Shown: piece after piece, positions 1 through 64,000 of the stretch
Layout: every line of letters begins with the position of its first letter
Position numbering within the stretch: the first letter of the stretch is position 1
NCBI GenBank assembly: GCA_017306415.1
Contig: JAFKIL010000003.1
Span: forward strand, 124,001 to 188,000
Length of the DNA stretch: 64,000 nucleotides
Reading direction: 5' to 3'
From: Microbacterium sp.
Lineage (GTDB): Bacteria > Actinomycetota > Actinomycetes > Actinomycetales > Microbacteriaceae
The notes under the pieces: model-generated
Told to the model about the DNA's origin: nothing
What the model saw: only the letters and a program-made list of their open reading frames with translations
Database searches by the model: none
Position numbers and translations under genes: made by a program

Positions 1-480
1 ACGCTGGCCGCCATCCGGAGGGTCACCCCGGGCCGGGTGCTGATGCTCTTCGGCGCCGACGGCGACCGTGACGCGACCAAGCGGCACGACATGGGCCGCA
101 CGGCGGTGGAGGGCAGCGACATTCTCGTGATCACCGATCACCACCCGCGCTTCGAGGATCCCGACACGATCCGCGCCACCCTGATCGAGGGTGCCCGGCG
201 CGCGCGGCCCGACGCCGAGATCCACGAGTACTCGCCGCCCGAGCGCGCGATCATCGAGGCGATCGCGCTGGTCGGCGACGGCGACGCCATCCTGTGGGCG
301 GGCCCGGGGCATCAGGACTACCGCGACATCAGGGGGATGCGCACGCCGTACTCGGCGCGTGAGCTCGCCCGTCGCGCGCTTCGCGCGGCGGGGTGGCCCG
401 TGCCCGACCCGCACTGGCCCGTCCCCTACCCGGACGACGAGACGCCGCTGTCGGACCCCTCCCGCGCCTGGTCGGACTGA
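1..480 (+). CDS. Mur ligase family protein, MurE-like (5' end outside window)
   Basis: The reading frame is open from the first base, so only the C-terminal ligase domain (about 159 residues) is present. The GADGDRDATKR and MGR motifs followed by ITDHHPRFEDP match the C-terminal domain of UDP-N-acetylmuramoyl-tripeptide synthetases, which add the third stem-peptide residue in the cytoplasm using ATP. The loop that reads DNPR in diaminopimelate-adding enzymes reads DHHPR here, so the added amino acid cannot be stated. The gene does not sit with other mur genes in this window; dxr follows on the opposite strand 15 bases away. It may therefore be a MurE paralogue rather than the principal enzyme. 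The Mur-ligase assignment is firm; the exact substrate is open. Confidence 0.8.
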   Translation, partial: TLAAIRRVTPGRVLMLFGADGDRDATKRHDMGRTAVEGSDILVITDHHPRFEDPDTIRATLIEGARRARPDAEIHEYSPPERAIIEAIALVGDGDAILWAGPGHQDYRDIRGMRTPYSARELARRALRAAGWPVPDPHWPVPYPDDETPLSDPSRAWSD

Positions 481-495
481 TCCGCGCGACCGGGC

Positions 496-1575
496 TCACG
501 CCGCGGAGATCACCCGATCCGCCGCGTCGCGAGCCCACCGCTCCGCCTCGGCGAGCGACTCGCGGGTGAGGGCGGACGGCGCATCGTGCGCGTCCACGAC
601 GCGTGCGACGACGTCCACGATGCCGAGGAACGACAGTCGGCCCTCGTGGAACGCATCGACGGCTTCCTCGTTGGCGGCGTTGAAGACGGCCGGGTACGTG
701 CCGCCCGCCCTGCCGACCCGCTTGGCGAGGGCGACGGCCGGGAAGGCGTCCTCGTCGAGCGGCTCGAACGTCCAGGACGCGGCCGCGGTCCAGTCGAGCG
801 GCCGGCCGACGCCGCCGACGCGATGGGGCCAGTCGAGGCCCAGGGAGATCGGCAGACGCATGTCCGGCGGGGACGCCTGCGCGATCGTGGAGCCGTCCAC
901 GAACTCGACCATGGAGTGGACGATCGACTGCGGATGGACGACGACCTGGATCTGGTCGTACGGGACGTCGAACAGCAGATGCGCCTCGATGACCTCGAGT
1001 CCCTTGTTGACGAGCGTCGCGGAGTTGGTGGTCACCACCCTCCCCATGTCCCACGTCGGGTGCGCGAGCGCCTCGGCAGGGGTGACGGCCGCCAGCGCAT
1101 CGCGGCGGCGCCCGCGGAACGGACCGCCCGACGCGGTGAGGACGAGACGACGTACTTCAGACCTGTCGCCGGAGCGCAGGGCTTGCGCGATCGCGGAGTG
1201 CTCGGAGTCGACCGGCACGATCTGACCCGGCTCGGCGAGCGCAGTGACGAGGTCGCCGCCCACGATCAGCGATTCCTTGTTGGCCAGCGCGAGGGTCCGG
1301 CCGGTCTCGAGCGCGGCGAGCGTGGGACCGAGCCCCACCGACCCGGTGATCCCGTTGAGGACGACGTCCGCGTCGACGTCGCGCACCAGCTGCTCCGCCT
1401 CCGCGCCGAGGGCGACGTGCTCCACCCCGAACTCCGCGGCCTGCGCCTCGAGCGCCGCGCGGTTCGACCCGGCGGCGAGGCCGACGATCTCGAAGCGTTC
1501 GGGGTTCGCCCGCACGACATCCAGCGCCTGCGTGCCGATGGACCCGGTGGAGCCGAGGACGAGGACGCGGCGCAT
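496..1575 (-). CDS. dxr: 1-deoxy-D-xylulose 5-phosphate reductoisomerase
   Basis: This 359-residue protein begins with the NADPH-binding motif [14 protein letters not shown]. It also carries NKESLIVGG, the ASGGPF active-site segment and a HPTWDMG region typical of Dxr, and its length is slightly short for the family. Dxr converts DXP to 2-C-methyl-D-erythritol 4-phosphate, the committed step of the non-mevalonate isoprenoid pathway in the cytoplasm. The ATG at 1575 is preceded by TAGGCT (1582-1587) with six bases between, so the transcript may be leaderless. It converges with the Mur ligase gene and is followed upstream by an FKBP lipoprotein gene on the same strand. Confidence 0.96.
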
Positions 1576-1604
1576 CCCGTCAGCCTATCCGCCGCGTGCG
1601 CGGA

Positions 1605-2552
1605 CTACTGGGCGGTGCCGTGCTGCACACCGAGGATGTCGACGACGAAGACGAGCGTCTGGCCCTTGAGGTCCTTGTCGTTGATCGTCCCGGTCCCGTA
1701 CGCGACCGACGGCGGCAGCACCGCGAGCACCTGGGATCCCACCGTCTCGCCCTTCACGGCATCCGTGAAGCCCTGGACGACGCCGGAGCCGACCGTGAAC
1801 GAGAAGGGCTGCTTGCCCCAGCTCTTGTCGAACACCTTGCCCGAGTTCCACGAGACCCCGTAGTACTGCACGAGCACCCCGTCGCCGGCGGCGACCACCG
1901 GGCCGTCGCCCTTCTTGAGGGTCTCCTTCTCGAACGCGGTCGGGATGTCACCCTTGGGCAGCGTGACGGACGGGGTGCCGTCCTTGGCGAGCTTCACCTT
2001 GGGGAAGCCCTCCTTCGGGTCGACCGGCGTGCCCCACGCGGCATTCGGGACGACCTTGAGGACGTCGACGATGTCGACGCTGGCGGGGTTCGACTCGTCG
2101 CCGGGAATGGTCGCCACCACACGGGTGCCCACCGTCGCGCAGCCAAGGACCTGGCCGAGCACGCTGTTCGCAGAGATCTGCTGCGGCAGGAGCGTGCCGT
2201 CGGTCTGGCCGATCGCGCCGTTCTTCGCGCCCGTCTGGGCGTTGAACTCGGTGAGCGCGAACTGGACGAGATCGCCGTTGCGGATCTTGTCGCCGGAGCC
2301 CTTGGTGACGACGCTGCTCTGGAGCGCGGTGATGTCGAGAGGCTTGTCGAACGACGCCGTCGCCTCCTTGCCGACCGAGCCGCTCACCTTCACCGCGTCG
2401 GATGCCGCGCCGGACTTCACCTTCGCCGAGCAGAGGTCGGCGGCCGCGCTGGTCGAGGGCGACGCGCTCGGAGCCGCGGACGACGAGCAGCCGGCGAGCG
2501 TCAAGGCCGCGAGCGCGGCGACGGACAGAGCGGCAAGAGGGCGGATGCGCAC
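1605..2552 (-). CDS. FKBP-type peptidyl-prolyl isomerase lipoprotein
   Basis: This 315-residue protein starts with a lipoprotein signal: charged MRIRP, a hydrophobic run, and the lipobox LAGC near residue 22, so it should be exported and lipid-anchored. The C-terminal half (roughly residues 195-312) has the FKBP pattern GDGVLVQYYGVSWNSG, FSFTVGSGVVQGF and VLAVLPPSVAYG, which accelerates proline isomerisation in extracytoplasmic proteins. A second, weaker FKBP-like segment may fill residues 55-160. The start is GTG at 2552 with GAGG about seven bases upstream. It lies 29 bases upstream of dxr and could be co-transcribed with it. Confidence 0.92.
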   Translation of the reverse strand: MRIRPLAALSVAALAALTLAGCSSSAAPSASPSTSAAADLCSAKVKSGAASDAVKVSGSVGKEATASFDKPLDITALQSSVVTKGSGDKIRNGDLVQFALTEFNAQTGAKNGAIGQTDGTLLPQQISANSVLGQVLGCATVGTRVVATIPGDESNPASVDIVDVLKVVPNAAWGTPVDPKEGFPKVKLAKDGTPSVTLPKGDIPTAFEKETLKKGDGPVVAAGDGVLVQYYGVSWNSGKVFDKSWGKQPFSFTVGSGVVQGFTDAVKGETVGSQVLAVLPPSVAYGTGTINDKDLKGQTLVFVVDILGVQHGTAQ

Positions 2553-2656
2553 GAAGAAACCTCATCAGTTGCGAAAGGGGATCGTCTCATCCTGTCGCAC
2601 TTTCTCATGTCCTGGCTGTGAACCGCACCATGCCGGTGAGGGCATGGAAACGGCTG

Positions 2657-2662
2657 TACCCT
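2657..2662 (+). promoter_or_regulatory. -10 element for a probable leaderless acyltransferase transcript
   Basis: TACCCT ends six bases before the GTG start at 2669, and there is no ribosome-binding site between them. Actinobacterial leaderless mRNAs typically show TANNNT at this distance, so transcription probably begins at or next to the start codon. Confidence 0.5.
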
Positions 2663-2668
2663 CGACAG

Positions 2669-3448
2669 GTGACAGAACCGGAGACGCCGGAGCCTGCGGC
2701 CATCGCGCCGGAGGTCCCGTCACCCGCGGCCGTGAGCGCCGCGTACGCGCTCAGCCGGTTCATCCTCACCCCGCTCGCTCGCGTGCTGTACCGGCCGCGT
2801 ATCGAGGGCCGCACGAACGTGCCCAAGACCGGACCGGTCATCTTCGCGAGCAACCACCTCTCGTTCATCGACTCGATCGCGATCCCGGTCGCGTCGCCGC
2901 GCACCGTCCGGTTCCTCGCGAAGGCGAGCTACTTCGACGGGAAGGGCGTCAAGGGCTGGATCAGCCGCGAGTTCTTCACCGCGCTCGGAGCGAGCCCGGT
3001 CGAGCGCGGCGCGGGCCAGGCCGCACTGGACGCCCTCGATCAGCAGAAGCGGTTCCTCGAGGCGGGCGAGGCCATCGCGCTGTACCCGGAGGGGACCCGC
3101 TCGCTCGACGGCCGGCTGTACAAGGGACGCACCGGCGTCGCCTTCCTCGCCCTTCAGACCGGGGCACCGGTCGTGCCGGTCGGACTCACCGGAACGAACG
3201 AGATCATGCCGGTGGGTGCGAAGCTCCCCCGGCTGCGTCCGCGGATCTCGGTGCGGTTCGGCGAGCCGATCGACGTCACCCGGCACGGCGCCGCCGACTC
3301 CGGCCGCGCGCGACGCCAGGCGACCGACGAGATCATGACCGCGATCCACGCCCTGTCGGGACAGGAACTGGCCAACGCCTACAACGAGGCTCCCGCGCAC
3401 GGCGCGGTCGACCGGCTCCGCCAGGTCCTCCCCCACGAGCGCCGCTGA
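2669..3448 (+). CDS. 1-acyl-sn-glycerol-3-phosphate acyltransferase family protein
   Basis: This 259-residue protein has the PlsC/AGPAT signature: NHLSFID (the HX4D catalytic motif, near residue 69), a FLAKASYF segment and EGTRSLDG. The family acylates lysophosphatidic acid to phosphatidic acid at the cytoplasmic membrane. The open frame extends far upstream, but that extension overlaps the FKBP gene and is arginine/proline-rich shadow sequence. The GTG at 2669 is preferred because TACCCT lies six bases before it and the product then begins VTEPETPEP, a normal N-terminus. It converges with the OsmC gene. Confidence 0.9.
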   Translation: MTEPETPEPAAIAPEVPSPAAVSAAYALSRFILTPLARVLYRPRIEGRTNVPKTGPVIFASNHLSFIDSIAIPVASPRTVRFLAKASYFDGKGVKGWISREFFTALGASPVERGAGQAALDALDQQKRFLEAGEAIALYPEGTRSLDGRLYKGRTGVAFLALQTGAPVVPVGLTGTNEIMPVGAKLPRLRPRISVRFGEPIDVTRHGAADSGRARRQATDEIMTAIHALSGQELANAYNEAPAHGAVDRLRQVLPHERR

Positions 3449-3463
3449 CGCACGCCGGGCGGC

Positions 3464-3949
3464 TCAGCTGGCCGGTGCGGTCGCGACCGAGACGACCGGC
3501 TCGACGGTCACGGGGAAGTTCACCGAACGCGCGATGAAGCACCACTCGTGCGCTTGGTGGTGCGCCGCGGTCGCGGCATCCGTCATGCCCGCCTCCGCCA
3601 CGACGACGCGCGGGCGCAGCACCACCTCGGCGAAGGAGCCGCCGCCTTTCCCGTCCTCGACCATCACTCCCGACGCGTCGTCCTCGTACCCGACCACGAC
3701 GACGCCCGCCTGGACGCACGCGTGGAGGTAGGACAGCAGGTGGCACTCGGAGAGGGCGGCGAGGAGCAGATCCTCGGGGTTCCAGCGGGAGGGATCACCA
3801 CGGAAGGGCTTGTCTGCGGACGCGAGGAGGTCCGGCTTGCCGTCGACGGACAGAGTGACCGCGCGGTCGTAATCGCGGTAGCCGCTCGTGCCGGTGCCGC
3901 GATCGCCGGTCCATCGCGCACCGAGCCGGTACCGATGTTCGCCGATCAT
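3464..3949 (-). CDS. OsmC family protein
   Basis: This 161-residue protein matches the OsmC/Ohr fold. It has the first conserved cysteine in LSECHLLSYLHAC and a second in the HEWCFIARSVNFPVTVEP segment near the C-terminus. The family reduces organic hydroperoxides in the cytoplasm through the two cysteines. The N-terminal YDRAVTLSVDGKPDLLASAD segment is typical of the general OsmC branch rather than Ohr. Its start region is divergent from the asparaginase gene, with about 65 bases between the two starts. Confidence 0.88.
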   Translation of the reverse strand: MIGEHRYRLGARWTGDRGTGTSGYRDYDRAVTLSVDGKPDLLASADKPFRGDPSRWNPEDLLLAALSECHLLSYLHACVQAGVVVVGYEDDASGVMVEDGKGGGSFAEVVLRPRVVVAEAGMTDAATAAHHQAHEWCFIARSVNFPVTVEPVVSVATAPAS

Positions 3950-4001
3950 GGCTCCAGTCTGCCACCCGCACGTCGCCCCGTTCCTCGCGTGGGCCCGGCG
4001 C

Positions 4002-4007
4002 TAGGCT
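4002..4007 (+). promoter_or_regulatory. -10 element for a probable leaderless asparaginase transcript
   Basis: TAGGCT lies seven bases before the GTG at 4015, and no Shine-Dalgarno sequence intervenes. This matches the leaderless pattern seen at several other genes in the window. Confidence 0.5.
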
Positions 4008-4014
4008 TGACGGC

Positions 4015-5004
4015 GTGCCGCAGACCTTCGCCGTCACGTCCGCCGTGGAGCTCGCCATCGTTGAGCGCAGCGGTTTCGTCGAGTCCCGCCACGCCGGGTC
4101 GGCGGTCGTGCTCGCACCGGACGGCACCGTGCAGCGGGAGTTCGGGGACCCATCGGCCCTGGTGCTCCCCCGGTCGAGCCTCAAGCCCGTGCAGGCTCTC
4201 GCGTGCCTCGCCGTCGGCGCACCTCTGGACGGCGAGCGGCTGGCGCTGGCGACCGCCAGTCACTCCGGCACGGACCGGCACGTCGCCGTCGTGCGCGACA
4301 TCCTCGCCGCGGCCGGGGTCGGCGAGGACGCACTGGGATGCCCGCCGGCGTGGCCGGGCGACCGCGCCACCCACGACGAGCTCGTCCGCGAGCTCCACGG
4401 TCCGCAGCGGATCCGGATGAACTGCTCGGGGAAGCACGCCGCCATGCTGCTCGCGTGCGCCGTGGCGGGCTGGGACACCGCGACCTACCTCGACCCCGCG
4501 CATCCGCTTCAGGCGACGATCCGCGAGCTCGTCGAGCGCCTCACCGGGGAAAAGGTCGCGGGGACGGCGATCGACGGCTGCGGTGCACCGGTGTACGCCA
4601 TGACCCTCGTCGGCCTGGCCCGGGCCATCCACCGCATCGGCACGTCATCGTCTACATCCCCGTTCGCACTGCATCGCAACGCCGGAACGCTCGTGCAGGC
4701 GGTCCGCACGCATCCCTGGACGATCGCGGGGCCGGGCGGGCCTGACACGATCGTGATCGAACGCCTCGGAGTGTTCGCCAAGGGCGGCGCGGAGGGCGTC
4801 ATGGTGATGGTCGCTCCGAACGGCACCACCGTCGCCCTCAAGATCCTCGACGGGTCAGGGCGCGCGGCGACCGCCGTCGCCCTGCGTCTGCTGGAGCTCG
4901 CCGGCGCGTTGCCCGCCGCTGACGTCGCGGACGCGATGTCGCACCTCTCGCTGGCCATCTCGGGCGGCGGGAAGGACGTCGGGGCCATCCGCCCCGCTTT
5001 CTAG
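4015..5004 (+). CDS. Asparaginase (asparaginase II family)
   Basis: This 329-residue protein belongs to the asparaginase II family, which is distinct from the EcAII-type enzymes. Visible family segments are SSLKPVQALACLAVGA, SHSGTDRHVAVV, MNCSGKHAAMLLAC and the C-terminal AISGGGKDVGAIR. It should hydrolyse L-asparagine to aspartate and ammonia. The GTG start follows a -10-like TAGGCT by seven bases, which suggests a leaderless message. The alanine dehydrogenase gene follows on the same strand after 48 bases, so both may serve amino-acid nitrogen use, although ald has its own strong ribosome-binding site. Confidence 0.88.
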   Translation: MPQTFAVTSAVELAIVERSGFVESRHAGSAVVLAPDGTVQREFGDPSALVLPRSSLKPVQALACLAVGAPLDGERLALATASHSGTDRHVAVVRDILAAAGVGEDALGCPPAWPGDRATHDELVRELHGPQRIRMNCSGKHAAMLLACAVAGWDTATYLDPAHPLQATIRELVERLTGEKVAGTAIDGCGAPVYAMTLVGLARAIHRIGTSSSTSPFALHRNAGTLVQAVRTHPWTIAGPGGPDTIVIERLGVFAKGGAEGVMVMVAPNGTTVALKILDGSGRAATAVALRLLELAGALPAADVADAMSHLSLAISGGGKDVGAIRPAF

Positions 5005-5052
5005 CGGCCCACCGGTCGTGAGGTCTCCCACCAGGAGCAGAGAGGAGCCGCG

Positions 5053-6168
5053 ATGAGGATCGGCGTTCCCACCGAGGTCAAGAACAACGAGTTCCGCGTC
5101 GCCCTCACCCCGTCGGGCGTGCACGACCTGGTCGCATCGGGTCACGACGTGTTCGTCCAGCGCGGTGCGGGGGCGGGGTCGTCGATGTCGGACGCCGAGT
5201 ACGCGTCGGCCGGAGCGACCCTGCTGGACGACCCCGCCGAGGTGTGGGGGCGCGCGGAGCTGCTGCTCAAGGTCAAGGAACCCATCGCGTCGGAGTACGG
5301 CTACTTCCGCGACGATCTCGTGCTGTTCACGTACCTGCATCTGGCTGCCGACAGACCGCTCACCGAGCGTCTGCTGGACGACGGCGTGACGGCCATCGCC
5401 TACGAGACGGTGCAGCTCGCGAGCGGCGGGCTGCCGCTGCTCGCGCCCATGAGCGAAGTCGCCGGCCGCCTGGCACCGACGGTGGGGGCGCACACCCTGA
5501 TGCGGTCTTCCGGGGGGCTCGGTCTGCTCATGTCGGGTGTGCCGGGGACGCGCGCGGCACGGGTGACGGTGATCGGCGGCGGCGTCGCCGGGGCGAATGC
5601 GGCGGTGATCGCCGTGGGTCTCGGCGCGGACGTCACCGTGTTCGACACGAACATCCAGCGACTCCGCTATCTCGACGACCACTTCCAGGGCCGGGTGAAG
5701 ACGGCGGCCTCGAATCCGCTCGATCTGGAGCGGGCCGTCATCGATTCCGATCTGGTCGTCGGCTCCGTGCTCATCCCCGGCGCGAAGGCCCCCAAGCTCG
5801 TCACGAACGGGACGGTGGCGCGCATGCGGCCGGGCTCGGTGCTCGTCGACATCGCGGTCGATCAGGGCGGCTGCTTCGAGGACACGCATCCCACCACCCA
5901 CGCCGACCCGACCTTCCTGGTGCACGGCTGCGTGTTCTACTGCGTCGCGAACATGCCCGGAGCGGTGCCGAACACGTCGACGTCGGCGCTGACGAACGCG
6001 ACGCTCCCGTATGTCCGTCAGATCGCACGGCGGGGCTGGAAGGACGCGCTGCGGGCAGACCCGGCGCTGGCGAGCGGGCTGAACACCGTCGGTGGTCGTG
6101 TGGTGAACGCGGGCGTCGCCGCGGCGCACGGCTGGGAGGCGGAAGCGCTCGCTGGCGCCCTCGGCTGA
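5053..6168 (+). CDS. ald: Alanine dehydrogenase
   Basis: This 371-residue protein starts MRIGVPTEVKNNEFRVALTP, the classic Ald N-terminus. It has the LLKVKEP catalytic-lysine segment, TYLHLAAD (active-site histidine), the NAD-binding VIGGGVAGANAAVIAVGLGA motif and the C-terminal VNAGVAAAHG. It interconverts L-alanine and pyruvate plus ammonia with NAD. The length equals the family norm. The ATG at 5053 is preceded by GAGAGGAG at good spacing. It converges with the FtsK-like gene 57 bases downstream. Confidence 0.97.
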   Translation: MRIGVPTEVKNNEFRVALTPSGVHDLVASGHDVFVQRGAGAGSSMSDAEYASAGATLLDDPAEVWGRAELLLKVKEPIASEYGYFRDDLVLFTYLHLAADRPLTERLLDDGVTAIAYETVQLASGGLPLLAPMSEVAGRLAPTVGAHTLMRSSGGLGLLMSGVPGTRAARVTVIGGGVAGANAAVIAVGLGADVTVFDTNIQRLRYLDDHFQGRVKTAASNPLDLERAVIDSDLVVGSVLIPGAKAPKLVTNGTVARMRPGSVLVDIAVDQGGCFEDTHPTTHADPTFLVHGCVFYCVANMPGAVPNTSTSALTNATLPYVRQIARRGWKDALRADPALASGLNTVGGRVVNAGVAAAHGWEAEALAGALG

Positions 6169-6225
6169 TCGGAGACGCGCGCGCACGGTCGCACCGAGCC
6201 CCCGCGCCGACATCTGTCGGGCGAC

Positions 6226-9078
6226 TCACCGATCGATCCCGGTCCGGACGCGCCGGAGCGTGCCGTCGCGGCTCAGCAGCCAGGCGCGACCTCGACCTGG
6301 TGTGCAGTACGGGGGCAGCTCCCGATCGCCGCTGAGCAGGCGATACTCTCCCGCGCAGTCGGCATCGATCAGCAGCTCATGCTCGGCTCGCACCGCCGCG
6401 AGCGCGCGCCAGCTACGCTGCCACTCCTCGGCATCCGCGACGATGACGACCGGAGGGCGGGCGCCGGCCGTGTCCACCCCCGCGGAGGCTCGGTCGAGCA
6501 CGTCCGGCGCTTCTTCGATGCCCCGCACGAGGGCTCCTGCGTCGCGGGCGCGTTCACGGAACCTCCGCACGGCCGCGCCGCCGCGCACGACGACGCCGGT
6601 GACGCCGTCCGCCGGCTTCCACCGCGGCGCGCGGTCGGCGACGTCGGGGACGGCCCCACGGGGCGGGGCGGCGAACTGCACCACCCGGGCGTCCAGGCTT
6701 CCGCGGCCCGGCGGCACGCGTTCGCGATGACACCCCGGATCGCCGCCGACGGCGACGTGCTCGGCGCGCGACGAGGTGGCGAGCACCGCGCGCCGCGGGA
6801 GCAGGTCGAACAGTCGAGCGACTCCCCCGCTCAGCCGCTGTGTCGCCAGGACGACGCGCGGGCCGCCGTCCCCACCGGCGTGCCGCAGCAGCGTCTCGAG
6901 TCGCTCGATCACCGCGTGGGCGTACTCCGGCGGCAGTCCGGCGAGCAGGCCGTCGAGATCGTCGACCAGGAGGACGTGCCCGTCGGCGGGCGGCGTCGCC
7001 ACAAGAGCAGCCAAGGCGTCCCACGCCGCCTCCGGGTCCGCACCGAGCAGCGTGTGCGTCGCCTGTGCGGCGACGGTCGCGAGCACACTCGTCCGGCCGG
7101 AGCCGGGGCGACCGACGACCGCGAGGCCCCGTTCTGATGGACGGAGGGTGACGATGCGCTGCCGTTGGAGCTCGGGCTCGTCGGCGAGGCCGAGCACGAT
7201 CTCGCCCGCGGCGCGACGTCTGCTGGCGCGAACGCTCAGCTCGTCGAGCTCCAGACGGACGGGGAGCTCGGGGAGCCAGGGGCGACGCGGAGCCGAGCCG
7301 GCCGCACCGGCTGTCGCCGCGGCTATCGTGGCAGGAGACGTCAGCGCGATCCGCACGGCGCGCGGCACTGCATCGGCTGCTCGTCGCACGATCGCGATGC
7401 CGACGGCGTCGGCGTCACCCGACAGCCGCGCGGCGTCCTCCGTCCCCACCACGGCCCGGCTGTCCGCCGCGTCGGCCACCCGCAGACTGATGCGCAACGG
7501 GCAGTTCGCCGTGAGCGCCTCCCGGAGCACGCCCGCCGCGCGCTGGGTGCCGAGGACGAGGTGCATGCCGAGGGCGCGGCCCCTCGCGGCGATGTCGGTG
7601 ATCAGGCCCGTGATCTCCGGATGTGCCGCGGCGAGCGCGGCGAACTCGTCGACGACCACCACGAGCCGCGGAAGGCGCACGGCGGGGTCCGCGATGTCTC
7701 GCGCGCCGGCCCGGACGAGCTCCGCCTCGCGTCGTCGCAGCTCTGCGCGCAGACTCTCCAGCGCCCGGAGCGCACCGCCGCCGTCGAGATCTGTGACCAC
7801 CCCGGTGACGTGCGGCAATCCGGAGAGCGCTTCGAACGCGGTCCCGCCCTTGAAGTCGGCGAGGAGGAACACGACGTCATCGGTCGAGTGGGTCGCGCAC
7901 AGCGACGTGACCCAGGTGGTGAGCAGCTCGCTCTTTCCGGCACCCGTCATCCCCGCGACGACGGCGTGCGGCCCGTCGGCCACCAGATCGAGCACGAAGG
8001 CAGCGCCGTCGACGGTGCCGACAACCGCCGGAAGACCGTGGGGGTGCGGCGTCGGCGCCTCCTCGAGGAGGGGTGCCAGCTGCTCCGGTGCCGCGGAGTG
8101 AACCGGGCGGAAGACGACGGCCGCGCGCCCGGCCAGCGCATCCGCGAGCGCGAACGCCTGCTCACGACCCATACCCTCGACGACGACCTCGCGCGTCTCG
8201 CCGTCGTGGACCAGCGTGCCGCGATCGATCGCCGTCAGGGTCAGCACGGCCGAGCAGAACGGCGGCGGCGGCGCTCCGGGTGCGACGCGCGCGATCGCGA
8301 TGTCGGCATCAGGGGCCGCATCGCCCGGCCCGCACAGGGCGAGTGCGATGCCGTCGCGCGCCATCCGGTGCGGGAGGTCGCGGCTCCAGGCCGCCTCGCC
8401 GGCCGACGAGCCCACCATCCGCAGGACGCCCGGGGGTGCGGCGAGCACGAGCTGGACCGCGAGCGCGCGCACGACGGCGGCCGCACACACCTGCGGCCCG
8501 ACGACCGCGATCCCGTCGAGGAGCGGCACCGTCACGGGCGCGTCGGCCAGGGTCGCCGCGCGCCGCTTGACCTCCAGGTCGGCAGGCTCCCAGCCCCCGG
8601 ACACCCGTACCGTGCTCGGAACGTCGCCGTGCCCGACGACCAGGGCCTCGACCGCACCCCGCGACCGGCGCCACACGCCGTCGTGTCCGTCGGGACCGGC
8701 CGCCAGCAGCCCCGCCGCGTCCGGATGCCGCGACCGGAGCGCCGCCCGTTCGTCGGCGTGGCGGCGGTCGACGGCAGCGGATATCCGCACGCGGGCGGCC
8801 GCCGCGTCGGCCTCGGCCCTGCGCCGGTCGCGTCGGCCGGTGCGCGCCGCATCGACGAAGGTGGCGGCGGCCATGAGCGGCCCCACCGCCGCGAACCAGA
8901 GCATCGCAGTCGATCCCGTGCTCATCCAGAGCGCCACGGCCCCCAGCACGGGGACGAGCGCCGCGAGCAGGGGCAGCCCCGGTCGACGCGGCGGATCCGG
9001 TGGTGAGGGCAGGATGAGCGGCTCGTCGAGATCATCGCGAGCGAGCGCCCGGGATGCGGTCGGACTCGGGGTGCGCAT
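6226..9078 (-). CDS. FtsK/SpoIIIE-type ATPase, membrane-anchored
   Basis: This is a protein of about 950 residues with two N-terminal hydrophobic segments (within roughly residues 35-80) and two RecA/FtsK-like ATPase modules. The first has an intact Walker A (GMTGAGKSELL, lysine near 382) and Walker B (RLVVVVDEFAALA). The second has GRPGSGRTSVL near residue 660, where the Walker A lysine is arginine, plus HVLLVDDLDGLL. The architecture resembles EccC/EssC translocation ATPases of type VII secretion, but no WXG100 substrate or other Ecc gene is visible here. A PP2C gene lies just upstream on the same strand. The start could be ATG at 9078 or TTG at 9090; neither has a clear ribosome-binding site. 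Confidence 0.83.
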   Translation of the reverse strand: MRTPSPTASRALARDDLDEPLILPSPPDPPRRPGLPLLAALVPVLGAVALWMSTGSTAMLWFAAVGPLMAAATFVDAARTGRRDRRRAEADAAAARVRISAAVDRRHADERAALRSRHPDAAGLLAAGPDGHDGVWRRSRGAVEALVVGHGDVPSTVRVSGGWEPADLEVKRRAATLADAPVTVPLLDGIAVVGPQVCAAAVVRALAVQLVLAAPPGVLRMVGSSAGEAAWSRDLPHRMARDGIALALCGPGDAAPDADIAIARVAPGAPPPPFCSAVLTLTAIDRGTLVHDGETREVVVEGMGREQAFALADALAGRAAVVFRPVHSAAPEQLAPLLEEAPTPHPHGLPAVVGTVDGAAFVLDLVADGPHAVVAGMTGAGKSELLTTWVTSLCATHSTDDVVFLLADFKGGTAFEALSGLPHVTGVVTDLDGGGALRALESLRAELRRREAELVRAGARDIADPAVRLPRLVVVVDEFAALAAAHPEITGLITDIAARGRALGMHLVLGTQRAAGVLREALTANCPLRISLRVADAADSRAVVGTEDAARLSGDADAVGIAIVRRAADAVPRAVRIALTSPATIAAATAGAAGSAPRRPWLPELPVRLELDELSVRASRRRAAGEIVLGLADEPELQRQRIVTLRPSERGLAVVGRPGSGRTSVLATVAAQATHTLLGADPEAAWDALAALVATPPADGHVLLVDDLDGLLAGLPPEYAHAVIERLETLLRHAGGDGGPRVVLATQRLSGGVARLFDLLPRRAVLATSSRAEHVAVGGDPGCHRERVPPGRGSLDARVVQFAAPPRGAVPDVADRAPRWKPADGVTGVVVRGGAAVRRFRERARDAGALVRGIEEAPDVLDRASAGVDTAGARPPVVIVADAEEWQRSWRALAAVRAEHELLIDADCAGEYRLLSGDRELPPYCTPGRGRAWLLSRDGTLRRVRTGIDR

Positions 9079-9144
9079 CCCGGCAGTCAAGCCGAGCCGG
9101 GCGCCGCCCCGCGGTCACGCCCCTCGGACAGGGGACGCGCCTCG

Positions 9145-9963
9145 TCAGCGCCCGGGTGTGGAGGAGTCCGCGGTGTCGTCGTCGGGGTCGTCGCCGCCAT
9201 GGCGTGCGACATTGAGGACGATGACGGTGACGTTGTCCCTGCCGCCGTTCTCCAGCGCCGCGTCGAGCATCGCCGCCACCGCATCGCCGGGATCCGGGTG
9301 CTCGCTCAGGAAATGCTGGATGCCGTAGTCGGTGAGTTCCTTCGTGAGCCCGTCCGAGCAGATCACGAAGCGGTCGCCGTCGACGAGGTCGAGCCGCACG
9401 TAGTCCGGCTTGACGCTCTCGGTGGGCCCGACCGCGCGGGTGATCACGTTCCCGTACGGGTGGTTCTCCGCCTCCTCGGGGCTGAGCCGACCGGCCGCCA
9501 CCAGTTCCTGCACGACCGAGTGGTCGGTGGTGACCTGGGCGATCTGGCCGTCGCGCACCAGATACACGCGCGAGTCGCCGATGTTCAGCGTGACCCAGTG
9601 CGGGATCCCGCCATGGGTGTCGAAGTAGACGCCGGTCAGGGTCGTCCCGGTGCCGTCGTCGGTGGCCTCGGGATGGCCGGCGATGTCCTTGACCGCACGG
9701 GTCAGCGCCTTCTCGATCGCCTTCGGGGTCACTGCTCCCGACTCGGCGACGGGACGGAGCCGGTCGACGGTGCTCGTGCTGGCGATCTCCCCGCCGATGT
9801 GGCCGCCCATGCCGTCCGCCACGACGAACAGGGGGAACTCCGCGAGCACCGCGTCCTGGTTGACTTCGCGTCGGCGACCGGTGTCGGTCGCCGACGCCCA
9901 CGAGAAGTCGACGATGCCATCGGCCAGCTGGACCGAATGGAACCGAGTGGAAGCCTCGGGCAC
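9145..9963 (-). CDS. PP2C-family serine/threonine protein phosphatase
   Basis: This 272-residue protein shows the ordered PP2C motifs: REVNQDAV, FVVADGMGGHIGGEIAS (metal-binding Asp and Gly), GTTLTGVYF, GDSRVYLVRDG, ITRAVG, ICSDGLTKELTD and DNVTVIVL. It should dephosphorylate Ser/Thr phosphoproteins in the cytoplasm using two metal ions. No membrane segment is visible, unlike PstP. The GTG start has GAGGGAGG seven bases upstream. It precedes the FtsK-like ATPase gene by 66 bases on the same strand, so the two are probably expressed together. Confidence 0.93.
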   Translation of the reverse strand: MPEASTRFHSVQLADGIVDFSWASATDTGRRREVNQDAVLAEFPLFVVADGMGGHIGGEIASTSTVDRLRPVAESGAVTPKAIEKALTRAVKDIAGHPEATDDGTGTTLTGVYFDTHGGIPHWVTLNIGDSRVYLVRDGQIAQVTTDHSVVQELVAAGRLSPEEAENHPYGNVITRAVGPTESVKPDYVRLDLVDGDRFVICSDGLTKELTDYGIQHFLSEHPDPGDAVAAMLDAALENGGRDNVTVIVLNVARHGGDDPDDDTADSSTPGR

Positions 9964-10021
9964 GCAGCGTCCTCCCTCGGGGCGGCACCACCGGTTACGG
10001 CCCCGGCGGCGTCCTCACATA

Positions 10022-12061
10022 CTAGTCGACCGACTGTCCGCCCTCGTCCGTGGCGGCCGACGGCGCGGCCACGGGGACGGCGCCCGCACGGACCGGCACC
10101 GGCGGCGCGCCCTCGTCTTCGATCGCACCCTCGAACTGGGCGTTGTACAGGTTCCAGTACGCGCCCTTCGCGGCCAGCAGCTGATCGTGCGTGCCCTGCT
10201 CGACGATGTGCCCCTCCTCCATCACGAGGATCAGATCCGCATCGCGGATCGTCGACAGTCGGTGCGCGATCACGAACGCCGTCCGGTCCGCGCGCAGGCG
10301 CGACATCGCGCGCTGGATGAGGAGCTCCGTGCGGGTGTCGACCGAGGAGGTGGCCTCGTCGAGGATGAGGATCCTGGGGTCGGCGAGGAAGGCACGCGCG
10401 ATCGTGACGAGCTGACGCTCCCCCACGCTGAGGTTGGTCGCCTCGTCGTCGAGCAGGGTGTCGTAGCCGTCCGGCAGTGCGTGGACGAAGCGATCGACGT
10501 AGGCCGCCGTGGCGGCGCGCACGATGTCCTCCTCGCTCGCCTCGGGATTCCCGTACGCGATGTTCTCCCGGATCGTCCCGGCGAACAGCCACGTGTCCTG
10601 CAGGACCATGCCGGTGCGCGCCCGCAGGTCCGCACGCGTCATGGCGCGCGTGTCCACGCCGTCCAGGGTGATGCGACCGGAATCGATGTCGTAGAAGCGC
10701 ATGATGAGGTTGACGAGGGTGGTCTTCCCCGCACCGGTCGGGCCCACGATCGCGACGGTGCTGCCCGGCTCGGCGACCAGGTCCAGGCCGTCGATGAGGG
10801 GCTTGTCCGGCGCATAGCGGAACGAGACGTCCTCGAACCGCAGCCGGCTCGCCTGCGGGGGCGCCGTCTCGGCGGGATCCGGATCCGGCGTCTCCTCGCT
10901 CTCGTCGAGGAGCTCGAAGACCCGCTCCGCGCTCGCGACCCCCGACTGCAGCAGATTCGCCATCGAGCCGAGCTGGCTCAGCGGCTGCGTGAACTGCCGG
11001 GAGTACTGGATGAACGCCTGCACGTCGCCGAGCGACAGGAGACCGTTCGCGACCTGGAGACCGCCGACGACCGCGATCGCGACGTACACGAGGTTGCCGA
11101 CGAACATCATCGCGGGCATGATCACGCCCGAGACGAACTGCGCGCCGAAGCTGGCCGAGTACACGGCCTCGTTCTCGCGGAGGAAGTCGGCCTCGACCTC
11201 GCGCTGGTGGCCGAACACCTTTACGACGGAGTGCCCGGAGAAGGTCTCCTCGACGCGGGCGTTGAGGACGCCCGTCGCCGCCCACTGCGCGATGAACAGC
11301 TTCTGCGAGCGCCGCGCGACGAGGACCGTGATCACGATGGTGAGCGGGATCGTGACGAGGGCGATCACCGCCAGCAGCGGAGAGATGACGAACATCATCA
11401 CGAGCACGCCGATGACCGTGAGCAGCGACACGACGACCTGCGACAGCGTCTGCTGCAGGGACTGGCCGAGGTTGTCGACGTCGTTGGTGACCCGGCTCAG
11501 GAGCTCGCCGCGCTGGACGGTGTCGAAGTACCGCAGCGGCAGGCGCTGGACCTTGTCCTCCACGTCGAGGCGCAGGCGATGCATCGCGCGCTGTACGACG
11601 CCGGTGAGGATGCGCGCCTGCAGCCAGGCGAGGATGCTGGCCGCGACGTAGATCAGCAGCACGAACGCGAGCACGCGGGCGAGCGCCCCGAAGTCCATCC
11701 CGGCGCCCGGGACGAAGTCGACGCTGCGGAGCATGTCCGCGGCCTGCTGCTGCCCGGACGACGTCAGCTGGTCGATGAGCTGCTGCTTCGTCGTCCCCGC
11801 CGGCACGTCCGCGAACCTCGCCGACACGAAACCGGCGACCACGATGTTCGTCGCGGTGCCGAGGAGCTTCGGCCCGATGACGCTCAACGTCACGCTGAAG
11901 ACGCCGAAAAGGAGCACGAGCGACAGGAGCGCGGCATCCGGTCGCAGCCGGCCGAGCAGGCGGCGCGCGCTGGGGCCGAAGTTCTGCGCCTTCGCCGCGG
12001 GCGCGCCCATGCCGGCGAACGGCCCGCGGGCGGGGCCGGTCCGCTGCGTCGTGCCGCTCAT
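10022..12061 (-). CDS. ABC exporter, fused permease and ATPase (second subunit)
   Basis: This 679-residue protein has six membrane helices in its first ~370 residues. An extracytoplasmic insertion (QQLIDQLTSSGQQQAADM region) lies between the first two helices. A nucleotide-binding domain follows, with Walker A GPTGAGKTTL, the variant signature LSVGERQ, Walker B ILILDEATSSVD and the AHRLSTI switch. The LSVGE form is usual in MdlB-like halves of heterodimeric exporters. Its ATG overlaps the stop of the preceding exporter gene (ATGA), so the two are translationally coupled and probably form one heterodimer. The longer open frame upstream is a shadow of that gene. The substrate is unknown; drugs or lipids are typical. 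Confidence 0.92.
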   Translation of the reverse strand: MSGTTQRTGPARGPFAGMGAPAAKAQNFGPSARRLLGRLRPDAALLSLVLLFGVFSVTLSVIGPKLLGTATNIVVAGFVSARFADVPAGTTKQQLIDQLTSSGQQQAADMLRSVDFVPGAGMDFGALARVLAFVLLIYVAASILAWLQARILTGVVQRAMHRLRLDVEDKVQRLPLRYFDTVQRGELLSRVTNDVDNLGQSLQQTLSQVVVSLLTVIGVLVMMFVISPLLAVIALVTIPLTIVITVLVARRSQKLFIAQWAATGVLNARVEETFSGHSVVKVFGHQREVEADFLRENEAVYSASFGAQFVSGVIMPAMMFVGNLVYVAIAVVGGLQVANGLLSLGDVQAFIQYSRQFTQPLSQLGSMANLLQSGVASAERVFELLDESEETPDPDPAETAPPQASRLRFEDVSFRYAPDKPLIDGLDLVAEPGSTVAIVGPTGAGKTTLVNLIMRFYDIDSGRITLDGVDTRAMTRADLRARTGMVLQDTWLFAGTIRENIAYGNPEASEEDIVRAATAAYVDRFVHALPDGYDTLLDDEATNLSVGERQLVTIARAFLADPRILILDEATSSVDTRTELLIQRAMSRLRADRTAFVIAHRLSTIRDADLILVMEEGHIVEQGTHDQLLAAKGAYWNLYNAQFEGAIEDEGAPPVPVRAGAVPVAAPSAATDEGGQSVD

Positions 12062-13791
12062 GCCGCCGCCTCCACCGAGAGCTGCGATTCGACGATCTCG
12101 CGATAGGTCTCGTTGGATGCGACGAGCTCGTCGTGTCTGCCGATGCCGACGACCCTCCCGTGGTCGAGCACGACGATCTGATCGGCGTGCTGGATGGTCG
12201 ACACGCGCTGCGCGACGACGAGTCTGGTGGCATCGGGCAGGTGCGTGTCGAGCGCGTGCCGCAGCGACGCGTCGGTGCGCAGATCGAGCGCGGAGAACGA
12301 GTCGTCGAAGATATAGATCTCCGGCCGCTTCACCAGGGCGCGAGCGATCGCGAGGCGCTGCCGCTGCCCCCCGGAGACGTTGGTGCCCCCCTGGGCGATG
12401 GGCGCCTCCAGTCCGCCGGGCATCGCCTCGACGAAGTGCCGCGCCTGCGCCAGCTCGAGGGCGGCCCACAGCTCGTCGTCCGTCGCGCGGCCATCGCCGT
12501 AGCGGAGGTTCGAGGCCACCGTCCCCGAGAAGAGGAAGGCGCGCTGCGGCACCAGCCCGATGCGCTGCCACAGCTCATCGGGGTCGTACTCGCGCACGTC
12601 GACCCCATCGACGGACACGGCACCGCCGGTCACGTCAAACAGACGCGGCACCAGGCCGATCAGGGTCGTCTTGCCGGCACCCGTCGATCCGATGATCGCC
12701 GTGGTCGTGCCGGGCTCGACGACGAAGCTGATGTCGTGGAGCACCGCGTCGTCGGCGCCGGGATATGCGAAGTCGACGTGATCGAACACGATCCGCCCGA
12801 CCGGCGCCGGGGCGTCGGTGGCGACCGCGGGTGCGGCGACCGACGGTGCGGTGCCGAGCACCTCGCCGATCCGGTTCGCGCACACGGCGGCGCGCGGGAT
12901 CATGACGAACATGAAGGTCGCCATCATGACGCCCATGAGGATCTGCATCATGTAGCTGAGGAACGCGAACAGCGTGCCGATCTGGGTGTCGCCGTCCCTG
13001 ATCTGGAAGGCGCCGAACCAGATCACCGCGACGCTGGAGGCGTTCAGCACGAGCATCACGGCCGGGAACATGAGCGCCATCAGGTAGCCGGCGCGAAGGC
13101 CCGTGTCCCGGACCTGCGCGCTCGCGTCCTCGAAGCGGGCGCGCTCCTCGTGCTCGCGGACGAAGGCACGCACGACGCGGATGCCGCTGAGCTGCTCCCG
13201 CATGATCTGGTTGACGCGGTCGATCCTGCGCTGCATCGCACGGAAGGCGGGCACCATCCGTACCACGATCAGCGAGACGATGATGAGCAGCACCGGCACC
13301 GAGACCGCCATGAGCCAGGACAGCCCCACGTCCTGCTGGATGGCGAAGATCACGCCGCCGATCGCGAGGATCGGCGCGGACACCATGAGGGTCGCCGAGA
13401 CCTGCACCAGCAGCTGCACCTGCTGGACGTCGTTGGTGTTGCGGGTGATGAGCGACGGCGCGCCGAACTGCCCGACCTCGCGCTGCGAGAAGCCGACGAC
13501 GCGGTGGAACAGCGCCGAGCGCAGATCGCGGCCCATGCCCATCGCCAGTCGCGAGCCGAAGTACACCGCCGCCACGGAGCACACCACCTGGGCGAGGCTG
13601 ATCAGGAGCATCACACCGCCGGTCCGCCAGATGTAGGCGATGTCGCCCTTCACCACGCCGTCGTTGATGATGTCCGCCTGAAGGGTGGGCAGGAGGAGGG
13701 ACGCGATCGACTGCGCGACCTGGAACACGAGGACGCCGATGATGAGCGCCCACCCTGGGCGCAGGTACTGGACGAGGATCTTCCCCAGCAC
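12058..13791 (-). CDS. ABC exporter, fused permease and ATPase (first subunit)
   Basis: This 577-residue protein starts MLGKILVQYLRPGWALIIGV. It has six transmembrane helices and a nucleotide-binding domain with Walker A GSTGAGKTTL, a canonical signature NVSGGQRQRLAIARAL and a degenerate Walker B region, IYIFDDSFSALD, in which the usual catalytic Glu is Ser. Paired with an LSVGE-type partner, this fits a heterodimeric exporter with one consensus and one degenerate ATP site. It follows the TetR gene by two bases, and its stop overlaps the start of the second subunit gene. The three genes form one operon that TetR probably represses. Confidence 0.92.
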   Translation of the reverse strand: MLGKILVQYLRPGWALIIGVLVFQVAQSIASLLLPTLQADIINDGVVKGDIAYIWRTGGVMLLISLAQVVCSVAAVYFGSRLAMGMGRDLRSALFHRVVGFSQREVGQFGAPSLITRNTNDVQQVQLLVQVSATLMVSAPILAIGGVIFAIQQDVGLSWLMAVSVPVLLIIVSLIVVRMVPAFRAMQRRIDRVNQIMREQLSGIRVVRAFVREHEERARFEDASAQVRDTGLRAGYLMALMFPAVMLVLNASSVAVIWFGAFQIRDGDTQIGTLFAFLSYMMQILMGVMMATFMFVMIPRAAVCANRIGEVLGTAPSVAAPAVATDAPAPVGRIVFDHVDFAYPGADDAVLHDISFVVEPGTTTAIIGSTGAGKTTLIGLVPRLFDVTGGAVSVDGVDVREYDPDELWQRIGLVPQRAFLFSGTVASNLRYGDGRATDDELWAALELAQARHFVEAMPGGLEAPIAQGGTNVSGGQRQRLAIARALVKRPEIYIFDDSFSALDLRTDASLRHALDTHLPDATRLVVAQRVSTIQHADQIVVLDHGRVVGIGRHDELVASNETYREIVESQLSVEAAA

Positions 13792-13793
13792 GA

Positions 13794-14447
13794 TCAGTCC
13801 TTTCCGCGGGGCGCACCCGCGATGCCGTAGAGGATGAAGTCGACGAGCTCGTCGTCGGAGAGGGCGGCATGCTCGTCGAAGCGAGCCGCCGTCGCGGCGA
13901 TGTTCGCGATCCGCATGACGGAACCGAGGCGTTCGGCCGGAATCCGCAGCGCCTCCGCGTCGGGGGCGAAGGCGGCGGCGATCGCGGCACGGTACGCGTC
14001 GTCGCTCCGGTTGCTCATGAGCTCCGGAACCTCCGAGCGGTCGACGAGCGACAGCATCCGGAACATGCTGCGCATCCAGGTGCGTGCGCCGCTCACGACG
14101 GCGGCGACCTTCTCCTCGAGCGGGAGCGACGGATCGACGATGCCGCCCGCCATGCGCTGCCGTCCCTGCTCGAAGAAGGTCTGGACGGCGGCGCGGACGA
14201 GCGACTCCTTGTCGCCGAACGCCCGGAAGATGGTCCCTTCCGCGATGCCGAGGTGCTCCGCGAGCTGGCGCGTCGTGAGGCCGGCGCCGTGCTCGAGGAA
14301 GAGCGGGACGGCCTGCTCCGCGATCATGGCGCGGCGCGCGTCGGGTGACATCGGCTGGGCCCGCATGCGCGGCTCGACCGGCGGCGCCTCTCCGCGGGAC
14401 GCGGTCGCGCCGGGACCGGTGCCGGGGTCGGCCCTGTCCTCAGTCAT
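13794..14447 (-). CDS. TetR-family transcriptional regulator of the adjacent exporter operon
   Basis: This 217-residue protein has an N-terminal TetR helix-turn-helix (GLTTRQLAEHLGIAEGTIFRAFGDKESLVRAA, roughly residues 45-80 after a disordered leader) and a helical ligand-binding C-terminus. I chose the ATG at 14447. The longer frame starting at 14492 would begin inside the predicted promoter. The gene is first in an operon with two ABC exporter genes (two-base gap), and its promoter contains a 16-bp palindrome. Autoregulation with derepression by an exported compound is the likely scheme. Confidence 0.9.
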   Translation of the reverse strand: MTEDRADPGTGPGATASRGEAPPVEPRMRAQPMSPDARRAMIAEQAVPLFLEHGAGLTTRQLAEHLGIAEGTIFRAFGDKESLVRAAVQTFFEQGRQRMAGGIVDPSLPLEEKVAAVVSGARTWMRSMFRMLSLVDRSEVPELMSNRSDDAYRAAIAAAFAPDAEALRIPAERLGSVMRIANIAATAARFDEHAALSDDELVDFILYGIAGAPRGKD

Positions 14448-14474
14448 ATCCGTCGGGAGTGCGTGCACGGCACG

Positions 14475-14503
14475 AGCATAATGAGTGAGCACTCACTCCG
14501 CAA
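14475..14503 (-). promoter_or_regulatory. Promoter of the tetR-ABC exporter operon
   Basis: Reading the minus strand, TTGCGG (14503-14498) and TATGCT (14480-14475) are separated by exactly 17 bases. This places the transcription start about 20-25 bases before the ATG at 14447. It is the best -35/-10 pair I see in the window. Confidence 0.7.
14483..14498. promoter_or_regulatory. Palindromic TetR operator within the promoter spacer
   Basis: GAGTGAG-CA-CTCACTC is a perfect 7-bp inverted repeat with a two-base centre. It fills almost the whole spacer between the -35 and -10 elements of the exporter operon. A bound TetR dimer here would block RNA polymerase. Similar GAGTGAG-type palindromes are common TetR-family sites. 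Confidence 0.72.
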
Positions 14504-14519
14504 GATCGCCGCCAGGACG

Positions 14520-15290
14520 TCATCGACCCTGGAAGCTCGGCGCCCGACGGCGCTGGAAGGCCGCGAAGCCCTCCCTGTAGTCCACGGTGGCGCTCAGCGC
14601 CGCCTGCCCGGCGTTCTCCGCCGCCACGGCGTCCCACAGCCCGAGGCGCTCATCGCGCAGCCGTGCGACGAGCGCCTTGCTCGCAAGGAAGGCCGCGGTC
14701 GCGCCCGTCGCCGCGGAGCGCGCGGCATCCATCGCGGCATCCTCGACCTCGTCCGCGGGGAACGCGCGGGAGAACAGCCCGGCCGCGACCGCCTCGGCAC
14801 CGGACAGGAGCCGGCCCGTGTAGACGAGATCGAGCGTGCGATGCGCGCCCAGACGCTCGTAGAAGAGCGCGTGACCGCCGGAGTCGAGCATCGCGCCGAG
14901 CGCGGCGAACGGAGACCCGACGCGGGCGTCGTCGGCGACGTACACGACGTCGGTGGCGATGAGGAGCCCGAGCCCGACGCCCAGGCAGGCCCCACGCGCT
15001 GCGGCGAACGTCGGCGCGGGGAACGCCGACATCCGACGGAGCAGCGGAGTGAGCACGTCACCGAGGTAGTGCGGGACGTCGTCGGTGACGGGGTCGACCG
15101 TGGAGATGTCCCGGCCGGCGCAGAACGCCCGCCCCTCGCCGCGCAGCACGAGTGCCCGGACCCCCGCCTCCGCAGCCCGGCCGTAGGCGGCCGAGAGCTC
15201 GTGCAGCGCGTCCTCATCGAGGGCGTTGAGCCTCTCCGGCGCGTTCAGCACGACCTCGGCGACGCCGTCGTCGATGCGCAGCTCGATCAT
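14520..15290 (-). CDS. paaG: Enoyl-CoA hydratase/isomerase, PaaG-type ring-opening isomerase
   Basis: This 256-residue crotonase-fold protein has the oxyanion-hole segments GEGRAFCAGRDIS and GACLGVGLGLLIATD, and an aspartate in GAMLDSGG where hydratases usually carry glutamate, as in PaaG. PaaG isomerises ring-1,2-epoxyphenylacetyl-CoA to the oxepin form. It sits 25 bases downstream of paaE at the end of the paaABCDE operon, and GAGGGG lies before its ATG. The context supports PaaG over a generic fatty-acid hydratase, although the aspartate is the only residue-level discriminator I can see. Confidence 0.82.
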   Translation of the reverse strand: MIELRIDDGVAEVVLNAPERLNALDEDALHELSAAYGRAAEAGVRALVLRGEGRAFCAGRDISTVDPVTDDVPHYLGDVLTPLLRRMSAFPAPTFAAARGACLGVGLGLLIATDVVYVADDARVGSPFAALGAMLDSGGHALFYERLGAHRTLDLVYTGRLLSGAEAVAAGLFSRAFPADEVEDAAMDAARSAATGATAAFLASKALVARLRDERLGLWDAVAAENAGQAALSATVDYREGFAAFQRRRAPSFQGR

Positions 15291-15315
15291 CGCGATCCCC
15301 TCCCCGACCTCCCGG

Positions 15316-16494
15316 TCAGACGTCGTAGTCGACCACGACGCGATCCGTCGTCGGATGCGCCTGGCAGGTGAGCACGAACCCGCGGGCGATCTCGTCGGGC
15401 TCGAGCGCGTAGTTCTCGGTCATGGTGACGGCGCCGTCCACGAGCCGGGCGCGGCACGTGCCGCACACGCCCCCGGCGCAGGCGAACGGCACGTCCGGCC
15501 GCACGCGCAGCGCCGCACCCAGGATCGACTCGTGCGCGCTCAGCGGACTGTCGACCGTCGCCGACTGCCCGTCGAGCGTGATCTCGATCCGACGCGACGG
15601 CTCACCGTCGCGCGGCGCGGTCGCGGGCGCCGTCCCGATCCGCGTCGCGGGATCCCCGGTCGTGAAGAGCTCGTACCGGACGTGGGCGCGATCCAGGCCC
15701 GCGTCCTGCAGCACGTCGCGGCAGAGCTGCACGAGGTCGAACGGGCCGCACAGGAACCATTCGTCGACGGACGCGGGTCGCACGATCGTGTCGAGCATCA
15801 GCCGCAGCTTCGCCTCGTCGATGCGCCCGGACAGCAGCGGCGCCGTCCGTTGCTCCCGCGAGAGCACGTGATGCAGGGCGAGGCGCGCGGGATAGCGGTC
15901 CTTGAGGTCCGCGAGCTCGTCGAGGAACATCACGTCGGTCGTGGAGCGGTTCGTGTAGACGAGCGTGAACCGCGACGAGTCGGAGCGGGCGAGCACGGTC
16001 GCCGCGAGCGCCATCAGGGGTGTGATTCCGGAGCCCGCGGCGATGGCGGCGACATGGCGGCCGTCCAGGTCGGCGAGGCTCGACGTGAAGGTGCCCTGCG
16101 GGCTCATCACGTCCAGGCGATCGCCGGGGCGGAGGCCCGTCTGCGCCCATGTGGAGAAGCGCCCGCCCTGGTCGCGCTTGATCGCGACGCTGAGCGCACC
16201 CGAGCCGGGCGGCCGGCACAGGGAGTACGAGCGACGGATCTCCTCTCCGTCGAGGCGCGCGCGCACGGCGACGTGCTGGCCGGGGAGGTAGTCGTACTCG
16301 GCCCGCAGCTCGTCGGGCACGGCGAACGTCACCTCCACGGCGTCGTCCGTGAGCGGCCGCACCCCGGCGACCTCGAGCGGATGGAATCGGGCGCGGTGGC
16401 GCGGACGGGCGGGGTCACGCACGCCGCCCACGGTGCTCGCGAGGAACGCGTCCGCGAGCTGGGTCACGTCGGCCGCCGGCATCCGGGGCGCCAT
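15316..16494 (-). CDS. paaE: Phenylacetyl-CoA epoxidase reductase subunit PaaE
   Basis: This 392-residue reductase has an FAD-binding N-terminal part (EIRRSYSLCRPP near residue 95), an NAD-binding part (AAGSGITPLMALAATVL, FLCGPFDLVQ) and a C-terminal plant-type 2Fe-2S ferredoxin domain with CAGGVCGTCRARLV and a distal cysteine in FVLTCQAHP. It passes electrons from NADPH to the PaaAC oxygenase. I chose the ATG at 16494, which overlaps the paaD stop as TGATG. The longer frame into paaD is a shadow. Confidence 0.94.
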   Translation of the reverse strand: MAPRMPAADVTQLADAFLASTVGGVRDPARPRHRARFHPLEVAGVRPLTDDAVEVTFAVPDELRAEYDYLPGQHVAVRARLDGEEIRRSYSLCRPPGSGALSVAIKRDQGGRFSTWAQTGLRPGDRLDVMSPQGTFTSSLADLDGRHVAAIAAGSGITPLMALAATVLARSDSSRFTLVYTNRSTTDVMFLDELADLKDRYPARLALHHVLSREQRTAPLLSGRIDEAKLRLMLDTIVRPASVDEWFLCGPFDLVQLCRDVLQDAGLDRAHVRYELFTTGDPATRIGTAPATAPRDGEPSRRIEITLDGQSATVDSPLSAHESILGAALRVRPDVPFACAGGVCGTCRARLVDGAVTMTENYALEPDEIARGFVLTCQAHPTTDRVVVDYDV

Positions 16495-17012
16495 CAGAAC
16501 GCCTTGAAGTGGTCGAAGGGCTCGAGGCAGGCGCGGCACTCCCAGAGCGCCTTGCAGGCGGTCGATCCGAAGCGGGCGACCTCGCGCGTATCGGTCGACC
16601 CGCAGCGCGGACACCGCACACCGAGCCGGACGGGGATCGGGCCGGGAGCGGAACGTCGTGCGGCGGAGCCGGACGGCGGCGCGATGCCGTACTCCGCGAG
16701 CTTGCGCCGGCCCTCGGCGCTGATCCAGTCCGTCGTCCATGCGGGGGCGAGGACCGTGCGCACCTGGACCTCGGCGAAGCCCGCGCCGGTGAGTGCGGTG
16801 GTCAGGTCGTCCCGGATCGCATCCATCGCGGGGCATCCGGAGTACGTGGGCGTGATCACGACGGTCGCGCGGCCGCCCTCGACGCGGACATCGCGGAGGA
16901 CGCCGAGGTCCGCGATCGTCAGGACCGGCACCTCGGGATCGAGCACCGCGGATGCCACGGCCCGCGCGCGCTCGGCGGCATCCGTGCCCGCGGCCGCGGC
17001 CGCGGTCACCAT
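16494..17012 (-). CDS. paaD: Phenylacetyl-CoA epoxidase maturation protein PaaD
   Basis: This 172-residue protein has an N-terminal MIP18/DUF59 domain (DPEVPVLTIADLGVLRDV, ITPTYSGCPAMDAIRDDL) and a C-terminal zinc-ribbon-like segment with CPRCGS and CRAC ending PFDHFKAF, both hallmarks of PaaD. PaaD is needed for epoxidase activity, probably for iron-sulfur or metal-centre assembly. Its ATG at 17012 lies seven bases inside the end of paaC, and its stop overlaps paaE, so translation is coupled on both sides. Confidence 0.94.
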   Translation of the reverse strand: MVTAAAAAGTDAAERARAVASAVLDPEVPVLTIADLGVLRDVRVEGGRATVVITPTYSGCPAMDAIRDDLTTALTGAGFAEVQVRTVLAPAWTTDWISAEGRRKLAEYGIAPPSGSAARRSAPGPIPVRLGVRCPRCGSTDTREVARFGSTACKALWECRACLEPFDHFKAF

Positions 17013-17830
17013 GTCGCTCCCGGGTGTCGTCGGGCGAGCACCTGCATCTCTGCCAACAGGAATCCGAGCTCGGGGTCGTGCACGCCGCGCCGGCCGCCGG
17101 CGGACGACACGGATCCGGCGGGGACCTCGAGGTCCGCCTCGGCGAGCACGGCCCCGATCACGCGGTCGAACGGCTCCCGCAGGGCGGACGGGGCCACCGC
17201 GACGCCGGGGAGACGCGCGACGAGAGGCTCGTCGCGGAAGAGCTCGTCGACGTAGGGCCACGTGTCGGCGAGCGCACGGATCATGCGCCGCCGCGACTCG
17301 TCGGTGCCGCCGGCGAGACGCAGCGTCCACTGCACGGCGTGATCCCGGTGGTACTCGACCTCCCGGACCGCCTTGTCGGCGATCGCGGCGAGTGTCGCGT
17401 CCGCCGACCCGGCGAGCCTCGCGTACAGCTCGTACTGGTAGCTCGCGGCGACGAGCTGGCGGGCGATGGTGCGGGCGAAGTCGCCGTTGGGCTGCACGAA
17501 CAGCCACGCGCTGCGGAACTCCGGTTCGTCGCGCCAATAGGCGAGGTCGTCCTCGGTGCGGCCGTCGAACGAGCTGGCGTAGCGCAGGAGGCTGCGCGCG
17601 TGGCCCAGGAGATCCAGCGCGATGTTCGCGAGCGCCACATCCTCCTCCAGCTCCGGCGCGCGCGCGACCCAGCCCGCGAGCCGCTGCGACAGCACGAGGG
17701 CGTCGTCGCCGAGCCAGAGGGCGTACTCGGCGACGTCGGCGGTCGTCGCCCGGCTGTCGCCGCCCGCGAGCTCGGCCGCCAGCGCGACGTGCGCGACCGT
17801 GACGTCCCCGTGCGGATCTGCGGCGCTCAC
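17006..17830 (-). CDS. paaC: Phenylacetyl-CoA epoxidase subunit PaaC
   Basis: This 274-residue ferritin-like protein has YALWLGDDALVLSQRLAGW near the N-terminus, NIALDLLGHARSLL and VEYHRDHAVQWTLRL, as in PaaC. PaaC is the structural partner of the catalytic PaaA subunit. The GTG start overlaps the paaB stop (GTGA) and the 3' end overlaps paaD. The length is close to the family's usual ~250-270. Confidence 0.95.
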   Translation of the reverse strand: MSAADPHGDVTVAHVALAAELAGGDSRATTADVAEYALWLGDDALVLSQRLAGWVARAPELEEDVALANIALDLLGHARSLLRYASSFDGRTEDDLAYWRDEPEFRSAWLFVQPNGDFARTIARQLVAASYQYELYARLAGSADATLAAIADKAVREVEYHRDHAVQWTLRLAGGTDESRRRMIRALADTWPYVDELFRDEPLVARLPGVAVAPSALREPFDRVIGAVLAEADLEVPAGSVSSAGGRRGVHDPELGFLLAEMQVLARRHPGATW

Positions 17831-18132
17831 AGGTGCGGCACCCCCTCCGACGCGGTGTAGTACGTCGCGTGCCGGTAGTTCTTCCCCGCCGGGCTCTCGA
17901 AGTAGGCGCCCTTGGCGTCGGGGTCGCTCGTGGTGATCGCGTCGGCCGGGACCACCCAGAGCGACACGCCCTCGTTCCGGCGGGTGTACAGGTCACGCGC
18001 GTTGCGCACCGCCATGTCGGCGTCGGGCGCGTGCAGCGAGCCGACGTGGACGTGGCTGAGACCGCGCCCCGCACGGACGAACACCTCCCACAGCGGCCAG
18101 GTCTCGCGGGCGGATGCGCCGGGCGTGGGCAT
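17827..18132 (-). CDS. paaB: Phenylacetyl-CoA epoxidase subunit PaaB
   Basis: This 101-residue protein has the family pattern WPLWEVFVRAGRGLSHVHVG, ARDLYTRRNEGVSLWVVPA and GKNYRHATYYTASEGVPHL. PaaB bridges or stabilises the epoxidase complex and is always found with PaaA, C and E. I chose the ATG at 18132, which overlaps the paaA stop as TGATG. The upstream extension of the frame runs through paaA and is a shadow. Confidence 0.95.
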   Translation of the reverse strand: MPTPGASARETWPLWEVFVRAGRGLSHVHVGSLHAPDADMAVRNARDLYTRRNEGVSLWVVPADAITTSDPDAKGAYFESPAGKNYRHATYYTASEGVPHL

Positions 18133-19100
18133 CAGGCCGCCGTCCGTTCGGCGCGCTCGGCCTGCTTCCGGGCGTACGCGGCGGCGGCCTCGCGCACCCA
18201 GGCGCCGTCCTCGTGCGCGGCGCGCCGGTGCTGGAGCCGCGCCGCGTTCATCGGCCCGCGCCCGGCCAGCACCTCTGCGAACTCGTCCCAGTCGATCTCG
18301 CCCGTGTGCCACCGCTGCCCATCCTCGTCCCAGCGGAGCTCGGGGTCCGGGAGGGTGACGCCGAGCGCCTCCGCCTGCGGCACCAGCATGCCGATGAAGC
18401 GCTGCCGCAGCTCGTCGTTCGAGAAGCGCTTGATCTTCCACGCCATCGACTGCGCCGAGTTCGGCGACGCGTCGTCAGGCGGGCCGAACATCATGAGCGA
18501 CGGCCAGTACCAGCGGTCGACCGCATCCTGTGCCATCGTGCGCTGCGCATCCGTCCCCCGCATGAGGGCGAGCAGGATCTCGAAGCCCTGACGCTGATGG
18601 AACGACTCCTCCTTGCAGATGCGCACCATCGCGCGCCCGTACGGTCCGTACGACGCCCGGCAGAGCGGAACCTGATTGCAGATGGCGGCGCCGTCCACGA
18701 GCCATCCGATCGCCCCCATGTCGGCCCACGTCGGGGCGGGGTAGTTGAAGATCGAGGAGTAGCGGGCGGTGCCGTCGATGAGCTGCTGGGACATCTCGTC
18801 CCTCGTGATCCCGAGGGTCTGCGCGGCGGAGTAGAGGTAGAGGCCGTGCCCGGCCTCGTCCTGCACCTTGGCGATCAGGATCGCCTTGCGCTTCAGGCTC
18901 GGTGCACGCGTGATCCAGGTGCCCTCCGGCTGCATCCCGATGATCTCGGAGTGCGCGTGCTGGGAGATCTGCCGGATGAGGGTCCTCCGGTATGCGGGCG
19001 GCATCGCGTCGCGCGGCTCGATGCGCTCGTCGGCGGCGATGAGGCGGTCGAACGCGGCCTGGTCGGCGTCGAGCTCATCCGGCTCGTCGGTGGCGGTCAT
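18132..19100 (-). CDS. paaA: Phenylacetyl-CoA epoxidase catalytic subunit PaaA
   Basis: This 322-residue di-iron oxygenase has the ferritin-like metal motifs [12 protein letters not shown] and EESFHQRQG, plus [18 protein letters not shown] typical of PaaA. With PaaC, PaaB and PaaE it epoxidises the ring of phenylacetyl-CoA in the cytoplasm. The ATG has GGGAG upstream. It is first in the paaABCDE-paaG operon. The operator-like sequence shared with the paaF operon lies 31-44 bases upstream of the start. Confidence 0.97.
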
Positions 19101-19130
19101 CGGCGACTCCCTGCTGCTCCCGGAAATACC

Positions 19131-19144
19131 TACCGTTCGTTCAG
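19131..19144. promoter_or_regulatory. Putative PaaR operator upstream of paaA
   Basis: TACCGTTCGTTCAG matches the sequence at 22933-22946 upstream of paaF at 13 of 14 positions. Both lie within 45 bases of the first gene of a phenylacetate operon, and both show an imperfect inverted repeat around a central CG. A TetR-type regulator gene is adjacent to the second copy. Confidence 0.62.
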
Positions 19145-19249
19145 TTATTATGGCATACCCGCGGTCCGACGCGACAGGACAGGCGTGTTCCGCGTGGACA
19201 GGGGCTCATGACGGATGCCGGCCTGCGACCGATGGCGCAGCGGGACGCT

Positions 19250-21310
19250 TCACGCGGGCGCGGGCGCCTTCGCCACGAGGGTGAGCACGTCGTAGCTGGC
19301 GACGAGATCGTCGTGCTGATTGCGGATCACGGCATCCCACCGCACCTCGCCGTACTCGTCCGTCTCCCGCGGTGTGATCTGCTTCGCCGTCAGCGTCACG
19401 CGGATCGCGTCGCCCGGCGAGACCGGGGTGACGAAGCGCAGGTTCTCCAGGCCGTAGTTGGCGAGCACCGGTCCCGGCTCGGGATCGACGAACAGCCCCG
19501 CAGCCCACGACACGAGCAGGTACCCGTGCGCCACCCGGCCGGGGAAGAACGGGTTCGCGGCGGCCGCCGCCTCGTCCGTGTGCGCGTAGAAGGTGTCTCC
19601 GGTGAACCGGGCGAAGGTCTCGATGTCGTCGAGGGTCACCTCGCGCGACGCGGACGCCACCTGGTCTCCGATGGCGAGCTCGGCCAGCGACTTCCGGAAC
19701 GGATGCCGCCCGCCGGCGTGCGCGGTCGCGCCCTCGTGCCAGACCCCGGTCAGCGCGGTCAGCATCGCGGGTGAGCCCTGCACCGCGGTGCGCTGCATAT
19801 GGTGGAGCACGGCACGGATGCCGCCCAGCTCCTCACCCCCGCCCGCGCGCCCGGGACCCCCGTGCACGAGGTGCGGGACCGGCGCCCCGTGTCCGGTGGA
19901 AGTGCCGGCGTCGTCCCTGTCGAGGAACAGCACGCGACCGTTGTAGGCGCCGATGCGCGACAGCAGCTCCCCCGCGACGGCCGGGTCGTGCGTGGCCACG
20001 CTCGTGACGAGCGATCCGCCCCCGCGGGCCACGAGGTCCGCGGCCTGCGCCACGGAATCGTACGTGAGGAGGCTCGACACGGGGCCGAACGCCTCGACCT
20101 CGTGGACGGCATCGGGCGCGGCATCCCCGAACCCGATCAGCAGCGGCGTGAGGAACGCGCCCTCCGGCGCCGGGCCGACCGAGCCGTCCGCCCGCGTCAC
20201 GTCCGGCGCGTCGAGCGACCCGAGGAGGACCGTGCCGCCGGCGTCTTGCAGGGCCGCGACGCTCCGCAGCACCTCGTCGCGCTGCGCGAGGGAGACGAGC
20301 GGACCCATCGTCACCCCCTCGGCACGCGGATCGCCGACGACGACGCGCTCCGCGATCCGCTCCCGCAGCGCCGCGACAACGGCCTCGGCCGAGCCGCGCG
20401 GGACGACGGCACGGCGGATGGCGGTGCACTTCTGTCCCGCCTTCGCCGTCAGCTCCGTGAAGAGCTGACGGACGTAGGCGTCGAACTCCGGTGTCCCTGC
20501 CCCCGCGTCCGGGCCCAGCACGGAGGCGTTGATCGAGTCGGTCTCGCTCGTGAACCGCACCCCGTCGGGTGTCGCGGCGCGCAGCCGCTCCGCCGTCGCG
20601 GCGCTGCCCGTGAAGCCGACGAGGTCGCCCAGCCGCAGCAGATCGAACAGCCCCGGCACTCCCCCGGTCACCAGCTGCAGCGATCCGTCGGGAAGGAGAC
20701 CGGTCTCGACCAGCATGCGCACCCACGCTTCGGCGACGTAGGCCGTCGGCGTCGCGGGCTTCACGATCGACGGCACGCCCGCCAGGAAGGCCGGCGCGAA
20801 CTTCTCCAGCGCGCCCCACATCGGGAAGTTGAAGGCGTTGATCTGGACCGCGACGCCGGGCAGCCGGGTGTACACGTGCCGTCCGAGGAACGACCCGTCC
20901 TTCGACAGCGGCTCGACGGCGCCGTCGAGGTACACGTGGGCGTTCGGGAGCTCGCGTCGTCCCTTGGACGAGTAGGTGAAGAGGACGCCGATGCCGCCGT
21001 CGATGTCGGCCAGGGAGTCGCGGCGAGTGGACCCCGCGCTCTGCGAGAGGTCGTAGAGCTCTTCCTTGCGGGCCGTGAGAGCGGCGGCCAGCTGCTTGAG
21101 CACCACCGCCCGCTGGTGGAACGTCATGGCGCCGAGGCTCCGCTGACCCGTGGTCCGCGCGTACGCGAGCGCCCCGGGCAGGTCGATGCCGGCCGTGCTC
21201 ACCCGGGCGACCACGGCGCCGGTGGACGCGTCGCGCACAGGCGCGGCGTCGGCGGAGCCGTCCGGCGTCCACCACGAGCCCTGCAGGTAGCTGGGGAGGA
21301 TGTCGGTCAT
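19250..21310 (-). CDS. paaZ: Bifunctional oxepin-CoA hydrolase / 3-oxo-5,6-dehydrosuberyl-CoA semialdehyde dehydrogenase
   Basis: This 686-residue fusion has an aldehyde dehydrogenase domain over roughly residues 1-520, with the general-base Glu in FTSETDSINAS and the catalytic Cys in KAGQKCTAIRR. A C-terminal MaoC-type hydratase domain (from about 545) carries FTGDTFYAHTDE and FFPGRVAHGYLLVS. PaaZ hydrolyses the oxepin ring and oxidises the resulting aldehyde, which avoids a toxic intermediate. It is last in the paaF-paaH-paaZ operon, and its ATG overlaps the paaH stop (ATGA). Both domains appear intact. Confidence 0.96.
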   Translation of the reverse strand: MTDILPSYLQGSWWTPDGSADAAPVRDASTGAVVARVSTAGIDLPGALAYARTTGQRSLGAMTFHQRAVVLKQLAAALTARKEELYDLSQSAGSTRRDSLADIDGGIGVLFTYSSKGRRELPNAHVYLDGAVEPLSKDGSFLGRHVYTRLPGVAVQINAFNFPMWGALEKFAPAFLAGVPSIVKPATPTAYVAEAWVRMLVETGLLPDGSLQLVTGGVPGLFDLLRLGDLVGFTGSAATAERLRAATPDGVRFTSETDSINASVLGPDAGAGTPEFDAYVRQLFTELTAKAGQKCTAIRRAVVPRGSAEAVVAALRERIAERVVVGDPRAEGVTMGPLVSLAQRDEVLRSVAALQDAGGTVLLGSLDAPDVTRADGSVGPAPEGAFLTPLLIGFGDAAPDAVHEVEAFGPVSSLLTYDSVAQAADLVARGGGSLVTSVATHDPAVAGELLSRIGAYNGRVLFLDRDDAGTSTGHGAPVPHLVHGGPGRAGGGEELGGIRAVLHHMQRTAVQGSPAMLTALTGVWHEGATAHAGGRHPFRKSLAELAIGDQVASASREVTLDDIETFARFTGDTFYAHTDEAAAAANPFFPGRVAHGYLLVSWAAGLFVDPEPGPVLANYGLENLRFVTPVSPGDAIRVTLTAKQITPRETDEYGEVRWDAVIRNQHDDLVASYDVLTLVAKAPAPA

Positions 21311-22176
21311 TCGTCACTCCATTCGTAGAAGCCGCGCCCGCTCTTGCGCCCGAGCCGCCCCTCGGCGACCATGCGGCGCAGCAGCGCCGGGGGTGCGAAC
21401 CGCTCGCCGACCCGCGCGTGCAGCTCCTCCGCGATGCCGAGGCGCACGTCGAGCCCGACGAGGTCGGTGGTGCGCAGCGGCCCGAGCGGATGCCGGTAGC
21501 CGAGCACCATCGCTGCGTCGATGTCCGCCGGTTCGGCGACGCCCTCCTCGACCATCCGGATCGCCTCGAGTCCGAGGAGGACGCCCAGCCGGCTGGAGGC
21601 GAAGCCGGGTGCGTCGCGCACGACGACGGGCGTCCTGCCGAGCGCGGTCACCCACTCGCGCGCCCGCGCGACGACGTCCGTATCCGTCTCCGCACCGGCG
21701 ACGATCTCGACGAGGAGGGATGCCGGCACGGGGTTGAAGAAGTGCAGTCCGAGAAATCGCCGCGGGCGTCGCAGACCCCGGGCGAGGTCGTCGATCGAGA
21801 TGGAAGACGTGTTGGACGCCAGGATCCCGTCCGGCGGCATCGCGGACTCCGCCCGCTCCAAGGACGCGGTCTTGAGGGCACGGTCCTCGGGGACCGCCTC
21901 CACGACGAGCGGGCAGTCCGCGAACGCGGACGCGTCGGTCGCGACCGCGAGCGCCGCAACGGCGTCCGCGGCCTGCGCTCCATTGCTGCCGCGTCCCCGG
22001 TCATGCGCGATCGAGCGCTCGACGTCCACACGCACGCGCGTCGCCGCGGCATCCGCGGCCTGCCGGTCGCGCTCGACGATCGTCACGCGCGATCCGGCGA
22101 GCAGGAAGGCGTGGGCGATGCCGGCTCCCATCCGGCCCCCGCCCAGCACCCCGACGTGGGTGGGCAGCACGGTCAT
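21307..22176 (-). CDS. paaH: 3-hydroxyacyl-CoA dehydrogenase (phenylacetate pathway)
   Basis: This 289-residue protein starts with the NAD-binding motif VGVLGGGRMGAGIAHAFLLAG. It has ASNTSSISI, the catalytic-histidine segment FLGLHFFNPVP and the C-terminal GRLGRKSGRGFYEW. It should oxidise 3-hydroxyadipyl-CoA to 3-oxoadipyl-CoA. I chose the ATG at 22176, whose ATGA overlap couples it to paaF; the longer frame through paaF is a shadow. Its position between paaF and paaZ supports the PaaH role. Confidence 0.9.
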   Translation of the reverse strand: MTVLPTHVGVLGGGRMGAGIAHAFLLAGSRVTIVERDRQAADAAATRVRVDVERSIAHDRGRGSNGAQAADAVAALAVATDASAFADCPLVVEAVPEDRALKTASLERAESAMPPDGILASNTSSISIDDLARGLRRPRRFLGLHFFNPVPASLLVEIVAGAETDTDVVARAREWVTALGRTPVVVRDAPGFASSRLGVLLGLEAIRMVEEGVAEPADIDAAMVLGYRHPLGPLRTTDLVGLDVRLGIAEELHARVGERFAPPALLRRMVAEGRLGRKSGRGFYEWSDE

Positions 22177-22904
22177 CGTGTCCTCCGCTCCAGGAAGGCG
22201 GTCATCCTTCGTTCCTTCTGCGGGCTCTCGAACAGCTCGGCCTGGAGCTCGAGCTCGGTGGCCGGGTGCGCTTCCGGTGACGCGCGCAGGGCGGTCTTGG
22301 TGTGCCGCACCGCGCGCGGGTCGTTGGCCGCGATGCGGTCGGCGAGCTCGTGCGCGGCCGGCAGCAGACGGTCGGCGCGATGGATCGCGGACAGCAGCCC
22401 CCACGCGAGCGCCTCGTCCGCGTCGAGCACGCGACCGGTGAAGAGGAGCTCCGCGGCACGCGCCTCCCCGACCAGCTGCGGCAGCCGCCAGGTGGCGCCC
22501 GCGGCGGCGATGATCCCGAGCGCGGTCTCGGGGTTGCCGATCCGCGCCGCCGGAGTGCCGATCCGGATGTCGGCGGCGTAGGCGAGCTCGGCGCCCCCGC
22601 CGAGCGCGGGGCCGTCGATCGCGGCGATCACGGGCATCGGCAGCGCGCGCACGCGACCGAACGCCGCGGTGTTGATCCCCCGGCGCGCGTCGGCGGCGCG
22701 GCGGTCGCGCAGTTCGGCGATGTCCGCTCCAGAGGCGAAGACGCCGCCGGCGCCGGTGAGGATGAGCATGCGAGGGGATGCCTCGAGCTCGGCGCACAGC
22801 TCATGGAGTTCGTCGATCGTGGCCTGGTCGATCGCATTGCGCACCTGGGGGCGATCGAGTGCGGCGACGACACGGTCGTCCCCTCGATCGATCCGCAGCG
22901 TCAC
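22173..22904 (-). CDS. paaF: Enoyl-CoA hydratase, probable 2,3-dehydroadipyl-CoA hydratase PaaF
   Basis: This 243-residue crotonase protein has GAGGVFASGADIAEL and GPALGGGAELAYAAD for the oxyanion hole, and the catalytic glutamate segment GNPETALGIIAAAGAT, consistent with a true hydratase. It should hydrate 2,3-dehydroadipyl-CoA. The GTG at 22904 has GGAGGG about six bases upstream. It is first in the paaF-paaH-paaZ operon, downstream of the second operator-like site and opposite the TetR gene. PaaF versus another crotonase is decided mainly by context. Confidence 0.85.
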   Translation of the reverse strand: MTLRIDRGDDRVVAALDRPQVRNAIDQATIDELHELCAELEASPRMLILTGAGGVFASGADIAELRDRRAADARRGINTAAFGRVRALPMPVIAAIDGPALGGGAELAYAADIRIGTPAARIGNPETALGIIAAAGATWRLPQLVGEARAAELLFTGRVLDADEALAWGLLSAIHRADRLLPAAHELADRIAANDPRAVRHTKTALRASPEAHPATELELQAELFESPQKERRMTAFLERRTR

Positions 22905-22932
22905 GGTCTTCCCTCCGACATCAGGAATACCT

Positions 22933-22946
22933 TACCGATCGTTCAG
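22933..22946. promoter_or_regulatory. Putative PaaR operator upstream of paaF
   Basis: TACCGATCGTTCAG differs from the paaA-upstream copy at one position. Extended, CCTTACCGA and TCGTTCAGG form an imperfect inverted repeat (seven of nine positions). It lies between paaF and the TetR gene, so one site could control both directions. Confidence 0.62.
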
Positions 22947-23009
22947 GAAATATCCCAGTGCCTCCCCCGGCCTTCCGGACGGGGAGGGGGCCCGTGTCAG
23001 ACTGGGGCC

Positions 23010-23639
23010 GTGATCGACTCCCCCGCGCGCGCCGACGGCGCGACACCCGACGGCGGCGCACGTCGCGGGCGTCCCGGGTACGACCGTCCGCAGATCCTGG
23101 CGGTCGCGGTCGCCCTCTTCAACGAGCAGGGCTACGACGCGACGTCGGTGTCGGATCTTGCGGCCCGGCTGGGACTGACGAAGGCGGCGCTCTACCACCA
23201 CTTCGATTCCAAGGAGCAGCTGCTCGAGCTCGCACTCGCGGAGGCACTCGGCGGACTGGAGGAGGTGCTGCGCACGGCGGCGGCGACCACGGGTTCGGCG
23301 GCCGACCGGCTGAGCGCCGTGCTGCGGGGCGCCGTGTCGGTCCTGGTCGATCGTCTCGCGTACGTGACGCTCCTCCTCCGGGTGCGCGGGAACAGCGTCG
23401 TCGAGCGCGATGCCCTCGCGCGGCGGCGTGCGTTCGATCAGCAGGTGACCGCGCTGGTCCGGTCTGCTCAGCAGGAGGGGTCGCTGCGGTCCGATCTCGA
23501 CGCCGCCGTCGTCACCCGCCTGCTGTTCGGCATGGTGAACTCGATCGTCGAGTGGTATCGGCCGGAGGGTCCGGAGGGAGCCCGCGAGCTCGCCGCCGAC
23601 GTCCTGACGGTGGCGTTCGACGGTCTGCGCACCCGCTGA
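23010..23639 (+). CDS. paaR: TetR-family regulator, probable PaaR
   Basis: This 209-residue protein has a TetR helix-turn-helix (YDATSVSDLAARLGLTKAALYHHFDSKEQLLELAL, roughly residues 40-75) and a typical TetR C-terminal domain. It is divergent from paaF, and operator-like sequences lie in front of both paa operons. A role as phenylacetyl-CoA-responsive repressor is inferred from context. The GTG at 23010 was chosen because the product then starts just ahead of the DNA-binding domain; CAGACT about seven bases upstream may be a leaderless -10. The upstream extension of the frame lies antisense to paaF. Confidence 0.8.
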   Translation: MIDSPARADGATPDGGARRGRPGYDRPQILAVAVALFNEQGYDATSVSDLAARLGLTKAALYHHFDSKEQLLELALAEALGGLEEVLRTAAATTGSAADRLSAVLRGAVSVLVDRLAYVTLLLRVRGNSVVERDALARRRAFDQQVTALVRSAQQEGSLRSDLDAAVVTRLLFGMVNSIVEWYRPEGPEGARELAADVLTVAFDGLRTR

Positions 23640-23640
23640 G

Positions 23641-24627
23641 TCAGACCTGCGCCCCGGGGTCGTCCGGGAGCGGGAACAGGAGGTCGATGGCCGCCAGGTC
23701 ATCGGCGCTCGGCGTCCAGGCCGCAGCGGCGGCCGCGTTCCCCTGCACCTGCTCAGGAGTCGTCGCGCCGGCGATGACACTGGACAGCGCGGGACGCGAC
23801 AGCAGCCAGCCGAACGTCGCATCCAGCATCGTGATGCCGCGCTCGTCGCAGTACACCTGGAACGCTTCGAGCGCATCCCACGGGGCGTCCTCCCACACGT
23901 GCCGGCGCTGCCGCATGATGCGGCTGTCGTCCGGGCCGCCGGCGCGGGTGAACTTCCCGGTCAGCAGGCCGTTGTGCAGCGGGAAGAACGGGAAGAAGCC
24001 GAGGCCGAACCGCTCCACCGCGGGAAGCACCTCGCGCTCCGCGGCGCGCGCCAGCAGGCTGTAGTGGTTCTGCGCCGAGACGAAGCGGACGCCGTGCGCG
24101 GCGCGGGCGGTGAGATCGGCCTCCGCGATCTGCCAGCCCGCGAAGTTCGAGTTCCCGATGTAGCGCACGAGTCCCTCGCGGACGAGGTCCTGCAGCGCGT
24201 CGAGCGTCTCCTCGATCGGCGTGCCCGGGTCGGGCGTGTGGAGCTGGTACAGATCGATCCAGTCGGTCTGCAGCCGGCGCAGCGACGCCTCGACCGCGCG
24301 GCGCACGAACGACCGCGAACCCTTGGATCCGCCCGGCCGGTCGGCGGCGAACGCCGCGTGTCCGAACTTCGTGGCCAGGACCACCTCGTCCCGCCGGCCG
24401 CGCAGCGCCTCGCCCATGAGCGTCTCCGAGAGCCCCGGCTCTTTGCCGTAGATGTCCGCGGTGTCGAGGAACGTCACCCCCGCGTCGATGGCGGCGTCGA
24501 GCACGGCCCGCGTGCCTTCGATGTTCTCCGTCGCCGTACCGGCGCGGCCGAAGTTGTTGCAGCCGAGGCCGACGGGAGATACGAGGAGACCGGATGCGCC
24601 GACCCGGCGCGCGTCGAGGGAGGACAT
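23641..24627 (-). CDS. Aldo/keto reductase
   Basis: This 328-residue protein has GASGLLVSPVGLGCNNFG at the N-terminus, the catalytic Asp-Tyr pair in FLDTADIYGKEPGLSE, the lysine in LATKFGH and a C-terminal SRPALSSVIAGATTPEQV. The family performs NADPH-dependent carbonyl reduction with a TIM-barrel fold. It converges with the TetR gene with one base between stops. Nothing nearby identifies the substrate. Confidence 0.93.
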   Translation of the reverse strand: MSSLDARRVGASGLLVSPVGLGCNNFGRAGTATENIEGTRAVLDAAIDAGVTFLDTADIYGKEPGLSETLMGEALRGRRDEVVLATKFGHAAFAADRPGGSKGSRSFVRRAVEASLRRLQTDWIDLYQLHTPDPGTPIEETLDALQDLVREGLVRYIGNSNFAGWQIAEADLTARAAHGVRFVSAQNHYSLLARAAEREVLPAVERFGLGFFPFFPLHNGLLTGKFTRAGGPDDSRIMRQRRHVWEDAPWDALEAFQVYCDERGITMLDATFGWLLSRPALSSVIAGATTPEQVQGNAAAAAAWTPSADDLAAIDLLFPLPDDPGAQV

Positions 24628-24652
24628 GACTCCACGCTAGTCCCGGGAACGC

Positions 24653-24684
24653 GGATGGGCCCCCGCCGGAGCGGGGGCCCATCC
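24653..24684 (-). terminator. Hairpin terminator after the DUF5684-type gene
   Basis: A perfect 14-bp stem (24653-24666 with 24671-24684) closes a CGGA tetraloop seven bases past the stop at 24692. There is no T-run, as is common for high-GC terminators. It may also insulate the aldo/keto reductase promoter. Confidence 0.72.
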
Positions 24685-24691
24685 TGTGGTG

Positions 24692-25432
24692 TCACTGACG
24701 CGGCGTGCCGTCGCCGAGGTCGATGTCGGGTTCGCCCGCGACGGGCGGCTCCGGCGTCACGGGAGGCTGCGGCGCGACCGGAGGCTGCGGCGCGACCGGC
24801 GGCGTCGCCGGCGGCTGGTAGCCCTGCGGCGGGGCCGGCGGGGGCTGGTAGCCCTGCGGCGGTGCATACGTGTCGGGCGCCGGCGCCCCAGGCTGGGTGG
24901 CCGGGTTCGCGGGATATCCTCCGGCGGGCACCTGCGACGGGATGCCCTGCCACGTCGTACGGTCCGCGAGGAAGCCGTTGTTCGCCCACGGTGCAGCGGG
25001 GATGGCCGTGTTCCAGCGCGACTTGTCGAAGGCGTTGATGCCGAGCCACACGATCCAGAGGAAGAACGCGAGGATGAGCCACACGGCTTCCTTCTGCAGC
25101 TTCAGCCCGACGCGCCATGCGGCGAGCAGCACGACCAGGAAGGTGGCCAGGCCGATGATCTGGCCCAGGACCGGGACCCAGCCCAGAACGATCGATGCGG
25201 CGAGCCCGATGAGGATCAGCCACGGGCTCAGGTCGCCCAGCTTGCTGAAGATCATCGTGTTGTAGATGGGGACCCAGGCCCGCCAGCGCCCCTGGACGCC
25301 GGCCTTGTCGAAGATCTTCATCAGGAACCACGCCGTGAGGACGTAGCCGGCCACCGCGAAGATCAGCCAGAAGAACACCAGGAAGATGAACAGGCCCAGC
25401 GACGCGGCCGAGCCCGAGTAGTAGTCGTTCAT
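24692..25432 (-). CDS. DUF5684-type membrane protein with proline-rich tail
   Basis: This 246-residue protein has about four transmembrane helices in residues 10-135. A FDKAGVQGRWRAWVPIYN segment follows the first helix and resembles the KAG...WAAIIPIYN core of DUF5684 proteins. From about residue 150 the tail is a proline/glutamine-rich repeat region (PPQGYQPP twice, APQPPV repeats) that should lie in the cytoplasm or wall. The ATG has AAAGGA five bases upstream. The function is unknown. It stands alone, with its own hairpin terminator. Confidence 0.72.
   Translation of the reverse strand: MNDYYSGSAASLGLFIFLVFFWLIFAVAGYVLTAWFLMKIFDKAGVQGRWRAWVPIYNTMIFSKLGDLSPWLILIGLAASIVLGWVPVLGQIIGLATFLVVLLAAWRVGLKLQKEAVWLILAFFLWIVWLGINAFDKSRWNTAIPAAPWANNGFLADRTTWQGIPSQVPAGGYPANPATQPGAPAPDTYAPPQGYQPPPAPPQGYQPPATPPVAPQPPVAPQPPVTPEPPVAGEPDIDLGDGTPRQ
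24762..24797. repeat. Tandem 18-bp repeat in the proline-rich tail
   Basis: Two exact adjacent copies of an 18-base unit (24762-24779 and 24780-24797) encode the APQPPV repeat of the DUF5684-type protein. Such in-frame units can expand or contract. Confidence 0.7.
24813..24862. repeat. Direct repeat with 30-base period in the proline-rich tail
   Basis: A 20-base sequence at 24813-24832 recurs exactly at 24843-24862, encoding the two PPQGYQPP-type units. Confidence 0.65.
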
Positions 25433-25571
25433 GATCGTCCTTTCCCAGACGGTCGTCGGCGGTGCACGCCGCTCGCAGGGCTTTTCGCCCCGACGGACAC
25501 ATGCTAGCGACGACCGACGGTCGCTGTCATGAAATTCTCAGGATCGTCACGAGTGTGTCGGCGCGACCGTC

Positions 25572-26321
25572 CTATACGACCAGCTGGAGTTCGCCCGCCG
25601 CCCCGTCCCGGAAGACGATGCCGCTCCGGTCCGCCCAGCGGCGCAGGGCACCGACCGAGCCGATCCGGGGCCGCTCGACCGCGAGCCGTCGCACGAGCTC
25701 GCCCTTCGCGTGCTTGTTAAAGTGGTTCAGTGCGCGGACGACGCCGTCCCGACCCTCCGTCACCACACGGACGTAGGTCGCGGGCAGGCCCGCGGGCACG
25801 GGGCCGAGCGCGACGTACGCCTCGGACCGGAGGTCGAGCACGAACGACGGGGTTGCCGCCGCGAGCGCCGCGGTCACCGCGGGCGCCCACAGCCGCCGCA
25901 GGGCGGGAACCCCGGGAAGCGCCGTCCCCGCGGCGAGCCGGTACGACGGGATCGGGTCGAGCGCGCCCACCGGTCCGAACGGCGCGGAGTGGATCGCAAC
26001 GTGCGCGCCGAGCCAACGGCGGGCGGAGGCGTCCAGCGAATCGGCGCCCAGCGCGTCGAACAGCACACCGGTGTAGCGGTCGATGGCCGCCATCGTCGGC
26101 GCCGTCCGCAGCGCGGCGTTCAGCGCGATATCGGGCAGCTGGCTGACGCTGAGCTTAAGCACGCGAGCCGCCGCATCCTCATCGGCCGCGAGCGCGACCA
26201 GCGCGTCGATCACCGCATGGCGCTCGGCCGCCAGCTGCGGGAACGACAGCGCCTCGACGGCGATCCGCCGCGTCCGCCCGCCCGGCCGCTTCGTCTCCGA
26301 CGGCGGCAGGAGGATCAGCAC
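25572..26321 (-). CDS. yaaA: Peroxide stress protein YaaA family
   Basis: This 249-residue protein begins MLILLPPSETKRPGG, the conserved YaaA/UPF0246 N-terminus. It keeps the YTGVLFDALG segment, RLWAPAVTAAL, LDLRSEAYVALGPVP and the C-terminal HFNKHAKGELVRRL. The family limits iron-driven damage during peroxide stress and binds DNA in E. coli. The GTG start has GAGGAG upstream. It lies beyond the terminator of the ATP synthase operon on the same strand. Confidence 0.88.
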   Translation of the reverse strand: MLILLPPSETKRPGGRTRRIAVEALSFPQLAAERHAVIDALVALAADEDAAARVLKLSVSQLPDIALNAALRTAPTMAAIDRYTGVLFDALGADSLDASARRWLGAHVAIHSAPFGPVGALDPIPSYRLAAGTALPGVPALRRLWAPAVTAALAAATPSFVLDLRSEAYVALGPVPAGLPATYVRVVTEGRDGVVRALNHFNKHAKGELVRRLAVERPRIGSVGALRRWADRSGIVFRDGAAGELQLVV

Positions 26322-26359
26322 GGGATGCTCCTCTCCTGGGAATCCGTCCCCTCGAACGA

Positions 26360-26399
26360 CGATCGCGCACCGGGCCGCTGCGGGTCCGATGCGCGATCG
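26360..26399 (-). terminator. Hairpin terminator of the ATP synthase operon
   Basis: CGATCGCGCA (26360-26369) and TGCGCGATCG (26390-26399) form a perfect 10-bp stem beginning 18 bases past the atpC stop, before yaaA. No T-run follows. Confidence 0.7.
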
Positions 26400-26417
26400 A
26401 CGATGTCCTGAGCGGGG

Positions 26418-26678
26418 TCAGGCGACCAGTGCCGCCTCACCCGCGACGATGGTCACGACGTCGTTCTCGACGGAGATGAAGCCGTCCTGCGCGTTCGCGA
26501 TGATCTTCGGACCCTCGGGCGGCGTGATCCGCACCTGCCCCTCGGCGAGGATCGCGAGCATCGGCGTGTGGCCGGCCATGAAGCCGATCTCGCCTATGAC
26601 GGTCTTGGCGACGACGAGGGTGGCCTCGCCGGTCCAGACCGCTTCCTCCGCGGAGACGAGCGTCACCTGCAGCGGCAT
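26418..26678 (-). CDS. atpC: F0F1 ATP synthase epsilon subunit
   Basis: This 86-residue protein carries the epsilon beta-sandwich only (LQVTLVSAEEAVWTGEA, GEIGFMAGHTPMLAILAEG). The C-terminal helical hairpin of longer epsilons is missing, as is usual in actinobacteria. It regulates catalysis and couples rotor to F1. The ATG at 26678 lies one base after the atpD stop; upstream extension of the frame is a shadow of atpD. Confidence 0.95.
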   Translation of the reverse strand: MPLQVTLVSAEEAVWTGEATLVVAKTVIGEIGFMAGHTPMLAILAEGQVRITPPEGPKIIANAQDGFISVENDVVTIVAGEAALVA

Positions 26679-26679
26679 G

Positions 26680-29047
<2,368 letters not shown>

Positions 29048-29059
29048 GCGTCGTTCTAC

Positions 29060-30700
<1,641 letters not shown>

Positions 30701-30769
30701 TGTCTTCCTTCGTTCGTGGGGCCGCGGCCCCGAAAGTCTCCGCCGAAGCCGACGGGAAAGTCTTCAGTT

Positions 30770-31561
30770 TCAGCCGGCGAGGCGCTGCCGCAGCTCCGAG
30801 AGCCGCGACGCCACCGTGCCGTCGATCACGTCGTCGGCGATCTGCACGCGCAGTCCCCCGACCGTGGCCGGGTCGACGACGGTGTTGATCGCCACCTCGG
30901 TGTCGTACCTGGCCGACAGCGCCGCTGCCAGCCTGGTCTGCTGCTGCGCGGAGAGCGGAACGGCCGACGCGACGGTCGCCACCACGCGCTTGCGCTGCGC
31001 CGCCGCCAGCTGGATCGCCCGGCCGAGCAGCTCGCGCACCCGCCGCTCGCGCGGTTGCTGCACGAGCGACGAGGCGATGAGCACCGTCGCCTCGCTCACG
31101 CGGGTCTCCAGCAGCGTGCGCACGAGCTCGCCCTTGACGGCGGAGTCGCCTGCGCGGCTCCCCAGCGCGAGCTCGAGCTCGGGGTTCGCTGCCACCGTGC
31201 GCGAGAACGCGAACAGCTCGGACTCCACGTCGGCGTCGGGTGCCGCCTTGGCCGCGGCCCGCACGGCGAGCTCTTCGATGCCGTCGACGAGATCCGACGA
31301 CGACGACCACGCGTGCTGCACGGCGGTGGACAGCAGCGCCACCGACGCGGTCGCGAACGCCGACCCGAAGAGGTCGGTCACGACCTTGGCCCGCGCGGCG
31401 GGAGCGGCGGACGAGTCGGCGAGTGCGCCGCCGAGCTGCGGCGAGCCTCCGATGACGCGCGCAGCCGCGAACAGCTCGCGCGCCACATCGAGGTCGACCG
31501 CCGACGCGGCGTCCAGCGCCGTCGTCATCGCGGCGACGGCCTGAGTGGTCGCGCTGCCCAT
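30770..31561 (-). CDS. atpH: F0F1 ATP synthase delta subunit
   Basis: This 263-residue subunit is alanine-rich with the delta C-terminal core (VASAVPLSAQQQTRLAAAL, TVVDPATVGGLRVQIADDVIDGTV). The length is typical for actinobacterial delta (about 260-270) and longer than the ~180 residues of E. coli. It joins the peripheral stalk to F1. Its ATG shares a base with the atpF stop (TAATG). Confidence 0.96.
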   Translation of the reverse strand: MGSATTQAVAAMTTALDAASAVDLDVARELFAAARVIGGSPQLGGALADSSAAPAARAKVVTDLFGSAFATASVALLSTAVQHAWSSSSDLVDGIEELAVRAAAKAAPDADVESELFAFSRTVAANPELELALGSRAGDSAVKGELVRTLLETRVSEATVLIASSLVQQPRERRVRELLGRAIQLAAAQRKRVVATVASAVPLSAQQQTRLAAALSARYDTEVAINTVVDPATVGGLRVQIADDVIDGTVASRLSELRQRLAG

Positions 31562-32112
31562 TACGCCTTCCCTGCCGTCTGTGCGGTCTCGAGCTCTGCG
31601 ATGAACCGGTCGACGACGGCCTTGGCCTTCGCGTCGTCCGACAGCGACTCGCCGATGACGCCACCGGCGAGGTCGATCGCGAGCGAACCCACGTCCGTGC
31701 GGAGCGAGACGAGCGCGGACTGCCGCTCGGCGGCGATCTGCGCCTGCGCGCTCGCGGTCACGCGTGCGGCCTCGGCCTGCGCGTTCTCGCGCAGTTCGGC
31801 GAGGATCTTCGCGCCGTCGGCGCGCGCCTGGTCGCGGATCTGCGCGGCCTCGGTGCGGGCCTCGGCGAGCTTGGCGGTGTACTCCTCGAGAGCGGCGGTC
31901 GCACGCGACTGCATCTCCTCGGCGCGCTTGATGCCGCCCTCGATCGCCTCACGGCGAGCGTCGAGCATCGCGTTCATGCTCGGCAGCACCTTCCAGAGGA
32001 AGAATGCCAGCACGATGGCGAACGCGAGCGAGCCCCAGACGAGATCCGGGAGCGCCGGGAGCACCGGACTCTGGGTCTCCTCCGCGGCGGCGGTGACGAA
32101 TGCGTTCAGCAT
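31561..32112 (-). CDS. atpF: F0F1 ATP synthase b subunit
   Basis: This 183-residue protein has one N-terminal membrane helix (DLVWGSLAFAIVLAFFLWKVLPSM) and a long charged coiled coil (RREAIEGGIKRAEEMQSRATAALEEY). It forms the peripheral stalk. It sits 26 bases downstream of atpE. Confidence 0.97.
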   Translation of the reverse strand: MLNAFVTAAAEETQSPVLPALPDLVWGSLAFAIVLAFFLWKVLPSMNAMLDARREAIEGGIKRAEEMQSRATAALEEYTAKLAEARTEAAQIRDQARADGAKILAELRENAQAEAARVTASAQAQIAAERQSALVSLRTDVGSLAIDLAGGVIGESLSDDAKAKAVVDRFIAELETAQTAGKA

Positions 32113-32138
32113 TCAGACTCCTTGGCGTTGACGGCCGA

Positions 32139-33327
<1,189 letters not shown>

Positions 33328-33367
33328 TGCCGTCGACTAAGCCCACCCTATCAAGGATTTCCCAGGG

Positions 33368-33844
33368 TCACGAACCTGGGCGGGGCTCCCCGGGGTCCTC
33401 CGCGGACGTCGGAAGCGCCACGTCGCCCACGTACGGCACGCGCGCCCGGGCGAACACGACGATGTCGATGAGCAGGGACGCGATGGTCGCCGCGAGGGCC
33501 GAGAAGAAGAAGACGAGGGGCGAGATCCAGGGCTGGCCACGCAGGACGAGCATCACCACCACGAAGATGATGACCTTGACGAACCAGCCGCCCAGGACGA
33601 GCGCGAAGTACCCTGTGGAGAAGAGCGTCTCCCCCGCCATCCGCGTCCCGATCAGCATCGTCACGGCGGTGAGCGCGAAGAACACGCCGGCCATCAGGAT
33701 GCCGATGAGCGCGCTGACCAGCCCGGACGGACCGGCGACGAGGAAGCCGATCAACGCGCCGACGACGGCGAGCGCGGCGAGGACGAGTCCCGACCAGATC
33801 AGCGACGAGCGCAGGATGACGGTGGACGAGTGTTTCGTGCTCAT
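33368..33844 (-). CDS. AtpI-like small membrane protein of the ATP synthase locus
   Basis: This 158-residue protein has four predicted membrane helices (around residues 13-38, 42-66, 78-102 and 108-130) and a short acidic-proline tail. Its position directly upstream of atpB, after the WecA-like gene, is where AtpI/AtpZ-type assembly factors lie in actinobacteria. Sequence alone does not prove that role. The ATG overlaps the stop of the WecA-like gene (ATGA); the longer frame upstream is a shadow. Confidence 0.75.
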   Translation of the reverse strand: MSTKHSSTVILRSSLIWSGLVLAALAVVGALIGFLVAGPSGLVSALIGILMAGVFFALTAVTMLIGTRMAGETLFSTGYFALVLGGWFVKVIIFVVVMLVLRGQPWISPLVFFFSALAATIASLLIDIVVFARARVPYVGDVALPTSAEDPGEPRPGS

Positions 33845-34995
33845 GAGCGGGACTCTCCGGAGGGGTGCCGCACGGGGCGGCGGGACGGGCTGAAGGTGAC
33901 GACGAGGCACGCGGCGATCCCGATGAGGGCGAAGACCACGCCGATCCAGTACTGGCCGAACCAGTCCTGGCTGGTCGCGATGTACATGAGCAGGATCGAG
34001 ATGCCGATCACCGCCGTCCACGCGTAGAAGATCAGGACCGCTGCGATGTCGCTGTGCCCCATGTCGAGCATGCGGTGGTGCAGGTGCTTGCGGTCAGGCG
34101 AGAACGGCGACTTGCCGCCCCAGTACCGCCGCAGGACGGCCGAGGCGAAGTCGATGAGCGGCAGGATCACGACCGCGATCGGGAGGAGGATCGGGATGAA
34201 CGCACCCAGCAGCTGCGACCGCCCGAACTCCGCCGGGTCCAGGGTGGCCGGGTCGAACTGGCCCGTGATCGCAATCGCCGACGTGGCCATCAGCAGGCCG
34301 AGGACCAGCGCGCCCGAGTCGCCCATGAACAGCTTCGCGGGGCTCCAGTTGAGGGGGAGGAACCCCAGGCAGGCGCCGATGACGACGGCCGCGATGAACG
34401 AGGCGAGGTTGAAGTAGCTGCTCGCGCCGCCGTCACGGGCGACGATGTAGGAGTAGGCGAAGAAGATCCCGCTCGCGATGAGGCACACGCCCGCGACGAG
34501 CCCGTCGAGTCCGTCGATGAAGTTCACCGCGTTCATCACGATGACGATCGCGAACACGGTGAGGGCGAAGCTGACGGCGCTCGAGGGCACGGTCATGCCG
34601 TAGATCGGGAGCGAGTAGATCTGCAGGTGCCCCAGCCACGCGATCATCCCGGCCGCGAGGAACTGCGCCCCGAGCTTGATCATCCAGTCGAGGTCCCAGA
34701 GATCGTCGGCGATCCCCACGACCACGGTGAGAAGCATCGCGCCGAGGATCGCGTACACCTGCACCGGGTTGCTCCAGAAGATGGAGAAGTACGGGGTGAA
34801 CGCGGATACCGCGAATGCCGCGACCATCCCGAGGAACATCGCGATGCCCCCCAGACGCGGGGTGGGCGTCTTGTGCACGTCCCGCTCGCGGATGCCGGGG
34901 TAGAGCTTGAACCTGAGACTCAGCCGCCACACGGCCCACGAGAGCGCGAGCGTCACGGTGGCGGTGAACAGGATCGTGAAGATGTACTGCTTCAC
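33841..34995 (-). CDS. MraY/WecA-like undecaprenyl-phosphate glycosyl-1-phosphate transferase
   Basis: This 384-residue protein has about eleven membrane helices. It carries the catalytic aspartates GIADDLWDLDW and NFIDGLDGLVAG, the GDSGALVLG segment, and a histidine-rich cytoplasmic loop (DRKHLHHRMLDMGHS) as in WecA/TagO rather than MraY. It transfers a sugar-1-phosphate, probably GlcNAc-1-P, to undecaprenyl phosphate and so starts a cell-wall glycopolymer. The GTG at 34995 overlaps the Sua5 stop (GTGA). Confidence 0.92.
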   Translation of the reverse strand: MKQYIFTILFTATVTLALSWAVWRLSLRFKLYPGIRERDVHKTPTPRLGGIAMFLGMVAAFAVSAFTPYFSIFWSNPVQVYAILGAMLLTVVVGIADDLWDLDWMIKLGAQFLAAGMIAWLGHLQIYSLPIYGMTVPSSAVSFALTVFAIVIVMNAVNFIDGLDGLVAGVCLIASGIFFAYSYIVARDGGASSYFNLASFIAAVVIGACLGFLPLNWSPAKLFMGDSGALVLGLLMATSAIAITGQFDPATLDPAEFGRSQLLGAFIPILLPIAVVILPLIDFASAVLRRYWGGKSPFSPDRKHLHHRMLDMGHSDIAAVLIFYAWTAVIGISILLMYIATSQDWFGQYWIGVVFALIGIAACLVVTFSPSRRPVRHPSGESRS

Positions 34996-35705
34996 CCGTC
35001 GCCGCCGCCGTCGACGTCGTCCGGCGCGGGCGACGCATCGGGGTCGGGCTCGAGGAGGTCCCCCAGCACGTCCTGCAGGCGGGCGCGGGAGATCGCACCC
35101 TCGCGCAGGATCCGGACGACGGGCTCCGCGCCGCCCACGAGAGCGGTCGCATCGACGATGGTCGACGAGATCCCGGTGTCGCTGATCCCGCCGTCGAGGT
35201 AGACCGCGATCGAGTCGCCGAGCATGTCGACGGCGTCCGGAGCGGTGATCGCGGCCGCCCTGCCGGTGAGGTTCGCACTGGAGACCGCGAGCGGCCCCGT
35301 CTCCTCGAGCAGCTCGAGGGCGATGCGATGGGCGGGCTGGCGGACGGCGACCGTGCCGTGGGTCTCGCCGAGGTCCCACGAGAGCGACGGCTGGGCGGGC
35401 AGCACGATCGTGAGGCCGCCCGGCCAGAACTCGTCGATGAGGCGATCGACGGCCTCCGGGACGTCCGACACGAGCGCGCGCATCATGGCGCGACCGGCCA
35501 CCAGGACGGGCGGCGGCGACTGACGGCCTCGGCCTTTCGCCGCGAGGAGCCGCGCGACCGCCTCCGGACTGAACGCGTCGGCGGCGACGCCGTAGACGGT
35601 GTCGGTGGGCAGCACCACGAGCTCGCCGCGGCCGATCGCCTGACGCGCCTGGCGCATACCGGTGAGCAGCTGCGCCTCGTCGCCGCAGTCGTAGAGGGGG
35701 GACAT
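34992..35705 (-). CDS. L-threonylcarbamoyladenylate synthase (Sua5/YrdC family)
   Basis: This 237-residue protein has the YrdC core: LVVLPTDTVYGVAADAF, RLLAAKGRGRQSPPPVLV, FWPGGLTIVLP, VAVRQPAHRIALELL and SSANLTGRAA. It makes threonylcarbamoyl-AMP for the t6A37 modification of ANN-decoding tRNAs. The ATG at 35705 was chosen; a GGAGGG and a TAGACT -10-like hexamer lie just before it. It follows prmC by 38 bases and overlaps the WecA-like gene. Confidence 0.93.
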   Translation of the reverse strand: MSPLYDCGDEAQLLTGMRQARQAIGRGELVVLPTDTVYGVAADAFSPEAVARLLAAKGRGRQSPPPVLVAGRAMMRALVSDVPEAVDRLIDEFWPGGLTIVLPAQPSLSWDLGETHGTVAVRQPAHRIALELLEETGPLAVSSANLTGRAAAITAPDAVDMLGDSIAVYLDGGISDTGISSTIVDATALVGGAEPVVRILREGAISRARLQDVLGDLLEPDPDASPAPDDVDGGGDG

Positions 35706-35743
35706 GTCGCCCTCCAGTCTATCCGCGGCGGGCCGCGGGTCCG

Positions 35744-36628
35744 TCAGGGACGGATCGCCGTCGTCACGCGGTCGCGCAGGGTGAGATCGGGATGCGTGAC
35801 CGCCGCCCGCCATCCGTCGGCAGCGAGCAGTGCGCGGATGGCCGGGCCCTGCCACTCGCCGTGCTCGATCACGATCGTTCCGCCGGGATGCGCGAGCCGC
35901 AGGCCGACGCCGCTCAGGATCCGCACGACGTCCAGCCCGTCCGGCCCGCCGTAGAGGGCCGCAGGTGGGTCGAACAGCCGCACCTCGGGGTCGCGCGGGA
36001 TGGCGTCGTCGGGCACGTAGGGCGGATTGGACGCGACCACGCTCACCCGCCCGTCGAGCTCGGGGAAGGCGTCGGCGAGGTCGGCGAACACCACGCGCGC
36101 GTTCACCGCGCCGATGTGGGCGAAGTTCTCCTTCGCCCACACGAACGCCGCCACGGAGTTCTCGGCCGCGTGCACCTCCGCGTGCGGGACCTCGGTGGCC
36201 ATCGCGAGCGCGATCGCGCCGCTCCCCGTCCCGAGGTCGACGGCGATGGGAGACGGCGACGCGGCGGCGCGCAGCGCGTCGATCGCGACCTGCGCGACGA
36301 TCTCGGTCTCCGGGCGCGGCACGAACACGCCCGGCCCGACCCGCAGCTCGAGATGACGGAAGGGCGCCGTCCCGGTGATGTGCTGGAGCGGCTCGCGGGA
36401 CGCGCGGCGCGCGACGAGCGCCGCGAGCCGGGTCTCGGCATCCGGAGCGATGACATCGCCCCGCAGCGCCGCCGCCTGGACCTCCCCGCGACCTGCGCCG
36501 AGGACGTGCGCCGCCAGCAGCTCCGCGTCGACCGCGGGATCGGCGATGCCGGCAGCGGCGAGCACGTCGACGGCGGCGCGGATCGCGACGGCGAGGCGGG
36601 GGGCGTCGGAGGCGTCGGACGGGTTCAT
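35744..36628 (-). CDS. prmC: Peptide chain release factor N5-glutamine methyltransferase
   Basis: This 294-residue methyltransferase has VFVPRPETE, the SAM site VDLGTGSGAIALAMA and the active-site motif ASNPPYVP. PrmC methylates the GGQ glutamine of release factors. The ATG at 36628 is preferred over the GTG at 36649, because GGAG lies seven bases ahead of the ATG. In many actinobacteria prmC directly follows prfA; here cysK, cysE and a holin-family gene lie between. Confidence 0.95.
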   Translation of the reverse strand: MNPSDASDAPRLAVAIRAAVDVLAAAGIADPAVDAELLAAHVLGAGRGEVQAAALRGDVIAPDAETRLAALVARRASREPLQHITGTAPFRHLELRVGPGVFVPRPETEIVAQVAIDALRAAASPSPIAVDLGTGSGAIALAMATEVPHAEVHAAENSVAAFVWAKENFAHIGAVNARVVFADLADAFPELDGRVSVVASNPPYVPDDAIPRDPEVRLFDPPAALYGGPDGLDVVRILSGVGLRLAHPGGTIVIEHGEWQGPAIRALLAADGWRAAVTHPDLTLRDRVTTAIRP

Positions 36629-36729
36629 GGGCGACTCCAGCCTATCCACGGGGAATCGTCACATTCGGCCGCGTCATAGCCCTGCTCACCTAGGCTGATA
36701 GCGCTCCCGACAGATCGAAAGGCCACGCC

Positions 36730-37668
36730 ATGCCCGGCATCCACTCCGACATCACCACCGCGTTCGGCAACACCCCGCTCGTCCGGCTCAATCACGTGAC
36801 CGAGGGTGCGGGCGCCGAGGTGTACGCGAAGCTCGAGTACTTCAACCCCGGCTCGAGCGTGAAGGACCGCCTCGGCATCGCCCTGGTCAACGCGGCGGAG
36901 GAGGCCGGAGCACTGAAGCCCGGCGGCACGATCGTCGAGGCCACCAGCGGCAACACCGGCATCGCCCTCGCCCTGGTCGGTGCGGCGCGCGGCTACCACG
37001 TCATCCTCACGATGCCCGCCTCCATGTCCAAGGAGCGACGGATGCTCCTGAAGGCGTTCGGCGCGGAGCTGGTCCTCACCGACCCGACCAAGGGCATGAA
37101 GGAGGCCGTGCGCGTCGCGGAGGAGATCGCGGAGAAGACGCCGGGCGCCATCATGGCATGGCAGTTCGAGAACGCCGCCAACCCGGAGATCCACCGCAAG
37201 ACCACGGCCGAGGAGATCTGGCGCGACACCGAGGGCGAGGTCGACATCTTCGTCGCGGGGGTGGGGACGGGCGGGACGATCACGGGCGTCGGCCAGGTGC
37301 TCAAGCAGCGCAAGCCCGGTGTCACCGTGATCGCCGTCGAGCCGACCGCGTCGCCGCTGCTGTCGACCGGGACGCCGGGGCCCGCGAAGATCCAGGGGAT
37401 CGGCCCGAACTTCGTGCCCCCGATCCTGGACACCACGATCTACGACGAGGTCGTCACCGTGGAGTTCGAGGACGCGATCGCGACCGCCCGCGACCTGGCG
37501 GCCAAGGAGGGCCTCCTGGTCGGGATCTCGAGCGGAGCCGCCGCCTGGGCGGCCATCGAGGTCGCCAAGCGCCCGGAGAACGCGGGCAAGAAGGTGGTCG
37601 TCGTCATCCCCGACACGGGCGAGCGGTACCTGTCCACCGCGCTGTTCGAGGACCTCCGCGAGGACTGA
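36730..37668 (+). CDS. cysK: Cysteine synthase A (O-acetylserine sulfhydrylase)
   Basis: This 312-residue PLP enzyme has the Schiff-base lysine in [11 protein letters not shown], the substrate loop [12 protein letters not shown] and the phosphate-binding [10 protein letters not shown]. It makes L-cysteine from O-acetylserine and sulfide. The ATG is preceded by GAAAGG. cysE follows after a single base, so the two act as one unit. The pair is divergent from prmC and convergent with the holin-family gene. Confidence 0.97.
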
Positions 37669-37669
37669 C

Positions 37670-38239
37670 ATGTCCGCCTGGAGTCGCCTTCGCGAGGATC
37701 TGGCGGCCGCGCGCCTGCGCGATCCCGCTGCGCGCAGCTCGATCGAGATCGCTCTGCTCTACCCGGGTCTGCACGCCCTCTGGGCGCATCGGCTCTGGCA
37801 TCGGCTATGGCTGCGCCGCTTCCGCTTCCTGGCGCGGGCCGGCTCGCAGATCACGCGATGGCTCACGGGCATCGAGATCCATCCCGGCGCGACGATCGGG
37901 CGTCGCTTCTTCATCGACCACGGCATGGGCGTCGTGATCGGCGAGACGGCCGAGGTCGGCGACGACGTCATGCTCTACCACGGGGTGACCCTCGGCGGCC
38001 GTCAGCGCGAGGGCGGGAAGCGGCATCCGACGATCGAGGACGGCGTGGCGATCGGTGCCGGCGCGAAGGTGCTCGGCCCGATCACCATCGGTGCCGGATC
38101 GGTGATCGGCGCGAACGCCGTCGTGACCCGTGACGCGCCGCCCGACTCGGTGCTGGTCGGCGTCCCCGCGAAGCCGCGCTCCCGACGTCAGGGCGAGGAC
38201 ACCCGGGCCCTCCTGACGGCGCCCGAGTACTTCATCTAG
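37670..38239 (+). CDS. cysE: Serine O-acetyltransferase
   Basis: This 189-residue enzyme has an alpha-helical N-terminus and left-handed beta-helix hexapeptide repeats ([45 protein letters not shown]). It acetylates L-serine to O-acetylserine for CysK. It is the short EpsC-like form, without the long N-terminal domain of E. coli CysE. It starts one base after the cysK stop. Confidence 0.96.
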
Positions 38240-38290
38240 CCCCGCGCCGGGACGACGGAACGCGGCCGGAAGAGCCGAGCCCGCGCTCGG

Positions 38291-38365
38291 AAACGCGGAT
38301 GCGGAGCTCGACACGCCGCGGACCCGACGCGGGCGGGCGGCGTGGCCGACGCCTCGTCCGCGTTT
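38291..38365. terminator. Nested inverted repeats, probable bidirectional terminator
   Basis: Between convergent cysE and the holin-family gene, AAACGCGGA (38291-38299) pairs with TCCGCGTTT (38357-38365). Inside that, CACGCCGC (38312-38319) pairs with GCGGCGTG (38337-38344), and CCCG-ACG-CGGG forms the tip. The A- and T-flanked outer stem fits termination from both sides. Confidence 0.6.
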
Positions 38366-38395
38366 TCGCACGCGAGGCGCGACCGCGAGCGGATG

Positions 38396-38794
38396 TCAGG
38401 CCCGCGCTCCCTGGACCTTCTTCTTCAGGAAGAGTCCGGGCAGGAGCCAGGTCGCGAGCGCGGTGACGAGCCACACGATCAGCGTTCCCAGGATCCAGGC
38501 GACGGGGCCGTCGATCCCGATCCCCGCGGCGGGGACGACGACGGCGATGAGCAGCGCGACGAACGTGGAGACCAGACCGATCCCCCCGGTGAGCGCGCGG
38601 GCGTGCCGATGGGTGACCTTGAACAGCCACGGCGCCAGCACGCTCTGGAGCACCGCGAAGATGACCACCGCGAGCACGAAGCCCCACCAGTCGTTCCAGT
38701 GCAGGTAGAAGTCCGGGAGGATGAGGTCCGCGACGATGAGTCCCAGGGCCGCCGAGACGACGAAGATGGCGGCGCGGATGAGGAACGCGATCAT
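38396..38794 (-). CDS. Phage holin family (DUF360-type) membrane protein
   Basis: This 132-residue protein has four membrane helices and the family-like motifs LIVADLILPDF, WWGFVLAVVIFAVLQSVLAPWLFK and WLLPGLFLKKK. Proteins of this type are chromosomal and of unknown function; despite the family name there are no phage genes nearby. The ATG at 38794 lies six bases after TAGCGT, which suggests a leaderless transcript; a GTG two codons upstream is the alternative. It lies between prfA and the cysE 3' end. Confidence 0.8.
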   Translation of the reverse strand: MIAFLIRAAIFVVSAALGLIVADLILPDFYLHWNDWWGFVLAVVIFAVLQSVLAPWLFKVTHRHARALTGGIGLVSTFVALLIAVVVPAAGIGIDGPVAWILGTLIVWLVTALATWLLPGLFLKKKVQGARA

Positions 38795-38846
38795 GCGCAC
38801 ACGCTATCGCCTCGGCCGTCGGCTCCGCGCCATGTGACGCGGGACG

Positions 38847-39938
38847 TCAGGCGTCGGCGAGCGCGGCGAGGCGCGCTTCTTCGTCCGCCTGGATGGCGGA
38901 CTCGATGATCGGGTCCAGGGCGCCGTCCATCACCTGGTCGAGGTTGTAGGCCTTGTAGCCGGTGCGGTGATCGGCGATGCGGTTCTCGGGGAAGTTGTAC
39001 GTGCGGATCCGCTCCGAGCGGTCCATGCCGCGGATCTGCGAGCGCCGGGCATCGGATGCCGCAGCCTCGCGCTCCTCCTGCTGCCGGGCGAGCAGCCGCG
39101 CGCGCAGCACCCGCATACCGGCCTCGCGGTTCTGCAGCTGCGACTTCTCGTTCTGCATCGACACGACGATGCCGGTCGGCAGGTGCGTGATCCGCACCGC
39201 CGAGTCGGTCGTGTTCACCGACTGGCCACCCGGGCCCGAGGACCGGAAGACGTCGATCTTGAGGTCGTTGGCGTTGATCTCGATCTCGTCGGGCTCGTCG
39301 ACCTCGGGGAAGACGAGCACTCCCGTCGTGGAGGTGTGGATGCGCCCCTGCGACTCGGTCGCCGGCACCCGCTGGACGCGGTGCACGCCGCCCTCGTACT
39401 TGAGGTGCGCCCACACGCCCTGGGCGGGATCGGTGGACGACCCCTTGATGGCGACCTGGACCTCCTTGTACCCGCCGAGGTCCGATTCGCTGCGCTCCAG
39501 GAGCTCGGTCTTCCAGCCCTTCGACGCCGCGTACTGCAGGTACATCCGCAGCAGGTCGGCGGCGAACAGCGCCGATTCCGCGCCGCCCTCGCCCTGCTTG
39601 ATCTCCATGATCACGTCGCGCGCGTCGTCGGGATCGCGCGGGATGAGGAGCCGCCGGAGCCGCTCCTGCGCGGCGTCGCGCTTGGCCTCCAGCAGAGGGA
39701 CCTCTGCCGCGAACGCCTCGTCCTCCTTGGCCAGCTCGCGGGCGGCGTCCAGATCGTCGGATGCCGCGATCCAGGCGTCGTTGGCCGCCACGATGCGCGA
39801 CAGCTCGGCGTAGCGCCGGTTCACGCGCTTGGCGCGCGCGGCGTCGGCGTGCACCGCCGGATCGGAGAGCTCCTCCTGGACGGCCTTGTGCTCGTCGAGC
39901 AGGCCCTTGACCGACTCGAACATCGCGGGCTCAGCCAC
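38847..39938 (-). CDS. prfA: Peptide chain release factor 1
   Basis: This 363-residue protein has the GGQ catalytic loop [19 protein letters not shown] and the RF1 codon-recognition region ([20 protein letters not shown]). It terminates translation at UAA and UAG. The GTG at 39938 is supported by GGGGAG about six bases upstream; an ATG five codons later is possible. It follows rho by 27 bases, and the two probably share a transcript. Confidence 0.97.
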
Positions 39939-39965
39939 GACGACTCCCCCTCGCGTGTGACGAGC

Positions 39966-42020
39966 TCAGCGGATGCTGTTCTCGTGACCGTGGCTGTGGC
40001 CGCCGGCGTGTGCGTCGCGTGCGGGCGCGGGGATCGACTTCTGCATCTGCACGAGGAACTCCACGTTCGACTGCGTCTCCTTGAGCTTGCCCAGCACGAC
40101 CTCGAGCGCCTGCTGCGTGTCGAGACCCGCGAGCGCGCGCCGCAGCTTCCACGTGATCTTCACCTCGTCGGGCGACAGCAGCATCTCCTCGCGGCGGGTG
40201 CTCGACGCGTTGACGTCGACTGCCGGGAAGATGCGCTTGTCGGCGAGCGAGCGGCTGAGGCGGAGCTCGCTGTTGCCGGTCCCCTTGAACTCCTCGAAGA
40301 TGACCTCGTCCATCTTGGAGCCGGTCTCCACGAGCGCGGTCGCCAGGATCGTGAGCGATCCGCCGTTCTCGATGTTGCGCGCCGCGCCGAAGAACCGCTT
40401 GGGCGGGTAGAGCGCGGAGGCGTCCACGCCACCGGTGAGCACCCGGCCGGAGGTGGGCGCCGAGATGTTGTAGGCGCGACCCAGGCGGGTGATCGAGTCG
40501 AGCAGCACGACGACGTCGCGACCGAGCTCCACAAGGCGCTTGGCACGCTCGATGGCGAGCTCGGCGACCGTCGTGTGGTCCTCGGCGGGGCGGTCGAAGG
40601 TCGAGGCGATGACCTCGCCCTTCACCGTGCGCTGCATGTCGGTGACCTCCTCGGGCCGCTCGTCCACGAGCACGACCATGAGGTGCACCTCGGGGTTGTT
40701 CGTGGAGATGGCGTTCGCGATCTGCTGCAGCACGATCGTCTTGCCCGCCTTCGGCGGGGCGACGATCAGGCCGCGCTGACCCTTGCCGATGGGCGCGACG
40801 AGGTCGATGATCCGCTGCGTGAGCTTCTCGGGCGCCGTCTCGAGGCGCAGGCGGTCCTGCGGGTAGAGCGGCGTGAGCTTGCCGAACTCGACGCGGGTCG
40901 CGGCATCCTCGACCGACAGCCCGTTGATCGAGTCGACCTTGACGAGCGCGTTGTACTTCTGGCGGCTCGACTGCTCGCCCTCGCGGGGCTGCTTGATCGC
41001 GCCGACGACGGCGTCGCCCTTGCGGAGGTTGTACTTCTTCACCTGACCGAGCGAGACGTAGACGTCGCTCGTGCCGGGGAGGTAGCCGGTCGTGCGGACG
41101 AACGCGTAGTTGTCGAGCACGTCGAGGATGCCGGCGATCGGGATGAGGACGTCGTCCTCGCCGATCTCGGTCTCGAACTCGTCGCCCGCCTGGCCGCCGC
41201 GCCGCTTGTTGCGCTGACGGCCACGGCCACCCTGGGCGCCCTGGTCGTCGTCGGCGTCCGCCGAAGCGGCCTGGCCGCCCTGGGGAGCGGCGCTCTGCGA
41301 CGAGCCGTTGCCGCCCTGCCCGCCGTTCTGCTGGGGCGCGCCGCCGGGCTGGCCGCCGTTCTGGGCCTGCCCGTTGCGGTTGCGGTTGCGGCTGCGGCTG
41401 CGGCTGCGGCTCCGGCCGGACTGCTCGCCGCCCTCGGCCTGCTCGCCGGCCTCGCCCGCGTCGGACTTCTCGTCGGCGGAAGCGTCCGCGGCGGATGCGC
41501 CGTCGGCAGCGGAGTCGTCAGAGACCGCGGCATCGGCGGATGCCTCGGCCGGGGCGTCGGCGCCCGACTCCGCCGGAGCGTCCGGAGCGGCGGTCGAGGC
41601 TTCCTGCGTAGCGTCCGCGGCGGGCACCTCGGCCTCGCCGGCGGGCGCGGCCGGCGCGTCGGTCTCGGGAGCGGGCGCGTCGGTCTCGGCGGCGGCCTCT
41701 GCCGCCGCGACGACGTCGGCCGTCTTCGCCCGACGGGGAGCGCGCTTGCGCGGGGCCTTGGCGGGCGCGACCTCGGCCGCCGGCGCCTCGGGCTCGGCCG
41801 GAGCCGCGGGCTCCGCCGGCGCGTCCTCTGCCGGAGCAGCGGGCGCGTCAGCCTCGGGCTCGACGACGCCGTCAGCCGGGGACTCCCCAGCCTGAGCCGC
41901 CTCCGCCTCAGAGGCGGGGGTCACGGCGTCGGCCGCGGTCGTGTTCTCGACGGTCTCGGACGCGTTGCTGTCGCCCTCGGCAGGCACGTCGACGGTATGG
42001 ATCTCGGAGATGGACTCCAC
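39966..42020 (-). CDS. rho: Transcription termination factor Rho with long N-terminal extension
   Basis: This 684-residue protein has a conserved hexameric RNA helicase core over the last ~400 residues, with Walker [13 protein letters not shown] and [16 protein letters not shown]. The first ~280 residues are low complexity: an Ala/Glu/Asp-rich acidic tract, a basic RAPRRAK patch, a second acidic Ala tract, and an RNA-binding-like basic stretch of RS/RN dipeptides followed by Gly/Gln-rich sequence. Such extensions are known in high-GC actinobacterial Rho. The GTG at 42020 has GGGAG six bases upstream. Confidence 0.96.
41373..41414. repeat. Hexamer tandem repeats in rho encoding RS/RN dipeptides
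   Basis: Three GTTGCG units followed by GCTGCG units run in register with the rho frame on the minus strand and encode alternating Arg-Ser and Arg-Asn. The tract lies at the acidic/Gly-rich junction of the N-terminal extension. Confidence 0.75.
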
Positions 42021-42186
42021 GAGTACTCCCTTGTGAAACGAATGATTGCATGACCGCACATGGCGCCGTCGATGACAGGCGTCCGCCGCCCTTCGACGCG
42101 TTCCCGGTGTCCGAACAGACGGCTGGGAATCACGTGTCGGGGAGTAGTGCGGGGGTTCGCAGATTGCGATGGAGGCCAGATTCACA

Positions 42187-43146
42187 TCACCGTGGATACG
42201 GCTCTGTGGCACCCTCCGCGTACTCCCTCACTGTACCACCCTTGAAGTCGACGGCGAGCATGAGCGCCTCCCACGGAGTGTCCGTCGCGGCCGCCGCGAG
42301 CTCTGCGGCCTCCAGACGGCGCCCCGGCCCGTCAGCGAGGACCAGCACGCTCGGCCCCGCTCCGGACACCACGGCCGCGAAGCCCGCGGCGCGCAGCGCG
42401 CGCACGAGCGCATCCGTCTCGGGCATCGCCTGAGCGCGGTAGTTCTGGTGCAGCTTGTCCTCGGTCGCCGCGAGCAGGAGCTCCGGGCTCTGCGTGAGCG
42501 CGGCGATGAGCAGCGCCGAGCGCGACACGTTGAACACCGCGTCCTCACGCGGGACCTGCAGGGGCGCGAGGGTCCGCGCGACGCTGGTCGACATCGTGAA
42601 CTCGGGCACGAAGACGAGAGGCGAGACCCCGCGATGGACGAGCAGCTTCTTGTGCTGCGGGCCGTGCTCGTCGACCCAGGCGATCGTGAGGCCGCCGAAC
42701 AGTGCGGGGGCCACGTTGTCCGGGTGCCCCTCGAGCTCGGTGGCGAGCCGGAGCAGCAGGTCAGGTCCGAGATCGACGTCGCCCTCGAGCAGGCCCTTCG
42801 CGGCCAGGAGGCCGGCGACGACGGCGGCCCCCGACGACCCGAGGCCGCGCCCGTGCGGGATGACGTTGCGGGCGTCGAGCCGGACGCCGGGCATGACGCG
42901 GTCGACCGCGTCGAAGGCGTACTGCATCGCGCGGACGACGAGGTGGGACGCGTCGCGCGGCACCGCGGCCGCGCCCTCCCCCGACACGTCGATCTGCACG
43001 CCCGGCTCGTCGCCCGGATGGACGATGAGCTCGTCGTACACGCTCAGCGCCAGGCCGAGCGTGTCGAAGCCGGGGCCGAGGTTCGCACTCGTCGCCGGCA
43101 CGCGGACGGCGACCGGCCGGCCTGTCGACGAGCCGGCTGTGGTCAC
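42187..43146 (-). CDS. thrB: Homoserine kinase
   Basis: This 319-residue GHMP kinase has [16 protein letters not shown], the ATP loop [18 protein letters not shown] and [10 protein letters not shown]. It phosphorylates homoserine for threonine synthesis. The GTG at 43146 overlaps the thrC stop (GTGA). It is last in the lysA-hom-thrC-thrB operon, and about 165 bases follow before rho. Confidence 0.96.
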
Positions 43147-44231
43147 GCGGTCGCCTCCGCGGGCGCGAGCCCCAGCACCGAGGCGACTTCGCTGGTCTCG
43201 GCGTCGACGACCGTCGGTGTCACGTCCGAGCCGTCCGCGTTGCGCAGGGCCCACTGCGGGTCCTTGAGGCCGTGGCCGGTGACCGTCAGCACGACCTTGG
43301 CGCCGGCCGGAATGATGCCCGCCTCCGCGCGGTCGAGGAGCCCTGCCACGCTGATCGCCGAGGCGGGCTCCACGAAGATCCCCACCTCGCCGGAGAGCAG
43401 CTTCTGCGCCGCGAGGATGCGGGCGTCGTCGATCGCGCCGAACCATCCGTCCGTCGCATCCCGCGCCTCCAGCGCGAGCTCCCACGAGGCCGGGTTCCCG
43501 ATCCGGATGGCGCTGGCCACCGTCTCGGGGTTCTTCACGACCTCGCCGCGGACGAGGGGGGCGGATCCCTCCGCCTGGAACCCGAACATCCGCGGGACGC
43601 GCGTGGCGACGCCACGGGCGACCTCCTCGCGGTAGCCGCGCGAGTAGGCGGTGTAGTTGCCGGCGTTGCCGACGGGGATGAAGTGGAAGTCCGGTGCGTC
43701 GCCGAGGACCTCCACGACCTCGTACGCGGCCGTCTTCTGGCCCTCGATCCGATCGGGGTTGACCGAGTTCACGAGGTGGACCGGGTAATGGTCGGCGAGC
43801 TCCCGCGCGATCTCCAGGCAGTCGTCGAAGTTGCCGCGGATCTGGATGAGGCGACCGTTGTGCGCGACCGCCTGGCTCAGCTTGCCCATCGCGATCTTGC
43901 CCTCGGGCACCAGTACCGCGGCGGTGATGCCGGCGTGCGCGGCGTAGGCCGCGGCGGATGCCGACGTGTTGCCGGTCGACGCGCAGATCACGGCCTTCGC
44001 GCCGTGCTCCACCGCGCGCGAGAGCGCGACGGTCATGCCCCGGTCCTTGAACGAACCGGTCGGGTTCATGCCCTCGAACTTCACCCAGACGTCCGCTCCC
44101 GTGCGCTGGGACAGCGCGGGCGCCGGCAGGAGCGGCGTGCCGCCCTCCCCCAGCGTGACGACGGTCGAGGCCTCGGTCACGCCGAGCCGATCTGCGTACT
44201 CGCGGAGGACTCCGCGCCAGAGGTGTGCCAT
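43143..44231 (-). CDS. thrC: Threonine synthase
   Basis: This 362-residue PLP enzyme has [18 protein letters not shown], the PLP lysine in [16 protein letters not shown] and [18 protein letters not shown]. It converts O-phosphohomoserine to threonine. It is the short actinobacterial class lacking a SAM-binding extension. The ATG lies two bases past the hom stop; the long upstream frame is a shadow of hom. Confidence 0.97.
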
Positions 44232-44233
44232 TC

Positions 44234-45562
44234 TCAGTCTCCTTCCACCCGCAGGACCGAGACGACGCGCTCCACGACGCCGCTGTCGGCGAGCCGCTGC
44301 ACGGTCTCGCTGAGGTCCTGTTCCAATGCCTTGTGCGTGCCGATGACGAGGCGCGCCGATCCGGTGCCTTCCTCGTCGTCGCCGATGACCGTCTGCTCGA
44401 CGCTCGCGATCGAGACGCGCCCGTCGCTCAGGGTTCCCGCGACTGTCGCGAGCACACCGGGACGATCGTCGACCTCGAGGGTGATCTGGTAGCGCGTCAC
44501 GACGCGCCCGATCTCCACGATGGGGAGGTTCGCGCGCGTGGACTCCCCCACGCCGACCCCGCCCGCGATATGCCGCCGCGCCGCCGAGACGACGTCGCCG
44601 AGTACCGCGGACGCCGTCTGGACGCCGCCGGCGCCGGCGCCGTAGAACATGAGGTTCCCGGCGGCCTCGGCCTGCACGAACACCGCGTTGTTGGCACCGT
44701 GCACGCTCGCGAGCGGGTGCCCGCGCCGGATGAGCGCCGGGTACACCCGCACCGAGATCGCCTCGCCCGCAGCCGAGGCATCCGTCTGACCGGTGAGCCG
44801 CTCGCACACCGCGAGCAGCTTGATGACGTAGCCGGCGTGGCGCGCGGCGTCCATCATCGCCTTGTCGATGCCGACGATGCCCTCGCGGTGCACCGCGTCG
44901 AGCGGGACCGTGGTGTGGAAGGCGAGGCTCGCGAGGATGGCGGCCTTCTGCGCGGCGTCGTATCCCTCCACATCGGCGGTGGGGTCGGCCTCGGCGTAGC
45001 CGAGCCGCTGCGCGTCCGCCAGGACGTCGGCCAGCTCCGCGCCCTCCTGGTCCATGCGGTCCAGGATGTAGTTCGTGGTGCCGTTGACGATACCCATGAT
45101 GCGGTGCACCCGATCGCCGGCGAGCGAGTCGCGGAGGGGACGGATGATCGGGATCGCCCCGGCCGCAGCGGCTTCGTAGTAGACGGACGCGCCGACCTGA
45201 TCGGCCGCGTCGAAGATCTCCTGCCCGTGCGTCGCCAGCAGCGCCTTGTTGGCGGTCACGACGTCGGCGCCCGAGTTGATGGCCTGGAGCAGATAGCTGC
45301 GGGCGGGCTCGATGCCGCCCATGAGCTCGATCACGATGTCGGAGCCCACGATGAGGGTCTCCGCGTCCGTCGTGAGGAGCTCCCGCGGCAGCTCCACGTC
45401 GCGCGGCGCGTCGACGTCGCGCACGGCGATGCCGGCGAGCTCGAGCGAGGCTCCCGCGCGATCTGCGAGCTCGTCCGCGTGCCTGCGCAGCAGATCGGCG
45501 ACCTGGGATCCGACGGCGCCGGCTCCCAGGAGCGCGACGCGCAGGCGGCGATAGTCCGTCAT
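44234..45562 (-). CDS. hom: Homoserine dehydrogenase
   Basis: This 442-residue protein has an NADP-binding N-terminus ([17 protein letters not shown]), the catalytic region [20 protein letters not shown] and [11 protein letters not shown], and a C-terminal ACT domain ([19 protein letters not shown]) that usually senses threonine. It reduces aspartate semialdehyde to homoserine. The ATG overlaps the lysA stop (ATGA). Confidence 0.97.
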
Positions 45563-46980
45563 GCGTTCCCTTCCGCGATGCCGGCGTCCCGCGAGAGGAG
45601 GTCGGCGATCGTCTCTCCGCGCACGATGACGCGGGCCTGACCGGCGCGCACGGCGACGACGGCCGGGCGCGCGAGGTAGTTGTAGTTGCTCGCGAGCGAG
45701 AAGCAGTACGCGCCCGTGGCCGGCACCGCGAGCAGGTCGCCGGGCGCGACGTCCCCGGGCAGGTACTCGTGATCGACGACGATGTCGCCCGACTCGCAGT
45801 GCTTGCCGACGACACGGGCCAGCACCGGCGCAGCGCCCGAGACGCGCGACGCGATGCGGGCCGAATACTGCGCACCGTAGAGAGCGGGGCGCGGGTTGTC
45901 GCTCATGCCGCCGTCGACGCTCACGTACACGCGCTCCGCGCCGTCGCCGAGACGCACGGGCTTGACCGTGCCCACCTCGTAGAGCGTGACGCCCGCCTGA
46001 CCGACGATGGCCCGCCCCGGCTCGAATGCGAGGTTCGGCATCGGGATGCCGCGCACCGCGCACTCCCGGGCGACGGCGTCGACGATCCCGGCGGCGAGCG
46101 CTTCGATCGGGGTCGGGTCGTCCGCGGACGTGTACGCGATGCCGAAGCCGCCGCCGAGGTTCAGGACCGGCACCTCTCCGTCCTCGCTGAGGGCGGCGTG
46201 GAGCTCGACGAGGCGCGACGCCGACTCGGCGAAGCCGTCCGTCCCGAAGATCTGCGAGCCGATGTGACAGTGCAGCCCGACGAAGGCGAGCGCGTCGAGC
46301 TCGCGGATGCGGGCGACGGCGGCCGCGGCATCCTCCAGCGCGAAGCCGAACTTCTGGTCCTCGTGCGCGGTGGCGAGGAAGTCGTGCGTCTCGGCGTGGA
46401 CACCGCTGTTCACGCGGAGCAGGACGGGCTGCACCGCGTCCGGTGCCACGACGCGCCGCCGCTCGACGATCGCCGCGAGGCGCTCGAGCTCGATCGCGCT
46501 GTCGATCACGACGGAGCCGACACCCACCTCCACGGCGCGTGCGAGCTCGGCCACGCTCTTGTTGTTGCCGTGGAAGCCGATGCGGCCGGGATCGACTCCG
46601 GCCGCGAGCGCGACCTCCAGCTCGCCGCCGCTGCACACGTCGATCGCGAGGCCCTCGGCGGTGACCCAGCGGACGACCTCGGTGGAGAGGAACGCCTTTC
46701 CGGCGTAGTAGACGCGGGCAGCGACCCCGTGCGCCGCGGCCGCGTCGCGGAACGCCGCAACGGCGCGCCGCGCGTGCGCGCGCACCTCGTCCTCGTCGAA
46801 GACGTAGAGCGGTGTGCCGAACGCGTCGCGCAGATCGCCGACGTCGACGCCCGCGATCGACAGGACGCCCGCCTCGTCGCGCGCGGCGGACGCCGGCCAG
46901 ATGGCCGGGTCGAGCGCGTTCGCGTCGTCCGGCATCGTGAGCCAGCTCGGCGCGGTCGGGCGGGAGGGCGGGGCGGACAC
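45559..46980 (-). CDS. lysA: Diaminopimelate decarboxylase
   Basis: This 473-residue PLP enzyme has the lysine segment [28 protein letters not shown] and CESGDIV with an active-site cysteine. It makes L-lysine from meso-diaminopimelate. The GTG at 46980 gives an N-terminus typical of the family; an internal ATG 15 codons later is the alternative. It heads the lysA-hom-thrC-thrB operon, which links lysine and threonine branches of the aspartate family. Confidence 0.95.
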
Positions 46981-47056
46981 GGTGGGACCAATCGATGGAT
47001 GCTTCGGCGCTGCGCTTTCGGCGCGGACCCTCCGGGACGACGGGTCGACCACGGCC

Positions 47057-47092
47057 AGGACTCGCTCACGCGCCGGGAGTCCTTGAAGTCTA
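47057..47092 (-). promoter_or_regulatory. Putative lysA promoter -10 and 5'-leader hairpin
   Basis: Minus-strand TAGACT (47092-47087) could be a -10, placing the transcript start near 47080. The RNA would then open with AGGACTC/GAGTCCT arms (47083-47077 and 47063-47057), a 7-bp hairpin at its 5' end, and a leader of about 100 bases before lysA. No -35 is evident. Confidence 0.4.
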
Positions 47093-47137
47093 GGGCACGC
47101 CCCCGCCCTCGCCCCATTCGCGTGTCGGGGCCCGGAG

Positions 47138-47155
47138 GCGGCCGCGAGCGGCCGC
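47138..47155 (-). terminator. Short GC hairpin after the LmeA-type gene
   Basis: GCGGCCG, loop CGAG and CGGCCGC form a perfect 7-bp stem three bases after the stop at 47158. There is no T-run. Confidence 0.5.
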
Positions 47156-47157
47156 TG

Positions 47158-47931
47158 TCAGGCGCAGGTGCCCTTCTCCCGCAGGGCGGCATCCTTCCCG
47201 ATCCGGCCGTCGACGGCGAACGTCGCGACCAGGCGGTCACCGGTGACGGCGACCGTGCGCAGCTCAACGCCCGCGGGCAACGAGGAAGCGACGCACACGT
47301 CCCAGTCGCGCAGCGCCGCCTGGGCGACCGAACCGAAGCGGGCACGGAGGTCGTCGGCGCCGATCGTGGCCCCGGCCAGCTGCAGGGCGGCCGGATGCAG
47401 CACGATCCCGCCGTCGGCGGCGCTCGGGGTCAGCGCGACACCGATCGGGATGCGCGCACCGAAGACCGAGAGCTCGACCGTCGCGGTCACGTTCGGCGCC
47501 GCGATGCCGAGTGTGTCCGACGGGAAGCCGTCGACCGTCGACATGAGCGCGCGCAGCTGAGCCTCGTCGAGGCCGACCGTGACCGAGCCGGAGCGCATCG
47601 CTCCCGGATCACGGATGGAGACGCCGTGGAGGTCCGCACTCACGTCGCCCGTGAACGCGCCCACGGTCACGTCCCGCGAGGAGATGTGCACCTCGTCGAG
47701 GGTTCCCTTGATCAGCTGGGGGATGACGGCGCCCGTCACCTCCACGTCCATGTCCTGATCGGCGGGAAGCGCGAGGCGCGTGACGGCCTGCTCACGGATG
47801 GTCTTGGTCACGAGGTCGCGCGCGACCCATTCCCCGAGGAACCAGGCGGCCACGACCAGCCCGAGCACCACCAGGACGCCGACGACCCACGGCCACGCGT
47901 GCCGTCGCGTCGGAGGTGGTGCCGCGGTCAT
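47158..47931 (-). CDS. LmeA-like DUF2993 family phospholipid-binding protein
   Basis: This 257-residue protein has a single N-terminal membrane helix or signal anchor (WPWVVGVLVVLGLVVAAWFLG, about residues 14-35). The DUF2993 pattern follows: IKGTLDEVHISSRDVTVG, DVSADLHGVSIRD and a C-terminal cysteine pair. DUF2993 proteins such as mycobacterial LmeA act in the periplasm on lipoglycan maturation; that role here is inference. It lies 13 bases downstream of argS. Confidence 0.8.
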   Translation of the reverse strand: MTAAPPPTRRHAWPWVVGVLVVLGLVVAAWFLGEWVARDLVTKTIREQAVTRLALPADQDMDVEVTGAVIPQLIKGTLDEVHISSRDVTVGAFTGDVSADLHGVSIRDPGAMRSGSVTVGLDEAQLRALMSTVDGFPSDTLGIAAPNVTATVELSVFGARIPIGVALTPSAADGGIVLHPAALQLAGATIGADDLRARFGSVAQAALRDWDVCVASSLPAGVELRTVAVTGDRLVATFAVDGRIGKDAALREKGTCA

Positions 47932-47944
47932 GTCGGGGCCTCGG

Positions 47945-49609
47945 TCACATCCGCTCGGGGGCGGACGCGCCGAGCAGGCCCAGGCCGTTGCGCAGCACCT
48001 GACCGGTGGCGTCGCTCAGCCAGAGCCGGGTGCGGTGCAGGTCCTCGACCGGCTCCTCCCCCAGCGGGATGACGCGGCAGTTGTCGTACCAGCGGTGGTA
48101 CAGGCCGGCGAGCTCTTCGAGATAGCGGGCGATGCGGTGCGGCTCGCGCACCTCGGCCGCGTAGGCGACGATCCGCGGGTACTCCTGCAGCGCACCGAGC
48201 AGTGCGGACTCCGTCTCGTGCGTGAGGAGCTCGGGCACGAACGCCGAGCGGTCGACGCCGGATGCCGCGGCGTTGCGCGCGACGTTGTGCGTGCGCGCGT
48301 GGGCGTACTGCACGTAGAACACCGGGTTGTCGTTCGTGCGCCGCTGGAGGACGTCGAGATCGACGTCGAGGTTCGAGTCGGCGGAACTCCGCGTGAGCGC
48401 GTAGCGCGCGGCATCCACACCCACGATCTCGACCAGGTCCTCCATCGTCACGATCGTGCCCGCGCGCTTGGACATGCGCACGGGCTGGCCGTCCTTGACC
48501 AGGTTGACGAGCTGTCCGATCAGGATCTGCAGGTTGACGCCCGGCTCGTCGCCGAACGCCGCGCACATCGCCATGAGCCGTCCGACGTAGCCGTGGTGGT
48601 CGGCGCCGAGCATGATGATGCAGCGGTTGAAGCCGCGCTCGCGCTTGTCGAGGTAGTAGGCGAGGTCGCCCGAGAAGTAGGCCGGCTCGCCGTTGGAGCG
48701 GATGATGACGCGGTCGCGGTCGTCGCCGAACTCCGTGCTGCGCAGCCAGATCGCGCCGTCCTGCTCGAAGATGTGGCCGAGCTCCCGCAGGCGCGCCACC
48801 GCCCGCTCCACCGCACCGGAGCCGTGCAGATCGTTCTCGTGGAAGTACACGTCGAAGTCGACGCCGAACTCGTGCAGACTCTGCTTGATCTCGTCGAACA
48901 TGAACTGGACGCCCTGCGCGCGGAAGGCCTCCTGCTTGGCGTCGGCGTCGAGCGCGTCGATGTCGCCCTCGAAGGCGAGCGCCACCCGCCGCGCGATGTC
49001 GTGGATGTAGCCGCCGCCGTAGCCGTCCTCCGGCGTGGGGCGGCCCTCGTGCGCCGCCACCAGGCTGCGCGCGAACCGGTCGATCTGCGCTCCGTGATCG
49101 TTGAAGTAGTACTCGCGGGTCACCGCGGCACCCTGCGACGAGAGGATGCGCGCGAGCGAGTCCCCCACGGCGGCCCACCGCGTCCCGCCGAGGTGGATCG
49201 GACCGGTCGGGTTCGCCGAGACGAACTCGAGGTTGATGACCTCGTCCCGGCGGGAGTCGTTCGTGCCGAAGGCCGCCCCGGCGTCGACGATCGTCTTGGC
49301 GAGGGCGCCCGCCGCGGCGGCGTCGAGCCGGATGTTGATGAAACCAGGGCCCGCAACCTCGACCTCGGCGATCCCCGGCACCGCACGCAGTCCCTCGGCG
49401 ATGTCGGCCGCGAACTCGCGCGGGTCGGCGTCGACTGCCTTGGCGAGCTTCAATGCGGCGTTGGATGCCCAGTCGCCGTGGTCGCGGTTCTTCGGCCGGT
49501 CCAGCGGGAGGTCGGCGGGGGTGAGTCCGTCGGCGGCGCCCGGTCGTCGCGCGTCCGCGAGAGGGCGGACGACGTCGAGCAGGGCTGCGGAGAGGGCTTC
49601 GGGATTCAT
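47945..49609 (-). CDS. argS: Arginyl-tRNA synthetase
   Basis: This 554-residue class I synthetase has the HIGH-equivalent [21 protein letters not shown], the KMSKS-equivalent [11 protein letters not shown] and the anticodon-binding C-terminal helical domain ending [14 protein letters not shown]. It charges tRNA-Arg; a tRNA-Arg(CCG) gene lies at 61131-61203. The ATG at 49609 has TAGACT nine bases upstream, which suggests a very short leader. Confidence 0.97.
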
Positions 49610-49686
49610 AGACCTTCAAGTCTACGGGCGCGGCCCGTGCGCTCCCTGCGAACGCACGTGCGTGGCATCGCTGCGCCCGCGCCCGG

Positions 49687-50520
49687 TCACGCGAGCTGGA
49701 CGAGCTCCAGGAAGTCGTCCCCCGCCGCGTCGAGAGGTGACGGGTCGCCCGCCGGCGGGACGTCGTCCGGGACCACCCACGCATCCACCCGCAGGTGCTC
49801 GAGCCCGACGTTGCCGCCGTGGTAGCTGAGGAAGGCGCAGTCCGCGGCATCCCGGCCCGTCGCGATGCGCACGAGCGACCGGCGGTCCGCGAGCCGCGTC
49901 GCGTCGATGACGTACCAAGCACCGTCGAGGTAGGCCTCGGCGACGGCGTGGAAATCCATCGGTCGCAGCCCCGGTGCGTAACAGGCGGCGTAGCGGGCGG
50001 GGATGTCCATCGCCCGCAGGAGCGCGATGACGACGTGCGCGTAGTCGCGGCACACGCCCTGGCCGGTCATGAGCGTCGTCACCGCGCTGTCCGTCCCGAG
50101 GCTCAGCCCCGGCGTGTAGGTGACGCTGGTCGAGACGAACTCCGACACCGCGGAGATGAGCTCGCGCGGCTCGAGACCACGGAACTGACGCCGCGCCTGC
50201 GCGAACACCTCGTCCGACTGGCAGTACCGGCTCGGACGCAGGTAGACGATCGCCTCGAGGTCGCTCGTACGCGTCTGGGCGGTGGTCGCGCCCACCGTCG
50301 CCTGGTAGCGCGCGCGGAGCAGACCGGGCTCGCCGGTGAGGCAGTGCAGGCGGCTGCCGGACTGGTCCACGATCTCGGTCGGGGTGTACTCGCGGTCGCC
50401 GCGCGTGAACGTCAGGGACTCGCTGACGAGGGACACCTGCTGCGCCGTCGCCACCTGGAAGATGAGGTCGACGGAGGACCCCAGATCGAGGTCGAGTTCG
50501 GCGGTGACGACACGGTGCAC
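49687..50520 (-). CDS. Transglutaminase-like cysteine protease family protein
   Basis: This 277-residue protein has the transglutaminase-like triad: Cys in GQGVCRDYAHVV, His in MDFHAVAEAYL and Asp in WYVIDATRLA. The N-terminal part is a beta-rich BTLCP-type domain. The family includes peptidases and amidases. The GTG at 50520 was chosen because GAGGA sits about six bases upstream; the frame could also start at GTG 50547. It is divergent from the DUF6492 gene. Confidence 0.85.
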   Translation of the reverse strand: MHRVVTAELDLDLGSSVDLIFQVATAQQVSLVSESLTFTRGDREYTPTEIVDQSGSRLHCLTGEPGLLRARYQATVGATTAQTRTSDLEAIVYLRPSRYCQSDEVFAQARRQFRGLEPRELISAVSEFVSTSVTYTPGLSLGTDSAVTTLMTGQGVCRDYAHVVIALLRAMDIPARYAACYAPGLRPMDFHAVAEAYLDGAWYVIDATRLADRRSLVRIATGRDAADCAFLSYHGGNVGLEHLRVDAWVVPDDVPPAGDPSPLDAAGDDFLELVQLA

Positions 50521-50601
50521 CGCGACATCCTCGCACAGCGCGGGCACCCCCTCGAACGGCTTGCGCCCGCGCCGTTCCCGCCGTATGCAGCCGGAGCACG
50601 C

Positions 50602-50630
50602 TTGGACGCCCCTCGGCCATCTGACACACT
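50602..50630 (+). promoter_or_regulatory. Putative promoter of the DUF6492 gene
   Basis: TTGGAC (50602-50607) and CACACT (50625-50630) are 17 bases apart, predicting a start near 50637 and a leader of about 29 bases. Confidence 0.45.
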
Positions 50631-50665
50631 GGTCGCAACACGACGATCAGGCTGTTGGGGGGCCC

Positions 50666-51592
50666 ATGGGGGATGCGCCGCTGACCGTCGTCGCGGTCAC
50701 GTACCGTGCGGAGGACGAGCTGCTCAGGGTGCAGGCCCGTTCGCTCGCGGCGTTCGCGCCACCCGGCCTGATCGAGCGGATCATCGTCATCGACAACGGC
50801 CTCCCGCGCCTGCACGGCCGTCGCCGGGCGGCGCTGCTGCGGGACTACGGCCACCTGGCCGACCTCGTGCGCATCATCCCCGCCGACGCGCTGGCGGCGA
50901 CCGAGGGGTCGTCGGGGTGGGTCGGACAGCAGGTCATGAAGCTGACCGTCGCGGACCACGTCGAGACACCGTGGTATGTCGTCCTCGACGCGAAGAACCA
51001 CGCCGTGCGGCCGCTCGTGCCTACCGACCTCATCGGTCCGGATGGCCGGGCCCGCGGCGGCTTCCACGACTACGCCGCGCACCCGCTCCGGGATCGGCTG
51101 GCGGTGACGCTGCGCTACCTGGGCCTCGACGAGTCCGCCGCGACGCACTTCCCTCCCACGTCCACGCCCTTCGTCCTGCACACCCAGACCGTCCGCGACC
51201 TGACCGGGTCGTTCGACGGCGCGTTCGCGGAGGAGTTCATCCGGGCGGGTCTGTCCGAGTTCTTCCTCTACTCGGGGTGGATCCTCCGCCGCGACGGCGA
51301 CTGGGACCGTGTCTACGACGGCGTCGCGATCCAGTGCCCGACGCTGTGGGGCGGTGCGGCGTCCACCGCGGGCATCACCGCCGCGCTGGACGAGCTGGAG
51401 GCGAAGGATGCGCCGTTCTTCGGCGTTCACCGCCGCGCGCTCGGACGGCTGAGCGCGAGCGACTTCGCCCTGATCGCGGCGTTCTGGGTCGAGAAGGGAC
51501 TGATGCGCTCGCTCGCCGAGGCGCGACGACTGCGCCGTCGCTTCCGCCGCGATCTCGCACTGTCGCTGCTGCGCACACGACTGCGCTCCTGA
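50666..51592 (+). CDS. DUF6492 family protein
   Basis: This 308-residue protein begins with glycosyltransferase-like LTVVAVTYRAEDELLRVQARSLAAF. It carries GSSGWVGQQVMKLTVAD and ETPWYVVLDAKNHAVRPL, segments I associate with DUF6492, a family of unknown function with a nucleotide-sugar-transferase-like fold. Sugar transfer is an inference only. The ATG has a GGGGGG ribosome-binding tract four bases upstream. The upstream extension of the frame is antisense to the transglutaminase gene. Confidence 0.78.
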   Translation: MGDAPLTVVAVTYRAEDELLRVQARSLAAFAPPGLIERIIVIDNGLPRLHGRRRAALLRDYGHLADLVRIIPADALAATEGSSGWVGQQVMKLTVADHVETPWYVVLDAKNHAVRPLVPTDLIGPDGRARGGFHDYAAHPLRDRLAVTLRYLGLDESAATHFPPTSTPFVLHTQTVRDLTGSFDGAFAEEFIRAGLSEFFLYSGWILRRDGDWDRVYDGVAIQCPTLWGGAASTAGITAALDELEAKDAPFFGVHRRALGRLSASDFALIAAFWVEKGLMRSLAEARRLRRRFRRDLALSLLRTRLRS

Positions 51593-51666
51593 CCGCGTCC
51601 GGCCGATCCGGCGCCCGTCACCGCAGCTGACCTCGCCTCGAGGCCGCGCACACGGACGTTGTGACT

Positions 51667-51672
51667 TATCCT
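51667..51672 (+). promoter_or_regulatory. -10 element for a probable leaderless SGNH hydrolase transcript
   Basis: TATCCT (five of six bases match TATAAT-type consensus positions loosely) lies six bases before the GTG at 51679. Confidence 0.5.
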
Positions 51673-51678
51673 CGGTCA

Positions 51679-52491
51679 GTGACCTCGCCCGACCGCCCGC
51701 GCATCCGCCACCCGTGGCGCCTGCTCGGCATCCTCGCGGTCGCCGGCGTCGCCGTGGGCGCGGTCGCGATCGGACGCCCCTGGACGTCCGCGCCGGTGGT
51801 CGCCGCCGCCGACGGTCGTGAGCCCGTCGCCGCCGCGGCGCCCGCCCCGCTCGCCCTGCCCGCGCATCCCCACGTGCTCGTCTTCGGCGACTCCTGGACG
51901 TGGGGCGCGGCGGCCGACGTGCCGACGGACGGCTACGCCTACCTGATCGGCCGCGACCTCGGCTGGAAGACCACGGTCGACGGCGTGCGCGGCAGCGGCT
52001 ACCTCAAGCACGGGTTCCTCGAGCCCGGTGTCGACGGTGGCACGTTCGGCGAGCGCATCGCCCGCCTCGACCCCGCTCTGGATCCGGACCTCGTGATCAT
52101 CGAAGGCTCGATCAACGATCGCCGCGAGCCCGAGGCGGGCTACCGCGGCGCGGTCACCCGTGCCTGGAACGCCCTCGCCGCGCTGTACCCCAAGGCATCC
52201 GTCGTCGTCATGGGGCCGGCCCCTCAGATCCTTCCGGTCGAGGCCGGGACGGCGCGCATCGATCGCGATCTCTCGGCGCTCGCCGCCCACCGCGGCTGGT
52301 GGTACGTCTCCCCCGTCGAGCAGCACTGGATCACGACCGAGAACTGGCCGTGGGTGATTGACGCGGCGGCCAACAACCACCCCTCCACACGCGGACACGA
52401 GTATCTCGCCGAGAAGCTCACCGAGGCGCTGCAGGCGATGGGCGACCGGAAGGTCATCGCCGACGCCCCACACACCGACCTGGAGCCCTGA
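51679..52491 (+). CDS. Exported SGNH/GDSL hydrolase
   Basis: This 270-residue protein has an N-terminal signal anchor (HPWRLLGILAVAGVAVGAVAIG). The SGNH blocks follow: FGDSWTWGAA (catalytic Ser), GVRGSGY, EGSINDR (Asn) and NNHPSTRGHEYLAEKL (His). It is probably an extracytoplasmic esterase or acyl-ester hydrolase. I chose the GTG at 51679 with TATCCT six bases upstream over the GTG at 51661. It converges with the cupin gene. Confidence 0.88.
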   Translation: MTSPDRPRIRHPWRLLGILAVAGVAVGAVAIGRPWTSAPVVAAADGREPVAAAAPAPLALPAHPHVLVFGDSWTWGAAADVPTDGYAYLIGRDLGWKTTVDGVRGSGYLKHGFLEPGVDGGTFGERIARLDPALDPDLVIIEGSINDRREPEAGYRGAVTRAWNALAALYPKASVVVMGPAPQILPVEAGTARIDRDLSALAAHRGWWYVSPVEQHWITTENWPWVIDAAANNHPSTRGHEYLAEKLTEALQAMGDRKVIADAPHTDLEP

Positions 52492-52499
52492 CGGCCCCG

Positions 52500-52826
52500 C
52501 TACGAACCGCCCTCGGCGAGCGTGTACTCCGCGGGCGCGAACACCACGATGACGTCGAGGTCCTCGTCGATCTCGACGAAGCGATGCTCCTCACCGGCCG
52601 GTACGAACAGGGACGCTCCGGGCACCGCGAGCGCGTCCCCGCTCTCCGCACGCAGGATGCCCCGGCCCGCGAGGACGACGTACACCTCGTCTTCTGCGTG
52701 CGGCTCCTGCGGGTCGTCAGCGCCCGCGGGGATGCGATACCTGCCGACGCTCATCGCCGGGACGCGCAGCATCTCCGCGTACGTCGCGCGATCGGATGAA
52801 GCATCCGCTGTCGAGAGTTCCTGCAT
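52500..52826 (-). CDS. Cupin-domain protein
   Basis: This 108-residue single-domain cupin has YRIPAGADDPQEPHAEDEVYVVLAG (metal-ligand region) and VPAGEEHRFVEIDEDLDVIVVF. The family includes small metal-dependent enzymes and sensors; substrate unknown. The ATG at 52826 has GGGGA upstream. The frame stays open to an ATG at 52874 (MRACRIEE), which lies inside the direct repeat, so the start is not certain. Confidence 0.8.
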   Translation of the reverse strand: MQELSTADASSDRATYAEMLRVPAMSVGRYRIPAGADDPQEPHAEDEVYVVLAGRGILRAESGDALAVPGASLFVPAGEEHRFVEIDEDLDVIVVFAPAEYTLAEGGS

Positions 52827-52850
52827 CGCCGTCCCCTCTCCCGCGCCAGC

Positions 52851-52883
52851 CTCCTCGATCCGGCAGGCGCGCATCCATTATGG
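52851..52883. repeat. Left copy of the 33-bp direct repeat bounding the 52.9-60.6 kb block
   Basis: It begins with CTCCTCGA and ends with GGCGCGCATCCATTATGG (52866-52883). The 8-bp and 18-bp ends are identical and in register with the copy at 60574-60606; only the seven-base middle varies. It lies in the 5' region of the cupin gene. Confidence 0.75.
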
Positions 52884-52886
52884 ACA

Positions 52887-52903
52887 CGGCCCTGATCGGG
52901 CCG
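52887..52903 (-). terminator. Hairpin at the end of the five-gene operon
   Basis: CGGCCC, loop TGATC and GGGCCG form a 6-bp stem 32 bases past the VWA-SGNH stop, just inside the left repeat. There is no T-run. Confidence 0.4.
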
Positions 52904-52935
52904 GGACGTCTCACCCCCGCCGTGCCGATACGGGG

Positions 52936-55344
52936 TCAGGAATGCCCCGATGCGAGCCGGGCCCGCCTCCGTTTCGAGAGCCCGACCGCAACGAGAGCGA
53001 GAGCGCCGATCAGGAACACCACTCCCATGACGAGCGCCCCCCATACCCACCAGGGGGTGGGCAAGACGACCGACACCGGGATGCGCCTTTCGATGAATTC
53101 CCCGTCCGCGGACAGGGCCGAGATGACGAGCGTGTGCCGACCGGGCTGAATGTCGGCCGGAATCCTCAATGTGCCATCGACGTGGCCGCTGTCGTCGGCG
53201 ATCAATGTGCCGAGGACGGTCGGATCCGAATGGATTGTCGTTGTCACGGGCGTTCCTGGGGCGAATCCCGAGCCCGTCGGTGCGAGGATGCCGCCTTGGG
53301 GGACGGTGAGCCCCCCGAGTTGCTTGTTGATGTCGTACGGAGTGGGCCACTCGATGTCCACCGGCACGGAAGCCACGCTGTGAGCTCGGATGACATCGTC
53401 CGTGACGAGCGGCCCCGGCTTCGTCCACACCTCCACTGTGTGCGACCACCGGATGATCGCGTCGGTCTCCGCGATGTAGCCGGACGCCGTCGGATGGAAT
53501 GACTCGCTGGCCACGGCGGGGCCGTTGGTGAGCAGGCCATTCGCGTATCGGTCCTGCTCGCTCGCGCACACGGTGTTGTCAGGACGGAACGCGTCCTCTA
53601 CATCGGACGCATAGAAGACGCTGTAGCCGAGTCTCTGCGCGCGCGCGACACTCTCCGCGACGGACTGGTTCAGCTCCGCGACGAGCTGGTCGGCGAATGC
53701 CGTCTCCTCGGGAGTGAACCAGGGAGCGCACCCGCCACGAGCAGGGACGGGAGTCAGCTTCGGGTACGGAAGGACGATGAGCGGAACGAACGCGTTGTCG
53801 CGCTCTGCGCGCAGTTCGGAAGTGTTCATCGCCGACCACGCCTGCACGTAGGTCCGCCAGAGGCTCCCACCCAGGGACTCGGCCTCCGTGATCTTCCTCT
53901 CCTTGAACTTCGCATCTCCACACGTTTCCGATAGAACGCATGCGGTGACGACCTCTTTGAAGCCGATGTCGTTGCCTCCGAACGTCATCACGCCGGCGCC
54001 AGGGACGTACCGGAGGCTGTTGAGTTCCGCGATCTGAGAAAGCGTCGTTGCCCCGTAGGGTTCCGTGAGGGCTTGGGATTCCGCTCCGGAACACGCGACT
54101 ACCCGCAGCATCCGCGGCGCGAAGACTCGGCCGAGGTAGGTTTTCTCGCTGCGGTGGCAGCTGTACGGAACCTGGCGGATGTTTGCGAAATAGTCGCCGG
54201 CACCCTCGCCGGACGAGAACGAGTCGCCGAAGACGATGAGCGGATGCTGGTCGTCGACACCGGCGAACAGCTCCCCCAGTTCGTCCTTCGAGTACGTCGG
54301 TTCCGCCGGGGTGTACGTGCCTCCCGATGTCACACGGACGGCGTTCGTAGCCCACGCACTTACCGTGAAGAGCGTCTTCTCGGGGTCACCGCGCGGGCCG
54401 GTACCCACGGTCCAGGACCGTTCGATCGTGGCGCCGGCGGGAATGTTCCCGATCCGGATCATCGGCGGGATCGCCACACGGCGCGCCTGTGGCGCATCCG
54501 CGTCTGCGAGTGTCAACGCGACGCGGACGTCCTTGGCATCCTCTCCGCCGCTGTGTCTGACAACGGCGGTGATCTTCGTCGAACCGCCCGGCATGGGCTG
54601 CGGGTCGTAGCGCACGGTGAGCTCGAGCTTCGCGCGGACGAGGGAGTCCAGGCGATCTGCGAGTTCGCCGCTGTCGCTGGCATCGAGGTAGACGCTGCCG
54701 GTAGCTTCAGCGACGCATGCGAGCTCTTTCGAGCCGGCGGCGGAGGTACGGAATCCGATCGTCGGCACCGTGACGTCGAAGCCTCGGCTTACAAGTTGCT
54801 TGGCGACATCGCAGGGTGGCGTGCCGCACGTGCTCTCGCCGTCGGAGACGAGGACGATGGTCGCGGCCGTGTAGCCGCGGGCGGTGAGATCGTCGGCGAG
54901 CGCGCGAAGCGCCTCGCCGGTCGGGGTGCTTCCGCCCGCCGTGATCCCCTCGACACTCGCGAGCACGTCGTCGGCGCTGTTGTTGCCGAAGGCGTTTGTC
55001 AGCGGCGCCGGTGGGCGGATGTACGTTCCGCCGTCGCATCCTCCGCGTGCCGGATAGGTGCGCAGCGCGAAGACCGTCGTCGGGCTGAGGTTTCGGACGA
55101 TGTCACGGACAGCGTTCTTCGCACCACGCAGCTTGAGAGTGCCCGCCCCGTCGTCGTCGTTCATGGAGCCGGACGTGTCCAGAAGCACCGCGATGGGTGC
55201 CACGCCGTCCGACGAGACCTGAGGAGCCGCCGCCGGCGTCGGTGCTGGATCCGCCGACGCGGGCGGGGCGGTAGCCGCGAGGGGTGCGACGAGAAGTGAT
55301 GCCGAGAGCATCGCCGCGAGCCCCGCACCGATGACCCGCGTCAC
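52936..55344 (-). CDS. Exported VWA-SGNH hydrolase fusion with C-terminal membrane anchor
   Basis: This 802-residue protein has a Sec signal peptide (cleavage likely after ASA, residue 31). A von Willebrand A domain follows with the MIDAS motif DTSGS (residues 56-60), GGSTPTGEAL and LVSDGES. A beta-rich spacer fills roughly 235-340. An SGNH esterase domain comes next, with GDSFSSGEGAGDYF near 373, GGNDIGF near 456 and ESFHPTASGY near 616; its CHRS and VACSGA cysteines resemble secreted actinobacterial SGNH esterases. A C-terminal Ig-like segment precedes one helix (about 765-790) and a KRRRAR tail. The architecture suggests a wall-facing esterase with a metal-dependent adhesion module. The GTG start overlaps the preceding gene (GTGA). 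The function is unknown. Confidence 0.88.
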   Translation of the reverse strand: MTRVIGAGLAAMLSASLLVAPLAATAPPASADPAPTPAAAPQVSSDGVAPIAVLLDTSGSMNDDDGAGTLKLRGAKNAVRDIVRNLSPTTVFALRTYPARGGCDGGTYIRPPAPLTNAFGNNSADDVLASVEGITAGGSTPTGEALRALADDLTARGYTAATIVLVSDGESTCGTPPCDVAKQLVSRGFDVTVPTIGFRTSAAGSKELACVAEATGSVYLDASDSGELADRLDSLVRAKLELTVRYDPQPMPGGSTKITAVVRHSGGEDAKDVRVALTLADADAPQARRVAIPPMIRIGNIPAGATIERSWTVGTGPRGDPEKTLFTVSAWATNAVRVTSGGTYTPAEPTYSKDELGELFAGVDDQHPLIVFGDSFSSGEGAGDYFANIRQVPYSCHRSEKTYLGRVFAPRMLRVVACSGAESQALTEPYGATTLSQIAELNSLRYVPGAGVMTFGGNDIGFKEVVTACVLSETCGDAKFKERKITEAESLGGSLWRTYVQAWSAMNTSELRAERDNAFVPLIVLPYPKLTPVPARGGCAPWFTPEETAFADQLVAELNQSVAESVARAQRLGYSVFYASDVEDAFRPDNTVCASEQDRYANGLLTNGPAVASESFHPTASGYIAETDAIIRWSHTVEVWTKPGPLVTDDVIRAHSVASVPVDIEWPTPYDINKQLGGLTVPQGGILAPTGSGFAPGTPVTTTIHSDPTVLGTLIADDSGHVDGTLRIPADIQPGRHTLVISALSADGEFIERRIPVSVVLPTPWWVWGALVMGVVFLIGALALVAVGLSKRRRARLASGHS

Positions 55345-56342
55345 CGCTCGAGCTCGGCTATCGCCGTGTCCGACCCGGCGACCGACGCGCCGGCCAGAAG
55401 GACTTCGACCTCGGCCGGAGAGGTCACGCGGACACCGAGTTGGATGGTCCCGCTCACGGGGACGGAGACGTCGACCGGCGAGCCGAAGGCGACCCGCGCG
55501 GTCTTCACGACCACCCCGTCCGCGAGGATCTCGACCGTCGCCGACGCGCCCGGCGTGGCATCATCGTCGATCCCCGCGGTGGCGGTGAACAGGTCCGCCT
55601 TCGCGCCCAACGACCAGGTGGTCATCGAAGCCGCCGGCTCGGCGTCGCACTCGACGGCCGAGGGATAGTCCGTTCCGCGGAGAGTGACCTGACCGGTGGT
55701 GCGGCATTCGCCGCTGAGTCGTCGCAGGTCTCCGAGCGCGAGGGCAGAGCCGGTCGTGGCGAGCGTGACCGTCGCCGTGTCGCCGAGGGGCTTGCCGACG
55801 CCAGGCGATGTGCTGAGCACGGTACCCGGTGCTGCCGTCGCGCTGTATTGGAAGACGACGGTCGCTCCGACGCCCAGATCCGAGAGCGTTGACAGAGCCT
55901 TCCGGCGATCCAGCCCGGTGAGCGCGGGCATGGTCGTCGGGACGGCGACACCTATCCAGATCTTGGCGGGCGACGGCGTCCCGAACACAGGCGACTGCAT
56001 GACGACGGTCCCCTCCGGCAGACCGGAGGGCGCATCCTCGAAGGTGATGATGGATGCGGAGAAGCCCGAGTCCGCGAGCACCTGAGCCGCGGCGTCTCGG
56101 GTCAAGCCGCGCACGTCGGGCATCGAGGACTCGAGCGCGATGACCGGCGCGGCATCGGGCTCGTCCGTGGTGTTCTGCTTCCCCGCGACGAGTGTGTGGT
56201 TGGCCGCCCACCATCCGAGCGCGACCCCGCCCATGAGCACCGCGAGCAGGACCGCTGCCGCACCGCCTGCGATCCACCACTTCCCCCCGCCGGGCTGCCG
56301 CGGCGTGGTCGCTCCTTCCGAGGTTCCCCCGGTAGCACTCAC
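55341..56342 (-). CDS. Membrane-anchored PASTA and NPCBM-domain protein
   Basis: This 333-residue protein has a short cytoplasmic N-terminus and one membrane helix (about residues 22-46). Two PASTA domains follow: MPDVRGLTRDAAAQVLADSG from about 72, and MPALTGLDRRKALSTLSDLG from about 138. The C-terminal module has the NPCBM carbohydrate-binding pattern (FTATAGIDDDA, VEILADGVVVKT). PASTA domains bind uncrosslinked peptidoglycan or muropeptides, so this looks like a wall sensor or tether without a kinase. The GTG at 56342 has a G-rich ribosome-binding site; its stop overlaps the VWA-SGNH start. Confidence 0.82.
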   Translation of the reverse strand: MSATGGTSEGATTPRQPGGGKWWIAGGAAAVLLAVLMGGVALGWWAANHTLVAGKQNTTDEPDAAPVIALESSMPDVRGLTRDAAAQVLADSGFSASIITFEDAPSGLPEGTVVMQSPVFGTPSPAKIWIGVAVPTTMPALTGLDRRKALSTLSDLGVGATVVFQYSATAAPGTVLSTSPGVGKPLGDTATVTLATTGSALALGDLRRLSGECRTTGQVTLRGTDYPSAVECDAEPAASMTTWSLGAKADLFTATAGIDDDATPGASATVEILADGVVVKTARVAFGSPVDVSVPVSGTIQLGVRVTSPAEVEVLLAGASVAGSDTAIAELER

Positions 56343-56355
56343 GATCCACCCCCCG

Positions 56356-57159
56356 TCACGATCTGCGCAGCCAACTCTCGAGGTATTGCGCGACGCCGTC
56401 ATCATGGTGCCGGGCGGTGGTCACCGTGGCCGCCTCGAGTACCTCCGACTTGCCGTTGGCGACAGCCACCGACGTGCCGACCACGGCGAAGGCGGGGATG
56501 TCGTTGTAGTTGTCTCCGAAGAAGTAGCAGTCCTGGATGTCCACCCCGAGTTCAGACGCGGCGGCGGCGACACCCATCCCTTTGGAGCAGTCGGCATTTG
56601 CGATTTCGAGGTAGGTGTCCTTCGACCGATAGGTCACGACGCTCGGGACAGGCGCGAGGAGAGCCTCGAGCCCGTCGATCAGTTCCGGCTCCCCCATGCA
56701 CATGATCTTGTGGGGCGGGTGGACATCGACGCGCCCCGAACCCACGTAGTCCTGCGACGACAGCGAGCGGGGTCGGACTCCGGTGTTGTTGATTTCGCGA
56801 GCAGTCCACTTGTCGTCGCCCCATACATGCCAGTCTTCGCCGGCGAAGAAGCTTGCGTGCAGCTCCACCTCGGCGCAATATCGCGCGACCACGCGCGCAT
56901 CGTCCGGCGAGATCGGCACATCGTGCACAACCTGCCCGGTGCGCGAGAGGACGAGCCCGCCGTTGTACGCGATGAGCGGCTCATCGACGCCGTCGTACAT
57001 CCGCTCGAGGATCCGCATCGACTCCGGCATGCGCGATGAGCAGAGAACGAAATGATGGCCGGCGGAGCGGACGCCTCTGATGGCCCGGACAGTGCGCTCG
57101 GAAAGCGTTCGCTCCGGATTCAGCAGAGTTCCGTCGATGTCGGTGAAGAACAGCGCCAC
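56356..57159 (-). CDS. HAD-superfamily hydrolase, Cof type
   Basis: This 267-residue protein has motif I FTDIDGTLLNPE (nucleophile Asp near residue 6), motif II CSSRMPES, a lysine in KIMCMGEPEL and motif IV FFGDNYNDIPAF, with a Cof-type cap between. Such enzymes dephosphorylate small phosphometabolites such as sugar phosphates. The GTG at 57159 has GAGGAG eight bases upstream. It lies 24 bases after the pentapeptide gene and 13 bases before the PASTA gene, so it belongs to the five-gene operon. Confidence 0.9.
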   Translation of the reverse strand: MALFFTDIDGTLLNPERTLSERTVRAIRGVRSAGHHFVLCSSRMPESMRILERMYDGVDEPLIAYNGGLVLSRTGQVVHDVPISPDDARVVARYCAEVELHASFFAGEDWHVWGDDKWTAREINNTGVRPRSLSSQDYVGSGRVDVHPPHKIMCMGEPELIDGLEALLAPVPSVVTYRSKDTYLEIANADCSKGMGVAAAASELGVDIQDCYFFGDNYNDIPAFAVVGTSVAVANGKSEVLEAATVTTARHHDDGVAQYLESWLRRS

Positions 57160-57183
57160 GTCTCTATCTCCTCGTGTCTTTGC

Positions 57184-58071
57184 CTATGCAAGGCGGTCGG
57201 GGATGGCTGGAAGTCTGGTTCGTTCGTCCGTGACGGGATCGCGCAGGTCGAGCCCATCGACGCGCGCATCTCGAAGGTCCGCCCCGCGGAGGTCTGGCTC
57301 GCTGAGCATTGCGTCGCGCAGGTCGGTGGCACGCAGGTCTGCGTCGCGCAGGTTCGGTTTCACCAGGCGGGCACCGCGAAGACTCGCAGCACGCAGGTCG
57401 GCGCCCTCGAACGATGACGAGAGACCCTTCGAGTCGGAGAGATCCGCACGTTGCAGATTTGCTCGAAGGAGTTCCGCATGATCCAAGATCACGCGGGGAA
57501 GGCGCGCTTCGGCAAGATTCGCGTCGGGCACCAGGGCACCGGTCAAGTCCACCGCGGATCCGGACACGCGGGAGAGGTTCGCACCACGCCAGCGGACGTC
57601 GCGAGCGATGAGCTGGTCGATGACAGCTCCGTGAAGGTTGAGGCCCTCGCCCGCAGAGCCGGCAACGCTGGCGCGGGTCAGGTTCGACGCCCGCAGGTCC
57701 GTTCTGTCGAGGGTGGTGAAGCTGAGATCGGCCCCCATCAGGCTCCGGGAAGAGAGGAGGATGCCGGAGAAGCTCCTTCCGCTCGCGTTCACCTCGTCGA
57801 GATCCGTGGCCGCGACCAGCGACTGGACGAATGCGTTCTCCTCAGCGAGACGCCGCTCGCGCTCCTTCTCCCCGCGCGCGATGAGCCGTTCGACGTACAT
57901 CAGGGCGACGCCGATGACTGCGCCGATGCCGAGGTTGATTCCCAGGTCGGAGAACTTGTCGCCCTCCGTCGGGCCGAGCCACCACATCGTCATCCCCAAC
58001 GCGAAGATCGCGGCAATGATGAGCAGAGCCGGCAGGCTCGACCGGGTGAACGTGGAAAGCAGCCGCCTCAC
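57184..58071 (-). CDS. Membrane-anchored pentapeptide-repeat protein
   Basis: This 295-residue protein has two N-terminal membrane helices (about residues 13-33 and 42-62) and a charged linker (RGEKERERRLAEENAF). From about residue 95 to 280 it carries pentapeptide repeats of the A(D/N)LXX type (GADLSFTTLDRTDLRASNL, ADLRAASLRGARLVKPNL, ADLRDARVDGLDL), which fold as a right-handed quadrilateral beta-helix. The repeats should face the cytoplasm. The GTG start overlaps the stop of the AAA ATPase gene (GTGA), implying a stoichiometric partnership. The function is unknown. Confidence 0.88.
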   Translation of the reverse strand: MRRLLSTFTRSSLPALLIIAAIFALGMTMWWLGPTEGDKFSDLGINLGIGAVIGVALMYVERLIARGEKERERRLAEENAFVQSLVAATDLDEVNASGRSFSGILLSSRSLMGADLSFTTLDRTDLRASNLTRASVAGSAGEGLNLHGAVIDQLIARDVRWRGANLSRVSGSAVDLTGALVPDANLAEARLPRVILDHAELLRANLQRADLSDSKGLSSSFEGADLRAASLRGARLVKPNLRDADLRATDLRDAMLSEPDLRGADLRDARVDGLDLRDPVTDERTRLPAIPDRLA

Positions 58072-60425
58072 AGCGCCGCAGCGTTCTCTTCCAGCGCTCC
58101 GCGAATCACTGCTGCGCGGTCTTCTTCGCCATTCGCGTCCAGTTCGGCGGAGATGACCTCCAGGACCTCGCGCGCTTCACGCGCTTCCGCTGAGGCTGCT
58201 GAGCGAAGCCACTCGAGTGCACGTTCTCGGTCCCCCATGCGCAGAGCGATCTCACCCAGGACGATCTGCGTCTCTCGGATCCCCTGCACGTATCCGATGG
58301 ACTGATGCCCGTGGAGTGCGCGCTCAGCGGCCGCATTCGCTTCCGCGAACGAGTTCCCATCGGCCCCCGCCGTCATGAGGAACGTCGCCTTGTACTGCCA
58401 TCCGATGGCTTGCGAACGCGCGGACCCGACCTGAGCGCTCCACGCGATGACACGCTCGATGTATCGGAGCGCGTCGGCTGGTTTCCCGGCCCGTCGGAGT
58501 GCCTTCGCGTAAGGCACCAGAAACCGATGACTCGCGACACGGCGGTCGACCGCATCGATGGCCTGTCGGTACAGCGATTCGGCTGTGGCGAAGTCGCCAG
58601 AGACTCGAGAGAGCTTGGCCTTATTCCGGAGGGTGCGCGCTCTGAGCGGCCCCGGGGGCAGTTCCCGATGCATCTCGAAGGCGGCGTCGACGTGATCGAC
58701 GTACTGCCGCCGATGACGCTCCGCTTCTGCAGGAAGCAGACCAGCATGTTGCTCGTACTGTCGACCATGGAGCTCTGCGAGGTCGCAGAGGACCTCGCAG
58801 AGCGCAACGGTGTCGCCGAGGCTCTCGGCAAGGCTCCGGCTCTGCTCGTAGGCCTCGAGCGCTTGCCGTGTCTCGCCTTCGAAGAGAAGAACATCCCCCA
58901 ACAGGTCCAAAGCCACCACCCGGACGGAGGGTACGTGCGCGACGTCGGTCAGCTGAGCGAGCAGGCGTCCCGCCTCCTCCATTTCGCTCGAGGCGATGTG
59001 AGCATTCACGAGTTCGAGTTGGATGGACGCCCGCGAGTCGTCGCCCTCGAAGACGACGGCTTCAGAGGACTCCAAGGCCTTCGTGAACAGCGCTGCGGCC
59101 TCGGATGCCGCTCCCGTCGCTTGGGCGTTGCGCGCCGCCCGGAGAAGATAGGGGAAAGCTTCCACCGGTTTGGCGGCGAGGTAGAGGTGCTCCCCGATGA
59201 GCGCATCCCAATCCTCATTCGAGCTGGCACGGAGGTTGGAGATCACGTCGGCGACCTGAGCGTGCAGTCGGCGCTTCCGGAGCCCACTCAACTGGGAGTA
59301 GAGAACGTCACGAATCTTGCCGTGGGAGAACTCGAATGACTCGTCAGAGGTCTGCAATTCGCGGATGAGGTCGATATCGAGGAACTTTTCCAGATCCTGA
59401 AGCAGTTCGTCTTCGCCCGCTTCCATAAGGCCGTGCAGAACGGCGAATGCGAAGCGTCTGCCTACCACCGCCGCGAGCTCGAGCTCGCGCCGCTCCTCCA
59501 CATCAAGGAGGTTGAGCCGCGACGCGATGACTTCCTCGACGGAGTCCGGGATGTCCCACGACCCGATGTCGCCCTCGAAGAGCCACACGTCGCCGTCCTG
59601 GCGTAATGAGACGCGTCCGGATCGCGGGTCGGGAGAACAGAGCATTCGGATCAACTCGCGGGTGAAGAGGGGGTTGCCTTCCGTCTCGTCGAACAGCTTG
59701 CGCGTGACAGCGTCGGGGAGGTCGGTCCGTCCTCCGAGCAATGCTTCGAGGAGGGAACGAAAGCCGAGGCGGTCGAACCCCCGGATCTCGTGGCTTTCAT
59801 ACACGCCCTCCATCCGGCGGGCGGACGCGATGACCGGTCGCACCGGATGGGTGGCGTCAGCGACCAGGTCGGAGCGATATGCCCCGAGGATGACGACCGG
59901 TCCCTCGGCGAGCCGGGATACGAGGCAGATGAGAGCATCGGCACTCCCGGCATCGAGGTGCTCCATGTCGTCGACGAACAAGATCTTCGGCTGCGCATCG
60001 CCGTGGCGATACGCGCCCATGATCACGTTGGTGAACGTCGCGACGATGGCTTCTCGGCGGCTCGACGGGTCTGCCGAGATCGACTCGCTCACGGCGGCCA
60101 TCTCGACCTCGGAGGACGCCGCTCCGAACTGGGTAGCGACGAATTCACCCGCGGGACGGCCCTGGGTGATCTGACGCACGAGCTCCCGAACGGGAAAGTA
60201 GCTCATTCCCTCATGGAACGGTTCGCATGCCGTGCGAAACGTTTGAAATCCCATCTGCGTGGCCACCGCGATCACGGCTTCCGCCAGCGCCGACTTGCCG
60301 GCCCCACTGGCACCGTGCAGCATGACAACGGCACCCGCGGGATCTCCGACGCGTGAACCCACGCGCTCGAGGGTCCGCGTGATCTTGGCCAGCTCAGCCT
60401 CGCGCCCGTGCAGAGTCACAGTCAT
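58068..60425 (-). CDS. STAND-like AAA ATPase with helical (TPR-type) repeats
   Basis: This 785-residue protein starts with an AAA_16-type module: HGREAEL, Walker A GASGAGKS (38-45), Walker B KILFVDDMEHLD (147-158) and a GAYRSDL sensor region. A winged-helix-like section (IPDSVEEVIASRLNLLDVEERRELELAAVVG) follows near 300-350. From about 420 to the end it is alpha-helical TPR-like repeats. No LuxR, cyclase or other output domain is visible, so signal output probably passes through a partner such as the coupled pentapeptide protein. The ATG at 60425 has GGGGA upstream; the 146-codon extension of the frame crosses the repeat and a divergent gene and is rejected. Confidence 0.86.
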   Translation of the reverse strand: MTVTLHGREAELAKITRTLERVGSRVGDPAGAVVMLHGASGAGKSALAEAVIAVATQMGFQTFRTACEPFHEGMSYFPVRELVRQITQGRPAGEFVATQFGAASSEVEMAAVSESISADPSSRREAIVATFTNVIMGAYRHGDAQPKILFVDDMEHLDAGSADALICLVSRLAEGPVVILGAYRSDLVADATHPVRPVIASARRMEGVYESHEIRGFDRLGFRSLLEALLGGRTDLPDAVTRKLFDETEGNPLFTRELIRMLCSPDPRSGRVSLRQDGDVWLFEGDIGSWDIPDSVEEVIASRLNLLDVEERRELELAAVVGRRFAFAVLHGLMEAGEDELLQDLEKFLDIDLIRELQTSDESFEFSHGKIRDVLYSQLSGLRKRRLHAQVADVISNLRASSNEDWDALIGEHLYLAAKPVEAFPYLLRAARNAQATGAASEAAALFTKALESSEAVVFEGDDSRASIQLELVNAHIASSEMEEAGRLLAQLTDVAHVPSVRVVALDLLGDVLLFEGETRQALEAYEQSRSLAESLGDTVALCEVLCDLAELHGRQYEQHAGLLPAEAERHRRQYVDHVDAAFEMHRELPPGPLRARTLRNKAKLSRVSGDFATAESLYRQAIDAVDRRVASHRFLVPYAKALRRAGKPADALRYIERVIAWSAQVGSARSQAIGWQYKATFLMTAGADGNSFAEANAAAERALHGHQSIGYVQGIRETQIVLGEIALRMGDRERALEWLRSAASAEAREAREVLEVISAELDANGEEDRAAVIRGALEENAAAL

Positions 60426-60481
60426 CTGGCGTTCCCCGAATTCCCACGTTCGCGAGCGTCTCCCCGGAAGCTGGCGCGGCC

Positions 60482-60510
60482 AGTATATCGGCAGCTCCCT
60501 CGGTGCGTTC
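60482..60510 (-). promoter_or_regulatory. Putative promoter of the five-gene operon
   Basis: Minus-strand TATACT (60487-60482) is a near-consensus -10, 17 bases from GAACGC (60510-60505), a weak -35. The transcript would start near 60475, about 50 bases before the ATG. Confidence 0.5.
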
Positions 60511-60573
60511 CGCCACCACGCGCCGGCCGCATCTGCGCTCTCCTTCGGTGGTGCGCTGATCTGCCGCGGCGCC

Positions 60574-60606
60574 CTCCTCGAGTCTGGCGGCGCGCATCCA
60601 TTATGG
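60574..60606. repeat. Right copy of the 33-bp direct repeat bounding the 52.9-60.6 kb block
   Basis: CTCCTCGA at 60574-60581 and GGCGCGCATCCATTATGG at 60589-60606 match the left copy at 52851-52883 exactly and in register. It lies about 90 bases upstream of the operon's -10 and 70 bases before the nitroreductase gene. Confidence 0.75.
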
Positions 60607-60675
60607 TCGGGTCGCCCCGCTCCGCATGAGGCAGGCGAATCCCACGCGGATGCCGCCCGGTGACATGCTGAGCAC

Positions 60676-61080
60676 GTGGGTCGACTCCGGGACGCGTGGC
60701 TGACGTTCATCAAGCACACGCTCAACAAGGGCACGAGCGCGCTCGCCCGGTCGGGCCGCGGACCGTTCTCGCTCGTGATCCACGTCGGCCGGAAGTCGGG
60801 CAGGCAGTTCGAGACGCCGATCATGGTCGCATCCGCACCCGACGGGTTCGTGGCCGAGCTCACCTACGGCGAGGACGTGAACTGGTATCGCAACATCGTC
60901 GCGGCGGGCGGATGCCGGCTGCTCGTCCACGGCGTCGAGCACACCGTGATCGGCGTCGAGCCGTACCCGACCGATCTCGGCCGCCGGGCGTTCGGATTCC
61001 CCGCGCGCCTCGTGCTCCAGGTGCTGCGGCGCCGCGAGTTCCGTCTGCTGCGCACGGCGGAGGCGGCGCGCGCCGGGTGA
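60676..61080 (+). CDS. Nitroreductase/deazaflavin-dependent oxidoreductase family protein
   Basis: This 134-residue protein has the Ddn/DDOR split-barrel pattern: HVGRKSGRQFETPIMV, GFVAELTYGEDVNWYRNIVAAGG and GVEPYPTDLGRRAF. The family uses coenzyme F420 in actinobacteria, often to reduce quinones or xenobiotics. The GTG at 60676 lies six bases after CATGCT, a -10-like hexamer, which suggests a leaderless transcript. It is divergent from the five-gene operon and converges with tRNA-Arg. Confidence 0.85.
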   Translation: MGRLRDAWLTFIKHTLNKGTSALARSGRGPFSLVIHVGRKSGRQFETPIMVASAPDGFVAELTYGEDVNWYRNIVAAGGCRLLVHGVEHTVIGVEPYPTDLGRRAFGFPARLVLQVLRRREFRLLRTAEAARAG

Positions 61081-61092
61081 CGGCAGGCCCAA

Positions 61093-61123
61093 CAAAGAAA
61101 AAATCCCAGGATGACCTGGGATT
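61093..61123 (-). terminator. Rho-independent terminator of tRNA-Arg
   Basis: On the minus strand AATCCCAGG, loop TCAT and CCTGGGATT form a 9-bp stem that runs into TTTTTTCTTT. It lies eight bases past the tRNA 3' end. This is the only hairpin with a true T-run that I found here. Confidence 0.9.
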
Positions 61124-61130
61124 CATTCAG

Positions 61131-61203
61131 TGCCCCCGACAGGAATCGAACCTGCGACCTTTGGTACCGGAAACCAACGCTCTATCCCCTGAGCTACGGA
61201 GGC
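61131..61203 (-). tRNA. tRNA-Arg (anticodon CCG)
   Basis: Read on the minus strand, this 73-base gene starts GCCTCCG and ends CGGGGGC plus discriminator A; one acceptor pair is non-Watson-Crick. The D arm is GCTCAGGGGATAGAGC. The anticodon stem TTGGT/ACCAA encloses loop TTCCGGT, giving CCG, which reads the CGG arginine codon. The T arm carries GGTTCGAATCC. CCA is not encoded. Confidence 0.96.
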
Positions 61204-61240
61204 GCACCGGTCGAGATTACCATCTGCGGGGCACGACGAA

Positions 61241-61272
61241 GATCGCCCCGGGGCCGAAGCCCCGGGGCGATC
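61241..61272. terminator. Perfect 14-bp hairpin between MFS gene and tRNA-Arg
   Basis: GATCGCCCCGGGGC (61241-61254), loop CGAA and GCCCCGGGGCGATC (61259-61272) pair perfectly. It lies about 145 bases downstream of the MFS stop and 37 bases upstream of the tRNA, without a T-run. It could end MFS transcripts or lie in the tRNA leader. Confidence 0.6.
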
Positions 61273-61343
61273 ATCAGCGAGTTGCGGTCTCCGTAGCCGG
61301 AACCCTTGCGGGCCTTCGTTTCCGTTTTCTCTTCGCACGAGTG

Positions 61344-61371
61344 AATCTACTCGGCTCCCGATCGACGTCAA
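61344..61371 (-). promoter_or_regulatory. Putative tRNA-Arg promoter
   Basis: Minus-strand TTGACG (61371-61366) and TAGATT (61349-61344) are 16 bases apart. The implied transcript would include the 14-bp hairpin before the tRNA. A second TTGACGTCGA copy lies 30 bases further upstream (61401-61392). Confidence 0.5.
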
Positions 61372-61418
61372 GAGTTCACCCGCAAGTCACTTCGACGTCA
61401 ACGTGAAGGTGAATCTCA

Positions 61419-62687
61419 TCAGCGGAGCGGATGCGCGATCTCGTCCTGCGGCATCCGCGCGACGACGATCGCGAGCAGGCCCACGACGAGCGGCACGATA
61501 CCTGCGACCGCGAAGATCACGGGAATCGGCACGACCTGGGCGACCGGGCCGGCGAGCGCCATCGAGATCGGCATCAGAGCGAGGGAGACGAAGAAGTCGA
61601 GGCTGGAGACCCGACCGAGCATGTGGGTCGGGACCCGACGCTGCAGGAGCGTGCCCCAGATCACGTTGCCGTAGCTGAACCCGAACCCGCTCAGGAAGCA
61701 GCACACCGCCATGATCCAGTAGACGTGGGTGAACCCCAGCACGACGAACGGCAGCGTGCTCACGCCCCACACGACGTTCATCACGGTGAGATAGCGCCGC
61801 GGCAGTCGCATCGACGACACCACGAGCGAACCCGCGATCCCGCCGGCGCCGAAGAACGCCAGCAGGAACCCGAACCAGCGGGGGTCTTCGCCGATCCGCT
61901 CCCTTGTGATGAACGGCAGGAGCACTTCTTCCGGCCCCATCGTCACGAGCACCCAGATGGTGGCGAACAGGAGCGTCCACAGCAGCCAGGGCGTACGGAC
62001 CGTGAAGCCCACCGCCTCTCGGACGTCGTGCAGCACGCCCGCCGGACGCGGCGGCGGCTCGTGCGCGGGCGCCACCGGCTCGGGACGGAGGAAGAGCAGC
62101 AGCAGGAGTGCCGTGCCGTGGGCGATCGCGATCACTCCGGCCGCCTGCGACGGGATGAGTGCAGCGAGGAGGAGCCCGCCCACCGCGGGTCCGACCGCCT
62201 GCTGCAGTGCGGGGCGGATGGCCCCCTCCAGACCGTTGGCCGCGAGCAGGTGGGCCTCCGGCAGGATGCGGGGCAGCATCGCGCTGTATGCCGGGAAGAA
62301 GAATCCCGCGCCGGCACCCAGCACGAATCCGACGATCACCAGCTGCACGATGCCGACCGTGCCGAACCAGCCCACGACCACGACGGACGAGATGGCGAGG
62401 AGGTTGACGAGCTCGGTGAACCGCACGATGAAGCGGCGGGACACGCGATCCGCAACGATCCCGCCGGGGATCGCGCACAGGAGAAGTCCCGCGGCGTTCG
62501 CAGCCGCCACGATGGACAGCTGCACGGGTCCGCCGCCGGCGTGGATGACGGCGTACACCATCACGACGGCCCACATGCCGGCGGCCGCGATCGAGAGGGT
62601 CAGCGCCCCGAACAGCACGCGGAAGTCGCGATGACCGAGTGGCCGCACCGCCCGCCAGCGATCGGCGCGGCCGCGCTCCTCGCTCAT
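61419..62687 (-). CDS. MFS transporter (enterobactin/tetracycline-efflux-like group)
   Basis: This 422-residue protein has about twelve membrane helices. A GHRDFRVLFGALTLS N-terminus, GGIVADRVSRRFIVRF (the loop 2-3 motif) and FFFPAYSAMLPRILPEAHLLAANGL match DHA3-type exporters. The substrate is unknown. The ATG at 62687 overlaps the trmB stop (ATGA), so the two are translationally coupled. The longer frame upstream is a shadow of trmB. Confidence 0.9.
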   Translation of the reverse strand: MSEERGRADRWRAVRPLGHRDFRVLFGALTLSIAAAGMWAVVMVYAVIHAGGGPVQLSIVAAANAAGLLLCAIPGGIVADRVSRRFIVRFTELVNLLAISSVVVVGWFGTVGIVQLVIVGFVLGAGAGFFFPAYSAMLPRILPEAHLLAANGLEGAIRPALQQAVGPAVGGLLLAALIPSQAAGVIAIAHGTALLLLLFLRPEPVAPAHEPPPRPAGVLHDVREAVGFTVRTPWLLWTLLFATIWVLVTMGPEEVLLPFITRERIGEDPRWFGFLLAFFGAGGIAGSLVVSSMRLPRRYLTVMNVVWGVSTLPFVVLGFTHVYWIMAVCCFLSGFGFSYGNVIWGTLLQRRVPTHMLGRVSSLDFFVSLALMPISMALAGPVAQVVPIPVIFAVAGIVPLVVGLLAIVVARMPQDEIAHPLR

Positions 62688-63418
62688 GGCGTCGCCGGAC
62701 GATAGGCGAGGTCGCGGATCGCCCGCCCGGCGCGCTCGCCCTTGCGCTCGAACGCGGTGAGGACGCGCCCGTCGAAGCGCGGCGCCCACTCGCCGTCGAA
62801 CGCCCGCTCGAACTCCGGTGCGGCATCCAGCACGGCGCGCATCTGCTGGGCGTAGTCCTCCCAGTCGGTCGCGAGCCGCAGCATCCCGTCGGGGCGGAGC
62901 GCCCGGGCGGCCAGGCGGGCGAAGTCCGCGGTCACGAGGCGGCGCTTGGTGTGCTTCTTCTTGTGCCACGGATCGGGGAAGAAGACCCACAGCTCGGAGA
63001 CGGATGCCGAGGGCAGCATATGTTCGAGCACCTCCGGCGCGTTCGCCTCCACGAGCCGGAGATTGCGAGCGCCCGCGCGGTCGGCGTCCCGCATGGTGCG
63101 GGCGAGCCCCGCGCGGAACACCTCCACCGCGAGGAAGTCGTCGCCGGGGCGCCCGGAGGCCGCGTGCACGATGGCGTGACCCTGACCGGATCCGATCTCC
63201 ACGATGAGGGGTGCGACGCGGCCGTAGACGGCCGCCGGCTCGACCTGTGCGCCCTGCGCCACGCTCGTCGCCGCGACGCCCCGCGGCACCTCGATCAGGT
63301 AGGCCGGCGCGAGCTCGGTCCACGCGCGCTCCTGCGCCTCCGACATCCGTCCGCTGCGGCGTACGAAGGAGACGGGCCGGTCCCGGAACGTCCGGGGCTC
63401 GGAGGGCATGTCGGGCAT
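62684..63418 (-). CDS. trmB: tRNA (guanine-N7-)-methyltransferase
   Basis: This 244-residue enzyme has the SAM motif LIVEIGSGQGHAIVHAA, the catalytic/tRNA-binding ELWVFFPDPWHKKKHTKRRLV and LRLATDWEDYAQQM. It methylates G46 of tRNAs. The start is ambiguous. ATG at 63418 lies six bases after TAGCCT (a leaderless arrangement), while the ATG three codons later lies nine bases after GGAGGG. Confidence 0.96.
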   Translation of the reverse strand: MPDMPSEPRTFRDRPVSFVRRSGRMSEAQERAWTELAPAYLIEVPRGVAATSVAQGAQVEPAAVYGRVAPLIVEIGSGQGHAIVHAASGRPGDDFLAVEVFRAGLARTMRDADRAGARNLRLVEANAPEVLEHMLPSASVSELWVFFPDPWHKKKHTKRRLVTADFARLAARALRPDGMLRLATDWEDYAQQMRAVLDAAPEFERAFDGEWAPRFDGRVLTAFERKGERAGRAIRDLAYRPATP

Positions 63419-63462
63419 CCCTCCAGGCTAGGGCCCTCCCCCGACGCCCTGCGACGAGCGGA

Positions 63463-64000
63463 TCAGGCCGTGACGAAGTCGATGAGCTCCTCGACCCGGC
63501 CGAGCAGTGCCGGCTCGAGGTCGCGGTACGTGTGCACCCGACCGAGGATCCTCCGCCACGCGTGCGCGATGTCGGCCTGGGTCGCGGACGGCCAGCCGAG
63601 CGCGCGGCAGACGCCGACCTTCCACTCGATGCCGCGCGGCACTTCTGGCCACGCGGCCATGCCGAGCGCCTGCGGTGTCACGCACTGCCACACGTCGACG
63701 TACGGGTGCCCCACGATCCGGACGAACCGGCCGTGCGGTCCGCGCTCGACGGCCTGGGCGATGCGCGCCTCCTTCGATCCCGGAACGAGGTGGTCCACCA
63801 GCACGCCGTAGCGGCGTTCGGCGTCCGGCGGATCGTCGCGCAGCGTCGCATCCAGCAGGTCGACGCCCTCGAGGTACTCGACGACGACGCCCTCGGCCCG
63901 CAGGTCGTCGCCCCACACCTTCTCCACCAGTTCGGCGTCGTGCCGCCCCTCGACCAGGATGCGGCTCGGCCGCGCGACGCGGGCCCGCGCATCATCGACG
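63463..64000 (-). CDS. DUF3097 family protein (5' end outside window)
   Basis: The frame is open to the window edge, so about 178 C-terminal residues are visible. SRILVEGRHDAELVEKVWGDDLR at the visible N-side resembles a TOPRIM-like core, and VDHLVPGSKEARIAQAV, GHPYVDVWQCVTPQALG and PRGIEWKVGVCRALGW are typical of actinobacterial DUF3097. The function is unknown. It lies 44 bases upstream of trmB on the same strand. The GTG at 63927 is internal, not the start. Confidence 0.85.
   Translation of the reverse strand, partial: VDDARARVARPSRILVEGRHDAELVEKVWGDDLRAEGVVVEYLEGVDLLDATLRDDPPDAERRYGVLVDHLVPGSKEARIAQAVERGPHGRFVRIVGHPYVDVWQCVTPQALGMAAWPEVPRGIEWKVGVCRALGWPSATQADIAHAWRRILGRVHTYRDLEPALLGRVEELIDFVTA

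Follow-up and report, generated by a model that had tools for sequence, protein, structure and literature searches.

A five-gene block between imperfect direct repeats in Microbacterium sp., its variable slot and its PASTA-NPCBM/VWA-SGNH gene pair

Lineage-specific genomic islets occur at tRNA-adjacent hotspots. The block of five genes described here, from the genome of a Microbacterium, shares with such islets an atypical composition, a sporadic distribution, direct repeats, and a location in a variable slot next to a tRNA-Arg gene. It differs from them in that its repeats are not the 3' end of a tRNA, no integrase is found among its five proteins, and the non-syntenic interval exceeds the repeats. 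All positions refer to the window, the whole stretch of 64,000 nucleotides that was analysed, and those of the main features are collected in Table 1.

Two of the products resemble well-described families. SGNH enzymes usually carry an aspartate at the position where gene 5 has E614. Like the secreted SGNH phospholipase, lipase and esterase of PDB entries 4hyq, 5mal and 1esc, which we take to be of Streptomyces origin and to which its SGNH part has profile matches, the product of gene 5 has the GDS, GGND and H blocks; unlike them, it holds its SGNH domain between an N-terminal VWA domain and a C-terminal membrane segment. The product of gene 4 has, like the PknB/Stk1 PASTA Ser/Thr kinases (NF033483; PDB 3m9g, 3py9, 2kui), one transmembrane-like segment followed by PASTA domains, and these give profile matches to PknB-type PASTA structures. 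However, it has an NPCBM domain and no kinase domain, and scores 40.3 bits against NF033483, whose cut-off is 450.

As a whole, the block recalls the MoxR-vWA ternary conflict systems, which, according to Kaur et al. (2020, PMC7159879), draw on vWA, STAND, TPR, pentapeptide-repeat and TIR components and vary in their gene neighbourhoods. It has the vWA, STAND, TPR and pentapeptide-repeat parts in common with the systems as presented there, but its ATPase is of the AAA_16/nSTAND1 type, and its vWA domain belongs to a secreted-looking protein that also carries an SGNH domain. Pfam gives no MoxR match among the five proteins, and the block thus does not show the combination of MoxR with VMAP, iSTAND, FtsH or a propeller that marks these systems. 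Among the PADLOC 2.0 profiles, two PD-T4-6 models match, partially, gene 4 alone, and a known anti-phage defence system is not supported by this collection.

The first-pass annotation had read the interval between the repeats as a single minus-strand operon with its own -10 and end hairpin. The run of five minus-strand genes is borne out by the frames, with spacings of -4 to +24 bp when internal starts, chosen by us, are used for the ATPase and PASTA genes: the Pfam search of gene 1 was run from an internal start at 60422, and the open frame of gene 4 begins at 56405. The letters of the -10 (TATACT, 60482-60487) and of the hairpin (52887-52903) are present, but the promoter scan calls nothing at the first, and no terminator is called at the second. 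The ATPase of gene 1, AAA_16/nSTAND1-like in Pfam, can be read in sequence to have a Walker A motif, GASGAGKS, and a Walker-B-like ILFVDD. Gene 5 has a signal-like N-terminus and, by hydropathy, a transmembrane-like segment at its C-terminus. In an alignment of six sequences, with one near-identical pair among them, the VWA MIDAS residues D56, S58, S60, T140/T142 and D168 are invariant, as are the SGNH blocks GDS (373-375), GGND (456-459) and H617.

Table 1. Positions of the block, its repeats and its neighbours in the window.
Feature	Coordinates	Strand	Basis or remark
Resident GDSL gene	51661..52491	+	Left end of conserved synteny
Flanking cupin gene	52500..52826	-	Missing from the slot in G010 too
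Left repeat copy	52837..52883	-	Core 52866-52883; -10-like CATAAT and 5' leader upstream of cupin ATG at 52826 (putative promoter)
Gene 5: VWA + SGNH/GDSL hydrolase, 802 aa	52936..55344	-	Pfam, alignment A1, hydropathy
Gene 4: membrane-anchored PASTA x2 + NPCBM protein, 333 aa	55341..56342	-	Pfam, hydropathy, alignment A2
Gene 3: Cof-type HAD-IIB phosphatase, 267 aa	56356..57159	-	Pfam; NCBIfam TIGR00099 above cut-off
Gene 2: pentapeptide-repeat protein, 295 aa, two N-terminal transmembrane-like segments	57184..58071	-	Pfam, hydropathy
Gene 1: AAA_16 (STAND-like) ATPase with TPR repeats, 785 aa, start by eye	58068..60425	-	Pfam, sequence
Right repeat copy	60560..60606	-	Core 60589-60606; upstream of the five-gene operon
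Flanking F420/nitroreductase-like gene	60676..61080	+	Below Pfam and NCBIfam cut-offs; missing from the G010 slot too
tRNA-Arg (CCG)	61130..61203	-	G010 homology resumes at 61098

The composition of the block is atypical, as in genomic islets. Its GC content is 66.4%, against 72.0% for 45000-52850 and 70.4% for 60607-64000, which confirms the impression of a less GC-rich interior gained earlier from a few lines; among sliding windows of equal size, 7 of 563, including those that overlap the block, have a GC content as low or lower. The tetranucleotide profile makes it the most atypical stretch of the window: its distance is 0.244, the highest for a non-overlapping window is 0.166, and the only one of 57 windows to reach the value of the block starts at 53001 and is nearly the block itself. 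GC3 lies between 0.76 and 0.85 in the block genes, and between 0.91 and 0.94 in argS, the transglutaminase, GDSL and F420 genes, trmB and the gene after trmB. Of the two immediate neighbours, the cupin gene (0.853) equals the maximum of the block and stays under the flanks, and the F420 gene (0.919) is resident-like.

The conserved order of this region is argS, transglutaminase, GDSL, slot, tRNA-Arg, trmB. In the best syntenic relative, G010, homology ends at 52465, within the upstream GDSL gene, and picks up at 61098: the cupin gene, the block and the F420 gene are therefore all missing there, and the missing stretch is wider than the interval bounded by the repeats. In 44 of 48 GDSL-anchored loci, which were chosen and are not a random sample, the tRNA lies less than 1 kb from the GDSL gene, so that there is no space for the block; the gap is 3.3-8.0 kb in the other 4. 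The block is thus absent at the same locus in relatives, some of which have other genes in the slot next to tRNA-Arg. Good matches to the cupin gene are found in 3 of 117 other genomes, none of which has the F420 gene closer to it than about 5 kb, and good matches to the F420 gene in 6 of 117. No empty site with the cupin gene, one repeat and the F420 gene was found, nor any genome in which the cupin gene adjoins the F420 gene.

Close relatives of the block are rare in the genus. When the two best first-look candidates of each genome are scored, one of 365 other genomes, G350, has a full-length relative of the VWA-SGNH protein, at a different locus, near tRNA-Ala, and with 41-44% identity; the 13.9 kb examined there contain no comparable repeat. 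With at most 8 candidates scored per genome, the ATPase has weak partial matches in 23 of 117 other genomes, at 25-36% identity, none of them close. Among the plasmid matches listed, the block DNA gives short pentapeptide-type pieces at about 70%, and the ATPase weak partial matches at 24-29%; viral contigs gave no confirmed relative of the VWA gene, whose phage search returned one match, to the VWA part. A single-sequence search of genome contigs with the VWA protein gave no matches.

Its composition, its rarity in the genus and the fact that relatives lack it in the syntenic slot together make horizontal acquisition of the block well supported. An old block lost from most relatives could account for the presence of the PASTA-VWA pair in Leucobacter and Cryobacterium, two genera that probably share the family of the window genome; with a single full-length relative in the genus, distant and located elsewhere, and with its atypical composition, we hold this to be very unlikely.

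The two exact copies of the 18-mer GGCGCGCATCCATTATGG, each with CTCCTCGA 15 bp ahead of it, lie in the same orientation and register, just as the first-pass annotation had claimed. Allowing up to 3 mismatches, the 18-mer occurs in the window at these two sites only (shuffle mean 0.05). The 3.76-Mb genome has exactly these two exact copies, and the runner-up site has 3 mismatches; the further copies for which a search had been suggested do not exist in exact form. The 18-mer is the core of an imperfect 47-bp repeat whose copies have 81% ungapped similarity, and the partner copy is the sole match below E 0.07 for a 76-bp query from this region. The gapped score of the pair, which was chosen because of its repeat, is 57, whereas the best of 19,866 random 140-bp pairs drawn from the window reaches 41. 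An exact 18-mer pair by itself is not rare here, because direct-repeat pairs that match exactly over at least 18 bp number 6 in the window, of which 3 are tandem and 2, besides the pair described here, are distant (15429/18686 and 1369/45407); there are also at least 60 weaker repeat families. What is unusual is the 47-bp extent, the AT-rich core and the non-coding place.

Direct repeats with few copies in the genome at both ends of a compositional block are what one expects of an att-flanked element, and the arms of the repeat, which have diverged on one side and share nothing on the other, together with an inverted repeat within the left copy, also fit the work of a site-specific recombinase. 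The block would then be cargo or a decayed element, crossover would have taken place in the 18-mer, and the left arms would differ because they stem from attB and attP. We consider this unlikely. None of the five proteins has an integrase, transposase or recombinase match in Pfam or PHROGs, in agreement with the earlier remark that no integrase is present; the 18-mer is absent from the viral contigs searched, in exact form, and from 112 other genomes with at most 1 mismatch; and the matches of the repeat region to phages and plasmids are weak and partial (best E 0.4 and 0.009). The core is also promoter-like. As for the tRNA, the repeat is unrelated to tRNA-Arg, which leaves no case for integration at a tRNA end.

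The resemblance of the core to a promoter takes several forms. It is similar to the -10/start regions of other genes in the genus, and both copies are oriented toward a downstream gene. The string CCATAATGGACGC followed by GTG is found ahead of an rpe-like frame in 5 relatives and of an alpha/beta-hydrolase-like frame in the same genome (both labels by eye). A scan of the region finds no sigma-70-type -35/-10 pair, and no -35. To judge from its letters, the repeat is more likely a duplicated promoter or leader than a trace left by any known mobile element. A frequent promoter or regulatory motif had been named beforehand as what would speak against insertion boundaries: the motif does look promoter-like, but is not repeated many times, and a 3-mismatch scan of the loci compared finds one site beyond its own genome, in G038.

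Other origins of the repeat were considered and dropped. Differences between the copies do not, by eye, favour third codon positions, as they might if the segment were what is left of the 5' end of another cupin gene, and the cupin homologs of G051 and G019 begin without that segment. The repeat is absent upstream of the cupin homologs in G051, G019 and G102, and upstream of the F420 homologs in G174, G412, G049, G388 and G195, which speaks against a conserved ancestral promoter of either gene. Nor is an RNA element supported: the tRNA is the sole Rfam match, and the folding of the leaders is no stronger than that of shuffled sequences (z 0.11 and -1.00).

There is also the possibility that the repeat is unrelated to insertion. 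A promoter or leader, by common descent or convergent use, would then serve both the cupin gene and the operon, and the whole interval of cupin, block and F420 would have been assembled by one or several gene gains. The breaks of homology in G010, both outside the repeats, point this way, as do the GC3 of the cupin gene and the scattered matches to both neighbours. However, an exact 18-bp core within 47 bp of non-coding similarity exceeds the needs of a -10 motif, and the GC3 of the F420 gene is that of a resident; the reading is possible, if somewhat doubtful.

We give an even chance to a lineage-specific, acquired envelope cassette in the variable GDSL/tRNA-Arg/trmB slot, whose end repeats are a promoter or leader duplicated by recombination near the cupin promoter. 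From these observations we infer the following route. Foreign DNA would have recombined at or near this promoter, duplicating a segment with the -10-like CATAAT, the start site and the 5' leader, so that one copy would still be ahead of the cupin gene and the other ahead of the operon. If a circle joined the chromosome by one crossover within this short homology, the divergence of the copies and the lack of an integrase would both be accounted for. Of the earlier proposal, acquisition is supported; insertion as a unit at the repeat, by site-specific integration, is not borne out by these comparisons, in which no single-copy site was found and the gap in G010 is wider. Against the duplicated promoter stand the length of 47 bp, short for ordinary homologous recombination, the failure to find an empty site or a -35/-10 pair, the cupin and F420 homologs without an upstream repeat, G350 without a comparable one, and the two other distant exact pairs in the window. 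If the repeat is such a duplication, an integrase-less cassette can enter a variable slot, acquire a local gene start and spare the promoter of its neighbour.

As for what the cassette may do, the PASTA-NPCBM protein would bind wall muropeptide or glycan outside the cell, and the VWA-SGNH protein would be a membrane-tethered, metal-dependent binder and an esterase whose substrates are acylated polymers of the envelope, or lipids. On the cytoplasmic side, sensing and scaffolding would fall to the STAND-type ATPase-TPR and to the pentapeptide protein in the membrane.

Adjoining genes with the PASTA-NPCBM and VWA-SGNH domains, as in the block, are found in 23 of the 24 loci surveyed, the window counted, 4 of them on Rhodococcus plasmids; within the genus, G350 is the sole other carrier found. 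An alignment-based scan for the VWA protein gives 77 loci, of which 65 (L167-L231) are without a PASTA match and mostly align over one part of the protein alone. We found no description of the pair in the literature searched. Conserved, seen on plasmids and islets, and with no described function found, it can be put forward as a candidate, open to test, for a role in the surveillance of the wall or the remodelling of the envelope in Actinobacteria. A bolder and quite unlikely conjecture sees in it the half that stays the same and faces outward in a modular, as yet undescribed, actinobacterial system of envelope surveillance, which would travel on plasmids and islets and pair with exchangeable cytoplasmic modules: ATPase-TPR/pentapeptide/HAD here, TIR/propeller in G350 and on a Rhodococcus plasmid, histidine kinase/LuxR, and PP2C. 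The neighbours, which were partly scanned, include histidine kinase/LuxR genes in Mycolicibacterium, Mycobacterium and Rhodococcus, and PP2C in Cryobacterium. TIR and beta-propeller genes stand beside the pair in 2 of the 24 loci, those of G350 and of one Rhodococcus plasmid, in place of the ATPase, pentapeptide and HAD genes of the block, and these two loci have a protein of 816/872 amino acids in common.

The five minus-strand genes and the direct repeat that encloses them are real: both repeat copies lie where the first-pass annotation placed them and are identical over 18 bp. An imperfect direct repeat of 47 bp has this 18-mer as its core; on the right, its similarity ends just after TATGG. 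Exact 18-bp direct pairs are not in themselves rare, since the window (G000:C4:124001-188000) holds six of them: three are tandem, and two besides this one are distant. This pair stands out by its extent, its AT-rich core and its non-coding place: its gapped score is 57, versus a maximum of 41 in 19,866 random pairs of segments of equal length from the window. A search for further copies, as suggested earlier, returned no additional exact 18-mer in the genome of 3.76 Mb. Inside the left copy lies an inverted repeat that folds no better than shuffles. Elsewhere in the window, tandem exact repeats occur, and a lower-GC stretch holds a 23-bp repeat with weaker copies nearby.

Positions of the features (window coordinates unless a locus is named) and domains of the block genes
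Feature	Position	Strand	Description	Basis
Repeat, left copy	52837-52883		47 bp, imperfect
Repeat, right copy	60560-60606		47 bp, imperfect
Inverted repeat	52842-52871		10 bp, 90%, around SD-like GAGGAGG stretch
Short open frame	60422-60532	minus	36 codons, SD-like GGAG, ATGA overlap with ATPase start	by eye
Stem	61101-61124		10-bp stem, T-rich tail
tRNA-Arg	61130-61203
Two-copy repeat	27676-30249		23 bp, 96% identity, 2551 bp apart
Tandem repeats	24762-24862, 41387-41411		exact, 19-20 bp
Block gene 1		minus	AAA_16 + TPR	Pfam
Block gene 2		minus	pentapeptide repeats	Pfam
Block gene 3		minus	HAD Hydrolase_3, Cof subfamily	Pfam; NCBIfam (Cof), above cut-off
Block gene 4		minus	PASTA + NPCBM	Pfam
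Block gene 5		minus	VWA + Lipase_GDSL_2	Pfam
Slot protein	L234:3779-6763		DEAD/ResIII, between GDSL and tRNA-Arg genes
Slot protein	L236:12772-15738		DEAD/ResIII, between GDSL and tRNA-Arg genes
Hydrolase-like gene	L336:2011-2700		own genome, contig C3
Gene pair in G350	L319:3189-18110		between TIR/propeller genes, near tRNA-Ala

The block has the five genes that had been claimed, set -4 to +24 bp apart when internal starts picked by eye are used for two of them. The ATPase contains GASGAGKS, a Walker A motif, and a Walker-B-like stretch, ILFVDD. By hydropathy, the pentapeptide protein starts with two membrane-like segments and the PASTA protein with one; the VWA protein has a signal-like segment and another at its C-terminus. 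Six aligned sequences, of which two are near-identical, show no variation in the MIDAS residues of the VWA protein or in its SGNH Ser, Asn and His blocks.

Composition sets the block apart. Its lower GC, already noticed by eye, is 66.4% versus 72.0 and 70.4% in the flanks, and GC3 is 0.76-0.85 in its genes versus 0.91-0.94 in six flanking genes; the adjacent cupin gene is block-like (0.853), and the F420 gene resident-like (0.919). The tetranucleotide profile that the annotation had proposed makes the block the most atypical part of the window: only one of 57 sliding windows, itself located on the block, equals its distance of 0.244, and those clear of it reach at most 0.166. The genes are also rare among the 366 genomes, our own included, of the genus, probably Microbacterium. 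When the two best profile candidates of each genome are scored, a full-length VWA-SGNH relative is found in one of the 365 others (G350), at a different locus near a tRNA-Ala, and ten more match the VWA part or slightly beyond; relatives of the ATPase, in 23 of 117 other genomes, are weak and partial, with 25-36% identity. The block is an acquired, lineage-specific cassette, and its repeat is unusual.

Acquisition, as claimed earlier, is thus borne out by composition and rarity, but insertion as a unit at the repeats, by site-specific integration, is unproven. Relatives have in common the order argS, transglutaminase, GDSL, a variable slot, tRNA-Arg and trmB. The best syntenic relative, G010, ranked by flanking DNA, is without cupin, block and F420 genes at this slot; in their place is a ~0.7-kb open frame, labeled by eye as DJ-1/PfpI-like. 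Similarity between G010 and the window is lost within the GDSL gene, at 52465, and restarts at 61098, just beyond the F420 gene. Consequently, the insertion, or series of insertions, may have ended outside the repeats. Among 72 tRNA-Arg loci sampled, non-randomly, from the best flanking-DNA matches, 64 have a match to argS, transglutaminase or GDSL within 10 kb, and 8 do not. GDSL is the nearest anchor in 48 of the 64, less than 1 kb from the tRNA in 44; the other four have gaps of 3.3, 4.6, 7.6 and 8.0 kb, and the two that were scanned each contain a DEAD/ResIII-type protein of about 990 amino acids. Of the 16 anchored loci without GDSL, 9 have transglutaminase no more than 150 bp from the tRNA; in the other 7, transglutaminase or argS is separated from it by 2.1-5.0 kb. 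The tRNA-Arg is oriented as in the window in 14 of the 64, and flipped relative to GDSL/argS in 50, either by a local inversion or by relocation of the tRNA gene. The stem just beyond its 3' end is a candidate terminator.

What, then, is the repeat? On the minus strand, each copy starts with CCATAATGGATGCGCGCC and continues as a leader; the left copy stops 10 bp before the cupin ATG (52826), and the right one is followed, about 135 bp further on, by the ATPase start (60425). With two mismatches allowed, the 18-mer has one site in each of 8 of 112 other genomes, versus 2 for a reversed control pattern. Five of these eight sites, those of G049, G028, G065, G012 and G062, are one and the same motif, CCATAATGGACGCGTG, immediately upstream of an rpe-like frame; in our own genome the nearly identical CCATAATGGACGCGTGG precedes an alpha/beta-hydrolase-like frame, both frames being labeled by eye. 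The motif before these frames shows an arrangement known from actinobacterial promoters, in which a leaderless GTG start comes after a -10 box; the core is thus promoter-like, and each copy is directed at a downstream gene. As a consensus scan finds no sigma-70 promoter in the region, the -10 resemblance is the one basis of this reading. At L336, the locus of the alpha/beta-hydrolase-like frame in our own genome, CCATAATGGACGC precedes the GTG start, apparently a leaderless promoter resembling the core. The repeat could instead be an att site, as direct repeats around an acquired block might suggest; the exact 18-mer is absent from the viral contigs, and a promoter-like repeat is a plainer reading than integration. 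The cupin gene and the operon, each preceded by a copy, could also merely co-use a leader. Over both rivals we favour a duplicated promoter/leader that would remain after recombination, perhaps a single crossover across short homology. The short open frame that overlaps the ATPase start is perhaps a leader peptide, or due to chance.

The interest of the block lies chiefly in its PASTA-NPCBM/VWA-SGNH pair, for which a literature search yielded no recognisable description. The nearest published frame, that of MoxR-vWA conflict systems (PMC7159879, PMC8195603), fails to fit the block, which has no MoxR match and a vWA protein that looks secreted. A six-sequence profile finds the VWA-SGNH protein in Leucobacter, Actinomyces, Mycolicibacterium, Mycolicibacter, Mycobacterium, Pseudarthrobacter, Arthrobacter, Demequina, Cryobacterium and others; Rhodococcus plasmids also carry it. 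The PASTA-NPCBM gene adjoins it in 23 of 24 surveyed loci, window included (22 through clustering, L165 through tblastn), with near-copies L143/L146, L157/L160 and L149/L150 among the 24; in the remaining one, L327, which matches the VWA part only, no such neighbour was found, even by tblastn. The survey excludes L113 (short contig), L154 and L166 (SGNH side only, no PASTA match), L158, L163 and L326 (copies of counted loci), and the 65 loci L167-L231 (no PASTA match).

Pfam assignments of chosen neighbours in 11 of these loci differ from one locus to another, and near the other pairs tblastn finds none of the block's first three genes, those for the ATPase, the pentapeptide protein and the HAD protein. 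TIR and propeller genes occur near the pair in two loci, L143 and L319, which have in common an unknown protein of 816/872 amino acids (25% identity). L319 belongs to G350, the only other carrier found in the genus; L143, on a Rhodococcus plasmid, has a similar gene set, including the 816-residue protein. Histidine-kinase and LuxR-type regulators lie 2-8 kb upstream in three loci (L144, L157 and L160, the last assigned through similarity to L157), and a PP2C gene is near the pair in L164. By eye, the pair sits amid apparently ordinary chromosomal genes in L149 and L150, both from Demequina, and in L325: it can therefore stand alone, which weakens its reading as modular surveillance.
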